Shown piece after piece: positions 1-52,067 of a stretch of 52,067 nucleotides of DNA. Under the pieces are notes generated by a model. The model searched no databases. It was given only the letters and a program-made list of their open reading frames with translations, and was not told the origin of the DNA. Origin of the DNA: a virus; the IMG/VR virus record IMGVR_UViG_3300034691_000021, positions 1-52,067 of that record. One strand, written 5' to 3'. A program made the translations under genes and the position numbers. The stretch's first letter is position 1. Each line of letters begins with the position of its first letter.

Positions 1-22
1 CAAAGATGAAGACGAAGAAAAG

Positions 23-241
23 GTGGTTCTGGGCTTACAGATCAGCCTGAGTGAGCAGCAAGCCAACTCGCTCATGCGCTTTAACGAAACCTGCGAAGAC
101 GGCCAAGAGTACGACGTGCCTCGGCGAATCCTGAAATCCCTCACATATGTCGGCATGGTTCGTTGGTGTGGCGGCTCTCGATTTGCGATCACAGACGCCG
201 GCATCGCGGCCGTTGAAGAGCTCACGGAGCATGCCAAATGA
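23..241 (+). CDS. Small phage protein, possible winged-helix fold, start uncertain
   Basis: A 72-residue protein read from a GTG at 23. The same frame is open back to base 2, so the gene may begin before the window edge. The GTG has only a weak A/G-rich stretch before it. Sequence such as LSEQQANSLMRFNETC and the C-terminal WCGGSRFAITDAGIAAVEEL resembles the wing-and-helix end of small winged-helix DNA-binding proteins, but I recognise no family. Its stop overlaps the next start (ATGA), so it heads a translationally coupled run in the PL operon. Confidence 0.6.
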   Translation: MVLGLQISLSEQQANSLMRFNETCEDGQEYDVPRRILKSLTYVGMVRWCGGSRFAITDAGIAAVEELTEHAK

Positions 242-360
242 AACGCACAACCCCCTCACCCCGCAAGCCCCGCCCCGACGTCCACGACTGCGCCAAAGGT
301 CGGATGCATGACGCACCGAGGAAGGTCGTAACGACTATGCCCGGAGGCTACATCGCATGA
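238..360 (+). CDS. Small basic hypothetical protein (40 aa)
   Basis: A 40-residue, Lys/Arg/Pro-rich protein starting MKRTTPSPRKPRPDVHDC. The start is supported by a CGGAG motif seven bases upstream and by ATGA overlaps with both neighbours. It is basic and has a single His-Asp-Cys stretch, with no recognisable domain. The tight coupling is the main reason to call it a gene. Confidence 0.55.
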   Translation: MKRTTPSPRKPRPDVHDCAKGRMHDAPRKVVTTMPGGYIA

Positions 361-815
361 GCAAGCACATCAGCAAGATCAAATACGCTTACGAAATATT
401 CAAACCGAGCAGTCTCGACGGCCACTTTGGCGGCGGGTTCAACTCTCGCGTTCAGGGTATTGCACTGGCCGATGCAATCGACGGCGCATATAAGTCCGAG
501 CGTATGCAGGGCTGGTACAAGGCCGACGAAATGATCCGTGATGGCAAGATCTACTTCATTCATCCGTTCCCGCACGGCCAGTGCAAGTCCACCGGCTTCG
601 TATATGGCGGCACCTGGGCGTGCAATAGCTGCAACACCGACGGCTTCCAAAAGCCTTGGTGGGCAATCCGAGTGATGAAAGACGGCGGCGCATGGTGCGT
701 GGCCGGCGAAGGCTTCCAAGACCTTCAGTCCTCTGACAACTACGCCTACGGCGACACCCGCGAAGAAGCCCTTAAGGCTTACGCCGAACTGATGACCAAA
801 TCAGTCGCCGCCTAA
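357..815 (+). CDS. Hypothetical phage protein (152 aa)
   Basis: A 152-residue soluble protein. The middle holds a CNSC pair (in GTWACNSCNTDGF) and many aromatic residues (WWAIRV, GGAWCV), which could suggest a small metal-binding or ligand-binding fold. The C-terminus (TREEALKAYAELM) looks like an amphipathic helix. No family is recognised. It starts in an ATGA overlap with the 40-residue gene and is followed by a short gap with a good ribosome site for the next gene. Confidence 0.7.
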   Translation: MSKHISKIKYAYEIFKPSSLDGHFGGGFNSRVQGIALADAIDGAYKSERMQGWYKADEMIRDGKIYFIHPFPHGQCKSTGFVYGGTWACNSCNTDGFQKPWWAIRVMKDGGAWCVAGEGFQDLQSSDNYAYGDTREEALKAYAELMTKSVAA

Positions 816-838
816 TCCCCGCCACTCTGGAGGCGACC

Positions 839-1087
839 ATGTCAACCAGCTATGCAGACAGTGCGCAGGCCCGTGACTGGGACAGGCGCTACGACGCTTG
901 GGGCCGCGAGAAGAAGGCGAAGCCCGAAGAGTTCCACGACTACGAGGCCGAAGCACTCAAGCGCACCCAGATGCTCGCTGATCGAGCGGCACGGCTGCTG
1001 GAAGAACGCAAAAGCCTCCAGCGCCGCATCGGCCTCGCCATGGCGCAGATGGAAATGATCTGTCCGCCGGCAGGAGGCGAAGCATGA
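839..1087 (+). CDS. Hypothetical charged helical protein (82 aa)
   Basis: An 82-residue, highly charged and mostly helical protein (ADRAARLLEERKSLQRRIGLAM) likely to form a short coiled coil. The ATG at 839 has a TGGAGGCG ribosome site at proper spacing. A competing frame-shifted reading at 852 is Arg-rich and lacks a ribosome site. Function is unknown. It overlaps the next gene by four bases. Confidence 0.65.
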   Translation: MSTSYADSAQARDWDRRYDAWGREKKAKPEEFHDYEAEALKRTQMLADRAARLLEERKSLQRRIGLAMAQMEMICPPAGGEA

Positions 1088-1299
1088 ACACGAGCAATCA
1101 CGACCTCGCTACCGGCATGCTCGAAGGTTACGTCCAAAGCATGATTGATCCGCAGTGCAGCGCGGTCGCGGTTAAGGCATCAGCCAGTACCGCACTACTC
1201 ATCTTCCGCACGCTGAGCATCATCAGCGCCGAGGATGAAGCCTACTACACCGAGCGCTTGCGTCGAACCTTTGAGCATCGGCAAGGGAGAACAGCATGA
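1084..1299 (+). CDS. Hypothetical protein (71 aa)
   Basis: A 71-residue protein beginning MNTSNHDLATGMLEGYVQ, with an AGGAGG ribosome site just upstream inside the previous gene. It is alpha-helical in character and has one hydrophobic stretch (STALLIFRTLSII) too short and mixed to call a membrane span. Four-base overlaps on both sides mark it as part of the coupled PL operon. No family recognised. Confidence 0.65.
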   Translation: MNTSNHDLATGMLEGYVQSMIDPQCSAVAVKASASTALLIFRTLSIISAEDEAYYTERLRRTFEHRQGRTA

Positions 1300-1430
1300 C
1301 CATCATCGTGAGAAACGCCAAAGCAATGACCGAAGCCCTGAATCGTCAGGGCTTTTTTCTGGTCGCTGATCTGCCTCAGCGCATCAAGGTTCAGACCCGG
1401 CGCGGCATGCTGGTTGTGAGGTTGCCGTGA
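1296..1430 (+). CDS. Small hypothetical protein (44 aa) carrying a hairpin in its gene
   Basis: A 44-residue protein (MTIIVRNAKAMTEALNRQGFF...) coupled by ATGA overlap to the gene before it and by a GTGA overlap to the gene after it. A GGGAGA ribosome site precedes it. It looks like a compact alpha/beta peptide with the C-terminal strand MLVVRLP. Its codons for EALNRQGFF form a perfect terminator-like hairpin, annotated separately. Function unknown. Confidence 0.6.
   Translation: MTIIVRNAKAMTEALNRQGFFLVADLPQRIKVQTRRGMLVVRLP
1334..1358 (+). terminator. Terminator-like hairpin inside a coding sequence
   Basis: AGCCCTGA (1334-1341) and TCAGGGCT (1346-1353) form a perfect 8-bp stem with a four-base ATCG loop, followed by six T residues. 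This is a textbook intrinsic terminator shape on the + strand, but it sits within the 44-residue gene. Ribosomes translating the gene, or antitermination from the PL leader, would keep it open. Confidence 0.6.
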
Positions 1431-1648
1431 TCGCCCAACAAGGTAATGGGTGGGCGATCTGTCACGACCAGGCCGGGATTCTTCTTTACACGGCCTGCGG
1501 AACTCGCTCAGTAGCTATCAAGCGATTTCTCGATATGTCTCATGGCAAGAACAACCACTCTTACGCCCACTGGCGCCGCGCTAAGCGTGAAGGCTGGCGC
1601 GCCTCTCATATCATCGTTGACGAGTTGATCTTTGGAGGTCAGCCATGA
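1427..1648 (+). CDS. Hypothetical protein (73 aa), GTG start
   Basis: A 73-residue protein starting at a GTG that overlaps the previous stop codon. It has several aromatic and His/Cys residues (NGWAICHDQAG, NHSYAHWRRAKREGW) and is basic in its second half. This gives no recognisable domain. Overlap with the next gene is four bases. The GTG start is inferred from coupling, since no ATG lies near the frame's beginning. Confidence 0.6.
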   Translation: MIAQQGNGWAICHDQAGILLYTACGTRSVAIKRFLDMSHGKNNHSYAHWRRAKREGWRASHIIVDELIFGGQP

Positions 1649-1779
1649 AATTCCAACTCGGAACCCGAATCTACACCTTCCAGGAGCTGATGAACCGAAT
1701 CGACATGGAGTTCTGGTCTGTCCATAAACACGGCCGCGAGCAGTACACCTTCGTTCCGGTTCAGTACAGGGGGAAATGA
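1645..1779 (+). CDS. Small hypothetical protein (44 aa)
   Basis: A 44-residue protein (MKFQLGTRIYTFQELMNRID...) with an excellent TTTGGAGGTC ribosome site and a four-base overlap with the preceding gene. It is rich in aromatic residues and looks like a small beta-rich domain. One base separates it from the next ATG. Function unknown. Confidence 0.6.
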   Translation: MKFQLGTRIYTFQELMNRIDMEFWSVHKHGREQYTFVPVQYRGK

Positions 1780-1780
1780 G

Positions 1781-1900
1781 ATGAAACCACTCTTCTGGAT
1801 TCTCGCCTGCGGCCTGACGGTCGTCATGCTCCAGTACATGCTGTTCCAAGAGAACGGCTCTCCGAGGCAGATCAGCTTTCCTGTGGCGGTGGTGCGATGA
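1781..1900 (+). CDS. Small single-span membrane protein (39 aa)
   Basis: A 39-residue protein with a predicted N-terminal membrane span (residues about 4-22, LFWILACGLTVVMLQYMLF) and a short polar tail. The ribosome site is AGGGGG in the previous gene's end. It overlaps the next gene by four bases. Such single-span peptides are common in early operons of temperate phages, and the function cannot be read from sequence. Confidence 0.6.
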   Translation: MKPLFWILACGLTVVMLQYMLFQENGSPRQISFPVAVVR

Positions 1901-2283
1901 GCGAATTGTTCAGGTCTAGAAAGGATTTGGTCGTCAAGGTTTGGAATGCAGGCGATGACGACGAGCCCTTCATCTGCGCGGTGAATGGCGAGGCCACCAT
2001 CGATGCTCTGGCTGAGATCGAGGAAGAACTCAAGGGCGAGCATGAGTTCAGCAGCGGCCCCGGCGAATACGTTTACTGCGCCTGCTATGACCAAGGCGAA
2101 AGTGATGAATTCGGAAATGTTCTTTTCCGTCCGTATTGGGAGCTGACAGAAGTCTCTTTCGAAAAACCGGACTGGATGAGTATGTCGCATGAGCCCGACA
2201 AGCATGTGCCGCAGACCGGCGAGCCATGCACTGATTGCGGTTCGGCTTCCTGCTCATTCAAGCACAACTGCTTTCCATTCTGA
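1897..2283 (+). CDS. Hypothetical acidic protein with C-terminal Cys cluster (128 aa)
   Basis: A 128-residue, strongly acidic protein. Residues 1-90 look like a compact alpha/beta domain. The last 20 residues hold Cys at CTDCGSASCSFKHNC, four Cys plus a His, consistent with a zinc-binding knuckle. No family recognised. The start is set by the ATGA overlap with the membrane peptide. Confidence 0.7.
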   Translation: MSELFRSRKDLVVKVWNAGDDDEPFICAVNGEATIDALAEIEEELKGEHEFSSGPGEYVYCACYDQGESDEFGNVLFRPYWELTEVSFEKPDWMSMSHEPDKHVPQTGEPCTDCGSASCSFKHNCFPF

Positions 2284-2292
2284 GGTGATGCC

Positions 2293-2409
2293 GTGACCAG
2301 CTATCAGCGCGCCAAGCGTATCTACATGCTCCGCGGCTCAGCCATCGTCCTCCTCGGCACTACCTTCGTAATGCTGGCCAGCGCCTACGTCGGTCAGCTC
2401 ACCCAATAA
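2293..2409 (+). CDS. Small single-span membrane protein (38 aa)
   Basis: A 38-residue protein from a GTG with the strong ribosome site TGAGGTGATG. It has a basic N-terminus (YQRAKRIYMLR) and then a membrane span (about residues 14-34, AIVLLGTTFVMLASAYV), giving an N-in topology. Function unknown. It is the second tiny membrane protein within 600 bases. Confidence 0.55.
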   Translation: MTSYQRAKRIYMLRGSAIVLLGTTFVMLASAYVGQLTQ

Positions 2410-2449
2410 CTAGAACTCATACGCCGCCTGCATGGCGGAAGGAATCGTC

Positions 2450-3526
2450 ATGTCCACGCAAACTGAACTGGCCGTTGTTCCGCCGAAGGAAACAGCGCTG
2501 ACCGTATTCACCACAGAGAAGGGCCTCGAACCTTGGCTGCAAAAGATTCGCGCCGAGGTAGACGATTTCAACAAAGTCCTTCCAGAACTGACCACCCAGA
2601 AAGGCCGTGATCGCTACGCCTCGATGGCGCACAAGATCGCCAAGTCAAAGACTGCGCTGGAAGCCGTAGGCAAGGAGCTGTCCGCGCAACAGAAAGAGGT
2701 GCCAAAGCGCATCGACGCTGAACGTAAGCGCGTATGGGACACCCTGGAAGCTTGGCAGAAGGAAGTCCGCAAGCCGCTGGATGACTGGCAGGCAGCCGAA
2801 GACCGCCGGATTGACGCAATCAAGGCTGATATCGAGAAGATCAGTGATCACGCCATGCACACGGATGGCGTCACCGTTGCCGACCTTGAGGAACGCATTG
2901 CAAGGGTTGAAGCAGTTGTCATCGCAGACAAGTGGGCCGAGTTCCAAGTGGATGCAGCGTTGGCAAAAGAGAAAGCGCTGACAACCCTTTACACGGCCCT
3001 GACCAACCGCCAGCAGTACGAAGCCGAGCAGGCAGAGTTGGTGCGACTTCGTGAAGAAAAGGAAGCCCGCGAAAAGAAGGATAACGAGGACCGTATCGCT
3101 CGCGAAGCATCTGAACGCGCCACAAGGGAAGCCGAGGAAAAAGCTCGCGACGAGAAAGCCGCGGCAGAAAAGCGTGAAGCTGATCTGAAGCTGGCCGCTG
3201 CCGAGTCCGAGCGCAGGGCCGAGCAGGCAAAGCGTGAGCAGCTCGAAGCAGAACAAAAGGCCGAGGCTGACCGGCTGGGCGCCATCGAAAGCCAGAAGGC
3301 CGCAGTCGAGCAGGCCCGGCTGGATGAAATCGCGCGACAGCAGGCCGCAGCAGACGAGATCACCCGTCAGCAAAAAGAGCGCGAGGCCGACATGGCGCAT
3401 AAAGGCGTGGTAATGCGCGCAGCCAAAGAAGCCCTCATCAGTATGAATATCACCGAAGAACTGGCGAAAGCCATCGTCCTCAAGATTGCTCGGGGCGAAG
3501 TTCCAAACGTAACGATCAACTTCTGA
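2450..3526 (+). CDS. DUF1351 family protein, recombination-module partner
   Basis: A 358-residue protein. The N-terminal 150 residues match the DUF1351 pattern I know from phage recombination modules (TTEKGLEPWLQKIRAEVDDF, then KALEAVGKEL, then WDTLEAWQKEVRKPLDDW). Residues about 185-325 are a long Lys/Glu/Arg coiled coil. The C-terminus (AAKEALISMNITEELAKAIV) is a small helical domain. The start is the ATG at 2450, preceded by GGAAGGA, rather than the ATG at 2432, which lacks a site. DUF1351 genes usually accompany single-strand annealing recombinases, and here the ATPase gene lies two genes on. The biochemical role is not established. Confidence 0.85.
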   Translation: MSTQTELAVVPPKETALTVFTTEKGLEPWLQKIRAEVDDFNKVLPELTTQKGRDRYASMAHKIAKSKTALEAVGKELSAQQKEVPKRIDAERKRVWDTLEAWQKEVRKPLDDWQAAEDRRIDAIKADIEKISDHAMHTDGVTVADLEERIARVEAVVIADKWAEFQVDAALAKEKALTTLYTALTNRQQYEAEQAELVRLREEKEAREKKDNEDRIAREASERATREAEEKARDEKAAAEKREADLKLAAAESERRAEQAKREQLEAEQKAEADRLGAIESQKAAVEQARLDEIARQQAAADEITRQQKEREADMAHKGVVMRAAKEALISMNITEELAKAIVLKIARGEVPNVTINF

Positions 3527-3534
3527 GGTGCCGC

Positions 3535-3678
3535 ATGAACACGCCACGAATGGCCGCCCAGCTCGACTGGATGCAGGTCGGTGCGTTCTCGCCTGAGCGA
3601 TTCACTGGCGACCAACGCAAGGAATACGAAGACGAAGCCCGCCGCATACAGCGGCAGTGGGATAACCAACCAATCTGA
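3535..3678 (+). CDS. Small hypothetical protein (47 aa)
   Basis: A 47-residue charged protein (MNTPRMAAQLDWMQVGAFSPE...) eight bases after the DUF1351 stop, with a GAGGTG ribosome site. It lies between the DUF1351 and ATPase genes, a spot where small linker proteins are frequent. There is an Arg/Glu-rich helix at residues 24-42. Function unknown. Confidence 0.55.
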   Translation: MNTPRMAAQLDWMQVGAFSPERFTGDQRKEYEDEARRIQRQWDNQPI

Positions 3679-3689
3679 GGTAACTCGCA

Positions 3690-4556
3690 ATGTTCAAGAA
3701 AGCCGAACGCAAGCAGGCCAAGCTACGGCTGGCACTTGCTGGCCCATCAGGGTCTGGGAAAACCTACTCCGCACTGCTGCTCGCGACTGGCCTTGGCGGG
3801 CGAATCGCAGTCATCGATACCGAACATGGTAGTGCGTCCCTGTATGCCGATATCGCTGACTTTGACACGATGGAGTTGCACGCCCCTTATTCGCCAGAGC
3901 GATACATCGAAGCGATCGAAGCAGCTGAGCAGGCTGGATACGACACGCTGATCATCGACAGCTACTCGCATGAGTGGACAGGTTCAGGTGGCTGCCTTGA
4001 GTCAAACGAAGCTGTCGCCCACCAGAAATTCCGTGGCAACACTTGGGCGGCATGGAACGAAACCACCCCGCGCCATCGGAAACTGACAGACAAGATCCTG
4101 ACCAGCTCGCTGCACATCATATGCACCATGCGTAGCAAGACCGAAACCGTCCAGGGTGAGGGCAAAAAGATCCTCAAACTCGGAATGAAGTCCGAGCAGC
4201 GCGACGGGACTGATTATGAATTCACCGTAGTACTCGACCTGACTCATGACGGGCACACCGCGATGGCCAGCAAGGATCGGACGAAGCTGTTCGACCAGCC
4301 AGAGTTGATCAGCGAGGAAACTGGCAAGCGTCTACTGGCTTGGCTCAACTCCGGGGTCAGCCCAGAAGACCGGGCAAAAGAACTGCTAGTAGACGCGCTA
4401 GCTGACATCGCGGCAGCGGAGGACATGCCATCCCTGCACTCGGCGTTCAACGCCGCCAAGGTGATCGCGCTCGGCTTTGATGATCTGGTTCAACAGGTCG
4501 TTTTCGCCAAGGACAAACGCAAGGCTGAGTTGGACCCCGAGAGGAAGACAGCATGA
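3690..4556 (+). CDS. Sak4-like RecA-fold ATPase (AAA_24 type)
   Basis: A 288-residue P-loop ATPase. Visible motifs are Walker A GPSGSGKT (residues 18-25), a second strand IDTEHGS (42-48) and a Walker B strand ending in Asp, YDTLIIDSYSHEW (84-96). The small single-domain RecA-like core fits the phage Sak4/AAA_24 family, whose members act in homologous recombination with an SSB partner. The C-terminal third is helical. It follows DUF1351 and overlaps the next gene by four bases. A general phage ATP-binding role is the alternative. Family membership is inferred from motifs only. Confidence 0.8.
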   Translation: MFKKAERKQAKLRLALAGPSGSGKTYSALLLATGLGGRIAVIDTEHGSASLYADIADFDTMELHAPYSPERYIEAIEAAEQAGYDTLIIDSYSHEWTGSGGCLESNEAVAHQKFRGNTWAAWNETTPRHRKLTDKILTSSLHIICTMRSKTETVQGEGKKILKLGMKSEQRDGTDYEFTVVLDLTHDGHTAMASKDRTKLFDQPELISEETGKRLLAWLNSGVSPEDRAKELLVDALADIAAAEDMPSLHSAFNAAKVIALGFDDLVQQVVFAKDKRKAELDPERKTA

Positions 4557-5263
4557 ACGCCTACATCAGCAACGATCTGAACATGGTCAAGGCACTCGAT
4601 CCTGACCGCCATGCACTGGCCCTGAAAATGGAGGCCTTCTTGAATAAGGGAGGGACTATTGAGGTCATCGGCATTGGTCGAAGCCTCTTCAGTCCGATCC
4701 CGTTCAATAGCGAGGTCTTCTCAGGATCGCCCAATGTCGCGCAACCCAAGCGCGATCTGTCGGTGAAGATCAAAAAGTCAGCCAAGGGAGAGGCCGAAGA
4801 GGCAGCGATTGCCGAGAAGCTGAAGGCCTACCACGACAGGGGTGTTGTGGCAGCGGCCAAGGATCTGCACATCAGCACTCGGCGCGCCAATCACATCGCA
4901 GCGCAGTACGGCGTCAAGTTCGCCTGCCGGGTATCGCTAGCGGCTCGCCAAGAGGATCTAGCACTGGTCCCGCAGATCCGCGCCCTGATTATTGAGGGCC
5001 TAACGCAGGACCAAATGTGCGCACGACTGCATATCGGTCGTACAACGCTGAAGCGCGTGGCTGGGCAGAACGGACTGAAGTTCCGCAGTCAGGCCGACCA
5101 TTCAAAAGACCTTGTGCTGGTCGAGCGCATCAAGGCCATCCGGGATATCGGCTGCACCCGAGCTGCCTGCGCCAGACAGCTCGATATCAACCCGAAGGTT
5201 CTGCTGCGACTGATCGCCGAGCATGAGATCGACTTTCCTGTCAGAACGCCGGGGGCCGCATGA
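4553..5263 (+). CDS. Protein with three tandem helix-turn-helix-like repeats
   Basis: A 236-residue protein. Three repeats of about 42 residues can be aligned by eye at 85-126, 138-179 and 189-231. Each has an I/LKA helix, a second helix (AAAKDLHIS, QDQMCARLHIG, RAACARQLDIN), then a recognition-type helix ending YGVKF, NGLKF or HEIDF. This is the pattern of tandem HTH DNA-binding modules. Residues 1-70 are a separate domain. A role in DNA binding next to the recombination ATPase is inference. It overlaps both neighbours by four bases. Confidence 0.7.
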   Translation: MNAYISNDLNMVKALDPDRHALALKMEAFLNKGGTIEVIGIGRSLFSPIPFNSEVFSGSPNVAQPKRDLSVKIKKSAKGEAEEAAIAEKLKAYHDRGVVAAAKDLHISTRRANHIAAQYGVKFACRVSLAARQEDLALVPQIRALIIEGLTQDQMCARLHIGRTTLKRVAGQNGLKFRSQADHSKDLVLVERIKAIRDIGCTRAACARQLDINPKVLLRLIAEHEIDFPVRTPGAA

Positions 5264-5724
5264 GCAAGGTTCGCAAGCCTCACAGTCTCAAGAATCGCAT
5301 CGAACGGTCATGCCGGGCGCTGCTCAGTGCCAACCACGTCGCCGTGGTGAACATCGACCCCAGCGGCCGGCAGGGGATGATCAACTACAAGTCGTTCAAG
5401 AACATCGCGCCAGGAGAGATTGGTCAGGCTGTCTGCGGCATTCCTCACCGCTGGACCCTGTACCTGAGCGTCATGTGCCTGGATGCGCGCGGCGACCGCT
5501 ACACCAAATCGGTCGAAGTAGCGCCGGATGGCGTCTACCTGTCCGACCACCTCGCGGACGTAATCGAGCATTGCTACAAGGAACTGCGTGGCTCTGCCAA
5601 CCCGGCTCAGATGGTGGCTTCGGGCTGGATTGCCATACCGGAATCCGTATCGCTCGACGAGGCCCATGCGGCCCGAATATTCGAAGCGGTCGGCTGCTGG
5701 AATCAGCAGAAGGTCGCGGCATGA
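5260..5724 (+). CDS. Hypothetical phage protein (154 aa)
   Basis: A 154-residue soluble alpha/beta protein with a basic N-terminus (MSKVRKPHSLKNRIERSCRALL). It has one Cys in each of three hydrophobic stretches but no metal motif. I believe similar proteins are widespread in Pseudomonas phages without known role. It begins in an ATGA overlap with the HTH-repeat gene, so the two are translated together. Confidence 0.7.
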   Translation: MSKVRKPHSLKNRIERSCRALLSANHVAVVNIDPSGRQGMINYKSFKNIAPGEIGQAVCGIPHRWTLYLSVMCLDARGDRYTKSVEVAPDGVYLSDHLADVIEHCYKELRGSANPAQMVASGWIAIPESVSLDEAHAARIFEAVGCWNQQKVAA

Positions 5725-5918
5725 GGCGCATCAGCAATCAGGCGCGCGAACGCCGACGGCAAACATGGCTGGATCTGCCAGCCCACGGAATTGAAGAGGT
5801 GGATCATGGCAGCGGAACAGAAAGCGCGCTCAGCCAAGACGGCACTCAAGCGCAAGGCTCGGGGCGAGGAAGAGATCAGGCTGCACTGCATGGCCGGCAC
5901 ACGCCAAGCACTCGCTGA
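5721..5918 (+). CDS. Possible small basic protein (65 aa), doubtful
   Basis: A 65-residue reading frame (MRRISNQARERRRQTWLDL...) that starts in an ATGA overlap with the previous gene, which favours it. Its second half overlaps the better-supported gene starting at 5806 in another frame and has low-complexity shadow-like composition (Gly, Arg, His, Gln). The N-terminal 27 residues may be a remnant of a longer protein. It could equally be non-coding. Confidence 0.35.
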   Translation: MRRISNQARERRRQTWLDLPAHGIEEVDHGSGTESALSQDGTQAQGSGRGRDQAALHGRHTPSTR

Positions 5919-6117
5919 ATTGATGGCCTGGAACGGCATCGAGGAACAGGGCGAGGCCATCACGCTGATGATTCACCATCTTCATGCATTAGGGCCTCAA
6001 AAGTCCGCGCCACTGCTTACCGCCCCGCGACACGAAATAACCATCTCTGAATCGTTGCGCACAAAATTGCAGCTCGCCTACAACCGCGAAGCCCTGCGCA
6101 TCTGTCACGATGAATAA
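5806..6117 (+). CDS. Hypothetical protein (103 aa)
   Basis: A 103-residue protein starting MAAEQKARSAKTALKRKARG. The ATG at 5806 has the strong site GAAGAGGTGG and is preferred over an upstream TTG. It has a basic N-terminus followed by a helical core (QALAELMAWNGIEEQGEAITLMIHHLHALG) like that of small ribbon-helix-helix or HTH regulators. I do not recognise a specific family. A 54-base gap follows with no feature seen. Confidence 0.7.
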   Translation: MAAEQKARSAKTALKRKARGEEEIRLHCMAGTRQALAELMAWNGIEEQGEAITLMIHHLHALGPQKSAPLLTAPRHEITISESLRTKLQLAYNREALRICHDE

Positions 6118-6171
6118 CCCACTTTAACGAATCACGCCAGCCGGCGAGGCCATCTGGTGCGCGGAGGCTAA

Positions 6172-6402
6172 ATGAATGACTGGATCGCTTGTAGCGAAAA
6201 ACTGCCCGAGATCGATCTGGGCGCGCCGAAATACGCGCAGCGGGTTCGCGTCATAGCCGGCAATTCTCGATACGTCGGCGAGCTTGAATTCGGAACCAAC
6301 GCTTACGCAAAGAGGATTGACCCGCACTGGCAGGAAACGAGCGGGCGCGAGGCTGTATGGACACCAACCCACTGGATGCCGATGCCAAGCTGCCCAGTCT
6401 AA
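6172..6402 (+). CDS. DUF551 domain protein (76 aa)
   Basis: A 76-residue protein beginning MNDWIACSEKLPE and ending VWTPTHWMPMPSCP. These two ends are the hallmark of DUF551, a small phage and prophage family of unknown role in which the W..HWMP(L/M)P motif is nearly invariant. A GGAGG ribosome site precedes the start. A second protein with the same C-terminal motif is encoded at 8603-9106. Confidence 0.8.
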   Translation: MNDWIACSEKLPEIDLGAPKYAQRVRVIAGNSRYVGELEFGTNAYAKRIDPHWQETSGREAVWTPTHWMPMPSCPV

Positions 6403-6457
6403 CGAAACACCCTCGCACTACCCACCCCCAATCACCCTCACCCTTCCGGGAGGCCCT

Positions 6458-6601
6458 ATGTCATCCAAAGGAAAGCTCAAGGCTGGCTATTTGGAACTTG
6501 GATTCCGATGCGAGTACTGCGGGAATCCTCGGAGCCAGTGCCGAAACGACAAATGCTCCAAAGCCCGGCAGCGGGAACACGCACAGAGGAATGAGCCATG
6601 A
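6458..6601 (+). CDS. Small zinc-knuckle protein (47 aa)
   Basis: A 47-residue basic protein with C..C (CEYC) and C....C (CRNDKC) pairs at about residues 18-34, likely one zinc knuckle. The ATG at 6458 has a CGGGAGG ribosome site. It overlaps the next gene by four bases. Such proteins often bind nucleic acid, but nothing more specific can be said. Confidence 0.6.
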   Translation: MSSKGKLKAGYLELGFRCEYCGNPRSQCRNDKCSKARQREHAQRNEP

Positions 6602-7119
6602 CAGCCAAACTGTCGCCTGACTCGATCGGGCTGATTTTCACGATGAATGCAGCGGGGCATCCGGCAGATGAAATTGCCGATGCGGCGGGCTGCTCGTATC
6701 CGAACCTGCGTGCCGCCCGACTGGATGTCTGTCGTCTTGAGGCTCGCGAGCATGTAGTACGGAATGCAAACGATGAATTCCAATCCGAGCTGGCTTCGCT
6801 GCGGGAAGAGCTGGCCAAGCTCAAAGATGCCGCAAGGGTTGCAGGCGAAGTAGGCGCGCCGAACTTCCACGCAATGAAGCAGCGCCTTGCAGCCACCGAG
6901 CAGCGGAATGCGGCCCTCGAAAGCCTGATCCATCGCGCGCTGTTCTCGGAAGTAAATGACGGCTACGTTGACCGTTTTGCGGCAAGGGATGAATTGAAGG
7001 TTTTACTCAAGCCCACCGAATCGGGAGCAACCGAAAAGTGCTTGTCTGACGGCGGCACTTGCGGTCTCGGCGGCCAGTGCCATATGTGCCCGCACAAAGA
7101 ATCGGGAGCAAGCGAATGA
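6598..7119 (+). CDS. Hypothetical protein with HTH-like start, coiled coil and Cys cluster
   Basis: A 173-residue protein. The N-terminal 45 residues (SPDSIGLIFTMNAAGHPADEIADAAG) resemble a homeodomain-like helix-turn-helix. Residues 55-115 are a coiled coil, and the C-terminus holds five Cys in a short stretch (CLSDGGTCGLGGQCHMCPH), probably binding metal. It may be a DNA-binding accessory protein, which is inference. It is coupled to both neighbours by ATGA overlaps. Confidence 0.65.
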   Translation: MTAKLSPDSIGLIFTMNAAGHPADEIADAAGCSYPNLRAARLDVCRLEAREHVVRNANDEFQSELASLREELAKLKDAARVAGEVGAPNFHAMKQRLAATEQRNAALESLIHRALFSEVNDGYVDRFAARDELKVLLKPTESGATEKCLSDGGTCGLGGQCHMCPHKESGASE

Positions 7120-7169
7120 TCGCCCTCACCTGGTTCTACTGCGTGTACTGCCGCAAGGTGCCGAGATGA
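7116..7169 (+). CDS. Possible 17-residue peptide
   Basis: A 17-codon frame (MIALTWFYCVYCRKVPR) linking the preceding and following genes by ATGA overlaps at both ends. It may exist only to couple translation of its neighbours. The product carries a CVYC pair. It is too short to support by sequence alone. Confidence 0.3.
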   Translation: MIALTWFYCVYCRKVPR

Positions 7170-7327
7170 CGCATCAACCGAAAGGCGGCATGTGTCGCAC
7201 CTGCGTCCACGCCCACCGCAATTGCAGCCACCTCCCCTTCAGCACCATGCCGGCGCTCGCCCGGGACGGCCAGACCGTTATCGTCCGATGCACTGACTTC
7301 CAGCGCCGCGCACAGCCTCAGTTGTAA
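7166..7327 (+). CDS. Small Cys-rich protein (53 aa)
   Basis: A 53-residue protein with Cys at CRTC, NC and RC around a short core (LPFSTMPALARDGQTVIVRCTDF), a plausible single zinc site. The pattern of two CxxC-type Cys near the start and one before the C-terminus is one I associate with small Pseudomonas phage proteins of unknown role. Its start overlaps the upstream peptide's stop. Confidence 0.6.
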   Translation: MTHQPKGGMCRTCVHAHRNCSHLPFSTMPALARDGQTVIVRCTDFQRRAQPQL

Positions 7328-7378
7328 ACCCCTAATTGACAACTCAAGCCTGCCGGTGACTGCGGGCGAGGAATTCCT

Positions 7379-7873
7379 ATGCTCGATGCAAATATCCACC
7401 ACTCACTGAACGCACTCACTGCAAGCCAGCTGGCGAAGCTGCTCGTCATGCGCAAGGGGCTTGAGTTCGGCTACGCCTACACGTTCACCGATGATGATGG
7501 GCAGGACAGCAATATCGACAATGCTTTTCTGTCTGCTGCGCCGGGCGAACTACTCGACACCCTGTTCGACGAGAACGAGCATGACGACGCCATTAACGAG
7601 GTACGTTATGAGGCTGAAGACGTTCGCGGCATCCCTTCTTGGTGTCACTACAGCTGGGAGCGCAACTACGAGGTCGACGTGAAGGCCTTTATCTTGCCCG
7701 ATGGCCGAGCTCTTGCCTTTTGTGAGATGAGCGGCGGCGGAAAGCACGGGGAGCCAGACGCCTACCCTTGGGTTGACGAGGCCAAGTTCATCAAGGTCTC
7801 CGGCGTCGAAGAGCGCGTCATCAAGACTTACAAGTTTGAAGATATTCCAGAAGCCTCAGAGGTGACGGCATGA
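7379..7873 (+). CDS. Hypothetical acidic protein (164 aa)
   Basis: A 164-residue, strongly acidic protein with mixed alpha/beta character and clusters such as DDDGQDSNIDNAF and FDENEHDDAINEV. High acidity in a small phage protein sometimes marks DNA mimics, but there is no further evidence of that here. The ATG at 7379 has a GCGAGGAA ribosome site after a 51-base gap. No family recognised. Confidence 0.7.
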   Translation: MLDANIHHSLNALTASQLAKLLVMRKGLEFGYAYTFTDDDGQDSNIDNAFLSAAPGELLDTLFDENEHDDAINEVRYEAEDVRGIPSWCHYSWERNYEVDVKAFILPDGRALAFCEMSGGGKHGEPDAYPWVDEAKFIKVSGVEERVIKTYKFEDIPEASEVTA

Positions 7874-7958
7874 TCTTCGCCCCTCTCTAGCACATCCTGC
7901 GCCACAACCAATTCTGACTACTCCCCTGCTTGCCGCCCCGCGCGGCCGGAGCATCCCT

Positions 7959-8153
7959 ATGTCTCGCATTGAAGAAAGAGAAGGCTGGAACCTGGCTGAT
8001 CAGTTGATCGAGGCCGGGCGCCAAGTAGATCAGCGATTCGGCGGCGTAGATCGCGTCATCGCCAACATTGAACAAACTGCCGCGCTCAGGCCAGAAGGCT
8101 ATCGGGCAGGCATCCAGAAACGCATCGAGGTGGAACGCCATGGCAACGTTTGA
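7959..8153 (+). CDS. Hypothetical protein (64 aa)
   Basis: A 64-residue helical protein (MSRIEEREGWNLADQLIEAG...) with a CCGGAGC ribosome site, after an 85-base gap in which I see nothing. It overlaps the following gene by 14 bases, a tight packing typical of this operon. No domain recognised. Confidence 0.65.
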   Translation: MSRIEEREGWNLADQLIEAGRQVDQRFGGVDRVIANIEQTAALRPEGYRAGIQKRIEVERHGNV

Positions 8154-8352
8154 TGTGCACGAACAGAACGCAGACGGTCGGCCGGGCAAGCTGCTCGACA
8201 CCATCGACCGCGTACCGGAAATCCATAAGTCGGGGACGTTTATCGAGTTCGATGGCGAACTTCAAAGAGTGTTCACCGGTATTCGCAATTTCATCATCGT
8301 CACCCAAGAGCGCTGGGCTCGGGTGTCGGCTGCAGCGTGGAGAAAGGTATGA
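8140..8352 (+). CDS. Hypothetical beta-rich protein (70 aa)
   Basis: A 70-residue protein starting MATFDVHEQNADG. The ATG at 8140 follows a GAGGTGGAA site inside the previous gene. Regular alternation (TFIEFDGELQRVFTGIRNFIIVTQERWARV) suggests a small beta barrel. It overlaps the next gene by four bases. Function unknown. Confidence 0.65.
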   Translation: MATFDVHEQNADGRPGKLLDTIDRVPEIHKSGTFIEFDGELQRVFTGIRNFIIVTQERWARVSAAAWRKV

Positions 8353-8606
8353 AACACAAACTCTACTCCGGCTTGCAGGTTGGCAAAGTCACACTTATTC
8401 GAAGAGTTGAAGGCGAGAAAGGTCGCGGCCCGCGCTGGATCTGTCGCTGCGAATGCGGCGAAGAGATTGAGAAAAGCAGGGATACGCTTACAAATCCGGC
8501 TGTTGTCCAGCGCTGCAAAAGCTGTTTCGTGAAGTCGCAGCGAGCCTATTCGAACTTGCGAATTGCTACAGGCCTTCCTGCAAACCAATGGAGTGCGAAA
8601 CCATGA
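8349..8606 (+). CDS. Zinc-ribbon phage protein (85 aa)
   Basis: An 85-residue basic protein. CRCECG (about residue 35) and CKSC (about 57) form a four-Cys zinc ribbon. The N-terminal half (GLQVGKVTLIRRVEGEKGRGPRWI) is a short beta domain. The layout matches a family of small phage proteins in which this ribbon precedes a DNA-binding segment. The start at 8349 has the site GGAGAAAGG. Four-base overlap with the next gene. Confidence 0.65.
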   Translation: MKHKLYSGLQVGKVTLIRRVEGEKGRGPRWICRCECGEEIEKSRDTLTNPAVVQRCKSCFVKSQRAYSNLRIATGLPANQWSAKP

Positions 8607-9106
8607 GCGAAACCATGAGCGAACAAATGCGCGAAGAATTCGAGGTATGGGTTAAGAGTCTCTCCCCAAACCGATATCTATCTACAGAGCGATTCTGTCC
8701 GCTTCATGGTGTGACCGAAGGTGAATACAAAGGCTTCACCGTCCAGAACTGCTGGGAGTCGTTTCAGGCAGCGCGCAAGACTGGCTTCACCGCCGTCGAC
8801 ATGGGCACCGCAGAGGCTGACGGGTTCAGGGATGGGGCGGCTAGCCATTGGCAGCCGATAGATACCTGCCCCAAGCACGTCGACGTCCTGTTCTTCCATG
8901 AGCGCGATGGCGTGATCGCTGGCCGCCTGACCGATGCCGATTCCTTCATGACCGATAAAGAGCGCGATGAGTTTGAGGGTGGCGATGAGGCCCAGTTCTG
9001 CATCGACGCGTTCGGCTTTGGGCACTGGGGTGTTTGCCGCATGGATGGCGCTGAAGCGCCGTCGCACTGGATGCCATACCCACCAGAGCCTGAGGTGAAG
9101 CCATGA
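8603..9106 (+). CDS. DUF551-like protein (167 aa)
   Basis: A 167-residue protein. Its C-terminal half carries WQPIDTCPKHVDVLFFH and ends APSHWMPYPPEP, which fits DUF551. The N-terminal 75 residues are extra and contain CPLHG and CWESF. The start is taken as the ATG in overlap with the previous stop (8603). ATGs at 8588 and 8615 are possible alternatives. It is the second DUF551-type gene in the window, and the domain's function is unknown. Confidence 0.7.
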   Translation: MSETMSEQMREEFEVWVKSLSPNRYLSTERFCPLHGVTEGEYKGFTVQNCWESFQAARKTGFTAVDMGTAEADGFRDGAASHWQPIDTCPKHVDVLFFHERDGVIAGRLTDADSFMTDKERDEFEGGDEAQFCIDAFGFGHWGVCRMDGAEAPSHWMPYPPEPEVKP

Positions 9107-9345
9107 CCAACTACAGCAACCTAAAGCGATTGGCCGATGCCGCCCCGATGGCCATGACCATGACGAATGGCGGCGAAGAGCATAAGGCGCTGACTGCCTT
9201 CACGGACGAGGTAAAGCGCCTATTTGGGAATGATGTCGGCATGGCAAGGGTGTTGATCGCTGAGAACGAGGCGCTGCGCAAGGAATGCGCCCTGCTCAAA
9301 GCTGACAATCAAGCGCTGCTGGAACACCCAGAGGACGCACTATGA
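9103..9345 (+). CDS. Hypothetical coiled-coil protein (80 aa)
   Basis: An 80-residue protein. Residues 45-75 (ARVLIAENEALRKECALLKADNQALLEH) form a leucine-zipper-like coiled coil, so it probably self-associates or pairs with a partner. The N-terminus is polar. ATGA overlaps on both sides. No family recognised. Confidence 0.65.
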   Translation: MTNYSNLKRLADAAPMAMTMTNGGEEHKALTAFTDEVKRLFGNDVGMARVLIAENEALRKECALLKADNQALLEHPEDAL

Positions 9346-9836
9346 GCAAGCCAGAAGCTGACTCGCAGCCAACAACAGGCCACGCAATTCCGCAATGGCT
9401 GCGCGACCAATTCGACGCTATCGAGCTGCAAGTCAGAAAGATGGGCGCCGAGGCCGTATTCACCCAGATGCGCACGAAGGTGCAGGCCTACTTTGAAATG
9501 CTGCGATCGGTAGAGAGCGGCAGGGCCGGTAGAGATCTAGCCATCATCACCCAGCAGAAGAACCTGATTTCTTCCTTGCGCGAAGATCTGCGGGAAGCAA
9601 TCGCCATTGATTGCAGCGATGACGTAATTGAAGCCTGCGCCGAAGTTGAGCGCACCGGCACGCCCGGCAGCGTGATTCGCGAGATGAACGATGAGCTGGT
9701 AGATCTGCGCAGAGACGCTGAGCGCTTCCGATTCATCGAGCAGGACGCCGACTCTGGCATGCGCTGGATCTACGGTGATGACTGGATAGCCGTAATTGAT
9801 GCCACTGGCTTTCAGGCCATGAGCAAGGAGGGTTGA
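9342..9836 (+). CDS. Hypothetical helical protein (164 aa)
   Basis: A 164-residue mainly helical protein with a probable coiled coil at residues 60-85 and a C-terminal segment (DAERFRFIEQDADSGMRWIYGDDW) that I know from many small phage early proteins of unknown role. It overlaps the preceding gene by four bases and ends one base before the excisionase start. Confidence 0.65.
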   Translation: MSKPEADSQPTTGHAIPQWLRDQFDAIELQVRKMGAEAVFTQMRTKVQAYFEMLRSVESGRAGRDLAIITQQKNLISSLREDLREAIAIDCSDDVIEACAEVERTGTPGSVIREMNDELVDLRRDAERFRFIEQDADSGMRWIYGDDWIAVIDATGFQAMSKEG

Positions 9837-9837
9837 G

Positions 9838-10116
9838 ATGGTCAAATACAAGACGATCAGCCAGTTCGCCACCGAAAGTGGCTACACTGAGGCCGCGATT
9901 CGAGCAAAGATCGCTGACGGCACATGGCCCAAGGGGCTGGTGTGGAGGCATGCGCCGGACAATAAACCTCTTATAAGTGTGGATGGGTATGCGGAATGGG
10001 TGGAAAGCGCAGCGGCGTCAGGGCGGCGTCCAAGAGTAGCATTGAGATCAGCTTCATGTTCGAGGGTGCCCAATGCCGCGAGCGCCTCCCAATTGAGCCC
10101 ACCCCCGCTAATCTGA
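9838..10116 (+). CDS. xis: Excisionase (Xis-like)
   Basis: A 92-residue protein whose first 60 residues (YKTISQFATESGYTEAAIRAKI, then WPKGLVWRHAPDN and ISVDGYAEWVES) show the winged HTH pattern of phage excisionases. Residues 55-92 overlap the integrase start in another frame and are probably a dispensable tail. It would bind attR/attL arms and steer the integrase to excision. The position directly before int supports this. A GGTTGAG site precedes the ATG. Confidence 0.75.
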   Translation: MVKYKTISQFATESGYTEAAIRAKIADGTWPKGLVWRHAPDNKPLISVDGYAEWVESAAASGRRPRVALRSASCSRVPNAASASQLSPPPLI

Positions 10117-11168
10117 AGCGCGCCGAGCAGCACAAGGCCGCTATCGAACTGGCGATCTACAACGGCACGTTCGACTATCTGGCCACCTTCCCCAAGTCCA
10201 AGCGAGCCAATCGGCTTGGATATCAGACCGGGCAAGTCCCGCTATCGAAATACCTCGCAAGCTGGCTGGAGAAGAAAGAGAAGGGGCTGAAGGCCAGCAC
10301 AATCGACGGCTATCGGAAAATCATCGACGGGGTTCTGGTGCCGAAGCTTGGCGACCATCCCCTGGTGCTACTCAGTCGCAAGATGATCAAGGAGGCGATG
10401 GCGAGCATGGATGCTTCGAACAAGCGCCTGTCGAACGTGCAGAGCTGCCTGAGATCAGCTCTGAACGATGCGGTGCATGACGAGCTGATCGAGATCAACC
10501 CGATGGCGGGATGGACGTACTCGGTCAGGGAGAAGCCGAAGACCGAGGACGAGATCGATCCGTTTTCGCCTGAGGAGCAGCGGCTGATTCTGGCCGGCAC
10601 CGACGGGCAATACCGGAACCTGTTGCAGTTCGCCATGTGGACCGGGCTGCGGACCAGCGAACTCATCGCAGTAGAATGGGGGGATGTGGATTGGTTGCGG
10701 GGGGAGATACGGATATCGCGAGGACTGACCAGAGCGGCCAAGGAAGCAGAGTTGCCGAAGACGGCGGCGGGGATTCGTAGCGTGAAGCTTTTGCCAATGG
10801 CGCTGGAGGCGCTGACGGCTCAGAAGGTGCACACCTATATAGAAGGTGGCGTAATTTTCCATGACCCGCGATACGCCAAGCCGTTCGACGGCGATCAGGC
10901 CATTCGCAAAAGCTTCTGGATACCGACGCTCAGGAAGGCAAAGGTTCGGTATCGGAACCCGTACCAGACCCGGCACACGTACGCATCGATGATGCTGTCG
11001 GCCGGTGAGCACCCAATGTGGGTCGCAAAACAGATGGGCCACGCTTCATGGCTGATGATCGCCAAGGTGTATGGCCGATGGATTCCAACCGAGAACGACA
11101 CCTCAGGCAATAAGGCCGTCGAGATGTTCGGGGCGCCGGTTCAACTCCCTAAGGAGGAGTCAGCATGA
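9996..11168 (+). CDS. int: Tyrosine site-specific integrase
   Basis: A 390-residue tyrosine recombinase that would join attP to a bacterial attB. The order is an arm-binding domain of the DUF3596 type (about 1-70, GGKRSGVRAAS...), a core-binding SAM-like domain (82-170) and a catalytic domain. Catalytic residues visible are Arg219 (GLRTSEL), Lys255 (LPKT), Arg326 in YQTRH, His349 (MGH) and nucleophile Tyr359 (VYGRW). The first His of the usual HxxR box is replaced by Tyr323, a variant I have seen in phage integrases. It overlaps xis by 121 bases and lies next to attP, as expected. Confidence 0.95.
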   Translation: MGGKRSGVRAASKSSIEISFMFEGAQCRERLPIEPTPANLKRAEQHKAAIELAIYNGTFDYLATFPKSKRANRLGYQTGQVPLSKYLASWLEKKEKGLKASTIDGYRKIIDGVLVPKLGDHPLVLLSRKMIKEAMASMDASNKRLSNVQSCLRSALNDAVHDELIEINPMAGWTYSVREKPKTEDEIDPFSPEEQRLILAGTDGQYRNLLQFAMWTGLRTSELIAVEWGDVDWLRGEIRISRGLTRAAKEAELPKTAAGIRSVKLLPMALEALTAQKVHTYIEGGVIFHDPRYAKPFDGDQAIRKSFWIPTLRKAKVRYRNPYQTRHTYASMMLSAGEHPMWVAKQMGHASWLMIAKVYGRWIPTENDTSGNKAVEMFGAPVQLPKEESA

Positions 11169-11536
11169 GAGCAGTTCTATACACGCACGACATGGAGCCA
11201 ATCACGGTGATTGAGCTTCAGCCGTGGGCGTGGCAGTACCTGCGAGAACAGCGATCGGTTCGACTGGCTGTCCACCGGCCTATGGCAGCACACTACAACC
11301 CGGACGCCGACAATGTACCGAAACTCGACATGAGCATGTGGATCGTCCATATCACCGCCGAAGTCCTTGTTCGCGGGAAGCACTCGAGCCTGATGCTGTT
11401 CACCCATGACGAAGAGGCGGCGCTACTGCTGAAGTCCGAACTGTTACCGGGCCAGCACCGTGATGTTCAGGATCGCGAAAAGGCCGCAATGGCCAAAGGA
11501 TTCATGAGCGCGCTAAATATGCTCGGCAAACTGTAG
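11165..11536 (+). CDS. Hypothetical protein between int and attP (123 aa)
   Basis: A 123-residue protein starting in an ATGA overlap with int, with the site AAGGAGG just upstream. It begins MRAVLYTHDMEPITVIELQ, has a beta-rich first half and ends with a helix (REKAAMAKGFMSALNMLG). No family recognised. Its stop lies two bases before the first arm-type repeat of attP, so it is the last gene of the PL operon. Confidence 0.65.
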   Translation: MRAVLYTHDMEPITVIELQPWAWQYLREQRSVRLAVHRPMAAHYNPDADNVPKLDMSMWIVHITAEVLVRGKHSSLMLFTHDEEAALLLKSELLPGQHRDVQDREKAAMAKGFMSALNMLGKL

Positions 11537-11537
11537 T

Positions 11538-11740
11538 TTCAGCAGCTTTTCAGCAGCATTTGCCGTTTCGCCCAGCAAATACAGGCATCGGCTGCGGGTT
11601 CAAATCCCCCCGGCTCCACCAATTGAGACACCTTCGAAGCCCGCCCAGTGCGGGTTTCGCTGCATCTGGACCTTGGAATGTTGCTGAGGGTTGTTGTGGA
11701 TTGATGTCGATTCGCGCCAGCTTCAGCAGCTTTTCAGCAA
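11538..11740. other. attP: attP: tmRNA 3'-end core flanked by integrase arm repeats
   Basis: The core at 11596-11621 reads as the T-arm and CCA-end of a tRNA-like gene (GGGTTCAAATCCCCC, then GGCTCCACCA). It matches what I recall of the 3' end of Pseudomonas ssrA (tmRNA). Around it are repeats of TTCAGCARC: two copies 11 bases apart at 11538 and 11549, two 11 bases apart at 11722 and 11733, and one inverted (TGTTGCTGA) at 11680. The 18-base unit TTCAGCAGCTTTTCAGCA is identical on both sides (11538-11555 and 11722-11739). These are probable arm-binding sites for Int. No full tRNA lies here. Confidence 0.8.
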
Positions 11741-11777
11741 CATCCATCTCAGGCGTTCTGCCTACCGAACACAATCC

Positions 11778-12293
11778 CTATTTTGAAAGACTGTCGAAGG
11801 CCTGCTCGCAGGTTAAGCCCCGGGATCGGGCTTGGTCAGCAACTTCAGCCAAGTCGCCCGCTCGCTGGTCAGCGCGCTTGAGCACGTCGGCGAGCACCAG
11901 GGCGGCGCGGGTAGCTGCCTTGCTTGCGGCGGCAGTACAGGAATTGCCGCTGGCTTCACTGGCTGCGAGTCGAGCGGCAAGGGCGTCGGCTGCCCCGCGC
12001 ACGCTGTCAGCAGAAGCGCGAGCAGTGGCAGCATCAGCCGTGGCTTGATCGATCGTGCGTTGACCATCTTGGATCGCCTTGTTGATGGAGAGTTGACGGG
12101 CTTGTTCTTTGGCGCGCTCGCGGGTTTCGTTCTCGAGTGCAGCGGACTTGTCGTCAGCATCGCGCTGGTGCCAGGCCGACAACCACTTGGCATCGGTTAC
12201 GCTCACGCCGTGATGATAGGCGCCGAACAGAGCGCCAGCCACCAGCAGCACCGCAGCTATATAAGGAAGAAATCGCAGCCAGATGGAAGTCAT
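11778..12293 (-). CDS. Rz: i-spanin, Rz-like (DUF2514 type)
   Basis: A 171-residue protein with an N-terminal membrane anchor (residues about 8-27, FLPYIAAVLLVAGALFGAYH) and a long periplasmic coiled coil rich in Ala, Asp and Gln, the layout of inner-membrane spanins. With the outer-membrane lipoprotein nested in its gene it would fuse the two membranes at the end of lysis. It overlaps the endolysin stop by four bases and is the last gene of the late operon. Two Cys near the C-terminus could form the dimer disulfides known for spanins. Confidence 0.85.
   Translation of the reverse strand: MTSIWLRFLPYIAAVLLVAGALFGAYHHGVSVTDAKWLSAWHQRDADDKSAALENETRERAKEQARQLSINKAIQDGQRTIDQATADAATARASADSVRGAADALAARLAASEASGNSCTAAASKAATRAALVLADVLKRADQRAGDLAEVADQARSRGLTCEQAFDSLSK
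11813..12067 (-). CDS. Rz1: o-spanin lipoprotein, Rz1-like, nested in Rz
   Basis: An 84-residue frame lying wholly inside Rz in another frame, as in lambda. It has a type II signal peptide with lipobox LLTAC (MLPLLALLLTAC), followed by a Pro-rich mature part (QPTPLPLDSQPVKPAAIPVLPPQ), both typical of Rz1. The start is taken as the ATG at 12067, and the ATG at 12034 would give a shorter signal. Mature protein would sit in the outer membrane and bind Rz through its C-terminus. Confidence 0.8.
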   Translation of the reverse strand: MVNARSIKPRLMLPLLALLLTACAGQPTPLPLDSQPVKPAAIPVLPPQARQLPAPPWCSPTCSSALTSERATWLKLLTKPDPGA

Positions 12294-12841
12294 GCCAGAA
12301 CCTTCAGCGCTGCGTTATAGAAGGCCAGACGCTCGGCATAACCGTTCAAACCACCATTGATGCGCCGGGTGATCATCTCGAACGATCCTGAGTCGGCCAA
12401 CGCATTCAGGTTGCGCGAGTTCCAGAACCACGCAGCGGACTTGCACGCCCACTCGGCCTGCTCTAGCAGTTCAGGAGTACGCAACAACCGATCGTCACCG
12501 AACAGCGCCTTGCTGCACGCGAAGTAGTTGTCGTGCCCGGTGATCTGGATCAGGCCACGGCCGCAGTACTTCTGGCCGTCACCGTCCGCCTCGGGCGTGT
12601 TGCCCAATCGCTTGGCCAATGTCCCGGTATCGTACTTGCTCAGGTACTGGTCACCGCCGAGCTCCCGGACGTACCGGAACTGGCCCGACTCATGCCCCAC
12701 CTGGGCAATGAACGCCGCCATGCGCAGCCGAGTGTTGATCTGGAAGCGATCCATCGCCAAATTCAGCGCAGACGCAAAAACGCCGGCTTGCTTGCCGGCG
12801 TTCGGGAGGATCTGCAGCAACTGCTGCGCGGTGATGGGCAT
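12290..12841 (-). CDS. Endolysin, GH19 chitinase-like lysozyme
   Basis: A 183-residue glycoside hydrolase family 19 enzyme that cleaves the glycan backbone of peptidoglycan. The catalytic Glu is in HESGQF (Glu51), with a second acid nine residues on (Glu60). YCGRGLIQITGHDNY and WFWNSRNLN are family signature segments. There is no signal peptide or SAR domain, so it needs a holin to reach the wall. None is encoded next to it, and the holin candidates are at 39.9-40.5 kb. Confidence 0.92.
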   Translation of the reverse strand: MPITAQQLLQILPNAGKQAGVFASALNLAMDRFQINTRLRMAAFIAQVGHESGQFRYVRELGGDQYLSKYDTGTLAKRLGNTPEADGDGQKYCGRGLIQITGHDNYFACSKALFGDDRLLRTPELLEQAEWACKSAAWFWNSRNLNALADSGSFEMITRRINGGLNGYAERLAFYNAALKVLA

Positions 12842-12871
12842 GTCAGACGACCTGTTTGGATTGGATATCGA

Positions 12872-13441
12872 TCACTGGAGCAGTGCTGCCGCTGTAAGTC
12901 TCTCTTGGGCGCCTTCCAGCAAGGCTGAGATGATCTGTTGGCGCTGCTCGGCAGTTAAAGTGATGCTGCCTTCAGGGGGAGACGGAGGTAGCAAGTTCGC
13001 TTTGACGAAATGCATAACGTCCAGCTTCCCATAACCCTGCATGACCTCAATGGTTTGTCCAGGGCCTGCGGCTGAACTGTTTGCATAAAGCACAACGTTA
13101 ACAAACCCGTCAAAATCCGAAGTGAAAGGCCACGCTGAGCCACCAGCAAAGACTTTATGGTGCTCTGCCGGGGTTACATTTCCACCAGCAGGCGGAAGGA
13201 TGCTTTTGCTCAGAGATGTATCAGTTGCTGACACGCCCAATGTTACAAAGCTACCTATTTGTACATTGTACGGCTGCTCAGATGTAACTTCTCCACGGAA
13301 CGATGCATAAATTATGTCTCCGGCTTTTGCGGAAATTGGTACGGAGTAGCAGACTTTAAAATCGTAGGCATTTTTGCTTTGCATTATAAGAAGCCATGGA
13401 GCCTTCTCAACTTTATCTTGGTAAAGATTCAGATCAAACAT
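12872..13441 (-). CDS. Unknown protein between endolysin and formyltransferase
   Basis: A 189-residue protein with a beta-rich body (NAYDFKVCYSVPISAKAGDIIYASFRG style strands, residues 20-150) and a helical C-terminus (LTAEQRQQIISALLEGAQERL). No signal peptide or membrane span. The beta-sandwich look and the place downstream of the fibre suggest a virion or fibre accessory protein, but this is inference. The gene is visibly richer in A+T than the tail genes. An A+T-rich gap of 185 bases precedes it, with no gene seen there. Confidence 0.65.
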   Translation of the reverse strand: MFDLNLYQDKVEKAPWLLIMQSKNAYDFKVCYSVPISAKAGDIIYASFRGEVTSEQPYNVQIGSFVTLGVSATDTSLSKSILPPAGGNVTPAEHHKVFAGGSAWPFTSDFDGFVNVVLYANSSAAGPGQTIEVMQGYGKLDVMHFVKANLLPPSPPEGSITLTAEQRQQIISALLEGAQERLTAAALLQ

Positions 13442-13626
13442 TTGATATGCCTATGCAAAAAAATGGGGTAGGGAGGTATCAGCATCGACTTTCATTTAAT
13501 TGAATAGTAAAGCAACGCTTTGCGCGCTGAATTAATATTAATGGTGCTTATTTTTACCGCAGAAAGCCATAGCCGACTGACTGCGGGGTTTATGGTTGGC
13601 GAGAGATGATGTCAGAGTTATTATAT

Positions 13627-14553
13627 TTATGACAGCCTGTCTGTAACAGACAATAAAACCTTTGAGGATTTAACCTCTACATCATCCACAAGCAACTTAC
13701 AGACTTCAATAGCTGTATGTCCGCCACAGGAAATAACTACCGCGTCGGGTCGCCTAGAAAGAACCTGCCCTGGCGTCCCAAAATAAATACCGTCAAACAC
13801 CTGAGAATCAACAAACCTTATTTTTTTATTGTTGATATGTGAATATGCGCATGGGTATGGCGGCGATTGCGCACGGATGAAATTGTGAACATCAACAGCA
13901 TTCAGACTCCAATCAACTAGCCCGTCAACCTCAGTGCGCTGGCCGCAATAGGTGGCCTCGCTATCGTCCTGACTGAAAATCCTGGCCTCGCAAGAGATCA
14001 GCTTTACCCACTTATCAGGAAGCTCCTCGATCAGTCTGCCCTCTATCTTTTTGAGCACGGAGCCCACATTATCTTCAGCAAGTACCTCAACCTTGACCTG
14101 ATGCAAAACATCCCCATCGTCCATTCCTTCAGATATTTTGAAGACACTACTTCCAGCGTACTTGTCTCCATTCAAGATTGACCAAACCAGCGGCGCACCA
14201 CCTCGATATTTTGGCAATATCGAGTTGTGCACCCCCCACAACCCATTCGGAACAAGTCCAATAGTTTCGCTATCAATAAGCCAATACCACCCACATACGA
14301 ATCCAATGTCAGGCGCAAAATCAATGACCATTTGTTTTGCGGCTGCAGGAGATGCAGCTACCAAAAGATCGATATCGCACAACCGAGCAAAATTCTGAAA
14401 CTCAGTCAGTGCAGACCTCGGATCATTTGAGTCATCTGGATGTATAATTATCCAGCGCATTGATTGCGATACGCTGTAAATAGACTTAAACACAGAAAGC
14501 CCGAGTGCCTTGGAGCCTATAAAGACAGCTGTCAATTTAATATCAATAGACAT
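13627..14553 (-). CDS. Formyltransferase-family protein (moron next to tail fibre)
   Basis: A 308-residue member of the formyltransferase superfamily (methionyl-tRNA, ArnA and sugar N-formyltransferases), which moves a formyl group from 10-formyl-tetrahydrofolate to an amine. The signature VHNSILPKYRGGAP (108-121, His109) and the Asp of EGMDDGD (Asp145) are present. The Asn normally two residues before the His is Gly107, so either the subfamily differs or activity is altered. The C-terminal half (209-300) is the usual second domain. A 10-formyl donor and a lipopolysaccharide sugar substrate are inference. The gene is notably A+T-rich against its neighbours, suggesting recent transfer. A GAGG site precedes the ATG. 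Confidence 0.8.
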   Translation of the reverse strand: MSIDIKLTAVFIGSKALGLSVFKSIYSVSQSMRWIIIHPDDSNDPRSALTEFQNFARLCDIDLLVAASPAAAKQMVIDFAPDIGFVCGWYWLIDSETIGLVPNGLWGVHNSILPKYRGGAPLVWSILNGDKYAGSSVFKISEGMDDGDVLHQVKVEVLAEDNVGSVLKKIEGRLIEELPDKWVKLISCEARIFSQDDSEATYCGQRTEVDGLVDWSLNAVDVHNFIRAQSPPYPCAYSHINNKKIRFVDSQVFDGIYFGTPGQVLSRRPDAVVISCGGHTAIEVCKLLVDDVEVKSSKVLLSVTDRLS

Positions 14554-14680
14554 TTAAAACCTCAGAGCCAAATTTGCGAATGCCGAGTCAGCCTACAACT
14601 CTACACCATTTCTTTCAGGCTCTGAAGTGCGCCATTATTCCAGCGGCTTGCGGCGATCTTCTATGGAAGCCAGGCTGGCT

Positions 14681-14893
14681 TTACTGGTCAATGTTAAGCA
14701 GGGCCGCCACGTCCGGATTTTTCGAGAGAAACTCCCGCAGTTTATCGACTGGATCCACTGCCAGAGCAACCTCTGGCGGCGGCAGGGAAGACGCATCAAC
14801 CACAATCCCGCCGAGACGCTCGGCTTCGACATTTATGTCGACACCGTCCGCCACTCCACCCACAGAGCCATCAGGATAAAGAATTGCTTTCAT
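14681..14893 (-). CDS. Small protein behind the tail fibre gene (70 aa)
   Basis: A 70-residue acidic protein (MKAILYPDGSVGGVADGV...) ending in a helix KLREFLSKNPDVAALLN. It starts two bases from the fibre stop, so it is co-translated. Its position and size resemble small fibre-accessory or assembly proteins. The C-terminal helix matches the style of such proteins, but no family is certain. The 127 bases between it and the formyltransferase hold nothing I can support. Confidence 0.6.
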   Translation of the reverse strand: MKAILYPDGSVGGVADGVDINVEAERLGGIVVDASSLPPPEVALAVDPVDKLREFLSKNPDVAALLNIDQ

Positions 14894-14894
14894 G

Positions 14895-16334
14895 TTATGG
14901 CGCTCCGTAAACGATAAGTGCTGTCGGCGCTACGTTCGTATTGACGCCGCCGGAATAAAGAAAGGTGATAAACCTTAACTTTGTGGTGGTTGAGTTGGCG
15001 AGATCGATAATGCCAACGTAGATTTGCCCCGAAAGAACTGCAAACATTGGGACAATTACGAGATTGACAATGTTGCTGACTATGGCCGCATTCAAATTTA
15101 TATCGAATGATCCAGCGCTTACGCGCGTAATCGATGTCACTGAAACGGACCCGGACTGCCCCTGAATAGTCGGTGGCGTAGCTGTTCCGTCAAACCGCAA
15201 AATCAATCTAGGCTCAATGCCAGTGGGCGTTGTGTTCTTCTGGTAGCTCACGCAAGCCCAGTTACCGGACCCAAGGGAAACAAAGTCTGCAGTATCGCCA
15301 GAACCAACAAGAATATTGGCGCCGCCTGGCAAGATCATCGCTGTGGCGTTGTGCGTCAGCGTCAGCGCGCCCTGGAATACCAGCCGGCGCCATCCAGACG
15401 CAATGGTATCGAACGCGGTAATCGTGGTCGTGCCGCTGATGTTGATCGTATTGGCCGCTGCTGCTCCAATGTTGACCGTTGCCGCCGAGGCCAAGGTGAC
15501 TGGTGGCGCTTCGTTAAAGACGCTCCCCTGAATCGGGTCCAGGACTACAAAGTCTGTACCGTCATACTCGACGTCAGTCAGTTGGTTGGCAGCGATATTC
15601 GCAGATACCTTCGCGCCGGACGAACTGTATTGTTTCAGGTTTTTCGCGCCCAGCCCGGAGACATTCAGCGTCCCGCTGGCCGCTGCCGCCGCATTGAATT
15701 TCACCCGATAACGTTGGTTTGCTGCATAGCCACCAAGCGCTGGGACTGGCGTCAGCGTGAATGCCGGCGCGGTGCCTGCGGTGGTGAAGGCGGTCTGCAC
15801 CTGATTGACAGCTGGGCCTGCAGCGCCGGTGCAAAACAGCAGCACATAAGAGCCGGTTGTTGCGTTCCATTGAATCCAGGCAATCCCGTTGGCGATCATC
15901 TCACCACCAACCAGCGCAGCCTGTGTCGCCCCAACGAGCGCCACGGTTCCGACACCGTCGTTGATGGTGCTGGCCCCGGAGTTGGCGTTAGCGACCTTGA
16001 AGCGCAGCGGCGTGCTTTCACTTCGAGCAGTGATCGTCGGCACGAAGTTGCAGACATAGGCATTGGCTGCTCCTGTGTCAGCCACAAACATGCCTTGGCT
16101 CGCCGCATCACGCAGGGCCGCATCCAGTGGGCCTTCATCGACCCACGCAGAGTTCGCAGCATTGCGACGTTTTAGCCGGCTGGTTCCGGTATCCGCCCAG
16201 AGCTGGCACGGGAACGACGGGCTCGGGGCCGAGGAGCCGCTGCTTAGCGATGCCAGCGCCTGCAGGGCTGCGTTGATATCAGCCCGCACAACGACGCCAG
16301 CGCCGTTTGCAACGTCCATATCGTGTTGCGACAT
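14895..16334 (-). CDS. Tail fibre / receptor-binding protein
   Basis: A 479-residue protein directly after gpJ. The N-terminus (VVVRADINAALQALASLSSG...QLWADTGTSRLKRRNAANSAW) is the common phage fibre segment that attaches to the tail tip. Residues 60-380 are Ala/Gly/Thr-rich beta repeats (INISGTTTITAFDTI, LTHNATAMILPGG), and the C-terminal 90 residues are a distinct beta domain (LILRFDGTATPP...) likely to bind the host surface. No enzymatic motif or chaperone release site is visible. Receptor choice probably varies here. Confidence 0.8.
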   Translation of the reverse strand: MSQHDMDVANGAGVVVRADINAALQALASLSSGSSAPSPSFPCQLWADTGTSRLKRRNAANSAWVDEGPLDAALRDAASQGMFVADTGAANAYVCNFVPTITARSESTPLRFKVANANSGASTINDGVGTVALVGATQAALVGGEMIANGIAWIQWNATTGSYVLLFCTGAAGPAVNQVQTAFTTAGTAPAFTLTPVPALGGYAANQRYRVKFNAAAAASGTLNVSGLGAKNLKQYSSSGAKVSANIAANQLTDVEYDGTDFVVLDPIQGSVFNEAPPVTLASAATVNIGAAAANTINISGTTTITAFDTIASGWRRLVFQGALTLTHNATAMILPGGANILVGSGDTADFVSLGSGNWACVSYQKNTTPTGIEPRLILRFDGTATPPTIQGQSGSVSVTSITRVSAGSFDINLNAAIVSNIVNLVIVPMFAVLSGQIYVGIIDLANSTTTKLRFITFLYSGGVNTNVAPTALIVYGAP

Positions 16335-16337
16335 AAA

Positions 16338-19300
16338 TCAGTACCCCTTAGAGATGTAGTCAATCGAGCGGCCTGATTGGGCGACCCCACTGGAATTGCG
16401 GATAACCACCGTGAACCCGGTTGCTGTTTTGGCTGATACGTCCGGCCAATCGCCCGCCGCCAGACTTTGCGCGGTGATGCTTACGGCTGGGGAAGCGTTG
16501 AAAGGAGGCGTGTAGGTGACGGTTAGTCCGGTGTCAGGAACGACGATGTCGTTGCCGCTTTCAATGCGATCAGGCATGTCGATAACCACCTCAAGCTTCG
16601 AGACGTCGATCCAGTTGTTGGTCTGCTGTACCGATCCGCGCAGTTCAAAATCGAACAGGCGCGCCCGGTAATCACCAACCACAAATGGCTTCCAGGCTGA
16701 CCAGACTGGCGGCCCAGCGACATCGGATGTGCGCACCCATAGCGAAAGCGTGGCGCCATTTGGCGGGTCGCTATCCAGGCTGGTGATCGCATCGAAGTCA
16801 GAGATTGAGTCGATGTACGTGCCGTCGTCATACAGCGCCGCCACAACATCGGCGGTCAGTCGGCAGTCATAGACGTAGCCAAGATCCGACGGCGCGGTGA
16901 AGCTGTAGGTGAACGAGAGCAACGAACCGCCTGTCTTGTCGATCTCACCCAGCAACGCATCGATGTCAGGAATGTCATCGAATGCGCCAGAGCCACCCAT
17001 CCTCAGAAGGCCACCCGAAGCCGTGGCATTGACTGCTACACCCGGGAAGGTTGGTGATTCTGTGACCGTCAGTACGACGTTGTTCGGCAGCGGCACCTGC
17101 GCATCCGACCAAACCTCAGTGATCGGGCCACCAACTCCAGAGGAGTCGACCGCGCGCGCCAGGTACTTGCCGGGCAACAGTGAAACGACTGCCGACGTCG
17201 AGCGCCCCGCCACTTCTGTCAGCGGCAATGCCGCATCCCAGTTGGCCGAGGTGTTGCGCGAATGGCGAACGCTGATGCTGCCGCCGAGTTTCACGTCAAG
17301 CTCTGGAACCGGGTCCCATGCCAGTGTAGCCACGCTGTTGATCACGTCTAAACGAAGCCCGACCAAGGCCGAAGGTGGCGCCAGCAATGCCTGGGCGATG
17401 TAGGTCTGCACAAAGGCAGGGCCTGCAATGCCAAGCACTGACTTTGGCGTTACCCGAACAGACCATTCGCCAGACGAGGCCGCTTCGAAATCGATACTCG
17501 GCGACGAAACTTCGTTGACGTACTCCCAGTTTCCGCCCGGTTTCTTGGCTTCGATCTGATAGCGCATCGCACGCGCCGGCGGCGTCCAACTGACCGACAG
17601 CCTGGCAGCGGCCAGACCTGTGCCGGTATCGTAAAGCGACTCAAGGAACGTGAGCTGCCCAACCGCATCAGGAGCGCCAAAGTTGACGTTGCTGATCGGG
17701 TTGTCTACGTCCGGCGTGCCAAATTCGACCTCGTCGAACTTGTCAGGGTCGTGCGCAATGGCGCTGATTACGTAAGTCCCATCGTCGCCCTCGGCTATCC
17801 CGATCACGCGAAACTTCTGCGTTTCCAGTGCCGCAGTGGAAAACGTCCATGGGGCTGAGGCCAGTGGAGCTGAGGCCAGCGGCGGCGAAACAGTGACCGA
17901 CGAAGCGCCGGCAGCAATGGTTACGGACGCGGTTGCATAACTTCCGTTGGCAAGGACAACGCCAATCACACCTGTACCGGCCAAGCCAATAGGCGCATCC
18001 AGCAGCAGAGTCGAAGCCGTGCTTCCAGAAAGCAGTCGGCCGCCGTTCCTGGCTCCAGCCCGATTCGCGTCGGCGATATCGATGATGTCGCCCGGCAGCG
18101 GCAAAGCGCCATCGGCACCGGCGGCAAACGTCACCGCCTCGCTTTCGGCGTACAGCAGCCAACGGCCCAAGCGGCGAGCTTGCCCGCGCGAAGTGCAGCC
18201 GATGGCCACGACATCGCTTTGCTGGATACGGTTCCATTTCGCGATCAGCTCAGGGCGCTCGACGATCTCGACCGACTGCTTGTATTGCTGGAGTGGATCA
18301 TTCCACGTTACCGCCGCCACGTTGAAGCGCTGATCAGAGGCGACCGACTGATAGTTGAACTCGCCGCCGACCACGTTCGAGTTGTTGAACGGGTAACGGC
18401 TGGCTGAGCGCGGAGCATCCTGAACAGCGGTGAGTGATCCGCCAGCCCAGAAGCAGATAGCTCGGAACACCGATACCATGTCATTGACCAGCTTCCAGGC
18501 GTCCGCCTGAGTCGTCAGCGCTAGGTTGCAGGTGAAACGTGGTTCCATTGCGCCATAGCCATCAGGCACCAGCACGTCACAATACTGACCGATGCTGTAC
18601 AGCGAATATTTGTCGATCAGCGTGGAGTCGAGCAAGCCACCAAGCCCGTAGCGGGTATTGGTCAGCATGTCGTACCAGATCCACGCTGGGTTATCTGTCC
18701 ATGATCTGGTGAATGTGCCATCCCAGGAGCCGGTATAGGCGCGGGTCAGCGGGTTGTAGTTGCTCGGGATGAGTACCTTGATGCCTTTGATCATGAACGC
18801 CATGCGCGGAATGCTGGCGAACTGCTGGGCATCAATCGAAAGCCCGAGCATCGCAGTGTTCGGGTAGCGCAGCTTCTCATCCCAGATCAACGTCATGCTG
18901 TCGAAGAAGGACCGGTTCTGAATCGCGGCACTGCCTGAGTCGGCCGTCAGTCTGGTGGCCCGAACGTAACGCGGTAACCCGCCAGATACTGGAAGCCGCA
19001 GGTAGTAAGACATCTGCGTGCGGCTCATAGTCTTAGCGCCGACAGCCTGGTCATTGCACAGAGGAATCCAGGCGCCGGACCCTAGCTTTCCCTCAAGCCG
19101 GAACCAGAATTGCGAGCCGTTAGTGTCGCCGTTCGACGTGTTTTGCTCAGAAAGCTGTGGAGTGCTGATAGTGATCCGAACGGCATCAACATCAGTATCG
19201 GTGATGGCGCGCTCAATCGAGACGGCGTATTTCATCTCAATGCCGACTGACTGCTCAGCCTCAAGGCCGGTAATCGGCATGTACGTCTGCCACTGGGTGC

Positions 19301-19553
19301 CAGGGCGGGTATCAATGCCGACGTTGCTGAAGTTGTAACTGGAGTCAGAGTTCTGAAGCGGGACATCATCGAAAAAGATGCCCTGATTGCCGCCAACGAT
19401 GCCTTCGATCTCCCCTTCACTGATCGCATGCAGGACTCGCACATGCTGACGCGAGCGAATGCTGTCAGGCGCCTCTACAGCTGCCCGCGCAGACCCACTC
19501 CCGCCGCCACCCTTGCCGCCACCGCCTTTGCGGCCAACAATGACTTCGCTCAT
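16338..19553 (-). CDS. J: Tail tip host-specificity protein, gpJ-like
   Basis: A 1071-residue lambda gpJ homologue forming the central tail tip. The start MSEVIVGRKGGGGKGGGGSG is a Gly-rich leader, followed by the conserved ALHAISEGEIEG-like segment (VLHAISEGEIEGIVGG). The middle contains fibronectin III-like repeats (about 620-810, with FLESLYDTGTGLAAARLSVSW and ASNVATLAW-type strands). The C-terminus is lambda-unlike. The ATG at 19553 overlaps the gpI stop and is chosen over an upstream codon. It is followed by the fibre gene three bases on. Confidence 0.92.
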   Translation of the reverse strand: MSEVIVGRKGGGGKGGGGSGSARAAVEAPDSIRSRQHVRVLHAISEGEIEGIVGGNQGIFFDDVPLQNSDSSYNFSNVGIDTRPGTQWQTYMPITGLEAEQSVGIEMKYAVSIERAITDTDVDAVRITISTPQLSEQNTSNGDTNGSQFWFRLEGKLGSGAWIPLCNDQAVGAKTMSRTQMSYYLRLPVSGGLPRYVRATRLTADSGSAAIQNRSFFDSMTLIWDEKLRYPNTAMLGLSIDAQQFASIPRMAFMIKGIKVLIPSNYNPLTRAYTGSWDGTFTRSWTDNPAWIWYDMLTNTRYGLGGLLDSTLIDKYSLYSIGQYCDVLVPDGYGAMEPRFTCNLALTTQADAWKLVNDMVSVFRAICFWAGGSLTAVQDAPRSASRYPFNNSNVVGGEFNYQSVASDQRFNVAAVTWNDPLQQYKQSVEIVERPELIAKWNRIQQSDVVAIGCTSRGQARRLGRWLLYAESEAVTFAAGADGALPLPGDIIDIADANRAGARNGGRLLSGSTASTLLLDAPIGLAGTGVIGVVLANGSYATASVTIAAGASSVTVSPPLASAPLASAPWTFSTAALETQKFRVIGIAEGDDGTYVISAIAHDPDKFDEVEFGTPDVDNPISNVNFGAPDAVGQLTFLESLYDTGTGLAAARLSVSWTPPARAMRYQIEAKKPGGNWEYVNEVSSPSIDFEAASSGEWSVRVTPKSVLGIAGPAFVQTYIAQALLAPPSALVGLRLDVINSVATLAWDPVPELDVKLGGSISVRHSRNTSANWDAALPLTEVAGRSTSAVVSLLPGKYLARAVDSSGVGGPITEVWSDAQVPLPNNVVLTVTESPTFPGVAVNATASGGLLRMGGSGAFDDIPDIDALLGEIDKTGGSLLSFTYSFTAPSDLGYVYDCRLTADVVAALYDDGTYIDSISDFDAITSLDSDPPNGATLSLWVRTSDVAGPPVWSAWKPFVVGDYRARLFDFELRGSVQQTNNWIDVSKLEVVIDMPDRIESGNDIVVPDTGLTVTYTPPFNASPAVSITAQSLAAGDWPDVSAKTATGFTVVIRNSSGVAQSGRSIDYISKGY

Positions 19554-20164
19554 ACAGGGATCGCCTCTGCCCATGTACCGATTGCGACCACGCTTGAGCC
19601 GACCAGCATCTGCCCGTAAACGACAGGAACCGGAAGGCCTTGCTGTGTGGAGTTGAACGCGCCGTTGAAGAGGTAGCTCGGCTTGTTTTCTGTGACGCCC
19701 TGCTCTTGCTGGCTTCCTGTTTTTGGGACTGGCGTGAGCATTTGGATGACTCCGCCGATCGTCATAGCGACGCCTACTTGCATCAGGGGTACGCCTATCC
19801 AGGCTTGGCCGAAAGCTGATGCAATTGCGCCGACAGCGATCAGAGCAACACCAACAATGGTCTGGAAAAGGCCGCCGTTCTTGCTTCCGGAGACGACCGG
19901 GACAATGCGAATCTCGGTTGTACCGCTGATGGTCAGGCGATCGACCCCAACGTTTTCACGGTTGCGGAAGATCGCGTACCTCATGCCGAGCCGGGCCTGA
20001 GCTCGAATAAAATCTTCGAACCCATCAATGGTGTGTTTAATGGCGCTGAAAGCTTCTTGCGTCGTGCCGGTTTCGAGCTGGCGAAAATGCTCGCGGCCGA
20101 ATGCCTGAGCCAGGCTGCCAGACAACAAAATCTTGGTCATGGCCGTGTTGTTGGCAGCAGACAT
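19550..20164 (-). CDS. I: Tail assembly protein, gpI-like
   Basis: A 204-residue gpI homologue required for tail tip assembly. It has a ubiquitin-like N-terminal region (KILLSGSLAQAFGREH), two hydrophobic Gly/Ala/Val segments (LFQTIVGVALIAVGAIASAFGQAW and MQVGVAMTIGGVIQML) and the closing LPVPVVYGQMLVGSSVV seen in this family. The ATG at 20164 with GGAGAAAAG is preferred over an upstream start. It is preceded by an intrinsic terminator. Confidence 0.88.
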   Translation of the reverse strand: MSAANNTAMTKILLSGSLAQAFGREHFRQLETGTTQEAFSAIKHTIDGFEDFIRAQARLGMRYAIFRNRENVGVDRLTISGTTEIRIVPVVSGSKNGGLFQTIVGVALIAVGAIASAFGQAWIGVPLMQVGVAMTIGGVIQMLTPVPKTGSQQEQGVTENKPSYLFNGAFNSTQQGLPVPVVYGQMLVGSSVVAIGTWAEAIPV

Positions 20165-20180
20165 ACTTTTCTCCAGGCAA

Positions 20181-20204
20181 TAAAAAACCGCCCGTAGGCG
20201 GTTC
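20181..20204 (-). terminator. Intrinsic terminator inside the tail operon
   Basis: On the minus strand AACCGCC, loop TACG, GGCGGTT (7-bp stem) runs into a TTTTTTATTGCC tail, then the gpI ribosome site. It separates the lipoprotein gene from gpI. Confidence 0.8.
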
Positions 20205-20220
20205 ATTTGTTTTCAGTTGA

Positions 20221-20556
20221 TCAGATGCAGGTTTTGGCCGCGTCCTTCCATCCCTGCGTTCCTGTCCAGTCCGTCGGCAGAAACACGCGGACAGATGAGC
20301 CAGTTGCGCTCTCATCGATGACCGCAAGAGCGACGATACCAGTGAAGGCCGAAGAGGCTGCGATCTTGTACCCGGTTTCGGTTTCGACCGAACTGGTGGA
20401 TGAATTGAACTCCTGCCACTTCGGTGACAGGCACCGGGCCAGGCTCTGCGGGGTCTTGCTGGAGACTCCGGAGTAAGCCGGAGCATCTTGCTGGAGACCC
20501 GAAGTCGTGCAGCCGAACAGCATCATCATGAACAGTGCAGCAACGACCATACGCAT
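20221..20556 (-). CDS. Predicted outer-membrane lipoprotein (moron)
   Basis: A 111-residue protein with a type II signal peptide: basic MR, hydrophobic VVAALFMMMLF, lipobox FGC (Cys16). The mature part is polar and alpha/beta (SLARCLSPKWQEF, SAFTGIVALAVI, VRVFLPTDW) with two more Cys. It lies between the K and I tail genes and has its own terminator just downstream, the hallmarks of a moron. Lipoproteins of this kind in lysogens can block superinfection or alter the surface, but that is inference here. Confidence 0.75.
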   Translation of the reverse strand: MRMVVAALFMMMLFGCTTSGLQQDAPAYSGVSSKTPQSLARCLSPKWQEFNSSTSSVETETGYKIAASSAFTGIVALAVIDESATGSSVRVFLPTDWTGTQGWKDAAKTCI

Positions 20557-20690
20557 ATTGAGCCTCCAAGTGTTTTGGCGACTCTAGCAGGGAAGGCGCG
20601 GCTGTACGAATTCCCAGTAACGCCACAAGAGCATTGGATAGTAGTTTCTCGATGCCCGTTTTTGGGCGCCAATGGAAATGGAGAGCCACG

Positions 20691-21329
20691 ATGCTTGTTG
20701 TATCCCACTTTGAACTGCACGAAGCCGCCAGTCGCACACAGCCTTGGGGAAAAACCGAATACGTGGAGGACGCAGGTCAGTACTACAGTTTCCGAGAAAA
20801 ACCAGAACTCATACGGGAAGTGCTTGAGGACTTCAAGCCACACAACGACCAAAGAGCTGTGCAGCGCTTTTACGATCTTCTCGAGTGGCTAAACCAGCCA
20901 CGCGCCTTCTTTGAGACAAATGATTGCGCCCTGCGCCCACCAACAGATAACAACCACCCTCAGTTTCAATTTACCAAACGAGTTAGCGGAAGACTTGAGT
21001 TCTTCTATCGCGACCAAAAAATCAACCTGAACAAGGATTTGACCAGGTCGCTATACAGAGCGCTCAGTCTTCACCTCCAGGTAGAAAGGCCCGACTTTCA
21101 CAACGCCATCTTTGACATTTCCGGCGCTCCGACGGATTACATCGACCTGCCCGGGGGCGAGCATGAGCGTACAGGGGTGCGATTCAGCATCCATTTCAAT
21201 GCGTATGGAAATGGGGATGCGGATGCCTGGGACAATCTTTATGTCGCTATCGATGGCCTTTTTAACGCCTTCGAGGGAGTAGATCGGGAGCTCGACGGGG
21301 CGATACTGAAATTCCCCAAGCCCTGCTGA
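20691..21329 (+). CDS. Unknown protein encoded against the late operon (moron)
   Basis: A 212-residue protein on the strand opposite to all surrounding tail genes. The ATG at 20691 has the site AATGGAGAG. It is soluble and mixed alpha/beta, with FREKPELIREVLEDF, a RFYDLLEWLNQPRAFFETND helix, a beta part (FTKRVSGRLEFFYRD) and a C-terminal RFSIHFNAYGNGDADAWDNLYVAIDGLFNAFEG. I recognise no family. Lower GC than its neighbours and its orientation suggest a lysogeny-expressed moron. A minus-strand frame at 21051-21353 overlaps it, and the + frame looks the more protein-like. Confidence 0.7.
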   Translation: MLVVSHFELHEAASRTQPWGKTEYVEDAGQYYSFREKPELIREVLEDFKPHNDQRAVQRFYDLLEWLNQPRAFFETNDCALRPPTDNNHPQFQFTKRVSGRLEFFYRDQKINLNKDLTRSLYRALSLHLQVERPDFHNAIFDISGAPTDYIDLPGGEHERTGVRFSIHFNAYGNGDADAWDNLYVAIDGLFNAFEGVDRELDGAILKFPKPC

Positions 21330-21339
21330 CTTCAGTGCC

Positions 21340-22071
21340 TCAATTAATTTCACAAGGTGCTCCTACATCTTTGTAGGTCAAGAAGTGCGTCGTGCGTTCG
21401 CGGAAAGCCGCGCCGTAGACTTCTCGACAGCTCAGTCGCCCATAGAGATGATGCAGCAGGATGTCGCCATCCAACCAGATCGCGCCGTGACACGGTGTTG
21501 GGCTACCGATGGCCATGATGACCACGTCACCATTGCGCGGCGTTCTGGTTTCGACGAAGCCAGCCTTGGCGAAGTTCTCCATGTAGAGATTCCCGCCGTT
21601 GTGCCACCAATCATCTGCCCGATAGAAGTCCAGCAGATCAATGCCACGCTCCTGTCGGTAGTAATCGCGAATCAGCGTGTAGCAGTCTATGGACCCGTGC
21701 ACGAATACGCGGCCTTCCAGCGGCATCTCGCCGGCGGCTGGCATCTCGTGCCAAGTTGCCACGCCGTCTTTCAGGCCGACGATCCACCACGCCATGCGGC
21801 TGACCGCGTGACTGGCAATATCGTGAAGGCTGGGTTCTGGGCCGGCGTCCGGGTGTGAGTGAACGACGGCGATGATGTCGCCAGCGTCTTCGGCCGCAGC
21901 GTAGTCTTCCGGGTGCAGAATGAAATGATCCAGCTCTTCCGACTGGTTGCGGCATGGGATGTACCGAGGCTTGCCACGGGCATTGATGACGAGACCGACA
22001 GCCTCGTGCGGGTACTCTGCAAGCGCATGCGCCTCGGCGTCCGCTCGGCATTTATTGAGCAATTCAGTCAT
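21340..22071 (-). CDS. K: Tail assembly protein, gpK-like (JAMM plus NlpC/P60)
   Basis: A 243-residue two-domain protein. The N-terminal JAMM/MPN metalloprotease domain has Glu23 (PHEAVGLV) and HSHP with SxxD (His71, His73, Asp84). The C-terminal NlpC/P60 domain has catalytic Cys130 (GSIDCYTL) and His195 (PCHGAIWL). In lambda gpK this protein acts at the tail tip and may cleave peptidoglycan during entry. The ATG at 22071 is preferred to a TTG at 22077 because it follows the gpL stop by two bases with a GAG site. Confidence 0.92.
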   Translation of the reverse strand: MTELLNKCRADAEAHALAEYPHEAVGLVINARGKPRYIPCRNQSEELDHFILHPEDYAAAEDAGDIIAVVHSHPDAGPEPSLHDIASHAVSRMAWWIVGLKDGVATWHEMPAAGEMPLEGRVFVHGSIDCYTLIRDYYRQERGIDLLDFYRADDWWHNGGNLYMENFAKAGFVETRTPRNGDVVIMAIGSPTPCHGAIWLDGDILLHHLYGRLSCREVYGAAFRERTTHFLTYKDVGAPCEIN

Positions 22072-22073
22072 GG

Positions 22074-22766
22074 TCAAAGTCTCGGAACGCGGGCGATGCC
22101 GGGGAAGCCGCCGAAGGGAAGCTCAGCGAATGGACCAAAGCGCAACTTGCAGCCCGTCATGGTTCGGCTGCACTGGTCTTTGGTCGGGTCGCTGGTTGGG
22201 TTGTTCGCGTAGTCCGCAACCGGCGGGCCGGCGTATCCGCACTCACTCGAGCGGTAAGCCCACAGGCAAGTGCCGGCCACTACCTGGCGCCGCGGCAGCT
22301 TCACGCCTTGCAGATCGAGCGGCGAGCCAAGATCGAATTCAATTGCGGTCGGCGTCTCGTTGACCTTGCGGGTGATGAACCATGTCTCTACCGGATATTC
22401 CTCGGCCGGGTTGGCCGTCGGATTACCGCTGACAAAGTTCACCGCATCCAGGTACTTGACCAGCGTGCGGCGCCGTTTGAGCTTGGCCCACAACAGGTCT
22501 TCATACTGCCGGCACAGCGCCGAAATGGTTCCGCCGAAGTTGCCGACCTGAAGCTTTGGCCGGGCCGGAGAACCCTGGCTCGGCGTGCCGAAATCCAGTG
22601 CCTGAAGTGGCCAAGGCGTATATGTAACCCCTTGCCAAATAACCGAACCCAGCAACTGATTGGTCCCAGCGTGGAAATGGAACGTCTGATCGGGAAGGAC
22701 AAGATCGAATCCTTCCCAGATCGCCAGCCCCTTCGCCAGCGATAGCTGCCCCTGAAGTTCACTCAT
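22074..22766 (-). CDS. L: Tail tip protein, gpL-like
   Basis: A 230-residue gpL homologue. The C-terminal part holds Cys residues in CLWAYRSSECGY and, further on, KDQCSRTMTGC, the four-Cys arrangement that binds an iron-sulfur cluster in lambda gpL. The N-terminal beta domain joins gpM at the tail end. It overlaps gpM by four bases and is followed by gpK. Confidence 0.9.
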   Translation of the reverse strand: MSELQGQLSLAKGLAIWEGFDLVLPDQTFHFHAGTNQLLGSVIWQGVTYTPWPLQALDFGTPSQGSPARPKLQVGNFGGTISALCRQYEDLLWAKLKRRRTLVKYLDAVNFVSGNPTANPAEEYPVETWFITRKVNETPTAIEFDLGSPLDLQGVKLPRRQVVAGTCLWAYRSSECGYAGPPVADYANNPTSDPTKDQCSRTMTGCKLRFGPFAELPFGGFPGIARVPRL

Positions 22767-23092
22767 TCGTAAACCTCCTCAAAGGTCGCTGACAGGCCAT
22801 CAACACCCTTGCCAATGTTGGTTCGCATCCACTCACGACACACAAACTTCCCGGTAGGCTGGCCGGTGTGCACGTAGTCGAACGCATCAATGGCGCCCCG
22901 CGCAGCAAGGAAGGCATCGATCAGGTCGATCTCTGCCTTGGGCCGCTTGAAGGTCAGCGAGTACTTGCGCGGCTGCCGGTTGATGCCAGTCCCCTGCCGC
23001 TGTTCGTACCCGTCGCCGAACTTGATGGGCTTGACCGTCGGGGTGACCGTCTTGCTGGCGTCGTAGGTCGGAACCCATGTAAATGTCGGCAT
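22763..23092 (-). CDS. M: Minor tail protein, gpM-like
   Basis: A 109-residue protein with the family pattern FTWVPTYDASKTVTPTVKPIKFGDGYEQR and a closing VCREWMRTNIG...ATFEEVYE. In lambda gpM forms the ring joining tail tube and tip. Length matches the family. Nine bases downstream of the tape-measure stop. Confidence 0.92.
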   Translation of the reverse strand: MPTFTWVPTYDASKTVTPTVKPIKFGDGYEQRQGTGINRQPRKYSLTFKRPKAEIDLIDAFLAARGAIDAFDYVHTGQPTGKFVCREWMRTNIGKGVDGLSATFEEVYE

Positions 23093-23101
23093 GACGCCTC
23101 C

Positions 23102-25873
23102 TTATGCGAGTTGCCCGCCGTTACGGCGAGCGGTGGCGATTTCCTGACGGCAGACGACCTTGATGGCTTCGGCCAGGCGTGCCGGATCAGGTGAAGCGCC
23201 GCCACCTTCGGAGGCATCCACCGTAACGTTGACCTGGATCGTGCTGGAGTTGGCCCCGCCACGGACGCCGAGACGTCCCTGCGAGTCGCGAGCCAGAGGA
23301 ACGATCGCCTCAGGCCCCGCCTCGCCCATCACGCCGGTTTTTCCGTTGGCCATGCCGAACGCTGTCGGGGTACTGACCACGCTGTCGGAGAAGGCGCCGC
23401 CATTGGCGAACATCTGCACGCCGCCGGACCACGCGCCGCCCTTCGCTTGCGGGAAGTACGTCGAGGAGTATCCAGCCTGCGTGGAGCCGGCCGAGGTCGC
23501 GCTGCCGCCGAAGTACGAGCCGGCCGCCGAAGCCGCCAGACCGAACAAGCCGCTCAATGCCGACGAGCTGGCCTGCCGTACCGCGATCCGCGCCATATCG
23601 GCGAGAATCGACTTGGCGAAGTCGGCAAACGACAGCTTGCCGGTCATGGCGAACTGGACAATGGCGTCTTCCATGGAGCTGAACGCGTTGGTGAACAGGC
23701 TTTTCGTCTGCCCAGCCACATCGCGCGTCGACTCCAGGTAGTTCTCCCAGGCCGACGATGCGCCAGCAGTCCAGCTTCCCTGCGCCGAAGTCATGTCGTC
23801 ATAGTTGGCGACCACCGTATTGCGCAGATCCTGCTGACTCTGTGCGACGGCTTTCAGCTTGGCGTTGTACTCGTCGAGGCTCATGCCGCGCGAGCCGTCG
23901 CCGTACTGGTTCGCCAGATCGATGCGCTGGGCGTTGGCCTTGTCGTCGATGCCATTGAACTGGCTTTGCAGCCCTTTCTGACGGTCACCCATGCCAAGAC
24001 TTGCCGCCTCGCGCTGCCCTTGCTGGCGGAGCGTGATGTTTTGCTGATTCAGCGCATCGGTGTAGGTCTGGATGGCCAAGGCCTGCTTCTTCAGCCGGCC
24101 CTGCTCATTGGTGGCGAGCACTTCAAGCTGGCTGTCGGCATCCTTCTGCGCCTTGACCATGTTGGTGCGGGCGTCGGCGATCTTCTCGTCGAGCTGAATG
24201 CGTTGAGCGCCAGTCGTGCCGGTCTTGTCCTTGACTGCCTCCAGTGACGCAATTTCAGCCTGATAGGCTCCAGTGACCTCTTCGCGCTCCGCCCTGATCA
24301 ACGCAGTGCGCTGGTCAAGGTAGTTCTGTTGAGTGATCAGGCCAGCCTTCTGCTGTGCCTCAAGCTCTTTCTCCGAATTGGAGTAAGTGGCCTGCAGTTC
24401 CTTGATTGCGTTCTGGGCGTCGTTGTAGCCGCTCAGGTTGAGCTGATTGGCTTTCCCGGCCGGCTCCTTGTTCTTGTCCTTTATGTTCTGGATGGTCTTG
24501 GCCACCAGATCAGCCTGGACCAGCGGGTTATTCGGATCGGCTTTGCGCAGATCCTCGACGTCCCGCTTGTACTCCTTGATCAGCTTGTTGCGCTTCTCCT
24601 CATTGGTGAGGTTCGAATCGCTGATCGCTTTCAGCTTGGCGGCGGCGTCTATGCCTTCGCGCTGAATCGTTGCTCTGTCGCCTTCAGCCTTCGAGTTCGC
24701 CTCGATCTGGACCTTGGCGCGTTTGAGGGCGCTGATCTGATTTTCGATGAACTTCGTCGAGTCGCTTCCAGCGCCGAGGCTGTCAGGGAACAGATTGGCG
24801 AGAAAACCGTCTTTACGAGACGCGAGCAGTTTTTCGCGCTCGGCAATCTGCGCATCAATCGACTGAGTGCGGCCAACATCGAGGGTTGCATCCAGCGCGC
24901 CGGCGGCGGCCGATTTGACCTTCTTCCAGGCGCTTTCGATCAGGCCAAGGTTGGCCGTGACGTCAGTAGTCCGGGTTTTGATCGTGTCGGCGTAGGTTTC
25001 CGTCAGCAGCTTGGCAGCGCCGATGGTGTCGCCCTGCTGATTCAACGCAACGATCTGCGAGTAAACAGCGGCAGTGAGGAAGTTGTACTGGTCGTTCAAC
25101 TCCTTCGCGGCGGCGACCGGGTCCTTGCCAATCTTGGCGAACTCGGCAACCGTCTCTTCGACGGCCTTGCCAGTGGCTGACTGCATCTCAAGCGCAGCCG
25201 TGGCCACGACGCCGAAGCTTTCGCCAGCGATCTTGCTGTTACCGGCAAGAGTGGCCAGCACTTCAGCCGCCGCACCGGTGGTTCCGATGGTTGAACTGAT
25301 CTGCGTGGCCAGCGAACTCAATTGGTCAGCGCTACTGCCCGCGGCGTTGCCGGTGAGGATCAGTGCCTTGTTGTAGGCTGTCGTCTCTTCGCTGCCCTTG
25401 TAGTAGGCAATGCCCAAGCCAGCAGCCGCAGCTGCAGCCAAGGTGAACGGATTGACCAGGCCAGCAACGTAGCCGCCCAGGGCGCGAGCAGCAGGACCAA
25501 TACCGCCGAACATATCCTTGAGCTGGCCGCCTTGTTGCAGGAGAACAGTTAGTGGAGCCTGACCACCTTGAAGGCTGGTGATGATATCAGTGACTTGAGC
25601 CGGTACGCCGCGCAATGCGGCAGCAGTTTGCGCCGCTGATACGCCTGTGGCCGCAGTCTGCTTGCCGAGCTTGGCCGTGGCAGCCTCAGCCGCTTTCGTC
25701 TCAGCCGCCATCGCCTTTATGGAGGCGCTGGCCTTTTTGCTCTCACCGGACAGGCTTTCCGTTGCCTTCTCGGCCTTCGCGCCAGCCTGCGCCAGGCTAT
25801 CCAGTTCCGTGGACGCCTTGGCTACGTCACCGGTTTCTACCTTGATCCCAAGGCTGGCGATGTCTTGTGTCAT
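23102..25873 (-). CDS. H: Tail tape-measure protein, gpH-like
   Basis: A 923-residue tape measure. The N-terminal region (SLGIKVETGDVAKASTELDSLAQAGAKAEKAT) and the LRGVPAQVTDIITSLQGGQAPLTVLLQQGGQL-like segment are typical of lambda gpH. There are hydrophobic segments near 130-160 (NPFTLAAAAAAGLGIAYY), a long coiled-coil middle (330-690) and a Gly/Ser-rich C-terminal lambda-type domain (SALSGLFGLAASAAGSYFGG). At about 0.15 nm per residue the tail would be close to 140 nm. Confidence 0.93.
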   Translation of the reverse strand: MTQDIASLGIKVETGDVAKASTELDSLAQAGAKAEKATESLSGESKKASASIKAMAAETKAAEAATAKLGKQTAATGVSAAQTAAALRGVPAQVTDIITSLQGGQAPLTVLLQQGGQLKDMFGGIGPAARALGGYVAGLVNPFTLAAAAAAGLGIAYYKGSEETTAYNKALILTGNAAGSSADQLSSLATQISSTIGTTGAAAEVLATLAGNSKIAGESFGVVATAALEMQSATGKAVEETVAEFAKIGKDPVAAAKELNDQYNFLTAAVYSQIVALNQQGDTIGAAKLLTETYADTIKTRTTDVTANLGLIESAWKKVKSAAAGALDATLDVGRTQSIDAQIAEREKLLASRKDGFLANLFPDSLGAGSDSTKFIENQISALKRAKVQIEANSKAEGDRATIQREGIDAAAKLKAISDSNLTNEEKRNKLIKEYKRDVEDLRKADPNNPLVQADLVAKTIQNIKDKNKEPAGKANQLNLSGYNDAQNAIKELQATYSNSEKELEAQQKAGLITQQNYLDQRTALIRAEREEVTGAYQAEIASLEAVKDKTGTTGAQRIQLDEKIADARTNMVKAQKDADSQLEVLATNEQGRLKKQALAIQTYTDALNQQNITLRQQGQREAASLGMGDRQKGLQSQFNGIDDKANAQRIDLANQYGDGSRGMSLDEYNAKLKAVAQSQQDLRNTVVANYDDMTSAQGSWTAGASSAWENYLESTRDVAGQTKSLFTNAFSSMEDAIVQFAMTGKLSFADFAKSILADMARIAVRQASSSALSGLFGLAASAAGSYFGGSATSAGSTQAGYSSTYFPQAKGGAWSGGVQMFANGGAFSDSVVSTPTAFGMANGKTGVMGEAGPEAIVPLARDSQGRLGVRGGANSSTIQVNVTVDASEGGGASPDPARLAEAIKVVCRQEIATARRNGGQLA

Positions 25874-25897
25874 GCCACTCTCCTGACAATAAATTCA

Positions 25898-26589
25898 CTA
25901 CGCCTCAGCCATGACAGCGAGCGCTTCGGCCTCCATTACTTGAAGGTCAGGAAATAGTTCGGGGATTTGCCGCTTCTTGATGCCGATGAGGGATGCAACT
26001 TCGCGGATGACCGAGTAGTCGAGCCCGGTCGCTCCTGCAGCACCGGTGCGCCACTGGGTGCCTAGCGCATTGAACAGGCGGAAGACTGGCCAGTTGTCTG
26101 GCCAGATCTCCGTGTCTCCTTGATCAAGGTCGGCCAGGGTCATCCCTAACTTCGCCAGTTCCTCAGCATCTGCGCTGCGCTCGTACATCGCGCGCGCCGC
26201 GGCGATCAGTTTCCCCGGCGGGCTACCGCGTAGGCTGACTGATAGGCATCAATCACAGCTGCAGGCGCGCCGACGCAAGTCGTGACCAGCTCAGTGATCG
26301 CCTCATCGGTGAAGGCCTCTTCGAAGCTCCAGCCGACGACGATATCCTTGAGTTGACCAGCTTCCAGAGCAATCTGCCCGGCAGTAGCCTGCTCCCATGT
26401 GGAGCCATCCTTGATCGATTCCTTAATCAGGGCATCGCGCTCGGCGTTCCACTTGTCGTAGTACTTCGACAGCTCCTTGCGGTCTCGGTACTTGAACTCG
26501 AACTCAACCTTGATCGGTTCACCACCAACACGCGGGATCTCGACTTCAGCCTTGAACGTGGCGTTCTGGGCAATCTTGAAGCTGGCCAT
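25898..26589 (-). CDS. GT: Tail assembly chaperone G-T fusion made by -1 frameshift
   Basis: Shifting back one base at 26209-26215 joins the G frame to the downstream T frame, which is open from 26209 to its stop at 25898. The product has about 230 residues: 127 of G, then LIAAARA, then the 96 residues from MYERSADAEELAKLG. In lambda the GT:G ratio guides tube assembly around the tape measure. The T part (DIWPDNWP-like, RTGAAGATGLDYSVI) resembles DUF1799-type T domains. The T portion might also start at the ATG at 26188, but no ribosome site precedes it. Confidence 0.88.
26206..26589 (-). CDS. G: Tail assembly chaperone G
   Basis: A 127-residue acidic/basic protein (MASFKIAQNATFKAEVEIPRVGG...) of the phage tail assembly chaperone class, ending VARRGN. 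In lambda-like tails this shorter, unshifted product is the major form and binds tape measure and tube subunits. It lies between the tail tube gene and the tape measure, which fits. Its last two codons are part of the slip site. Confidence 0.85.
   Translation of the reverse strand: MASFKIAQNATFKAEVEIPRVGGEPIKVEFEFKYRDRKELSKYYDKWNAERDALIKESIKDGSTWEQATAGQIALEAGQLKDIVVGWSFEEAFTDEAITELVTTCVGAPAAVIDAYQSAYAVARRGN
26209..26215 (-). other. Programmed -1 frameshift site G GGA AAC
   Basis: On the minus strand the zero frame reads CGG GGA AAC TGA, giving the canonical XXXYYYZ heptamer GGGAAAC directly before the G stop codon. Slipping one base back continues CTG ATC GCC into the T frame. A GC-rich stretch (CGCCGCGGCGCGCGC) follows and could form stimulating structure. 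Confidence 0.9.
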
Positions 26590-26598
26590 GTGGTTTCC

Positions 26599-27246
26599 TT
26601 ACGACGTGTAACGGGTTGGGTCGGCTTGCTGGGCCAGCGAAACCGTCTTGGTCATGACGTTGTTGCGCGAGATGGCCGGCTGCTTCGAGAACGAGGTGAA
26701 GACACCGTAGTAAATCTTGTCCACGCCCGGCAGGTTGAGACGAGTCGCCTGAATGGTTCGAGCAGCATCGGCAGCAGTAACAACCGGCACGTAAGGCAGC
26801 GACGGGTCATCAGCAACGGTGATGGTCATGCTGGCGGCAGATTTGTCGGTAGGGATCTGGAAGCCTTGCTGCGCTTCGAGGAACGCGACGGCGGTGTAGT
26901 TTTGCTCGCCACCGGCGGACGCGAAGTCGGTCACTTGCGGGATCTGCACCCAGGTCAGGACCTTCTTCAGGGTGCCAGCGCCGGAACCAGCCGGGTAAAC
27001 GGTGGTGTCAGTGGTGTCGATGTTTTCGAGGGTGATCGCGGTAGCGGTAGCGGTCTTGACGCGAACCACTCGGTTATTCAGCGCAGTCCAGCCGGAAGCA
27101 ATCAGCACGATGTCGCCAGAGACCAGCGTGGCACCCACGGTCGTGCAGATCGCTTCAGTGGCGTTCGTGACTGCAGAAAAAGCGAGTGCGGTGGCATAGG
27201 TGGCGCCATGTTCGAATGTCGCACCGTTCGGGAGTTTTACGGCCAT
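26599..27246 (-). CDS. V: Major tail tube protein, gpV-like
   Basis: A 215-residue tail tube subunit. The ATG at 27246 with AGAGGAAA is chosen over an in-frame upstream codon. It is beta-rich, with LTWVQIPQVTDFASAGGEQNYTAVAFLE and QQGFQIPTDKSAASMTIT typical of the tube fold. No Ig-like C-terminal domain as in lambda gpV is obvious. Position between the terminator protein and G agrees. Confidence 0.88.
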   Translation of the reverse strand: MAVKLPNGATFEHGATYATALAFSAVTNATEAICTTVGATLVSGDIVLIASGWTALNNRVVRVKTATATAITLENIDTTDTTVYPAGSGAGTLKKVLTWVQIPQVTDFASAGGEQNYTAVAFLEAQQGFQIPTDKSAASMTITVADDPSLPYVPVVTAADAARTIQATRLNLPGVDKIYYGVFTSFSKQPAISRNNVMTKTVSLAQQADPTRYTS

Positions 27247-27269
27247 TGGTGTTTCCTCTATGCAGAAAT

Positions 27270-27296
27270 GACAAAACCCGCTCAATGGCGGGTTCT
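27270..27296 (-). terminator. Intrinsic terminator between neck/tail genes
   Basis: Minus-strand AACCCGC, loop CATTGA, GCGGGTT followed by TTGTCATTT. The T run is interrupted, so termination may be partial. Lies just upstream of the tail tube gene. Confidence 0.65.
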
Positions 27297-27316
27297 GGGT
27301 TTGCCCAATGGGCGGA

Positions 27317-27739
27317 TTAGGTTGTGATGTCGGCGCGGTAGGTGATCGACAGCGGCAGCGTGGTGGTCGTGTCGCCTGGCTGGGCCGAACCGGTAGACAT
27401 CGGCGCGCGGACGTAGACGGTGAAGGTCGTCTTGGTCAGGCCGAGGTTGTTCGGGAACAGCGCGGCGATCTCGTCTGCGATCCCTTCAGCGGTGCCGCGC
27501 CCGATGCCGGCCTTGGTCACCACGCTCACTTGAAAGATGCCACGGTAAGCCGTGTGCTTGCCTTCGAGGTCTTCGCTGGTCGTGTTGGCTGGCAGCAGGA
27601 AGTCGCGCAGGTAGGGCGAACCGTCAGCCGGCGGGGTGAAGGCGACATCTTCATAGGCAATCGGAAGTGCCGGCACCCTGGCAGTCGCCCACGTCTTCAA
27701 GCGGCCTTCAAACAGGCTGCGGATGATCTTGTCTGACAT
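27317..27739 (-). CDS. Tail terminator protein (DUF4128 / gpU-like)
   Basis: A 140-residue protein in the gpU slot. The pattern IRSLFEGRLKTWATAR..PALPIAYEDVAFTPPADGSPYLRDFLLPA is that of the DUF4128 tail-terminator family, which caps the tail tube and meets the head. It shares one base with the preceding gene's stop. Confidence 0.8.
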   Translation of the reverse strand: MSDKIIRSLFEGRLKTWATARVPALPIAYEDVAFTPPADGSPYLRDFLLPANTTSEDLEGKHTAYRGIFQVSVVTKAGIGRGTAEGIADEIAALFPNNLGLTKTTFTVYVRAPMSTGSAQPGDTTTTLPLSITYRADITT

Positions 27740-28308
27740 CAGGGGAGCTCCGAAACGGCGCGGTCTATGAACATCTGCACCTCGAGTACCGAGACGCGGA
27801 CGACACCGACAGGTGCTTGGCTTGAATGCCCGTACTCGAGACGCTGAGAATACGGGAGGTTATTCATCATCCAGATTGTTCCTACCTGAGTTGTGAACCC
27901 CTGGATCACCGTCGAACCGTCGCCCTTCGAGTCTTGCCCGGTCGGATCAATGCGCTCCAGCGTGCCGGTCTTGGCTACGTCGAAGCTGACCTGCCAGTTA
28001 CCCCGGAAGCGCCCGCCGACATAACCGCCGCCGGCCGTGAGGTCCATGCTGTCTTTGATCAGTCGGCCGGGCTTCATCCGACCATTCTTGGTCAGGTTCG
28101 CTGGATCGGTGCGCAACTCGGCATTCAGTCGGGCGACTTCGTTGTTGTACTGGGTCGCGGTCGCGTTGGCCGCCCATAACTCAGGGTTGCCAACGGGGGA
28201 TCGGTCCACCACAGCGCCCAATAGGTCGATGGCGACCTTCTTGATGACGGTCTCGGCATTGGCTTCGGCTTTCTCGGCGAACGCCTTCAGATCCAATGCG
28301 AAGCTCAT
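27739..28308 (-). CDS. HK97 gp10-like tail completion protein
   Basis: A 189-residue protein. LLGAVVDRSPVGNPEL early and VGTIWMMNNLPYSQRLEYGHSSQAPVGVVRV near the end are the usual signatures of HK97 gp10/gpZ-like tail completion proteins, which join head and tail. Overlaps both neighbours by a few bases. Confidence 0.82.
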   Translation of the reverse strand: MSFALDLKAFAEKAEANAETVIKKVAIDLLGAVVDRSPVGNPELWAANATATQYNNEVARLNAELRTDPANLTKNGRMKPGRLIKDSMDLTAGGGYVGGRFRGNWQVSFDVAKTGTLERIDPTGQDSKGDGSTVIQGFTTQVGTIWMMNNLPYSQRLEYGHSSQAPVGVVRVSVLEVQMFIDRAVSELP

Positions 28309-28694
28309 TTTCTGGCCTGCACGCTGAAGCCGACGTTGAGGCCGGCGTAATTCCAGGGCTCGACGTTCTGCACCGTGTAGGTGTCGCCGTCGAACAGGAT
28401 CTTGTCTTGGCTGACTGGCTTGGGCATGTCGGCACCAGTCAGTAGTACCGGGGAGATCAGCAGCTTGACGTCGCCTCGCTTGATCAGCGTTCCGTCAATA
28501 TCGCTGCTCTTGTAGTTCTCGCGGACGCCTGAGCCATCGAACTGGTCTGGGGTTGTCGGCATATTCCCGGAGTCAGGGTCATAGTCGCCTGAGGTGACGC
28601 GGATCAATGACAACTCCAGCCCTTTTCCGCCCTTGCTGCGCGGAGCCAGCAGCCTGATCGCCATGACCTTGGCTCGATCATAGATGTCGGTCAT
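28305..28694 (-). CDS. Head closure / neck protein
   Basis: A 129-residue beta-rich protein in the slot between the connector and gp10-like genes. DIYDRAKVMAIRLLAPRSKGGKGLELSLIR, then DKILFDGDTYTVQNVEPWN look like head-closure (gpFII/SPP1 gp16-type) proteins that plug the portal channel. Assignment is by position and style. Four-base overlaps on both sides. Confidence 0.65.
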   Translation of the reverse strand: MTDIYDRAKVMAIRLLAPRSKGGKGLELSLIRVTSGDYDPDSGNMPTTPDQFDGSGVRENYKSSDIDGTLIKRGDVKLLISPVLLTGADMPKPVSQDKILFDGDTYTVQNVEPWNYAGLNVGFSVQARK

Positions 28695-29197
28695 GAGCGC
28701 ACCATGGAAATGCTGCTGCTCGATCCGTCGATGAACTGGGCCATCATCTTGTCAGTCTGGCGGTAACGAACCACGCCATTACTGTCCATGTATTCGGTTT
28801 TCAGTGGGCCGACGGTTTCGGACTTGATGATCCGGTCTACGTCCTGATCAAGCTCGCCTTGCCCGGCCTTGAAGGCCATTTCGGCACAGGTCTGGGCCAT
28901 TGGATTCGGCACCGCATCGCTCGGCCAGTATTCGCATCGGCCACTGTCCTTGCGGCGCGCCTCGTAGCGGGGCCACGACAGCGCCTGAGTCGAGTTGACC
29001 CGATAGCCGCAGAAGCGCATGCCGTAGGTACGCTCGATGTAGTCCGTGCCTCTACGCAGCGCCTGCTCTTTCTCGGTCGTGCTCAGTGCAGCCCAGATCG
29101 TGTTGCCGCGGGCGTCGTGATAGGCGTCGGCGTAGCTGACCGAGCACAGGGACTCAGCATCCGCGCGCCCGGTGCCATCTTCAACAATGAGTGCCAT
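28691..29197 (-). CDS. Head-tail connector of the 'DnaT-like' domain family
   Basis: A 168-residue protein of the type often annotated 'DnaT-like ssDNA-binding', which in phages is really a head-tail adaptor. The hallmarks are SYADAYHDARGNTIWAAL, ALRRGTDYIERTYG and GYRVNSTQALSWPRYEA. It would add a ring below the portal. The neighbours (neck and repeat-rich head protein) support the structural reading. Confidence 0.8.
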   Translation of the reverse strand: MALIVEDGTGRADAESLCSVSYADAYHDARGNTIWAALSTTEKEQALRRGTDYIERTYGMRFCGYRVNSTQALSWPRYEARRKDSGRCEYWPSDAVPNPMAQTCAEMAFKAGQGELDQDVDRIIKSETVGPLKTEYMDSNGVVRYRQTDKMMAQFIDGSSSSISMVRS

Positions 29198-29200
29198 GTG

Positions 29201-30253
29201 CTACCCCAGCGGGAAAGGTTGTGTTTGCCCGACGAGCGGACGCGTGTTCGTTTGGCCGTTGAGCGGATAGACCTGCTCCTGTCCGGCAAGCGGCAGGGTT
29301 TGGGTCAGTCCATGCAGTGGATAGGCCTGAGTCAGCCCATCAAGCGGATGATGTCGAGCGGTGGCGTCGGTGCCGGTCGCGTTTCCGTCAGCAGGATCAA
29401 ACGACACTTCGTCGATGGTGCCGGTCGTTACCGCTGAACCCGACACACTGGTCGCCGGCGCCGTGAAGATGATCGGCACGAATGATCCATTGGCCGATAC
29501 CGAAGGCAGTGCCGAACCTGTGGGAGCGGACAGCCCCATAAAGGCCGGAGAAACAGACTTAGACGCGCCACCTAGAGCAGTTGCACCTGTGGGAGCGAGT
29601 GTGATCGATGCAGGCGCTGCCGAGGCGTTGCCGCCTGCCGATGTACTGCCAGAGGCTGAGGCATTCGGCGCGGCCTGGGTGACGCTGGCCATCGAGGCCG
29701 ATACGCCTGCCGAGCCAGCACCAGACACAGCCGGCGAATTCAGCGACACAAAAGCGATGGCCGCAGATCGTGTCGCGGATCCGTTTCCGATTGCAGTTGG
29801 CGCGCTCGTCGTGATCGCAGCAGGAGCCGCAGACCGTGAGGCGCTACCAGTGGCAGTCGATGCAGGAGCAGACAGCGCCAGCGAATCAACAGCAGCACTG
29901 ATGGACGCATTCGCAGTCCCGGCAGCCGTACCGATTAAAACCGACAGCGATACTGCGGCAAATGATCCGCTCGCCTCAGCATCAGGTGTCCCGGCTCCCT
30001 CGGCCGAAGCGTCAGGCGCGGCAAGCGTCACCTCAGCAAATGCGCCAGAGGCCACAACATCATCCACGCCTTCAGCGACAGCATCCGGAGCAGACATGGA
30101 CACTGAAGCCAGGCTGCCGAACGCATCCGGACCCTCGGCCCGCCAGAATTCGCCAGCGATCAATGATGGCGTCTGGCTTTCAAGCCGCTGCGTCACCAGA
30201 TCCGTCGTAGTCAGCCTGCCCGAAGGCGCAAACCTCCAAGCATTAAAGGCCAT
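29201..30253 (-). CDS. Repeat-rich virion protein (about 11 Ala/Ser repeats plus 9-residue repeats)
   Basis: A 350-residue protein. After a 35-residue head (MAFNAWRFAPSGRLTTTDLV), residues 45-300 hold about eleven degenerate units of 22-26 residues with the core SGSFAAVSL.AP.A.A.G. This would suit a beta-solenoid or a row of small beta units. The last 45 residues are five 9-residue repeats of PL.G.TQ. (PLDGLTQAY, PLHGLTQTL, PLAGQEQVY, PLNGQTNTR, PLVGQTQPF). Location among head genes suggests a head decoration or fibre. I recognise no family. The composition makes a long antisense frame, which I reject. Confidence 0.75.
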   Translation of the reverse strand: MAFNAWRFAPSGRLTTTDLVTQRLESQTPSLIAGEFWRAEGPDAFGSLASVSMSAPDAVAEGVDDVVASGAFAEVTLAAPDASAEGAGTPDAEASGSFAAVSLSVLIGTAAGTANASISAAVDSLALSAPASTATGSASRSAAPAAITTSAPTAIGNGSATRSAAIAFVSLNSPAVSGAGSAGVSASMASVTQAAPNASASGSTSAGGNASAAPASITLAPTGATALGGASKSVSPAFMGLSAPTGSALPSVSANGSFVPIIFTAPATSVSGSAVTTGTIDEVSFDPADGNATGTDATARHHPLDGLTQAYPLHGLTQTLPLAGQEQVYPLNGQTNTRPLVGQTQPFPLG

Positions 30254-30257
30254 GGGA

Positions 30258-31055
30258 TCACCCGTTTACGACTTCAATCGTCATGTCGAAGATGCCGGTC
30301 GCCGTGCTGTCAGGCGTGACGATCGCCATCAAGGCGCTGTCCGCAAAGATCTGCGGCATGCCTGTCTTCAGGAAGTCGTGCGTGTCGCCGAAGTTGGCAG
30401 CCATCACACGACCAGACCAGAGGCGGCGCAACACCAGGACGTTGAATGTCCCGGCAGATGATACCGAGCTGGTGATCGACTCAATGGTCCGGACGCCGGT
30501 GTCGCCCGACTGAAGAGGCAGCTGAACCATTCGGCCGACAATCGGTGCGGCACCGGTGGCAATCGTGCCGGTCGTGCGGCCCGTTGTCCCGGACTGGTTC
30601 GTGTAGGTCACCACGATACTTTGGTTGCCCGTGAACGCCGTTACCGCCTCGATCCAGACCTCTGTGTTGGTGAAGTCCGTGCCGCCAATCACCCGGCCCG
30701 AATAGCTGGGCTGAACTGACAGCGTGGTCGAGGAGTTGAACGCATACGCGCCAGCCTTCCACAGGCAATCGAACAGCGTGATGCGGCAAGGCACCGTGCT
30801 GCCGAAGGAGATGTTGCTGATGTAGCCCGTATTGCCGCCGCCGAACGCGTTGATGACCGGAAAGCCGGCCGTCGCATCAGTAGGTACAATGCCTGCCGTG
30901 GTGTTCGTCCCGGCCAACGTACCCGCGCCCGGGTTGCCAGCCGCCTGAATCACCTGGGTAGGCATCAGCGCAACCGCCGTCACCGACGCCGTCTTGGTGA
31001 TCTGCACCCGCTGCGAGGCGGCAGCGATATAGCCGTCAAGCGTCGTAATAGCCAT
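30258..31055 (-). CDS. Minor head / virion structural protein (265 aa)
   Basis: A 265-residue beta-rich protein with Thr/Ser/Gly-rich strands (VIGGTDFTNTEVWIEAVTAFTGNQSIVVTY). SGRVMAANFGDTHDFLK and MPQIFADSALMAIVTPDSTATG look like segments of phage capsid-associated proteins. Five bases downstream of the repeat-rich gene's partner in the head cluster. Probably a virion protein, but the exact role is not readable. Confidence 0.6.
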   Translation of the reverse strand: MAITTLDGYIAAASQRVQITKTASVTAVALMPTQVIQAAGNPGAGTLAGTNTTAGIVPTDATAGFPVINAFGGGNTGYISNISFGSTVPCRITLFDCLWKAGAYAFNSSTTLSVQPSYSGRVIGGTDFTNTEVWIEAVTAFTGNQSIVVTYTNQSGTTGRTTGTIATGAAPIVGRMVQLPLQSGDTGVRTIESITSSVSSAGTFNVLVLRRLWSGRVMAANFGDTHDFLKTGMPQIFADSALMAIVTPDSTATGIFDMTIEVVNG

Positions 31056-31063
31056 CAGATCAC

Positions 31064-31483
31064 CTAGCGGTTGACGTAGAGCGGAGAGGACAGCGTCACG
31101 GTAAACGTGCCCGCCGTGCTGGTGACGGTGCCGCCGAAGTCCACGAAGGTGACCAGCTCGTCAGTAGCAGCAGTGCCGACCGACTTGTAGATCCAGGCAC
31201 CGACGGCCGAAATGGTCGCCGAGGTGAAGGCTGCAGGGTTGCCGAAGGTCACCGCCACGCGGTTGTTCGACGTATCGACTGAGCCGACAGTGCACGTTAC
31301 CGTCGCGCCGCCCGTTGCGTACGAGCCTGAGGCCGCCACTTCAGTGACGATATCGTTGCGGAAGTCGAAGGTGTCCAGCTCAGTCTCGGACGGAACCGCC
31401 GAAACCAGCAGCATCTTGAACGTGCCGGAGAAGTAGGCATCAGCCATACGCTTCGGGAGGAATAGCGAATTCGCTGATGCCAT
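31064..31483 (-). CDS. Virion structural protein (139 aa)
   Basis: A 139-residue protein. It starts MASANSLFLPKRMADAYFSG and has a jelly-roll-like beta pattern (ATVTCTVGSVDTSNNRVAVTFGN, AVGAWIYKSVGTAATDELVTFVDFGG). It sits after the coat gene where decoration or neck-associated proteins are found. Function by position only. Confidence 0.6.
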   Translation of the reverse strand: MASANSLFLPKRMADAYFSGTFKMLLVSAVPSETELDTFDFRNDIVTEVAASGSYATGGATVTCTVGSVDTSNNRVAVTFGNPAAFTSATISAVGAWIYKSVGTAATDELVTFVDFGGTVTSTAGTFTVTLSSPLYVNR

Positions 31484-31486
31484 GAC

Positions 31487-31654
31487 TTATACCTCTTTCC
31501 AGCCGAGCAGTCGGTGCGCGGCCAAACAGGTCGGATGCACCATTAGGGTTTCGCCGTCTTTGCATACGGCAATCAGGTGACTTTCATCCGCCTGATTTGA
31601 ATTCTCGTCAGCGGCAGCCTTGGCGGCGCGCTGTTCTTTCGTCAGACCAGCCAT
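31487..31654 (-). CDS. Small conserved phage protein behind the coat gene (55 aa)
   Basis: A 55-residue protein (MAGLTKEQRAAKAAADE...) with a CAGGAGTG site. The second half (VCKDGETLMVHPTCLAAHRLLGW) matches small proteins common between coat and neck genes in Mu-like and lambda-like phages, in which a His-Pro and a closing LGW are conserved. Function unknown. Confidence 0.65.
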   Translation of the reverse strand: MAGLTKEQRAAKAAADENSNQADESHLIAVCKDGETLMVHPTCLAAHRLLGWKEV

Positions 31655-31706
31655 CTTTCACTCCTGAACACACAGGGGCCGAAGCCCCTGAGCGTTATTC
31701 GGCGTA

Positions 31707-32837
31707 TCAGCCCAGAACCAAGCACACGTGCTCGGATTGAACCACTTTGAAGCCCCAGGCCAGGTGCAGCTCCCAGGTGGTCTGACCGTACTGCTGGATT
31801 TGCAGCAGCAGGTAGGTCATGCCGTTCTGATCGCTGATCAGCATCTGGTCGATGGTGGCGTTGTCCGGCATTGCTGGCGGACGCATGATGCCGACGACAG
31901 CGCTACGTTCGAACGCGAGGTTCGGTGCGTAGTTGTTGCCGACGGTCATGGCGTTGGCGGTCGGGATCACGATGCGAGCACCAGGACGGCCGAGGCTGAC
32001 AGTGCCAGGAGCAGCAACACCGTTGTTGATGACGTACTTGTTGGTCGAGTCGGCCGCGAAGGTCACAACGTCGCCCGGCAGAGCGGTGCCGGTGCCAGTC
32101 ACCAGAGCGATGTCGCGCACGCCAATAGCAGTCGAGCCGCTGGTGACGTAGGAAGCGCCAGTACCCTTGGTGTGGGTGGTGATGCCGGCCGATTCGGTGA
32201 TAGCGAAACCGAACTGACGCAGCAGGCGACCGCTACGGCGCTCTTCGTCGCTACCAGCCTGATAGGCCTGTTGGATGATGCCGAGCTTGCGGGCAGCAAC
32301 ACCAGCGCTCGAATCGATGCACATCTGCAGGTCAGCCAGAGGCGCGCCGTTGTCCAGCAACACCTTGCGCGCGTCGGCGATGATGTTGATGTCAGTGGCG
32401 AACGGGTTGGTGCCGGCGGTGCCTACGGCGCGGGATGCGCCCTGCTTGATGGCAGCGGCGCAGTCAGCTTCTGCCAGGTTGCGCAGCGAGCGCATGCCCT
32501 GGGCAACGAGTTGGCGAACCCATTCGTTGTCAGTGCCGCCGTTTTGCAGGCTTTGCAGCTGCTCGCCGGTCATGTGCCAGCTGACTTTCTTCGAGGCGGT
32601 GATCGCCACGTCGACGCTGGTTGCAGTCGCATCATCGCCAGCCGCTGCAGCAACGCCAGGGGCGAAGTCAGTCGGAGTACGGGATGGTGCAACAGGCACC
32701 TTGACAGTGTCACCTTTGGCGACTTTCTTGTCGTCGAAGTTGGCACTGATCGAACTGATTACCCCGAACGCTTCGTTCGAGACTTCTTGGGCAGCCGAGT
32801 ACAGTACCGGCTGCAATGCGGTGAGAACGTTTGCCAT
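31707..32837 (-). CDS. Major capsid protein, P22 coat-like
   Basis: A 376-residue coat protein. MANVLTALQPVLYSAAQEVSNEAFGVISSI and VAKGDTVKVPVAPSRTP are the start of the P22 coat (gp5) family, which has an HK97 fold plus an inserted domain. Further signatures are WHMTGEQLQSLQNGG and the closing FERSAVVGIMRPPAMPDNATIDQMLISDQNGMTYLLLQ. No protease gene or maturation site is seen. A separate scaffold precedes it, as in P22. An intrinsic terminator lies between the two. Confidence 0.9.
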   Translation of the reverse strand: MANVLTALQPVLYSAAQEVSNEAFGVISSISANFDDKKVAKGDTVKVPVAPSRTPTDFAPGVAAAAGDDATATSVDVAITASKKVSWHMTGEQLQSLQNGGTDNEWVRQLVAQGMRSLRNLAEADCAAAIKQGASRAVGTAGTNPFATDINIIADARKVLLDNGAPLADLQMCIDSSAGVAARKLGIIQQAYQAGSDEERRSGRLLRQFGFAITESAGITTHTKGTGASYVTSGSTAIGVRDIALVTGTGTALPGDVVTFAADSTNKYVINNGVAAPGTVSLGRPGARIVIPTANAMTVGNNYAPNLAFERSAVVGIMRPPAMPDNATIDQMLISDQNGMTYLLLQIQQYGQTTWELHLAWGFKVVQSEHVCLVLG

Positions 32838-32857
32838 GTGGCGGTTTCCTTAAGGCA

Positions 32858-32881
32858 ATAAAAAACCCGCACATGGCGGGC
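32858..32881 (-). terminator. Intrinsic terminator between scaffold and coat genes
   Basis: Minus-strand CCCGC, loop CATGT, GCGGG followed by TTTTTTATTGCC, then the coat gene's ribosome site AAGGAAA. A strong terminator immediately before the most highly expressed gene. Confidence 0.75.
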
Positions 32882-32902
32882 CTTGGTTTGGGGTTTGGTA
32901 GA

Positions 32903-33661
32903 TCAGCCCTTGATGGTCATGCCGCCGCTCATCGCTGCCGCCCGATCTTTCGGGGACAGTGCGTCGAACGCTGCTTGGGTCATGGTCTTGGAGCCATTCC
33001 CGCCGCCATGGCCTGCGCCGCCACCGTTGCCGGTAGCAGGGAACCAATGCGGGCGGGTTTCTTTCATTTCCGCCATCCACTCTTTGAGCGTCAGCGGCTT
33101 ACCGTCTTTGCCGTACTTGCCCTCGCGGGCGACGGGGTTACCGTCATCGTCAAGCTCGAAGTCGCGGGATGCGGCGAGCATGGCGTCTTCCATGGCGTAC
33201 TTGTGCACGCCTGCTTCGGTCGCAGCGCCGATCACTTCACCCTTCAGCACGCGCGAGGCGTACTTCTCGGTGCGGCTGGATGCATTGGTCGCGGCGTCCT
33301 GTGCCAGCTTCAGGTCTTTCTCGAAGCCAGCCTTCATGCGATCGGCACGCTTGGCCAGGACGGTGTCGATGTCGCCCTTGGCAATGAGCTGGGCTTCTTC
33401 GTCGTTCGCAAACTTCGAGAGGATGCCGCGCACTGCTTCTGGATCGATGCCGTCGAAGGACTTCAGCTTCTCGCCGTATTCCTTCACCTTGCCGAGCAGT
33501 TCGGAGTTCTTGCTCTTCAGGCCATTGGTGACTTCGGAGAGCTTCGAATCGAACAGGGCTTGCTGCTCTGGCGTGAATGCTGCCCCCTGGGAGCCACCAC
33601 TACCTTCGCCGCCTTCACCACCACCTTCTTCCTGCATGAACAATTGCTTGAGCTTGAACAT
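32903..33661 (-). CDS. Scaffolding protein
   Basis: A 252-residue protein directly upstream of the coat gene. It begins with a Glu/Gly-rich stretch (EEGGGEGGEGSGGS), then a long helical charged body (LSEVTNGLKSKNSELLGKVKEYGEKLKSF) and a Gly-rich C-terminal linker before a helix (TMTQAAFDALSPKDRAAAM). This is the layout of phage scaffolds that bind coat by a C-terminal helix. Size and place fit. Confidence 0.8.
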   Translation of the reverse strand: MFKLKQLFMQEEGGGEGGEGSGGSQGAAFTPEQQALFDSKLSEVTNGLKSKNSELLGKVKEYGEKLKSFDGIDPEAVRGILSKFANDEEAQLIAKGDIDTVLAKRADRMKAGFEKDLKLAQDAATNASSRTEKYASRVLKGEVIGAATEAGVHKYAMEDAMLAASRDFELDDDGNPVAREGKYGKDGKPLTLKEWMAEMKETRPHWFPATGNGGGAGHGGGNGSKTMTQAAFDALSPKDRAAAMSGGMTIKG

Positions 33662-33699
33662 CTGCTAACCCCTTGGGTCTGTTGGCCGCCTGGCGGCAA

Positions 33700-33726
33700 T
33701 AAAAAGCCCCGTCATGGACGAGGCTT
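33700..33726 (-). terminator. Intrinsic terminator upstream of scaffold (proximal)
   Basis: Minus-strand AAGCCTCGTC, loop CAT, GACGGGGCTT (10-bp stem with one G-T pair), then TTTTTATTGCC. Lies 17 bases downstream of a second strong terminator. Confidence 0.85.
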
Positions 33727-33743
33727 GTGTGAATCGCGGGCAT

Positions 33744-33770
33744 AAAAAAGCCCAGCGGTTAGGCTGGGCT
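33744..33770 (-). terminator. Intrinsic terminator upstream of scaffold (distal)
   Basis: Minus-strand AGCCCAGC, loop CTAACC, GCTGGGCT with six T. It ends the short gene or gap region before the scaffold. The pair is a tandem terminator. Confidence 0.85.
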
Positions 33771-33777
33771 CTGCCGG

Positions 33778-33981
33778 TTACCTTAATCCGGCGCCAAACG
33801 TTTCCATCTGGCGGTTCATTCCGGCCTGATCCGCAGCGTTGTGCTGTTTCACTACCGGTGTAGAGGGTAGAAACACCCCGGCGGATGCCAGGGCTGCTTG
33901 AATTGGGTGGAGGGCCGGTGCTGATCTCCGGCTTGAAAAGACTTGGCGCCATTTGGGTGCACCCCGCCGCGCCTGGAACAA
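33778..33981 (-). CDS. Doubtful small gene in the gap before the scaffold
   Basis: The 360 bases between 33662 and 34021 hold no clear gene. This 67-residue TTG-start frame ends VKQHNAADQAGMNRQMETFGAGLR and stops seven bases before the tandem terminators, which makes it the most natural of three overlapping frames. It lacks an ATG and a good ribosome site. A frame at 33665-34009 runs through the terminators. It could also be a decayed gene. Confidence 0.3.
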   Translation of the reverse strand: MFQARRGAPKWRQVFSSRRSAPALHPIQAALASAGVFLPSTPVVKQHNAADQAGMNRQMETFGAGLR

Positions 33982-34021
33982 TCCATAAGTCGCCCATCAG
34001 CCTGGGCATTCACTCCATAAG

Positions 34022-34273
34022 CTATGTGACGACGACGCGCTCGCCTTTGAGCAGGCACACGACGCAAAGCAGCGCCTTCGTCCCGCCAGTTGGCTTGCCG
34101 TTCTTCATCAGGACGCCGATCAGGCTGACGACCACTTCCCTACCGCCACAACGATGGCACTGAACCATCGCCTCAGGCTTCGGCATCGCACGCACACGAC
34201 GACGCACCTGCTCGGCCGGGGTGTCCGGTTGAGCGGTGCCGTCGATTACGTGGAAGCGGGGTTTGTCGGTCAT
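34022..34273 (-). CDS. Zinc-ribbon protein (83 aa)
   Basis: An 83-residue basic protein with CHRCGG and, 30 residues on, CVVC, forming one zinc ribbon. It carries MKNGKPTGGTKALLCVVCLLKGERV. The N-terminus (TPAEQVRRRVRAM) is helical. It lies in the head cluster between MuF and scaffold, and function is unknown. Four-base overlap with the gene before it. Confidence 0.65.
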   Translation of the reverse strand: MTDKPRFHVIDGTAQPDTPAEQVRRRVRAMPKPEAMVQCHRCGGREVVVSLIGVLMKNGKPTGGTKALLCVVCLLKGERVVVT

Positions 34274-34569
34274 ACCTTGTCGACGATCGCCCGAACGGCC
34301 TGCAACTTGACTAGCATGTCGGCCGTTGGGTTGTGGCAGGCAACAGGCCCGTTCTCAGCCATGAACTGTGACATCGGGCTCAATGCGTAGCGGATATCAT
34401 CAAGCAAATCGCGCAGCCTGACTATTTCAGCACCGGCCTTATCCAGAACAGGCCATGGGTCAGCCTCGATCTGCTTACGAGACGTCTCAACCATTCCCAT
34501 CAGGCGGAGATACTTTTCCTGCATCTGGCCTGCGGTGATCTTGTCCGAGATATCGACAACGTTGCTCAT
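34270..34569 (-). CDS. Small helical protein in the head cluster (99 aa)
   Basis: A 99-residue protein from the ATG at 34569 (MSNVVDISDKITAG...). The body is helical (EKYLRLMGMVETSRKQIEAD, AEIVRLRDLLDDIRYAL) and ends MLVKLQAVRAIVDKV. A GGTAGGTG site precedes it. No family recognised. It separates the MuF gene from the zinc-ribbon gene. Confidence 0.6.
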   Translation of the reverse strand: MSNVVDISDKITAGQMQEKYLRLMGMVETSRKQIEADPWPVLDKAGAEIVRLRDLLDDIRYALSPMSQFMAENGPVACHNPTADMLVKLQAVRAIVDKV

Positions 34570-34591
34570 GGCACCTACCCGTGTTGTTCGG

Positions 34592-35707
34592 TCAGGCCGC
34601 CATCTTAGCAAATGCCGCAGCGTCACGGGCGCGCATCTGGTCGAGCGTCATCCACTCGCCGGTCGGCGTGTAGAAGTCCTCCAGATCAAGCCTGCCATCC
34701 TTCAGCAACTGAGCGCGCACCGGGCCTAGAACCTCGATCTTGCGGGCGTCCGACTGGCGGTTGAGCCATTCCTTATAGTTGAGATCGCCAGGGACTTGGC
34801 CATCCATAGAGGCCCGCTGTCCGGGTGTCATGGAATCGATATCAATTCCAAGCTCGCGCCATGACTTGGTGCGAACGATTGATGTGCTTCGGCAGCAGAA
34901 GTGCAGGCGCCCAGGGCCTTGAAGCCAAGGGATCTTGTGACCGATCGGCTTGTGCGTGACGGGCGTGTATGACTTTTTGTCGCGGATGATGCAGCCGGGA
35001 GAGGTTTTCAGGTCGAGGACCGAGGTCCAATCTTCCGACTTCAGGATCTCTTCATTGGCTTTATTGAACTCATCCCGCGCAGTCGCCGCAGTATGGCTGA
35101 CAGCCGTCCTGACGACCGCTGCAAGGTCTTTGCGGGGCCGCTCAAGGAAGCCGTCGGCGTATCCAGTAGCCCGAGAGCCACGAATGCCGCGAATGATCTG
35201 GTCAGTCGTCTTGCCTTCGAGGTAACCGGTGCGGATGGCGTTGCGGATCTTGACCATGCGGTCGGCGGCGATCTCGGTTGACCAGTTGCGCAGTAAGCGG
35301 CCCTGGAACGGGCGAGACATCGCAGCCGCGTATGCCTGCTCGGCACTGACACTGGCAATCGGGAATCGAACCTGAACCGGGTTAGGAATGGCCGACTCGA
35401 ACAATGCTCGCTGCCAGCTCACCTCGTAGCCTGCCAGGTCCTTCAGGTCGTTCTGTAGCTCAGTGGCTACCGACGCATAGGTCTGACTGTTGATCAGTCT
35501 CACCTGATCCAGCAGCAGCTCCAGGCGCTCAACCGTGAAGGACTCAGCCGGCAGGCGCTCTAATGCAGCGGACAATGCCGCCGAGAGGCCAGCATCGGAC
35601 CTGTTCAGCAGCGCAATGATCCGCCGGACCACGCCAACCTTGTACTTTTCGAGGCTGACCGCGTGGGCCACCTGCTCGTCCTCGATGATCTGGTTGACGG
35701 TTGGCAT
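34592..35707 (-). CDS. MuF-like head morphogenesis protein
   Basis: A 371-residue protein downstream of the portal. The region RTAVSHTAATARDEFNKANEEILKSEDWTSVLDLKTSPGCIIRDKKSY, with its later GRLHFCCRSTSIV, is the MuF (SPP1 gp7) domain, including the conserved Cys and His-Cys motif. A helical N-terminal half (1-120) contacts the portal. Proteins of this family are packaged in small numbers in the head. It is adjacent to the portal gene with no gap. Confidence 0.9.
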   Translation of the reverse strand: MPTVNQIIEDEQVAHAVSLEKYKVGVVRRIIALLNRSDAGLSAALSAALERLPAESFTVERLELLLDQVRLINSQTYASVATELQNDLKDLAGYEVSWQRALFESAIPNPVQVRFPIASVSAEQAYAAAMSRPFQGRLLRNWSTEIAADRMVKIRNAIRTGYLEGKTTDQIIRGIRGSRATGYADGFLERPRKDLAAVVRTAVSHTAATARDEFNKANEEILKSEDWTSVLDLKTSPGCIIRDKKSYTPVTHKPIGHKIPWLQGPGRLHFCCRSTSIVRTKSWRELGIDIDSMTPGQRASMDGQVPGDLNYKEWLNRQSDARKIEVLGPVRAQLLKDGRLDLEDFYTPTGEWMTLDQMRARDAAAFAKMAA

Positions 35708-37099
35708 TTAGAGAGTCCCGAGGCTCGGCCCCTGTTCAGCAATCTTGGCCTGCTCGACCGCCCATTTGATGTCTTTCGACACCACATTGCGGCGTTGCAG
35801 TTCGGAAAACAGCGTCTCGTCCGAGATCTTGCCAGCCAGGTTCAGCTGAATCAGTGCTGGGATCGAGATCTCAGGGATGTAGTCGGAGTCGAAGTTCCCG
35901 TTGACAGTGACGTGACCGCCCTTCTCGGCGCCGGTAAGTTCAGCGAAGAACTGAAGGATCTGATCGATGGCGTCTTCGAGCTGTCCGGCCATTGTCTTCA
36001 GCGGGCTCAACTCTTGCGCAGCATCATCTTCAGCCTGGAACACGGTCTTCGTGGCCGACTTTTCCTTCTCGACGAGCTTCGCGCCTGCGATGCGCATCTG
36101 GTCTTCGAGGCTATCAAGCGAACCCTGGCCTGCTTCGATGGACTTACCGGTGTGCTCGACCCACTCCATTTTGCCATTGGTTGGCAGCTTGGTAGCGGAT
36201 GCGGTGCCGACCTTCAGCTCCCACGTATCATCATCGATGCCCGAGATAGCCAGCATCGGCACCCGGGCGACGTGCAGGATGTTGTCCTGATCGCTCTGTG
36301 AGCGCCAATGCTTGACGTTGAGGTGTGCGAGCTCAAGTAGTGGCGGCTCGGCCGTCATGAAGCCTTTGCGCTTGGTGTAGTAGGTGGTCAGCGGGATATG
36401 GCTCAGCGATGTACGGCCTTCTTTGTGCAGCATCCACGACTTTTTGCCTTTATCGTCTTCCTTCTCGCGGTAGGTCTTCCATGCACCAGGGAGCAAGACA
36501 CGAATCTGCTTGATCTCTTTGACGCCGAACTCACCATCCTCCTCCTCAACCGACTCCATGTAGCGGAACTGGGTCAGGACGTGCTCACCACCATCATTGC
36601 TGGATCGCCAGCCAATGACCTGCTGAGGGCGAATCATGATCACGTAGGGGCGCGCTTTGACAGCCTGAGCATCGGCCAGCGTAACCAGCTCACCCTCGCC
36701 CTGCGGTTGGATGTTCGGGTACTCAGCCAAGGCATGGCACAACCCATGCGACAGCGCCTGGGTGAAGAATGTATCTGACCATACCTGCAGGTTGTTGCCT
36801 TGGCGGTCGATGTCTTCGATGAAGACCTTAATCTTCGGCGGGACATCCTCGCCTATCGTAATAGGTTCGGCGAACACCCGGCCTGCGTTGTTCTTGATCG
36901 TCTCGCTGTAGGCAGGGATCAGGGTCGAAAGGCTCAGACGCTTCTGATAGTCGCAGTCTTCCTCCTTCGGCCACTTCGGCAGCAGCTGCTCGCCTGCCTC
37001 GCGCATCGCCCGGGTGCCGCCCATCAAAGGATCGACGATGGCCCAGTCTTCGCGCATGGCGCCTACTGCCGGTAGCGTTTTGCTCGGGTCATCAGACAT
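35708..37099 (-). CDS. Portal protein (DUF4055)
   Basis: A 463-residue portal of the DUF4055 type. The start (REDWAIVDPLMGGTRAMREAGEQLLPKWPKEE) and GLCHALAEYPNI plus YVIMIRPQQVIGWRS are family marks. The stretch PPLLELAHLNVKHWRSQSDQDNILHVARVPMLAISG is near the channel helix. As a dodecamer it forms the DNA gate of the head. Two bases after the terminase stop. Confidence 0.9.
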   Translation of the reverse strand: MSDDPSKTLPAVGAMREDWAIVDPLMGGTRAMREAGEQLLPKWPKEEDCDYQKRLSLSTLIPAYSETIKNNAGRVFAEPITIGEDVPPKIKVFIEDIDRQGNNLQVWSDTFFTQALSHGLCHALAEYPNIQPQGEGELVTLADAQAVKARPYVIMIRPQQVIGWRSSNDGGEHVLTQFRYMESVEEEDGEFGVKEIKQIRVLLPGAWKTYREKEDDKGKKSWMLHKEGRTSLSHIPLTTYYTKRKGFMTAEPPLLELAHLNVKHWRSQSDQDNILHVARVPMLAISGIDDDTWELKVGTASATKLPTNGKMEWVEHTGKSIEAGQGSLDSLEDQMRIAGAKLVEKEKSATKTVFQAEDDAAQELSPLKTMAGQLEDAIDQILQFFAELTGAEKGGHVTVNGNFDSDYIPEISIPALIQLNLAGKISDETLFSELQRRNVVSKDIKWAVEQAKIAEQGPSLGTL

Positions 37100-37101
37100 A
37101 T

Positions 37102-38382
37102 CTAGATTCTCAGAGGTGCGGTAGAGGCGGTGCGCTTGACGATCGGGAAGCGCTTCATGATGAAGTAGCCAAGGGCGTCGTTCGGGTCTTCCGTGCCGTC
37201 TTTGTTCGGTTCGCCCTGGTCGTTGTAGGTCTGCTGTTCAAGTACGCCTGTTGCGACCGGGCAGAGTTCGGTGTTGACCTTGTAGCGGCGCTCACCGTCG
37301 CCATTGAGGAACATGGCGTTGACGGACAGCACTCGGTCACGCACGGCAGGGTTCGCCGGGTTGACGACAAGGGTGAAGCCAGCGGTTCGAAGCAGACTGT
37401 GATCGGTCTCGCTACCGTTGACGCTCTTGCGGTTGTTGCCGCTGGCATCCGGGTAGATTGAGATGTGATGGCCTGGGTACTTAGCCTTCAACGCATCGAT
37501 CATCGCTGGCGTGTCGAACACATGGGTGATCTCGCCCAGCAGCATCGGCTTGCCGTCGCGGATGACGTGGACCATTGCAGCCATTCGACTGATGTTGAAG
37601 TCGAGGCCTATATGCAGCGCCTCACCGGGCTTGATCGTCTCGCTGGTGTGGTTGAGCACCCGACAGAAGCTCGGGTACACGCTGCCAGACACCAGATTGA
37701 CGAACTTCCCGTCGATGTAGGCATCCACCAGATTCGCCGGGTACGACTCTTTGAGCGACCCGATGTAGTCCTTCGGCAGGTTCTTCGCGTTATCCCGCGT
37801 ACTGGCATGCACGATGCCGTATAGCGGGCGCTGGCTCGGGTTAGCGGCCAACTCGCGCACGAACTTGCGATAGACCCAGTTGAAGCCTTCAGGTGTCGTC
37901 GTGACGTCAATCGTGTTCTGGTCACGGCCAGGCCAAACGGTCGACATCCGCGCAATGATCTTTTTCCACGCGCTGTCAGCCTTCTTGATCGGCATGCAGT
38001 CGATCTCATCGACCAATGCGTGCGCAATGTTGAAGCCGACGATGCGGTGCGGGTGCTCCATGCTCTTGCACACGATGGTGCTCAGGCAGCGCCCAAGGTT
38101 GTCACGCAGGTAAACGCGCTTCTTGCTGGCCACGATATCGGCGAACAATCCGAACGCCTGTGCGACCTCTGGCATCGTCTCGTAGAAGATGTCGGCGATC
38201 TGCGGATAGGTCGGGGCGAAGTAGCCCTGTGGAATGCCAGGATTCTCCAGCGCGTTGATGCACATGCGCACGCAGCCAACGAACGTCTTGCCGCTACGGT
38301 AGCCGCCGACGAACGCTGAGAACTTTTTAGGGTGGCTGATGAACTCGAACTGCGGCCTATTCAGCTTCAGGGTCGCTTGCAT
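37102..38382 (-). CDS. terL: Terminase large subunit
   Basis: A 426-residue packaging motor. Walker A is GGYRSGKT (26-33) and Walker B ALVDEID (122-128). The nuclease domain has acidic residues at IGLDFNIS (Asp261), YPDASGNN (Asp312) and DPNDALGYF near the end. It pumps DNA into the head and cuts concatemers. It overlaps the small subunit by 26 bases, an arrangement that suggests coupling. Confidence 0.95.
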   Translation of the reverse strand: MQATLKLNRPQFEFISHPKKFSAFVGGYRSGKTFVGCVRMCINALENPGIPQGYFAPTYPQIADIFYETMPEVAQAFGLFADIVASKKRVYLRDNLGRCLSTIVCKSMEHPHRIVGFNIAHALVDEIDCMPIKKADSAWKKIIARMSTVWPGRDQNTIDVTTTPEGFNWVYRKFVRELAANPSQRPLYGIVHASTRDNAKNLPKDYIGSLKESYPANLVDAYIDGKFVNLVSGSVYPSFCRVLNHTSETIKPGEALHIGLDFNISRMAAMVHVIRDGKPMLLGEITHVFDTPAMIDALKAKYPGHHISIYPDASGNNRKSVNGSETDHSLLRTAGFTLVVNPANPAVRDRVLSVNAMFLNGDGERRYKVNTELCPVATGVLEQQTYNDQGEPNKDGTEDPNDALGYFIMKRFPIVKRTASTAPLRI

Positions 38383-38914
38383 CTTCCACCCCGATGATTA
38401 CTTTCTTGGGCTCGGGCAGGCCCTTGTTCGGGTCTTCCAGTTCGCGGCGGAGCTTCTCGTTGGTGAGCCGCTTGTTCTCGATCTCGATGCGCTTCAGCTC
38501 GCCATCAAGGTCAACATGTTCTTTGTCGCTGAACAGTTTGAGGTGCTTACCAAGCAGCTCGAATCCCTTGAGGACGTTCTTTGCGTCAAACCCAAAGGCT
38601 GGGGCCAGATCTCCGTCAGGTGTATCAACGAACACCGGAGCGCCCGACCGGTCCAGCACGGGGGCAACCTGGCGGCAACGCTCGATGACCTCAACTATCC
38701 CGGCGAGCACATAGTCCTGCGTAATGCCGGTCCTTTCCGACCTCCCCTGCATCGCATTCTTGAGTGCTTTCGCAATCTCAGGTTTTGTCAGGTTCTCTTG
38801 CCCAATCGATGCAGCCGTCTTCTTGCTGTAACCTGCACGGATAGCCGCTTGCGTGGCATTCAGGTCTTTCAGGTACTCGTCGACGAAGCGCTGCTGTTTC
38901 GCTGTCAGCGCCAT
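38357..38914 (-). CDS. terS: Terminase small subunit (Terminase_2)
   Basis: A 185-residue protein. LTAKQQRFVDEYLKDLNATQAAIRAGYSKKTAASIGQENL is the HTH of the Terminase_2 family, which binds the pac or cos site and recruits the large subunit. The C-terminal half is a coiled coil and an acidic tail. No cos or pac site can be assigned from the sequence, though the 99 bases upstream are a candidate. Confidence 0.92.
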   Translation of the reverse strand: MALTAKQQRFVDEYLKDLNATQAAIRAGYSKKTAASIGQENLTKPEIAKALKNAMQGRSERTGITQDYVLAGIVEVIERCRQVAPVLDRSGAPVFVDTPDGDLAPAFGFDAKNVLKGFELLGKHLKLFSDKEHVDLDGELKRIEIENKRLTNEKLRRELEDPNKGLPEPKKVIIGVEDASDPEAE

Positions 38915-38954
38915 AGGGATTCCTTGAGACTTTGGTGCCTCGCTGGGGCAGGTC

Positions 38955-38983
38955 TTGAAATAGAGGCTGGTTGCCGGTATTGA
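38955..38983 (+). promoter_or_regulatory. Possible promoter for the opposite-strand moron at 39014
   Basis: TTGAAA (38955-38960), 17 bases, TATTGA (38978-38983). The -35 is good and the -10 fair. It would start transcription about 25 bases before the + gene, which runs against the late operon. Confidence 0.4.
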
Positions 38984-39013
38984 TGAGGATCAACTCAACG
39001 CAAGGAGAGCACC

Positions 39014-39214
39014 ATGGCTCGCTACATCGTCAAACCACCGCAACCGAAAGAGTCTGTAAAGGGCTTTGAAGTCAGAGACGAAGACTTCCGCCCCCACTAT
39101 GAAGCCATTCACTTCCATATCGTCGATACGGTTACCGGGCAGCACGCAGGTGATTTCGAGCATGAGGCTGATGCCATCGCTCGTGCTGCTGAGCTGAATC
39201 ACTCCAACCCATAG
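39014..39214 (+). CDS. Small protein encoded against the late operon (66 aa)
   Basis: A 66-residue protein (MARYIVKPPQPKESVKGFEV...) with a strong GCAAGGAGAG site, on the strand opposite to the surrounding late genes. HFHIVDTVTGQHAGDFEHEADAIARAAELNHSN has a compact beta-alpha pattern typical of small DUF proteins. A minus-strand frame at 38990-39202 overlaps it and looks like a shadow. Orientation and its own ribosome site suggest a moron between terS and the HslV-like gene. Confidence 0.65.
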   Translation: MARYIVKPPQPKESVKGFEVRDEDFRPHYEAIHFHIVDTVTGQHAGDFEHEADAIARAAELNHSNP

Positions 39215-39224
39215 GTGTTCGCGC

Positions 39225-39656
39225 CTACTCCGCCTTGATGGTCAGCGTTCTGATCTTGCCGCCAGTGCAGCTATCTCGCTTCATGGCCATCTCGACGGCT
39301 TGGTAGGCAGATGCGCCCATGTCCATTGCGGTGTAGGCATGGTCTGAGCCGCTGCCGATCGCATAGGGGCGATCAGTCAGCACCTGGCTCTTCTCGATGC
39401 CTTCCTCGTCGTCATGGCTTACGTACCAGACCTCACCACCAAGCACTACCAGGGCGTACGCACCTACTGAGGTTTGAGGGTCGCCGAAATAAGCATCGAC
39501 CAGCTTGTTGATGCCTGAGGTATTCCCGCAGAACACAAACCTGACACCATCCCGCTCAACGCATTTGTCAAAGTCGTCATAGACGATTGTCCCTGACCCA
39601 GTTGTTGCTCGACCGTCATAGGCGATGATGCCGTCCTTGTAGGCGATCGTAGTCAT
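39225..39656 (-). CDS. HslV/proteasome-beta-like Ntn-hydrolase protein
   Basis: A 143-residue protein. MTTIAYKDGIIAYDGRATTGSGTIVYDD is the N-terminal strand pair of the Ntn-hydrolase fold used by HslV and proteasome beta subunits, with Thr at position 2. VRFVFCGNTSGINKLVDAYF and RPYAIGSGSDHAYTAMDMGASAYQAVEMAMKRD are matching helices. Phage proteins of this type are known and their role is unsettled. Whether the Thr is exposed by Met removal and active is not shown. It overlaps the next upstream gene. Confidence 0.75.
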   Translation of the reverse strand: MTTIAYKDGIIAYDGRATTGSGTIVYDDFDKCVERDGVRFVFCGNTSGINKLVDAYFGDPQTSVGAYALVVLGGEVWYVSHDDEEGIEKSQVLTDRPYAIGSGSDHAYTAMDMGASAYQAVEMAMKRDSCTGGKIRTLTIKAE

Positions 39657-39829
39657 TTGGTCGCCTCATCAGTAGGGATCACTTCACGGTATCGCTTGGC
39701 GATACGCGCCTGGGCCTGCAGCTTCTCTTCATCGGCCTCAAGGCCGGCGAGATAGGCAAAGGTGTGCACTGCCACGACGTAGAACCTGAACCACCATGGG
39801 TAGTAGGCCTTCAATGTGAGCGTTGCCAT
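39653..39829 (-). CDS. Small membrane-associated protein (58 aa)
   Basis: A 58-residue protein with aromatic-rich N-terminus and a membrane-like stretch (WWFRFYVVAVHTFAYLAGL, residues 12-30) followed by a charged helix. It overlaps the HslV-like gene by four bases. The sequence MATLTLKAYYPWWFRFYVVAV is one I associate with small Pseudomonas phage proteins next to holins. Function unknown. The 115 bases upstream hold no gene. Confidence 0.55.
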   Translation of the reverse strand: MATLTLKAYYPWWFRFYVVAVHTFAYLAGLEADEEKLQAQARIAKRYREVIPTDEATK

Positions 39830-39944
39830 GGCGTCACCACGCGGATCTGCAATCTACTACCAGTATTCCAGCCGTTTCAGCCGGATATGCGCAGTCTATT
39901 GCGTGTAGAGAGTGGCGCCCGCACGAAGCCAGGCACCCTTTGGT

Positions 39945-40205
39945 TTAATCGGGGATCTTGCAGATGTGGCCGCGCCGGGCGATCGCGTAGAGGATCACCG
40001 CGGCATGCAGCGTCATCGCGAACGGGCTGATCGGGTGACCCTTGATGTTGAGGATGAAGCTGCCGAACGCGGCGATGGCCACCAGGTAGAACGAGATACT
40101 CAGCAGAGGCTCGTCCATAGGGCGCACACGGCGCAGGTACTCAGCGGCAGCGATCACCACCAGCACACACAGGAATGCATCGACGACTTGCAGGATGGTA
40201 TGCAT
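39945..40205 (-). CDS. Holin-like membrane protein (86 aa)
   Basis: An 86-residue protein with three predicted spans (about 4-23, 37-53 and 62-78: VVDAFLCVLVVIAAAEYL, LLSISFYLVAIAAFGSFIL, FAMTLHAAVILYAIA) and short loops, the class I holin plan. Holins form the lesions that release the cytosolic endolysin. It pairs with the next gene upstream, with a one-base overlap between the stop and start. In Pseudomonas phages holin genes are often placed before terS, as here. Which of the two is the holin cannot be told. Confidence 0.6.
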   Translation of the reverse strand: MHTILQVVDAFLCVLVVIAAAEYLRRVRPMDEPLLSISFYLVAIAAFGSFILNIKGHPISPFAMTLHAAVILYAIARRGHICKIPD

Positions 40206-40522
40206 TACGCACCTCCCGAGACGCCAAACATTCCCGGCAGTGCTTTCTTCAACAGGGGAATGATGTTCATGGCCAGCAGGCCAATCAGGAACGCGACGCC
40301 GTATTGAGTTTCACCGCCCGGTTCAAGCTTGAAAAAGCCGATTGCCAGAGGCGTGCAGAAGATTGCAGAGCAGAACCCGGTGAAGAATGCCCAGAAGGCT
40401 TGCTTGCGGGTCAGGCCCTGTAGAAACGTCAGCGAGAGGATTGCTCCCGCGAAGCCAGCAATGATAATGCCGTACTTCGCGAGCAAGACGCCGGCGGCAG
40501 TGGTGCTCGCGGGTTCGGCCAT
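40205..40522 (-). CDS. Holin-like membrane protein (105 aa)
   Basis: A 105-residue protein with three hydrophobic spans (about 14-34, 40-60 and 70-90: KYGIIIAGFAGAILSLTFL, AFWAFFTGFCSAIFCTPLAIGF, YGVAFLIGLLAMNII), and a short polar C-terminus. MAEPASTTAAGVLLAKYG is an N-terminal form I associate with phage holins. The ATG at 40522 has a TTGGAG site and sits just behind an intrinsic terminator. Confidence 0.65.
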   Translation of the reverse strand: MAEPASTTAAGVLLAKYGIIIAGFAGAILSLTFLQGLTRKQAFWAFFTGFCSAIFCTPLAIGFFKLEPGGETQYGVAFLIGLLAMNIIPLLKKALPGMFGVSGGA

Positions 40523-40539
40523 GGCGTGACTCCAAGGAA

Positions 40540-40566
40540 TAAAAAAGGCGCCAGTGTGAGGCGCCA
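40540..40566 (-). terminator. Intrinsic terminator before the holin pair
   Basis: Minus-strand GGCGCC, loop TCACACT, GGCGCC then TTTTTTATTCC. The 3' part of the T run runs into the holin ribosome site. Confidence 0.8.
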
Positions 40567-40592
40567 AAACGCTGGGGAGCGCGGTGAATTAG

Positions 40593-40847
40593 TTAATCTG
40601 CCGGGGTGATGTCCACGTAGTAGGCCTTCCCCTGTTCCAGCTTTTCAGCAACATGGGTGGCCATCGTCAGGTTGAACTCGCCGAATGGTGTAGCCTTGCC
40701 GAACACGGCGTTCTCGTCGGCCGGGTTTCCGGTGTCGGGCGAGTACACGGCGCCAAAGCGAACCTTGGAGAGAGGATTGCTCTCGTTGGTGTACTCGTGG
40801 GGCCAGATGCCGTGACAGATCAGTTTGCAGCGAATGCGTGTGGTCAT
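40593..40847 (-). CDS. Small phage protein (84 aa)
   Basis: An 84-residue protein (MTTRIRCKLICHGI...) with the beta-type pattern VRFGAVYSPDTGNPADENAVFGKATPFGEFNL, which I associate with small Pseudomonas phage proteins of unknown role. It stands between two terminators, so it may be separately read. The 173 bases upstream hold a noncoding stretch with the bidirectional terminator. Confidence 0.6.
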   Translation of the reverse strand: MTTRIRCKLICHGIWPHEYTNESNPLSKVRFGAVYSPDTGNPADENAVFGKATPFGEFNLTMATHVAEKLEQGKAYYVDITPAD

Positions 40848-41020
40848 GGGTTGCCTCTGCAGTTATGGAGGCAGGTTTGTCTATCAGTCTTGCGCCTGCG
40901 GAATAAGTCAGCCACAGCAGCACTCCCGGCTTAGAGCGACGGGTGTGGCCGGGCTGAAATTACTGGGCTTGATACGCCCGGGAAAGCATCCACTTAGGTA
41001 GCGGCTTTCCTCGGAGGTAC

Positions 41021-41049
41021 AAAAAAGCCCGGACTTTGTCCGGGCTTTT
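41021..41049. terminator. Bidirectional intrinsic terminator
   Basis: GCCCGGAC (41027-41034), loop TTT, GTCCGGGC (41038-41045) with six A on one side and four T on the other, so it can end transcripts from either strand. It lies downstream of the exported-protein gene on the minus strand. Confidence 0.85.
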
Positions 41050-41068
41050 CTTTTGCTACCAAGCGTAT

Positions 41069-41368
41069 TCAGCAGCGCATCAGGCTTTCACCGAAGCCGA
41101 CACCTTCCGGGTCAGCCTTGATCGATGTCATCACGAAGTGATTGCTGGATGCGCGCAGGTTACTTTTCAGATCTTGGCCATCGGACTGGCTACCCGTTCG
41201 CCACATGGCGAGGGTGAGCTCCAGTCGCTGCATGGCTACACCTTGCGGCTCGGCCAGAGCGGTCAGGTGATAGCTGACGGCTCGCAGAGGCTCGGCCATT
41301 GCACCCATCGAGAAGCAGGCGAGGCATGCGGCGAACGCAAACCCCAGATACGTGGCGAAACGTCGCAT
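41069..41368 (-). CDS. Exported periplasmic protein (moron)
   Basis: A 99-residue protein with a clear Sec signal peptide: basic MRRF, hydrophobic YLGFAFAACLACFSMG, cut site probably AMA-EP (residue 25). The mature part (LRAVSYHLTALAEPQGVAMQRLELTLAMWRTG...) is about 75 residues with one Cys at the very end. It is bracketed by terminators on both sides and has a GAGGAA site. Among late genes this looks like a moron affecting the envelope, which is inference. Confidence 0.7.
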   Translation of the reverse strand: MRRFATYLGFAFAACLACFSMGAMAEPLRAVSYHLTALAEPQGVAMQRLELTLAMWRTGSQSDGQDLKSNLRASSNHFVMTSIKADPEGVGFGESLMRC

Positions 41369-41405
41369 ACGGCATTCCTCGTTGATTTTGGTTTTCTTCG
41401 GGCAA

Positions 41406-41434
41406 TAAAAAACCCGACACGGTGGCCGGGTTTT
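41406..41434 (-). terminator. Terminator just downstream of the late promoter (tR'-like)
   Basis: Minus-strand AACCCG (41427-41432), loop, CGGGTT (41411-41416), then TTTTTTATTGCC. It lies about 65 bases from the predicted start of the late promoter and would stop transcripts unless a Q-like factor acts. A few T on the other side give weak action on the + strand. Confidence 0.75.
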
Positions 41435-41477
41435 GTACTGTCATTCTTTAACACGCAAGAAGGACAAGATAGTGATT

Positions 41478-41506
41478 AATCTATGCCAGTCTGCCACTTT
41501 CGTCAA
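41478..41506 (-). promoter_or_regulatory. Putative late promoter (pR'-like)
   Basis: Minus-strand TTGACG (41506-41501), 17 bases, TAGATT (41483-41478), a good sigma-70 match (5 of 6 and 4 of 6). The -35 overlaps the stop codon of the gene at 41503-42048, and a terminator follows within about 65 bases. This is the arrangement of pR'-tR' in lambdoid phages. Confidence 0.6.
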
Positions 41507-42048
41507 GCGGCAATATCACCAATCAGGCCCTCTGCATCCAAAATCCCCTGAGCCTCTGCCAAAGCAGCGTCAACCATGCTCTTCAGCTCCTTGCAGATGG
41601 CTGACTTCCAGCGGTATTGGGTGCGCTCAGCGGTAGGCTCATCGAGCCAGTTGTCCATGCAGTACCACCCGGACGGCAGGACATTGGTCGAGCGCTTCCC
41701 TTCTTGCCCTGGCAGCTTCGGCATTGCCCAAGTGACGACAGCAGCATGACGGAACCGCTCGGGGGCTGGCGACTTCATAGCCTTGGCGATGGTCACGATC
41801 GCGTCATGCTTGCGCTGGGTGTGCGTGGAGTACTGGGCCAGCAGAGCCAGCCAGTGCGCCGGGGCAAGGCCTTTACGCAGCCGGCTGAAGACCATGCAGT
41901 CGACGAGAAACGCCGCCTCCTTCCCAACGATCTCCCCCTTCTGCTTGGCGCACTGGACCTTCGGCTCGAAGTCATTGCCACCGGCCGAGTTGATGGTTTC
42001 GGTGGCCAGAGCGCGGACCACTGCGGATACCACGTTGCGATAGGTCAT
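41503..42048 (-). CDS. Unknown protein at the Q position, candidate late antiterminator
   Basis: A 181-residue basic protein beginning MTYRNVVSAVVRALATETINSAGGNDFEPKVQCAKQKGEIVGKEAAFLVDC, followed by FSRLRKGLAPAHWLALLAQYSTHTQRKHDAI and WYCMDNWLDEPTAERTQYRWKSAICKELK. The pattern of short helices and Lys/Arg, with several Cys, fits a compact nucleic-acid-binding protein. I do not recognise lambda Q family signatures. The case for a Q role is its place at the end of the PR operon and the promoter-terminator unit right behind it. It overlaps the metallophosphoesterase by four bases. Confidence 0.55.
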   Translation of the reverse strand: MTYRNVVSAVVRALATETINSAGGNDFEPKVQCAKQKGEIVGKEAAFLVDCMVFSRLRKGLAPAHWLALLAQYSTHTQRKHDAIVTIAKAMKSPAPERFRHAAVVTWAMPKLPGQEGKRSTNVLPSGWYCMDNWLDEPTAERTQYRWKSAICKELKSMVDAALAEAQGILDAEGLIGDIAA

Positions 42049-43184
42049 GCTGCCACCTCCTTGAGCATCGACGGATGTACGGTGTGACGGGCCACTTCGC
42101 CGTGCTCACGGTGCAGGACGATGGCCTTCATGTTCTGGCGCGATCTCCAGCCGCCGGCGTGGGCGTAGCTGTCACCCGGGGCCAGGGTGTTGAACGACTC
42201 CACGGTGCAGCCTGGGTATTCCTTCTTGCTTTCGTGGTGGATGTGCCCGGTCCACCAGTAGCGGTGCAGGGTTTCGCCCCAGTCCTTGGCGCGGTCGGTC
42301 GCCATGACGCCCGGCAGCTTGTCGGCCTTGCTGGTGTGCCCGTGGTGCATGCCGATTAGGTTCTTGCCCCAGCGGTAGTAGCTGAAGACGCTCGGCGAGG
42401 TTTCGACGGTGACGCGCGGCTCATTGGCGTACAGGTGGGAGAACAGACGGCTCAACCAGACGGCACCAGTCTCGTCGTGGTTACCGATGACGTGGACTAC
42501 ATGCACGAACTTGTGCTTGGCCAGAGCCGACTCGACGCACTGGCGCATGGCGAGGATCAGGATGTCGACCATCTTGGCGTAGCGGCTGTCTGCGTCGAGG
42601 TGGTGCCCACTGCGCGGGGTGATGGCAGCCATGGAGTCGTAGTGAGCGGCGTCCCCGAGGTTGACGATGATCGCCGTCTCGGTTGGCGGCGCTGACTCGA
42701 CCAGCGATGCCATGGCTGCGCAGTGCACGCGCTCGGCAATGCTCAGGTCCCAATCTTCGCCGCACTCAGCCGCCCATATGTACTCACCGAAGTGTGGATC
42801 GCCAATTGGGTAGGCCGTCATCAGGTCAGGAAGGTAGTTGCCAGCGAAAGGGCGCGCAGGCACGTGCGGAAGGTCCTTCACCGCCGCCTCGCATGAGGCC
42901 TCAATGAGGGCCTGTAACGCTTCACCGTCAGTGTTAGTTTTAATCCAAGACAACAACGGCTCAGTTTCACCGCGGCGCATGAGCTGGGAAGTCCCTTTGA
43001 TCTTCAAGAACGACGGCAGCTTCGTCTCGATGTGCATTTCCGGGATGTGTCCGCGAAGTGCGAGCTTGGCCTTGCGCTTCTCGATGCTCCGCGGATTCAT
43101 CTCGAAGTGCTTTGATGCCTGGGAGATGCTCATCGTCTTGAAGGCTTCGATGAGCTGCTCGTCCGTGACTTTGCGTTCGGCCAT
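42045..43184 (-). CDS. Calcineurin-like metallophosphoesterase with N-terminal HTH
   Basis: A 379-residue protein. Residues 1-45 are an HTH (LIEAFKTMSISQASKHFEMNPRSIEKRK). From about 125 the metallophosphoesterase motifs appear in order: IGDPHFG (D-x-H), NLGDAAHYD (GD), GNHDE (GNH), GMHHGH and GHIHH. Such enzymes bind two metals and cut phosphodiesters or phosphomonoesters. The HTH fusion suggests DNA as substrate. It overlaps its neighbours by one to four bases. Confidence 0.87.
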   Translation of the reverse strand: MAERKVTDEQLIEAFKTMSISQASKHFEMNPRSIEKRKAKLALRGHIPEMHIETKLPSFLKIKGTSQLMRRGETEPLLSWIKTNTDGEALQALIEASCEAAVKDLPHVPARPFAGNYLPDLMTAYPIGDPHFGEYIWAAECGEDWDLSIAERVHCAAMASLVESAPPTETAIIVNLGDAAHYDSMAAITPRSGHHLDADSRYAKMVDILILAMRQCVESALAKHKFVHVVHVIGNHDETGAVWLSRLFSHLYANEPRVTVETSPSVFSYYRWGKNLIGMHHGHTSKADKLPGVMATDRAKDWGETLHRYWWTGHIHHESKKEYPGCTVESFNTLAPGDSYAHAGGWRSRQNMKAIVLHREHGEVARHTVHPSMLKEVAA

Positions 43185-43723
43185 TACTGAGCTCCTGCGA
43201 GGGCATTATCGACGCCGGATTTCAGCTCATCGATTGTTCCGTTGTTGCTGATGACGACGTCGGCCACGGCCGAGATATCGAACTGCTCACTTGCGTGGGC
43301 ACTTACCGCGGCGGCTCCGGAACGCTCCAGGGCGATCACTTGGCCGCCCTGCGCTTTCACCCAGAGCACTTCGTTCTCAAAGCGAACGTCGGTGATGACC
43401 AGATCCTCGCCGGCGGCCTGCGCGGCCTCCCACCGGCGCTGCGCCATCAGCACCCAGAGCTGCGGGTGAACCAGTTCGCGGCCCCATTCAGTCCCCAATG
43501 TCTGGGCCATCTGCCGCGGGCTTTTGCCAAGCCAGCCGATGACCACTTCCTTGGTGTCGCGGTCGATCAGGTCTGACGCAGGGAAAGCCCCGAGCGCGCC
43601 GAGCATGGCGCGGATGGGGTTTGCGAATGCGTACTGCTCGAAACCGTAATTCTCCACCAGGTGCGCGCCGGCCGTATCCTTGCCACTGCCGGCCTTGCCG
43701 GCGATACCGATAAGACGGCTCAT
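43184..43723 (-). CDS. Deoxynucleoside monophosphate kinase-like
   Basis: A 179-residue P-loop kinase. The Walker A IAGKAGSGKDT (7-17) and FEQYAFANPIRAML, with DVRFENEV later, match phage dNMP kinases (T4 gp1-like class), which phosphorylate dNMPs to dNDPs for DNA synthesis. Length fits. It overlaps the metallophosphoesterase start and the DUF4406 gene by a few bases. Confidence 0.85.
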   Translation of the reverse strand: MSRLIGIAGKAGSGKDTAGAHLVENYGFEQYAFANPIRAMLGALGAFPASDLIDRDTKEVVIGWLGKSPRQMAQTLGTEWGRELVHPQLWVLMAQRRWEAAQAAGEDLVITDVRFENEVLWVKAQGGQVIALERSGAAAVSAHASEQFDISAVADVVISNNGTIDELKSGVDNALAGAQ

Positions 43724-44064
43724 GCCGCCACCTTCGATGCATGGATGATCTTCATGCCGAGGCGCTCTGCGATCATCACTTCAAGCTGAGCCCCCTTCGA
43801 ATTCTCCCAGCCCGGGAGTAGGTAAATGGAATCGCACAGACCAAGCCGAGTCAGGTCGTAGGCCAAGTAATCCGCCCAGTCAGCACCATCGACTAGCCCG
43901 TGATCAGCCGGGTTCTCAACGATGTACCCGTGCGTGCGTAGGATGCCGGCCGCCGCATTGAACGCCGGGAAGTTGAAGTCTTCGATCCCAGTCATAGGGC
44001 CGGCAACGTAGATGCGGTTGGCGCGTTCGCTGCGCAAGGTAACGCCTGATTTGACTTCACTCAT
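43720..44064 (-). CDS. DUF4406 protein, nucleoside deoxyribosyltransferase-like fold
   Basis: A 114-residue protein of the DUF4406 family. The motif RIYVAGPMTGIEDFNFPAFNAAAGIL and the ending LPGWENSKGAQLEVMIAERLG are diagnostic. The fold resembles nucleoside 2-deoxyribosyltransferases, so a role in nucleotide salvage or base exchange is plausible. The catalytic Glu of that fold would be in the AQLEVMIA segment. Four-base overlaps on both sides. Confidence 0.87.
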   Translation of the reverse strand: MSEVKSGVTLRSERANRIYVAGPMTGIEDFNFPAFNAAAGILRTHGYIVENPADHGLVDGADWADYLAYDLTRLGLCDSIYLLPGWENSKGAQLEVMIAERLGMKIIHASKVAA

Positions 44065-44264
44065 GCCGCCTTCCCCTGTGTCGATTCAAAGTGTTCGTTG
44101 CATGCCGCCTTGGCTTTTTCGTAGTCCATGCCCGAATGCAGAATGTTTCCTGACGGCAGGCGCGCGACGTAGGCCCATTCCTTTTTGGCGTTCATCACGT
44201 ATTTGCAGATCATGTAGCCGCTGTCGGAGATGAGCCGCCACTCGGTGTCTTTTTTCCACTTCAT
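44061..44264 (-). CDS. Hypothetical protein (67 aa)
   Basis: A 67-residue protein (MKWKKDTEWRLISDSGYMICKYV...) with a small beta-alpha layout, a common style in phage early regions where WRLISDSGYMICKY recurs. Its end overlaps the DUF4406 start. No family name. Confidence 0.65.
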   Translation of the reverse strand: MKWKKDTEWRLISDSGYMICKYVMNAKKEWAYVARLPSGNILHSGMDYEKAKAACNEHFESTQGKAA

Positions 44265-44268
44265 GGCT

Positions 44269-44442
44269 TCACCCGAAAATCAGTGCGAGAGGACCGGTAA
44301 TGGCGAGCGCCCAGCCAAGCAACGCCAAACATCTGGCCAGCCTGTAGTCCTCGTCCTTCGCTACCCACAAATTCCAAAGCTCATGCTCTGTAGGTGACTG
44401 GATATGGCCTCTGAATTTTTGCTGCATGTCTTCGTAATTCAT
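44269..44442 (-). CDS. Small single-span membrane protein (57 aa)
   Basis: A 57-residue protein from the ATG at 44442. The first 35 residues are polar (MNYEDMQQKFRGHIQSPTEHE...) and the rest is a C-terminal span (LALLGWALAITGPLALIF), an N-in topology. Overlaps the next upstream gene by four bases. Function unknown. Confidence 0.55.
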   Translation of the reverse strand: MNYEDMQQKFRGHIQSPTEHELWNLWVAKDEDYRLARCLALLGWALAITGPLALIFG

Positions 44443-44564
44443 TTCACACCCCGCGCAATCCGATCCCGGCGAAGCAGCTTGTAGATCCCTGTGCCGCAGG
44501 CTGCGTATCCAAGTACGAGGAAAACCAACCACAAGAGCAGAGGGGTATTGATTTGAATGATCAT
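44439..44564 (-). CDS. Small single-span membrane protein (41 aa)
   Basis: A 41-residue protein (MIIQINTPLLLWLVFLVLGY...) with one span at residues 8-28 and a basic tail (YKLLRRDRIARGVK), starting in a strong GGGGTGGGG site. Overlaps both neighbours by four bases, so it is co-translated with them. Function unknown. Confidence 0.55.
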   Translation of the reverse strand: MIIQINTPLLLWLVFLVLGYAACGTGIYKLLRRDRIARGVK

Positions 44565-44692
44565 GATCCCCACCCCGCAAACGTGCTGGCTACGCGGTAA
44601 TAGGCTGGACGGCCGAACCAAGTTCCCGGAAGGCATGGGCCGCATAAAAAACATGCCCCGAGCAGCACTACGCAAACCTTGATGATATTCAT
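44561..44692 (-). CDS. Small Cys-rich hydrophobic peptide (43 aa)
   Basis: A 43-residue peptide (MNIIKVCVVLLGACFLCGPC...) with an N-terminal hydrophobic stretch containing four Cys, which may be a short membrane anchor or secretory leader. The LLGAC tract looks like a lipobox. An AGGAGAG site precedes the ATG. It is coupled to NinG and to the next gene by four-base overlaps. Confidence 0.5.
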   Translation of the reverse strand: MNIIKVCVVLLGACFLCGPCLPGTWFGRPAYYRVASTFAGWGS

Positions 44693-45309
44693 GCTGCTCT
44701 CCTGAGTTCACGGGTCTTGGCGCGGTATTCGGCGGTAATGGCTTTCAGGTCTTCGATGGTGTACTTGCGCACCGACTGGTCGGCTTCCAGCGATTCAACC
44801 TCGAGCAAACCGATGCGCTTGATCAGGCCGATTCGATAGTCAATGGCGTTGCCAGACAGGTAGCGGTTGTCCTGCTTGCTTTGGGCATGGCAGTTGCGCT
44901 CGTCGAAGCGGAGGTGCGGAGCGGCACCGACCGACCTGTAATGCCCTGCATCGACGGCGTTTCCAGCCCAGTCCAATGGACGCCCGCTGGAGATGCAGGC
45001 ATGCCCGGCGAGCTGATCACGAACCCGGATGAACTCGTTGAAAGCCTTTTGCGCGTCCCGCATGTAGTCGCCGCGACTTTTAAGGGCCTCTTTTCTCACC
45101 TTGATGTCGCGGCGATCGATATCAGCCAAGGCCTTGCGAGTGGCTTCCTGGCCTTTCTCCGACTTTCCGTGAGCGATGGCGCACTCGACTTCTCCGCACA
45201 CCGCCTGCGAGCTTCTGGAGGGCGCGAACATCACTCGGCACTCCGGGCAACGCTTTCGGCGCGGCGCGGATGTGATCGGGGTTTTGCGTTGCAGTGGGGT
45301 GCGCTTCAT
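44689..45309 (-). CDS. ninG: NinG (Rap) recombination endonuclease
   Basis: A 206-residue NinG homologue. The N-terminus (MKRTPLQRKTPITSAPRRKRCPECRVMFAPSRSSQAVCGEVEC) has the Cys zinc motif. The body has CISSGRPLDWAGNAVDAGHYRSVGAAPHLRFDERNCHAQSKQDNRYLSGN, the signature of NinG/Rap. It is a Holliday-junction-resolving nuclease acting in phage recombination. It lies after NinB with a four-base overlap. Confidence 0.93.
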   Translation of the reverse strand: MKRTPLQRKTPITSAPRRKRCPECRVMFAPSRSSQAVCGEVECAIAHGKSEKGQEATRKALADIDRRDIKVRKEALKSRGDYMRDAQKAFNEFIRVRDQLAGHACISSGRPLDWAGNAVDAGHYRSVGAAPHLRFDERNCHAQSKQDNRYLSGNAIDYRIGLIKRIGLLEVESLEADQSVRKYTIEDLKAITAEYRAKTRELRRAA

Positions 45310-45776
45310 GCGGCCTCCTTGCTGAGCAGGTCGCCGAAGAACACGCCCTTGGCCGTGAAGTCATCAACGATGCGATCGGTGTAGGCGATGCCCTGGGCGC
45401 GATTGAACAGGCTGGTTACCGGGAAACCGTCCGGGCCGAACAGCTTGCAGTCGCCCATCATGGCCAGCTTCTCTTCGTAGGGCAGATGGCGCATCACCCG
45501 ATACCAAGCCTCTTGGAACTCGGGGTCATCGTTCAGCAGGATCTGCACACCAAAGTGGAGCTTGCAGTGCTTTCGTGCATCCGTCGCATCGCCGATCTGC
45601 GTCATCTCGGCAATGCGCTTGTAGAACGCGAACCACAGCGCGTTCTGGTCAAGGGTGCGGTCCTTTCCCGGGCGCAGCGACACCACCACGAACTTCTTCT
45701 CGCGGAACATGGCGGTGAGCATGCCGATGGCTTCGGTGAGTTTGCTGGAGCTGTTCACGCTGATTTTGTCAGTCAT
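45306..45776 (-). CDS. ninB: NinB (Orf) recombination mediator
   Basis: A 156-residue NinB homologue. LRPGKDRTLDQNALWFAFYKRIAEM and DARKHCKLHFGVQILLNDDPEFQEAWYRVM are family signatures. NinB binds single-stranded DNA and SSB and helps load the Red-like strand annealing system. It lies with NinG as in lambda. Confidence 0.93.
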   Translation of the reverse strand: MTDKISVNSSSKLTEAIGMLTAMFREKKFVVVSLRPGKDRTLDQNALWFAFYKRIAEMTQIGDATDARKHCKLHFGVQILLNDDPEFQEAWYRVMRHLPYEEKLAMMGDCKLFGPDGFPVTSLFNRAQGIAYTDRIVDDFTAKGVFFGDLLSKEAA

Positions 45777-46000
45777 GGCTGGACTCCAGTCTTCTTTCTC
45801 ACCTTCCCTTCCGCCTCAAGCTGACGCATAGTTGCGCGCAGCGTTTTTAGGTCATAGTGAAACTTGAGGTACTTTCCGATTAGTCCGATCTTGGCGTTGA
45901 TTGTCAGGCCAGCCACAACAAGCATCCCGAACACAAGAGTGGCGCCACCTATCAGCATCACGCCGTAGCCCAGCCACAAGGCGATTGAATCAATAGTCAT
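45773..46000 (-). CDS. Small membrane protein (75 aa)
   Basis: A 75-residue protein with an N-terminal hydrophobic region (LWLGYGVMLIGGATLVFGMLVVAGLTI, residues 8-34) that is one or two spans, then a basic cytosolic tail (LKTLRATMRQLEAEGKVRKK). Overlaps both NinB and the zinc-finger gene by four bases. Function unknown. Confidence 0.6.
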   Translation of the reverse strand: MTIDSIALWLGYGVMLIGGATLVFGMLVVAGLTINAKIGLIGKYLKFHYDLKTLRATMRQLEAEGKVRKKTGVQP

Positions 46001-46215
46001 AGCCGCCGCACTCCCTGCTTCACCAGCGCCACCCGCTCAGCACAACCCACGCACAGCTGCACCCCCGGAATAGCCTGACGGCGGCCTTCCGGGATCTCTT
46101 CTGAGCACTCTTCGCACTCAAAGGCGCTGATGCCGGTGTAACGGGGGATCTGGGCGATGGACCGATTGAGGGACTCTTCGATTGCCTCATCGGCGAGATC
46201 GGCGATATCAACCAT
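45997..46215 (-). CDS. DksA/TraR-type zinc finger protein (72 aa)
   Basis: A 72-residue protein from the ATG at 46215. FECEECSEEIPEGRRQAIPGVQLCVGCAERV is the four-Cys finger of the DksA/TraR family (CxxC, 17 residues, CxxC). The N-terminal helix is short. Small TraR-like phage proteins bind RNA polymerase and alter promoter use, or may be inert. Overlaps its neighbours. Confidence 0.8.
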   Translation of the reverse strand: MVDIADLADEAIEESLNRSIAQIPRYTGISAFECEECSEEIPEGRRQAIPGVQLCVGCAERVALVKQGVRRL

Positions 46216-46759
46216 TGGAAGGCTCCTTGGCAGCGCGGCGCGCATCGTGAAAGGCCAGAACCTCTTGCATGCCGTTGTCGACCGCGACGATTTCCCGGTC
46301 GAAGTAGGCCTGAGCGAGCGTTTCGTTTTCAGGTGGCAGCTCTCCAGGGCCAACCAGCGAGTTGTAAATCCACATCATGGCGCCCTCTGCGCCAAGTCCA
46401 TGCTCTTCCTCGATGACCGCCGTGCGCATGGCAATGATGTAGCGGCCGAACAGCAGATCCAGCTCCTTGATCCGCATGCGGGCGACTTCGTTCTCGTCCT
46501 TCAGCTTGTCGCGTTCACCGATCAGGGCCAGCACGGCGACTGGGTTGGCGGCCGCGTAATACTGGGCAAGTGTCGAAGCGTGCGACTCGGCGTCGTATTG
46601 CTCGGTGTCGATTGTCATGACGGGGTAGCGATTGCCCTCCTCGTCCACCTGGCCGACCTGCCAGTCAGGACCATTCTCGTCGCAGGGCCAGCACTTGGTG
46701 AGGTTGTCCCAACCAGCCATGCCTTCGGCCAAATTCTTCAATTCACTGTGGTCGGTCAT
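46208..46759 (-). CDS. Ead/Ea22-like protein
   Basis: A 183-residue protein. The segment ESHASTLAQYYAAANPVAVLALIGERDKLKDENEVARMRIKELD is the conserved core of Ead/Ea22 early proteins, whose role is unknown. It is upstream of the DksA-like gene and downstream of P. The remainder is helical. Confidence 0.72.
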   Translation of the reverse strand: MTDHSELKNLAEGMAGWDNLTKCWPCDENGPDWQVGQVDEEGNRYPVMTIDTEQYDAESHASTLAQYYAAANPVAVLALIGERDKLKDENEVARMRIKELDLLFGRYIIAMRTAVIEEEHGLGAEGAMMWIYNSLVGPGELPPENETLAQAYFDREIVAVDNGMQEVLAFHDARRAAKEPSNG

Positions 46760-47472
46760 TGGGAAAGCTCCTGATTCTTGTTCTTGCCGAATTTCGCGAG
46801 CAGCAGTGCGCGGGCTGACTTGCCGTCGGCCGGGATGCCTTGCTGGAGGATTCGCGCTTGGGTTTGTTGGTCGGCCAGTTCGTTGGCCAATTCGAAGGCG
46901 GTCTTCTGGCTGTCGTGGCCGATACCGGCCAGGATCTTGCCGTCGAGTGGCTGGCCTTCCTGAGCGCGGCGGATGACGATCGCGTAGGCCCGGTCGAAGC
47001 GTGCGCGCATCGACTTGTCATCCTGCTTGGCCGATCTGAGGTCGAAGATCCCCGTCTCGTTGGCAGCGATGCGGACACCGTCGTGGCTGTAGGTGCCGAT
47101 CAAGGCTTCCATCCACGCATCAGCGGCAGTCGGTAGGCCAAAGTCCTCAGCGCTTGGTGTGCACATGGCGATGAACTCACCAACGCTCGGCGCGAATGGT
47201 CGGCTCAGCTTCCTGCACTTCTGCACACCGAACTCGATCTGCTCCAGGGTGCGAATGCCGACGGCGGCGAACTCCTTGATCCATTCGGCCTTAGCAGCGT
47301 CCAGTGCTTCGGTCGACGGCCATGCCTGGCGCCACGCTGGAAATATCCCACGCAGTCGGCGGAACAGTTCGTTCACCACTTCTGCCGTCTGTGGCGTCAC
47401 AGGAAGCGGCTCAGGACGTTCTACGACCGGAAGGTTGCCAACGGTGGCCATGAGTTGCTGAACAGTCTTCAT
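46756..47472 (-). CDS. P: Replication protein P-like (helicase loader)
   Basis: A 238-residue protein resembling lambda P: VNELFRRLRGIFPAWRQAWPSTEALDAAKAEWIKEFAAVGI, then FGVQKCRKLSRPFAPSVGEFIAMC. P proteins recruit the host DnaB helicase to the origin complex. It follows the O-like gene with a four-base overlap, the same order as lambda O-P. Confidence 0.85.
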   Translation of the reverse strand: MKTVQQLMATVGNLPVVERPEPLPVTPQTAEVVNELFRRLRGIFPAWRQAWPSTEALDAAKAEWIKEFAAVGIRTLEQIEFGVQKCRKLSRPFAPSVGEFIAMCTPSAEDFGLPTAADAWMEALIGTYSHDGVRIAANETGIFDLRSAKQDDKSMRARFDRAYAIVIRRAQEGQPLDGKILAGIGHDSQKTAFELANELADQQTQARILQQGIPADGKSARALLLAKFGKNKNQELSQ

Positions 47473-48233
47473 GGGCTCACCACGAGGTTTTCAGCCCATG
47501 CAACGCTGTCGAAATCAGGCTCCGAGGTTTGGCGGCGAACAGGGAATGGATGGACGTTGCTTGTGACCTTGTCCGGGAAGATCCCGGTCCAGCCGTTGGA
47601 GATCGAAGTTGACAGGACTTGGTCTGGGCAGCTGTGACCAATGAGGGCCTTGGCCTGTTGCTCGCAGCTCTTGGCGGTCAGCGGTTTGCGGATCTCCTTG
47701 CGGTGCTGGCACCAGTCTGCCCATGCCTTGTCGGACACGTTGTCAGGCTTGGCCGTCAAAGGGTCGAACTTTCCCGCCTTCACCGGAGCGCGAGCGACAG
47801 GCTTTTGATCTTGTTCTTCTCTTCTCTTCTCTTCTCTGGTCACGCTTTTGTCCGAATCACTAGCGGACACATTGCGGACACCCACAGATTCACGGGAGTT
47901 GCGCTTCCTTTCCGAGTCATTTGCGCGACGTTTTGCGCTCTTTCCGTTGTGCTCATCGAAGCGAGGCATGATCAAACAGTGGTCATCGGTGATGCAGGCC
48001 CACTCGACGTCAACCATGGCCTGGGTGAAGCCCTGCCAGCCAATAACGGCATCCATTGCATCAAGGGTGTAGCCATGCAGCACGCCATCGTCTGAATGGG
48101 TGTCAAAGATGCTCCACGCGACATGCAGTCCGCCGATTACCCGCAATCTGTCCGCTTTCAATGCGGACACCATGCGGAAAACTTTCGGATGGGTTTGCAG
48201 TTCAATTCTCATTTTGATCCAGTCCCCGGCCAT
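47469..48233 (-). CDS. Replication initiator, O-like
   Basis: A 254-residue protein. The N-terminal 90 residues (MAGDWIKMRIELQTHPKVFRMVSALKADRLRVIGGLHVAWSIFD...) are a winged-helix region. The middle is basic, repetitive and charged (SDSDKSVTREEKRREEQDQK). The C-terminal 80 residues (SDKAWADWCQHRKEIRKPL) are a helical partner domain. This matches phage replisome organizers of the O type, though different in sequence. The lambda origin lies inside O. Here GCGGACAC copies at 47863, 47874 and 48163 are candidate iterons. Confidence 0.75.
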   Translation of the reverse strand: MAGDWIKMRIELQTHPKVFRMVSALKADRLRVIGGLHVAWSIFDTHSDDGVLHGYTLDAMDAVIGWQGFTQAMVDVEWACITDDHCLIMPRFDEHNGKSAKRRANDSERKRNSRESVGVRNVSASDSDKSVTREEKRREEQDQKPVARAPVKAGKFDPLTAKPDNVSDKAWADWCQHRKEIRKPLTAKSCEQQAKALIGHSCPDQVLSTSISNGWTGIFPDKVTSNVHPFPVRRQTSEPDFDSVAWAENLVVSP

Positions 48234-49015
48234 TACGCGGCCTCCTTCAAAACTTGAAGTTGCTGACTACCTGATGTGTCAATCAGTGCTTCAACGTCGG
48301 CAAGCGAGTACGCTCCGCAAGTCATCTCGACCAAAAGCTGAGCGCGGCCGTTGCTCAGCCAGGAGCGGGGCATATGTCCGTCGTTGCCTAACTGAGATAG
48401 GTAAGTTCTTGGCAGGCCAAGACGCTCCGATACGGCCATGCGTCCGCCGGCAGCAATCATCAGAGCTCTGAACCCGGTAGCTGGTACTGCGCGCTCATGG
48501 GCAAGCGTGCGGCCCATAGTCGAGTTGTGGCATACGGTGGCGATGTAGATATTCCCGATTGCATAAGCGCCTTCATCGCCAACCCTGCACATGCAATAGC
48601 CGGTCTTGCCGCGCCCACGCTCAGCCCATTTCCCGGAGTTCTCCCAGACTGTCCACCAGTCCCAGAACTTCAATTCCCATTTGATGCCTCGGGATTTGGC
48701 GTGCTTTAACTGATGATCAAACGCATAGAAGGGAGCCTTCGCGCCGTCCCTGCGCTCACCGCGAACAGCCTTCAGCTGAGCAATCGAACACCCATATTTT
48801 TCAAAGTGGGCGCGCTCCTTATTTGCCTTTTCCGTCGCGCGCCGAATCGAGGTTGTCAGCGCCCGGCCGCCTTCGCATGCCTTAACGCCACGAGCGGCGA
48901 GAATTTGGCCTATGCGCTGCTTGGATATCGAATACTCCTTAGCGATCTCAGAAAGACGTCGCCCCTGTTTGAAAAGAGAAACAATGGTGTTATGCTTTTC
49001 CCGGTCAAAAGACAT
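48233..49015 (-). CDS. HTH plus HNH-like protein at the cII position
   Basis: A 260-residue protein. Residues 1-45 are an HTH (NTIVSLFKQGRRLSEIAKEYSISKQRIGQIL). A central part has GKTGYCMCRVGDEGAYAIGNIYIATVCHN, which looks like the HNH-like core of phage endonuclease or mobile proteins. A second HTH is near the C-terminus (MAVSERLGLPRTYLSQLGN). It lies between cro-region genes and O, like cII in lambda. The combination suggests a regulator or a homing-like insertion. The ATG has a TGGAGAAA site. Confidence 0.65.
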   Translation of the reverse strand: MSFDREKHNTIVSLFKQGRRLSEIAKEYSISKQRIGQILAARGVKACEGGRALTTSIRRATEKANKERAHFEKYGCSIAQLKAVRGERRDGAKAPFYAFDHQLKHAKSRGIKWELKFWDWWTVWENSGKWAERGRGKTGYCMCRVGDEGAYAIGNIYIATVCHNSTMGRTLAHERAVPATGFRALMIAAGGRMAVSERLGLPRTYLSQLGNDGHMPRSWLSNGRAQLLVEMTCGAYSLADVEALIDTSGSQQLQVLKEAA

Positions 49016-49042
49016 TTGTGTTTTCTCCAGATGTAACGAAAG

Positions 49043-49070
49043 AAACCGGGATTGCGCCCCGGTTTTTTTT
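49043..49070. terminator. Terminator between the cro region and the O region (tR1-like)
   Basis: AAACCGGG and CCCGGTTT (8-bp stem, loop of 7) with a run of eight T on the + strand. On the minus strand it is followed by TTTCTTT, so it can act on PR transcripts with less strength, like tR1 in lambda. Next to it (minus) AGTCC-CCGAG-GGACT forms a 5-bp stem with a 5-base loop, the size of boxB, but no boxA accompanies it. Confidence 0.7.
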
Positions 49071-49126
49071 CGTCTGCGATTTGGTGGTTGGTGTCATCAG
49101 ATCCTCAATAGTCCCTCGGGGACTTA

Positions 49127-49312
49127 TCAGCCCTTACGGAATGGGCGAACGTTGCTTCTTGACGGTTCAACCCTTGTCATCCTGTCCATGGCTTTTTTTA
49201 GAATCCTTGCCGCAAGCTCTTCGGGAGTGATTCCGGCCAACTGCGCTAACAGCTCGAGCTCGGCAATCCCTCTCCCGTCGAGCTGGACTTCCAGCTCTTT
49301 TGTTTCAGGCAC
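49127..49312 (-). CDS. Small RHH-like protein (61 aa)
   Basis: A 61-residue protein (PETKELEVQLDGRGIAELELLAQLAGITPEELAARILKKAMDRM) from a GTG with a GGAGGACCT site. The strand followed by two helices is the ribbon-helix-helix layout of Arc-like regulators. It probably binds DNA as a dimer. It stands directly after another such gene. Confidence 0.65.
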   Translation of the reverse strand: MPETKELEVQLDGRGIAELELLAQLAGITPEELAARILKKAMDRMTRVEPSRSNVRPFRKG

Positions 49313-49330
49313 AGGTCCTCCTTGGGCACT

Positions 49331-49519
49331 TCAGGCCACATCAGTCTTCGCGGTAAGCTCTTCCATCATCTGGGTCAGTCCGCGCTCAAGAATCTCGCGC
49401 GCTAGTACGGCTTTCTGGGTGCGCTGATACCTGGCCATGGCGGTCAGCAAATCGTCGGCGGCGTCATCCAGGCGAACCTTGGTGGGTTTGTCGTGTAGGT
49501 GGGTCGGGTCTGTGTACAT
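49331..49519 (-). CDS. Small RHH-like protein (62 aa)
   Basis: A 62-residue protein (PTKVRLDDAADDLLTAMARYQRTQKAVLAREILERGLTQM) with the strand-helix-helix pattern of ribbon-helix-helix repressors. It is a paralogue-like neighbour of the 61-residue gene and lies just behind cro. Both may tune early expression. Function inferred from fold only. Confidence 0.65.
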   Translation of the reverse strand: MYTDPTHLHDKPTKVRLDDAADDLLTAMARYQRTQKAVLAREILERGLTQMMEELTAKTDVA

Positions 49520-49550
49520 AGGTCGATTCCTTGCGTGGTTTAAAAGTTAT

Positions 49551-49757
49551 TTATGCGGCGGATTTTTTGGCAGGCGCTTGCGAGGGAAAGGGCCGCACTT
49601 CTTCGGCAGTAAAACTGCCGTCAGGGTGTTCGGTGACGTAGATGTCACGGCCGACGCGAATGGCTTTGCTGAGGCCGCCCTGGGTCATGTCGAGGAGGCG
49701 AGCGGCTTCGGCCTGCCCCTTCTCTTGTGCGAACTGCGTGATGTGCTTGCGAGTCAT
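49551..49757 (-). CDS. Cro-like repressor (68 aa)
   Basis: A 68-residue protein whose residues 5-35 (HITQFAQEKGQAEAARLLDMTQGGLSKAIRVGR) are an HTH, followed by DIYVTEHPDGSFTAEEVRPFPS, matching the lambda Cro style. It is the first gene from PR, with a GTGGAGG site, and faces cI. It would bind the same operators as cI and lower expression from PR and PL. Confidence 0.85.
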   Translation of the reverse strand: MTRKHITQFAQEKGQAEAARLLDMTQGGLSKAIRVGRDIYVTEHPDGSFTAEEVRPFPSQAPAKKSAA

Positions 49758-49787
49758 GGGTTGCCTCCACGATGGGTCATGACTCGG

Positions 49788-49830
49788 ATATTACCTATGG
49801 CATTTAAGAAAGGCAATACCTATGGCATTT
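49788..49830 (-). promoter_or_regulatory. PR with two operators (OR)
   Basis: Minus-strand -35 TTGCCT (49816-49811), 17 bases, -10 TAATAT (49793-49788), reading into cro. Two near-identical sites, ATTACCTATGGCATTT (49790-49805) and AATACCTATGGCATTT (49815-49830), are 25 bases apart and cover the -10 and -35. Each is an imperfect palindrome around TACC-TAT-GGCA. On the other side TAATAT at 49853 may serve as -10 for cI, starting near its ATG. Confidence 0.75.
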
Positions 49831-49864
49831 GTCGTATTATTACTCGAAGGAATAATATTTAGGG

Positions 49865-50641
49865 ATGAGCAAAAAACCTTTACCTGCCGATAAAAGAGAG
49901 GAGTGTCTTCGACTGAAGGCAATCTTCAATTCACGCAAGTCGGCCTTGGGCTTGACCCAAGAGAAGCTGGCCCACGCACTGGAAATGAACCAGAGCTCTG
50001 TCAGCCACTATATGAACGGAGTTAATCCGCTGAATGCCCCCGTGGCTGCTGCTTTTGCACGGATACTGGGCGTTGAGGTTTCAGAGTTCAGTGAGCGCCT
50101 GGCCGATGAGATTTCGAGGATGACGACGGGCGCCCCAGCAGTTCGTCGAGAACTGTCAAACGCAGAGTTCCTCGGACCCATAGAGGTGTGGGACGATGAC
50201 ACTCCGCTCGATGATGACGAGGTCTACGTGCCGTTCCTCAAGGAAGTAGAGTTGTCTGCAGGACAAGGCCGCACCGCTGTACAGCAGTCCCACAAACAAA
50301 AACTGCGTATGGGCAAGATCACAATGCGCAAACAAGGCGTCCAGCCCTCAGACGCCGTATGTGTCACCGTTAGCGGTAATAGCATGGAGCCGGTCCTTCC
50401 GAACGGCTGCACAGTAGGTGTGGACCAAGGAACCACATCGGTAACTGATGGAAAGATGTACGCCGTCGATCATGGCGGCCAACTCCGCGTTAAAACGCTT
50501 TACCGTCTCCCTGGCGGCGGCATCAGGATGCGCAGCTTCAATCGTGACGAGCACCCTGATGAGGAATACACCGCACAAGAAATGCTGGAACAGAACATCC
50601 TGGTTCTAGGCCGGGTCTTCTGGTCGTCCGTTCTCTGGTAG
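49865..50641 (+). CDS. cI: cI-type phage repressor (LexA/S24 family)
   Basis: A 258-residue repressor. The N-terminal HTH (24-65, SALGLTQEKLAHALEMNQSSVSHYMNG) binds operators. The C-terminal S24 domain has the Ala132-Gly133 cleavage site (LSAGQG), Ser173 (GNSMEP) and Lys210 (RVKTLY), all of the self-cleaving dyad, so SOS induction via RecA is expected. The ATG may sit at the transcript 5' end, and an AAGGA lies 15 bases upstream as an alternative. Transcribed away from cro, toward the PL leader. Confidence 0.95.
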   Translation: MSKKPLPADKREECLRLKAIFNSRKSALGLTQEKLAHALEMNQSSVSHYMNGVNPLNAPVAAAFARILGVEVSEFSERLADEISRMTTGAPAVRRELSNAEFLGPIEVWDDDTPLDDDEVYVPFLKEVELSAGQGRTAVQQSHKQKLRMGKITMRKQGVQPSDAVCVTVSGNSMEPVLPNGCTVGVDQGTTSVTDGKMYAVDHGGQLRVKTLYRLPGGGIRMRSFNRDEHPDEEYTAQEMLEQNILVLGRVFWSSVLW

Positions 50642-50648
50642 CCCCTTC

Positions 50649-50670
50649 AAGCCCGGTTTGCCCCGGGCTT
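50649..50670 (+). terminator. Hairpin just after cI
   Basis: AAGCCCGG (50649-50656), loop TTTGCC, CCGGGCTT (50663-50670), directly behind the cI stop at 50641. The T run is short (TTCC), so it may be a weak terminator that ends cI transcripts before OL/PL. Confidence 0.55.
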
Positions 50671-50747
50671 CCGATGCACCCTTCTCGCTGAATTCCCCTC
50701 CTTTCTCCCCAGCTCCGAAAATTATTTCATCGTCTATCGAAAATAAT

Positions 50748-50789
50748 ATTGCCATTGGTATTGACGACTAATAATGCCAGTGGTAATTT
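50748..50789 (+). promoter_or_regulatory. PL with two operators (OL)
   Basis: -35 TTGACG (50761-50766), 17 bases, -10 TAATTT (50784-50789), reading rightward. ATTGCCATTGGTATT (50748-50762) and AATGCCAGTGGTAAT (50773-50787) are the reverse-complement form of the OR sites with the same 25-base spacing. OL1 abuts the -35 and OL2 covers the -10, so cI would block PL. Confidence 0.75.
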
Positions 50790-50837
50790 TATCTCAACGC
50801 CACAGAACAACGAGGCGCCAGGGCCTGAAAAGGTTCG

Positions 50838-51054
50838 AGCTCTTTAACATTGATAGACCGCCGAGCCTGCAGGCATAGCAGGCCAGCCACCACCCAAGTG
50901 AGATGGCTGCGATCAGGTGTGACAGCCCTGAAGCTGTCATCCAAGTGGCACGCAGGCCCCGAGCGATGTGGGAAGCGTGATCCGGTGTGAGCGAGCCGGT
51001 CCTGAGAGATGAGATACCCAAATATTTACTGATGCCGCTTCGATGAGGCGGCAT
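50838..51054 (+). ncRNA. PL leader with boxA and hairpins (antitermination region)
   Basis: The 438 bases from the cI stop to 51080 have no gene. AGCTCTTTAACA (50838-50849) differs by one base from the rRNA boxA. Behind it are hairpins: GCCTGC-GCAGGC (50865-50883), TGACAGC-GCTGTCA (50920-50939, perfect 7-bp stem, CCTGAA loop) and ATGCCGC-GCGGCAT (51032-51054). This looks like a nut or put region for antitermination. No N-like gene is recognisable nearby. Confidence 0.65.
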
Positions 51055-51079
51055 TGGAAATTAAACCGGGGGCAAGACG

Positions 51080-51355
51080 ATGATCACCATCCATAAGCAC
51101 GCTGTGTTTCTCGGCGACACATTCACCATTGGCCTGCCAGAGGGCGCCACCTTCCTATCGCTTCAGATGCAACATGGAAAGCCGCAGATGTGGTTTCGAG
51201 TTGACGACAGCAGGCCAGTTCGTCCTCAAGTTTTCGGGATCTGCGGCACAGGCCAAGAGATTCCACCGCAGGTTGCCTCGGCTCCATTCTTGGGAACCTT
51301 TCAGATGGATGCTGGCGATATCGTGATTCACGTTTTCGGCGGCATCTACGCATAA
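51080..51355 (+). CDS. First gene of the PL operon, hypothetical (91 aa)
   Basis: A 91-residue beta-rich protein (MITIHKHAVFLGDTFTIGLPEGATFLSLQMQHGKPQMWFRVDDSRP...). The ending FLGTFQMDAGDIVIHVFGGI is typical of a small family I associate with Pseudomonas phages (DUF7352-like). The ATG has an ACCGGGGGC site. Its role is unknown. Being the first gene after PL and OL makes it an immediate-early product. Confidence 0.7.
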   Translation: MITIHKHAVFLGDTFTIGLPEGATFLSLQMQHGKPQMWFRVDDSRPVRPQVFGICGTGQEIPPQVASAPFLGTFQMDAGDIVIHVFGGIYA

Positions 51356-51373
51356 GTACCAACGGAGAACACC

Positions 51374-51490
51374 ATGCTCCAGATCATCCTAATCGGCGCA
51401 GCGCTGAGTCATGTGCGGCCAGAACCGCCTGACGCAGTTCAACTGCCAACCGATCCACCCGGGTATATCCGGGAAAAGCCGCGATTGTAA
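51374..51490 (+). CDS. Small hypothetical protein (38 aa)
   Basis: A 38-residue protein (MLQIILIGAALSHVRPEPPDAV...) with a good ACGGAGAAC site, 18 bases after the previous gene. Hydrophobic N-terminus (LQIILIGAALS) and Pro-rich rest. It may be membrane associated. No family. Confidence 0.5.
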   Translation: MLQIILIGAALSHVRPEPPDAVQLPTDPPGYIREKPRL

Positions 51491-51582
51491 TGACGGGGTC
51501 GAAAGCGTTCTGGCGCTGACTTCCCTGCCAAAAAACCACAACCATACTGAGCGATACCTAGGATACAAACTTGATGCTTCAA

Positions 51583-51687
51583 CCGGTCGCTGCCTCCAGT
51601 AGAGAGCGACCGGATATCAGATGGCTTCCTGCTGTTTCAGGCTGTCCATCTGGCTTTACAAATGCCTCTCACACCCCGGGAGGCATT
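51583..51687 (+). ncRNA. Two strong stem-loops in a gene-poor stretch
   Basis: The 331 bases from 51491 to 51821 contain no supported gene. Two perfect stems stand out: CCGGTCGCT-AGCGACCGG (51583-51591 and 51605-51613, loop of 13) and AATGCCTC-GAGGCATT (51661-51668 and 51680-51687, loop of 11). Neither has a T run. They suggest a structured untranslated RNA, perhaps a regulatory leader. Confidence 0.5.
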
Positions 51688-51821
51688 CGAAAGCCACGAA
51701 TGGAGCAAGACCGAATGAACGAATCAAGCAAATCGCAAGCTACTGAGCCGAGCTATTCGGATCACAAGTAACTACCCCTCTCCGTGCACGTCTTGCCAGA
51801 CGCAAATGGCCCGATATCTCC

Positions 51822-52022
51822 ATGGTGATGGAGAGGCTGTATCGGAATGGCCACTGTGACAATGCCAGCGCCGTGATTGCAAAGCGGTTTGCTTCAGTGG
51901 TCATTCTCATGCAGGTACAGATTCCAACTACCGAGGAATGCTCGGTAGTTCAACTCAACGCGGAGGATTTGCAGCCATATAATAGACAACAACGATCCGA
52001 CGCCTCATGCGCCCGGTCGTGA
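51822..52022 (+). CDS. Small hypothetical protein (66 aa)
   Basis: A 66-residue protein (MVMERLYRNGHCDNASAVIAKRFASVVILMQVQIPTTEECSVVQLNAEDLQPYN...) that reads well in its first 50 residues. The ribosome site is poor, and a second ATG at 51828 could serve. Its gene contains a perfect 10-bp inverted repeat (51926-51950). It ends just before the terminator. Moderate support only. Confidence 0.45.
   Translation: MVMERLYRNGHCDNASAVIAKRFASVVILMQVQIPTTEECSVVQLNAEDLQPYNRQQRSDASCARS
51926..51950 (+). repeat. Perfect 10-bp inverted repeat with 5-base loop
   Basis: AACTACCGAG, GAATG, CTCGGTAGTT: ten perfect pairs around five bases. It lies within the 66-residue gene and is not followed by T, so it is not a classical terminator. 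It may be a protein-binding RNA hairpin of boxB style, or a dyad DNA site. Confidence 0.7.
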
Positions 52023-52034
52023 CGTAGGGAAGGT

Positions 52035-52060
52035 AAAGCCTGACTTCGGTCGGGCTTTTT
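52035..52060 (+). terminator. Intrinsic terminator at the right end of the window
   Basis: AAAGCCTGAC, TTCG loop, GTCGGGCTTT (10-bp stem with one G-T) ending in TTTTT, with the familiar ATTGGGC tail. It lies in the PL operon between the short genes and, across the window join, the long run starting at base 1. Antitermination would be needed to read past it. Confidence 0.85.
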
Positions 52061-52067
52061 ATTGGGC

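Follow-up and report, generated by a model that had tools for sequence, protein, structure and literature searches.

AlpA of Pseudomonas aeruginosa is a Q-like antiterminator that functions as a chromosomal cell-death regulator (PDB 7xya and 7xyb; PMC7969949, PMC9371919). Its gene lies directly upstream of the target promoter, a terminator, and a holin-type operon, and a single protomer of AlpA binds to one asymmetric site (GGGACG) between −35 and −10. The DNA contacts tested in AlpA are K138, S139, T140, and H142, and the AF2-predicted structures of lambda Q and 82Q have been described as AlpA-like (PMC9371919). The QBE of phage 21 consists of directly repeated TGAGCA with critical C:G pairs at −21 and −13; it is bound by two protomers of the Q protein of this phage (21Q), and its subsites, which lie between −35 and −10, have a spacing of 8 bp (PMC6606751). 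The 21Q system also includes a −10-like pause element and tR′, and it has a late-gene role. In lambda, the pause is at +16/+17. Temperate phages of the D3, F10, and JBD44 types are common in Pseudomonas; in the public records that we searched, no regulator is assigned to their late genes, i.e., those for lysis and the virion. Here, we present a computational analysis of a locus in a Pseudomonas virus in which a gene for a candidate antiterminator is directly followed by its predicted target.

Results

The 181-aa protein is encoded in front of the late operon and belongs to phrog_3412

The stretch of DNA analyzed here (the window) is a virus record of 52 kb (52,067 nucleotides). On its minus strand, a run of genes for O, P, NinB, NinG, nucleotide metabolism, and a phosphoesterase leads up to a gene encoding a protein of 181 aa (42048..41503). 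This gene directly precedes a predicted late promoter and the late operon (13627..41368, minus strand), which, based on PHROG matches, encodes a small exported protein, a holin (40567..40205, minus strand), TerS, TerL, portal, head proteins, MCP, tape measure, and tail J. In lambdoid phages, Q occupies the same position. The sole PHROG match of the 181-aa protein was phrog_3412 (E 6e-65), a family described as of 'unknown function', and scans against Pfam and NCBIfam matched no family. With a pI of 8.9 and 23 K+R versus 19 D+E residues, the protein is indeed basic, as the first-pass annotation had described it.

Scans identified ~300 relatives in phrog_3412 (222 loci on viral contigs and 80 in genomes); where a host is named, it is nearly always Pseudomonas. 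The named members D3 orf84, F10 gp58, JBD44 gp12, and MD8 gp61 are 32 to 41% identical to the window protein. In F10, JBD44, MD8, and MPK9, the family gene likewise precedes lysis or late genes, and in D3 it has the equivalent position. The member WHS04309.1 of PseuP_222 (OP626800; PMC10305613) is labeled 'transcription regulator, anti-termination', whereas nearly all of the other ~60 phage records with a family member refer to it as a 'hypothetical protein'; in the passages on PseuP_222 that we found, the label comes without a site, a mechanism, or evidence. This label apart, our literature search returned no study of the function of the phrog_3412 family. In phage MR15, the member gp72 (3001..3546 of locus L085) is annotated as a 'putative prepilin peptidase', apparently in error. 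In MD8, the annotation 'antitermination protein Q' is attached to gp60 (2667..2963 of L084), a 98-aa protein that belongs to phrog_5085, has weak matches to zinc motifs of the anti-TRAP/DnaJ type, and has no counterpart among the window proteins scanned. Its neighbor gp61 is the family member, is followed by the promoter block described below, and is the better candidate for the antiterminator of MD8.

A promoter-terminator unit overlaps the end of the gene

The promoter that had been proposed for this site, TTGACG-N17-TAGATT (41506..41478, minus strand), is present, is of the sigma-70 type, and overlaps the TGA stop codon of the 181-aa gene. Its −35 element TTGACG (41501..41506), which shares the stop codon, lies in a gcTTGAC motif conserved in most relatives, and its −10 element is TAGATT (41478..41483). 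Between −35 and −10 are two predicted QBE subsites that correspond to the family-wide 8-bp direct repeat, i.e., TGGCAGAC (41489..41496), starting at −25, and TGGCATAG (41481..41488), starting at −17, relative to a predicted +1 at 41471. The predicted start coincides with a putative −10-like sigma-pause element, TATCTT, at +1 to +6 (41466..41471), for which the family consensus is YATCYTG; a pause-like motif, TTGCG, in which TGCG is conserved family-wide, follows at ~+14 to +18 (41454..41458). A tR′-like intrinsic terminator, consisting of a hairpin and a T run (AAAACCCGGC-CACCGT-GTCGGGTTTTTT, 41434..41407, minus strand), comes next, and its T tract is ~65 nt away from the predicted start (~41471). 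The terminator is found where it had been placed, and so are six further minus-strand terminators within the late operon (at ~41026, 40550, 33749, 33705, 27276, and 20187). Two strong terminators are arranged in tandem at 33765..33704 (minus strand), in the middle of the head-gene operon; such a pair inside an operon would be unusual unless the polymerase were antiterminated.

Taken alone, the promoter hexamers do not exceed chance (3 matches, compared with an expectation of 6.6 when the same 19 kb are shuffled), and the direct repeat in the single spacer of the window has a p of ~0.03. Because the promoter match in the window is by itself no better than in shuffles, the case rests on conservation across relatives.

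The cis block is conserved across the family

In most relatives, the stop codon is followed in the same order by TTGAC (usually sharing TGA), direct repeats whose period is 8 bp, a −10 element, CATCCTG or TATCTTG, TGCG, and a terminator, and these elements follow the gene down to ~30% protein identity. Using a lag of 8 and at least 5/6 matches as the criterion, we detected the repeat in 74% of 156 unique spacers versus 2.9% in shuffles, a figure that is an underestimate because the anchor pattern used there misplaced blocks of the F10 type; repeats at the other lags from 3 to 13 occurred in 1 to 11% of spacers. The −10-like element YATCYTG begins 11 to 12 bp after the start of the −10 element and is conserved across the family. 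A terminator follows the block in 144 of 191 unique blocks, with a median distance of 61 nt (10 to 90%: 59 to 65) between the T tract and the −10-like element, while a simple rule found no terminator in the remaining 47. The window contains exactly one such block, and 1.5 Mb of opposite strand contains none.

The block is not invariably adjacent to the gene. In six loci with an intervening ORF (L138, L195, L224, L299, L307, and L268), it is located 450 to 2170 bp downstream of the gene, and its repeat type still fits the helix described below; in L249 to L289, the stop codon differs, and the block is still kept as a unit. The displacement of the block together with a repeat type matching the gene argues that it is an independent unit rather than a by-product of the 3′ end of the gene. 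In a few relatives, no block was found within reach. In six other loci (L064, L068, L072, L073, L079, and L296), an ORF, judged by eye to be perhaps HNH-like, starts right behind the stop codon and separates the gene from the block position; a displaced block is present ~550 bp on in L079 and L296, and none was found in L064, L068, L072, and L073.

The repeat core covaries with the start of the last long helix

Codons 141 to 156 (41628..41581, minus strand) open the last long helix (141 to 172 in the model) and include the predicted recognition part of the protein; we identified this part by covariation, the hhalign register, and the AlpA contacts (PMC9371919). In the window protein, the predicted recognition residues are E141-R142-T143-Q144-Y145-R146-W147. 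Across the family, the lineage-specific core of the repeat tracks the motif at this helix start. The core TGAGCC pairs mainly with KTQERW, TGAGCG with [SQ]TRxRW, TGAGAR with STRYRW, TGGCAT with RTQYRW, both TGGCCG and TGTCCG with RTRRRW, TGTCGC with RTYQRW, TGCAAC with TTYWRW, and CCATCA with STRREW.

Among identity-matched pairs, residue 142 differs in 97% of those with different cores versus 5% of those with the same core, and it ranks at the top of 181 columns for covariation, followed by 145, 141, and 139. All 80 comparable rows are consistent in this respect: the 30 rows with R142 all have C at base 4, and the 50 with another residue all have another base. Independent contrasts on the tree agree for R142 and base 4 in five of five cases, for which p = 0.0625 is the minimum attainable with five independent pairs; for labels other than R142, there were too few changes for independent-pair tests to reach significance. 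The members L010 and L025 share 88% identity when the helix is left aside; the former combines R142/S145 with TGGCCG while the latter combines K142/E145 with TGAGCC. In two held-out members, L327 (STRRRW, TGAGCG) and L330 (STRYRW, TGAGAR), the repeat class was as predicted from the helix. A third, L332 (STRREW, CATCA), also fits the rule, although it is the weaker test because it is close to MD8. In the 30%-identical members L328 and L329 (MPK9 and PAE2), the core is new and the 8-bp period is retained.

The predicted fold resembles that of AlpA

AlphaFold2 models were computed separately for the window protein (pLDDT 80) and D3 orf84 (pLDDT 78). In Foldseek searches of 350,542 PDB chains, AlpA was the first match of both models with a probability of 1.00, and no other protein exceeded a probability of 0.15 with either; the match has a modest E of ~0.03 and TM-scores of 0.5 to 0.6. 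For D3 orf84, the top two matches are the AlpA loading and loaded complexes. 21Q, one of the Q proteins with which a structural comparison had been suggested, was only a weak match (6jnx_P; rank 29, E 6, TM 0.32 to 0.38).

By motif and hhalign register, the tested AlpA contacts K138, S139, T140, and H142 align with window residues 141, 142, 143, and 145, and the AlpA stretch equivalent to window residues 141 to 147 is K138-S139-T140-L141-H142-R143-W144. Three of the contact-aligned positions (141, 142, and 145) are among the four best covarying ones; the fourth, T143, is invariant in the family, as would be expected for a backbone contact. At the level of sequence, hhalign to AlpA gave a probability of 6.8% and an E of 0.005 in one comparison with the recognition motif in register, BLASTP against AlpA revealed no significant pairwise similarity (E of 0.028 over 19 aa only), and neither the protein nor its profile retrieved anything useful from the PDB by sequence search. 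Using the published ABE pattern, we recovered an alpA gene that matches PDB AlpA at 1e-111. In these chromosomal loci (L312 to L314, near 1511, minus strand), alpA is followed by the ABE promoter, a terminator ~50 nt on, and a predicted membrane-type ORF, and the order of gene, promoter, and terminator is the same as in the phage family.

The family and AlpA have in common the predicted fold, the recognition motif [K/E]-[S/R/K]-T-x-x-R-W, a binding element between −35 and −10, and a gene directly upstream of promoter, terminator, and holin-type operon. They differ in that AlpA uses its single site, whereas the phage family has tandem repeats of another sequence; also, AlpA serves as a regulator of cell death in the chromosome, whereas the family gene is predicted to control phage late genes. 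In the architecture of the site, the family resembles 21Q, which has no detectable sequence relation to the window protein: the 8-bp spacing between −35 and −10 is the same, the window subsites at −25 and −17 are in the same register as TGAGCA of phage 21, and several lineages even have TGAGCC or TGAGCG. The family shares with 21Q a −10-like, putative pause element, a tR′-like terminator, and the predicted late-gene role. With its end near +17/+18, the TGCG motif is close to the position of the lambda pause.

Lambda Q (PF03589) and Q of the phage 82 type (PF06530) share gene position and proposed mechanism with the family. Neither these two profiles nor PF06323 matched the 181-aa protein. With positive E. 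coli controls in both cases, PF03589 was absent from 33 phage records and PF06530 from 32; a search of phage genomes with PF06323 (Phage_antiter_Q) was also empty, but its controls gave no match either. The description of the protein as not a recognizable Q holds at the sequence level only; by predicted fold, it groups with AlpA and 21Q.

Discussion

The proposal of the first-pass annotation was that the gene is a candidate for a new type of Q whose target is a pR′-tR′-like unit. Four lines of evidence support this proposal, i.e., the conserved repeat with 21Q spacing together with the putative pause element, the covariation of protein and repeat at positions that match AlpA contacts, the two AlpA-like models, and the absence of a Q of the lambda or 82 type from the tested phages. 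Based on sequence comparison, structural models, and analogy to described systems, we consider it very probable that the 181-aa gene encodes a Q-type processive antiterminator that acts on the switch behind its own gene. More generally, the sequences and models support that phrog_3412 is a family of Q-type antiterminators of distinct sequence with an AlpA-like fold, a tandem QBE like that of phage 21, and diversified specificity.

According to this model, the host sigma-70 RNA polymerase would initiate constitutively at the promoter overlapping the end of the gene and pause after ~16 to 17 nt, held by renewed binding of sigma region 2 to the −10-like element at +1 to +6. Without the protein, the polymerase would stop at the tR′-like terminator, giving rise to a short RNA of ~65 nt. 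Once early transcription has led to synthesis of the protein, two protomers would bind to the tandem 8-bp repeat at −25 and −17 via the last helix, and one of them would form a nozzle inside the RNA exit channel of the paused enzyme, as in the case of AlpA and 21Q. The modified polymerase would then ignore tR′ and the six later terminators, allowing transcription of the genes for lysis, packaging, head, and tail. For capture, the nozzle, and read-through, we infer these steps by analogy to AlpA and 21Q.

A protein predicted to read the repeat could instead be a conventional activator that works at the late promoter by recruiting or remodeling RNA polymerase, with the terminator merely closing the upstream unit, and activators that bind in the spacer exist. 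We regard this as improbable because the distance from start to terminator is held at ~61 nt, the transcribed −10-like and TGCG elements are as well conserved as the promoter, the operon is interrupted by six terminators, and the best fold match is itself an antiterminator. The predicted binding site and the core promoter overlap, so that occlusion could in principle occur, and the protein could be an autoregulator or late repressor that shuts off or times transcription behind its own gene. However, in the contexts that we examined, lysis or late genes follow this gene, no Q of the lambda or 82 type was found in the tested phages, and fold and contact residues match AlpA, making a repressor very unlikely. 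That the block is just a conserved gene end with an ordinary rho-independent terminator and looks like a promoter by chance would agree with the chance-level hexamers, but it is hardly credible given that the block shifts off the stop codon as a unit behind intervening ORFs, is kept where the stop differs, and has a repeat that covaries with the protein.

For D3-, F10-, and JBD44-like phages, the antiterminator model provides a concrete candidate for the late regulator and an exact predicted site, and some 60 phage records, mostly 'hypothetical', could be re-annotated. Hundreds of related viruses appear to carry the same pair of gene and switch, in which the putative DNA-reading helix changes in step with the sequence of the switch. 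The natural pairs of helix and repeat could serve as a ready specificity code for orthogonal antiterminators. Moreover, the family would link phage Q proteins to the AlpA death switch of the host and adds a case in which 21Q-type spacing is combined with an AlpA-like predicted fold. We see as an evenly balanced possibility the broader reading that this is a large, uncharacterized Q family that repeatedly rewrote its DNA target, with one AlpA-like scaffold, at least nine QBE cores, and an amino acid-to-base code at positions 139, 141, 142, and 145, and also the phage-side kin from which the cell-death regulator AlpA of P. aeruginosa was domesticated.

Two further observations concern the surroundings of the switch. 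In the same early operon upstream of the 181-aa gene, the window encodes a DksA/TraR-type zinc-finger protein (45997..46353, minus strand; phrog_54), which is possibly a second RNA polymerase-binding factor. In four relatives, D3 among them, tRNA genes are located directly behind the tR′-like terminator (L001, 3656..3732; L062, 3662..3815; L074, 3661..3736; L081, 3684..3759), and the first slot of the late operon seems to be an insertion spot.
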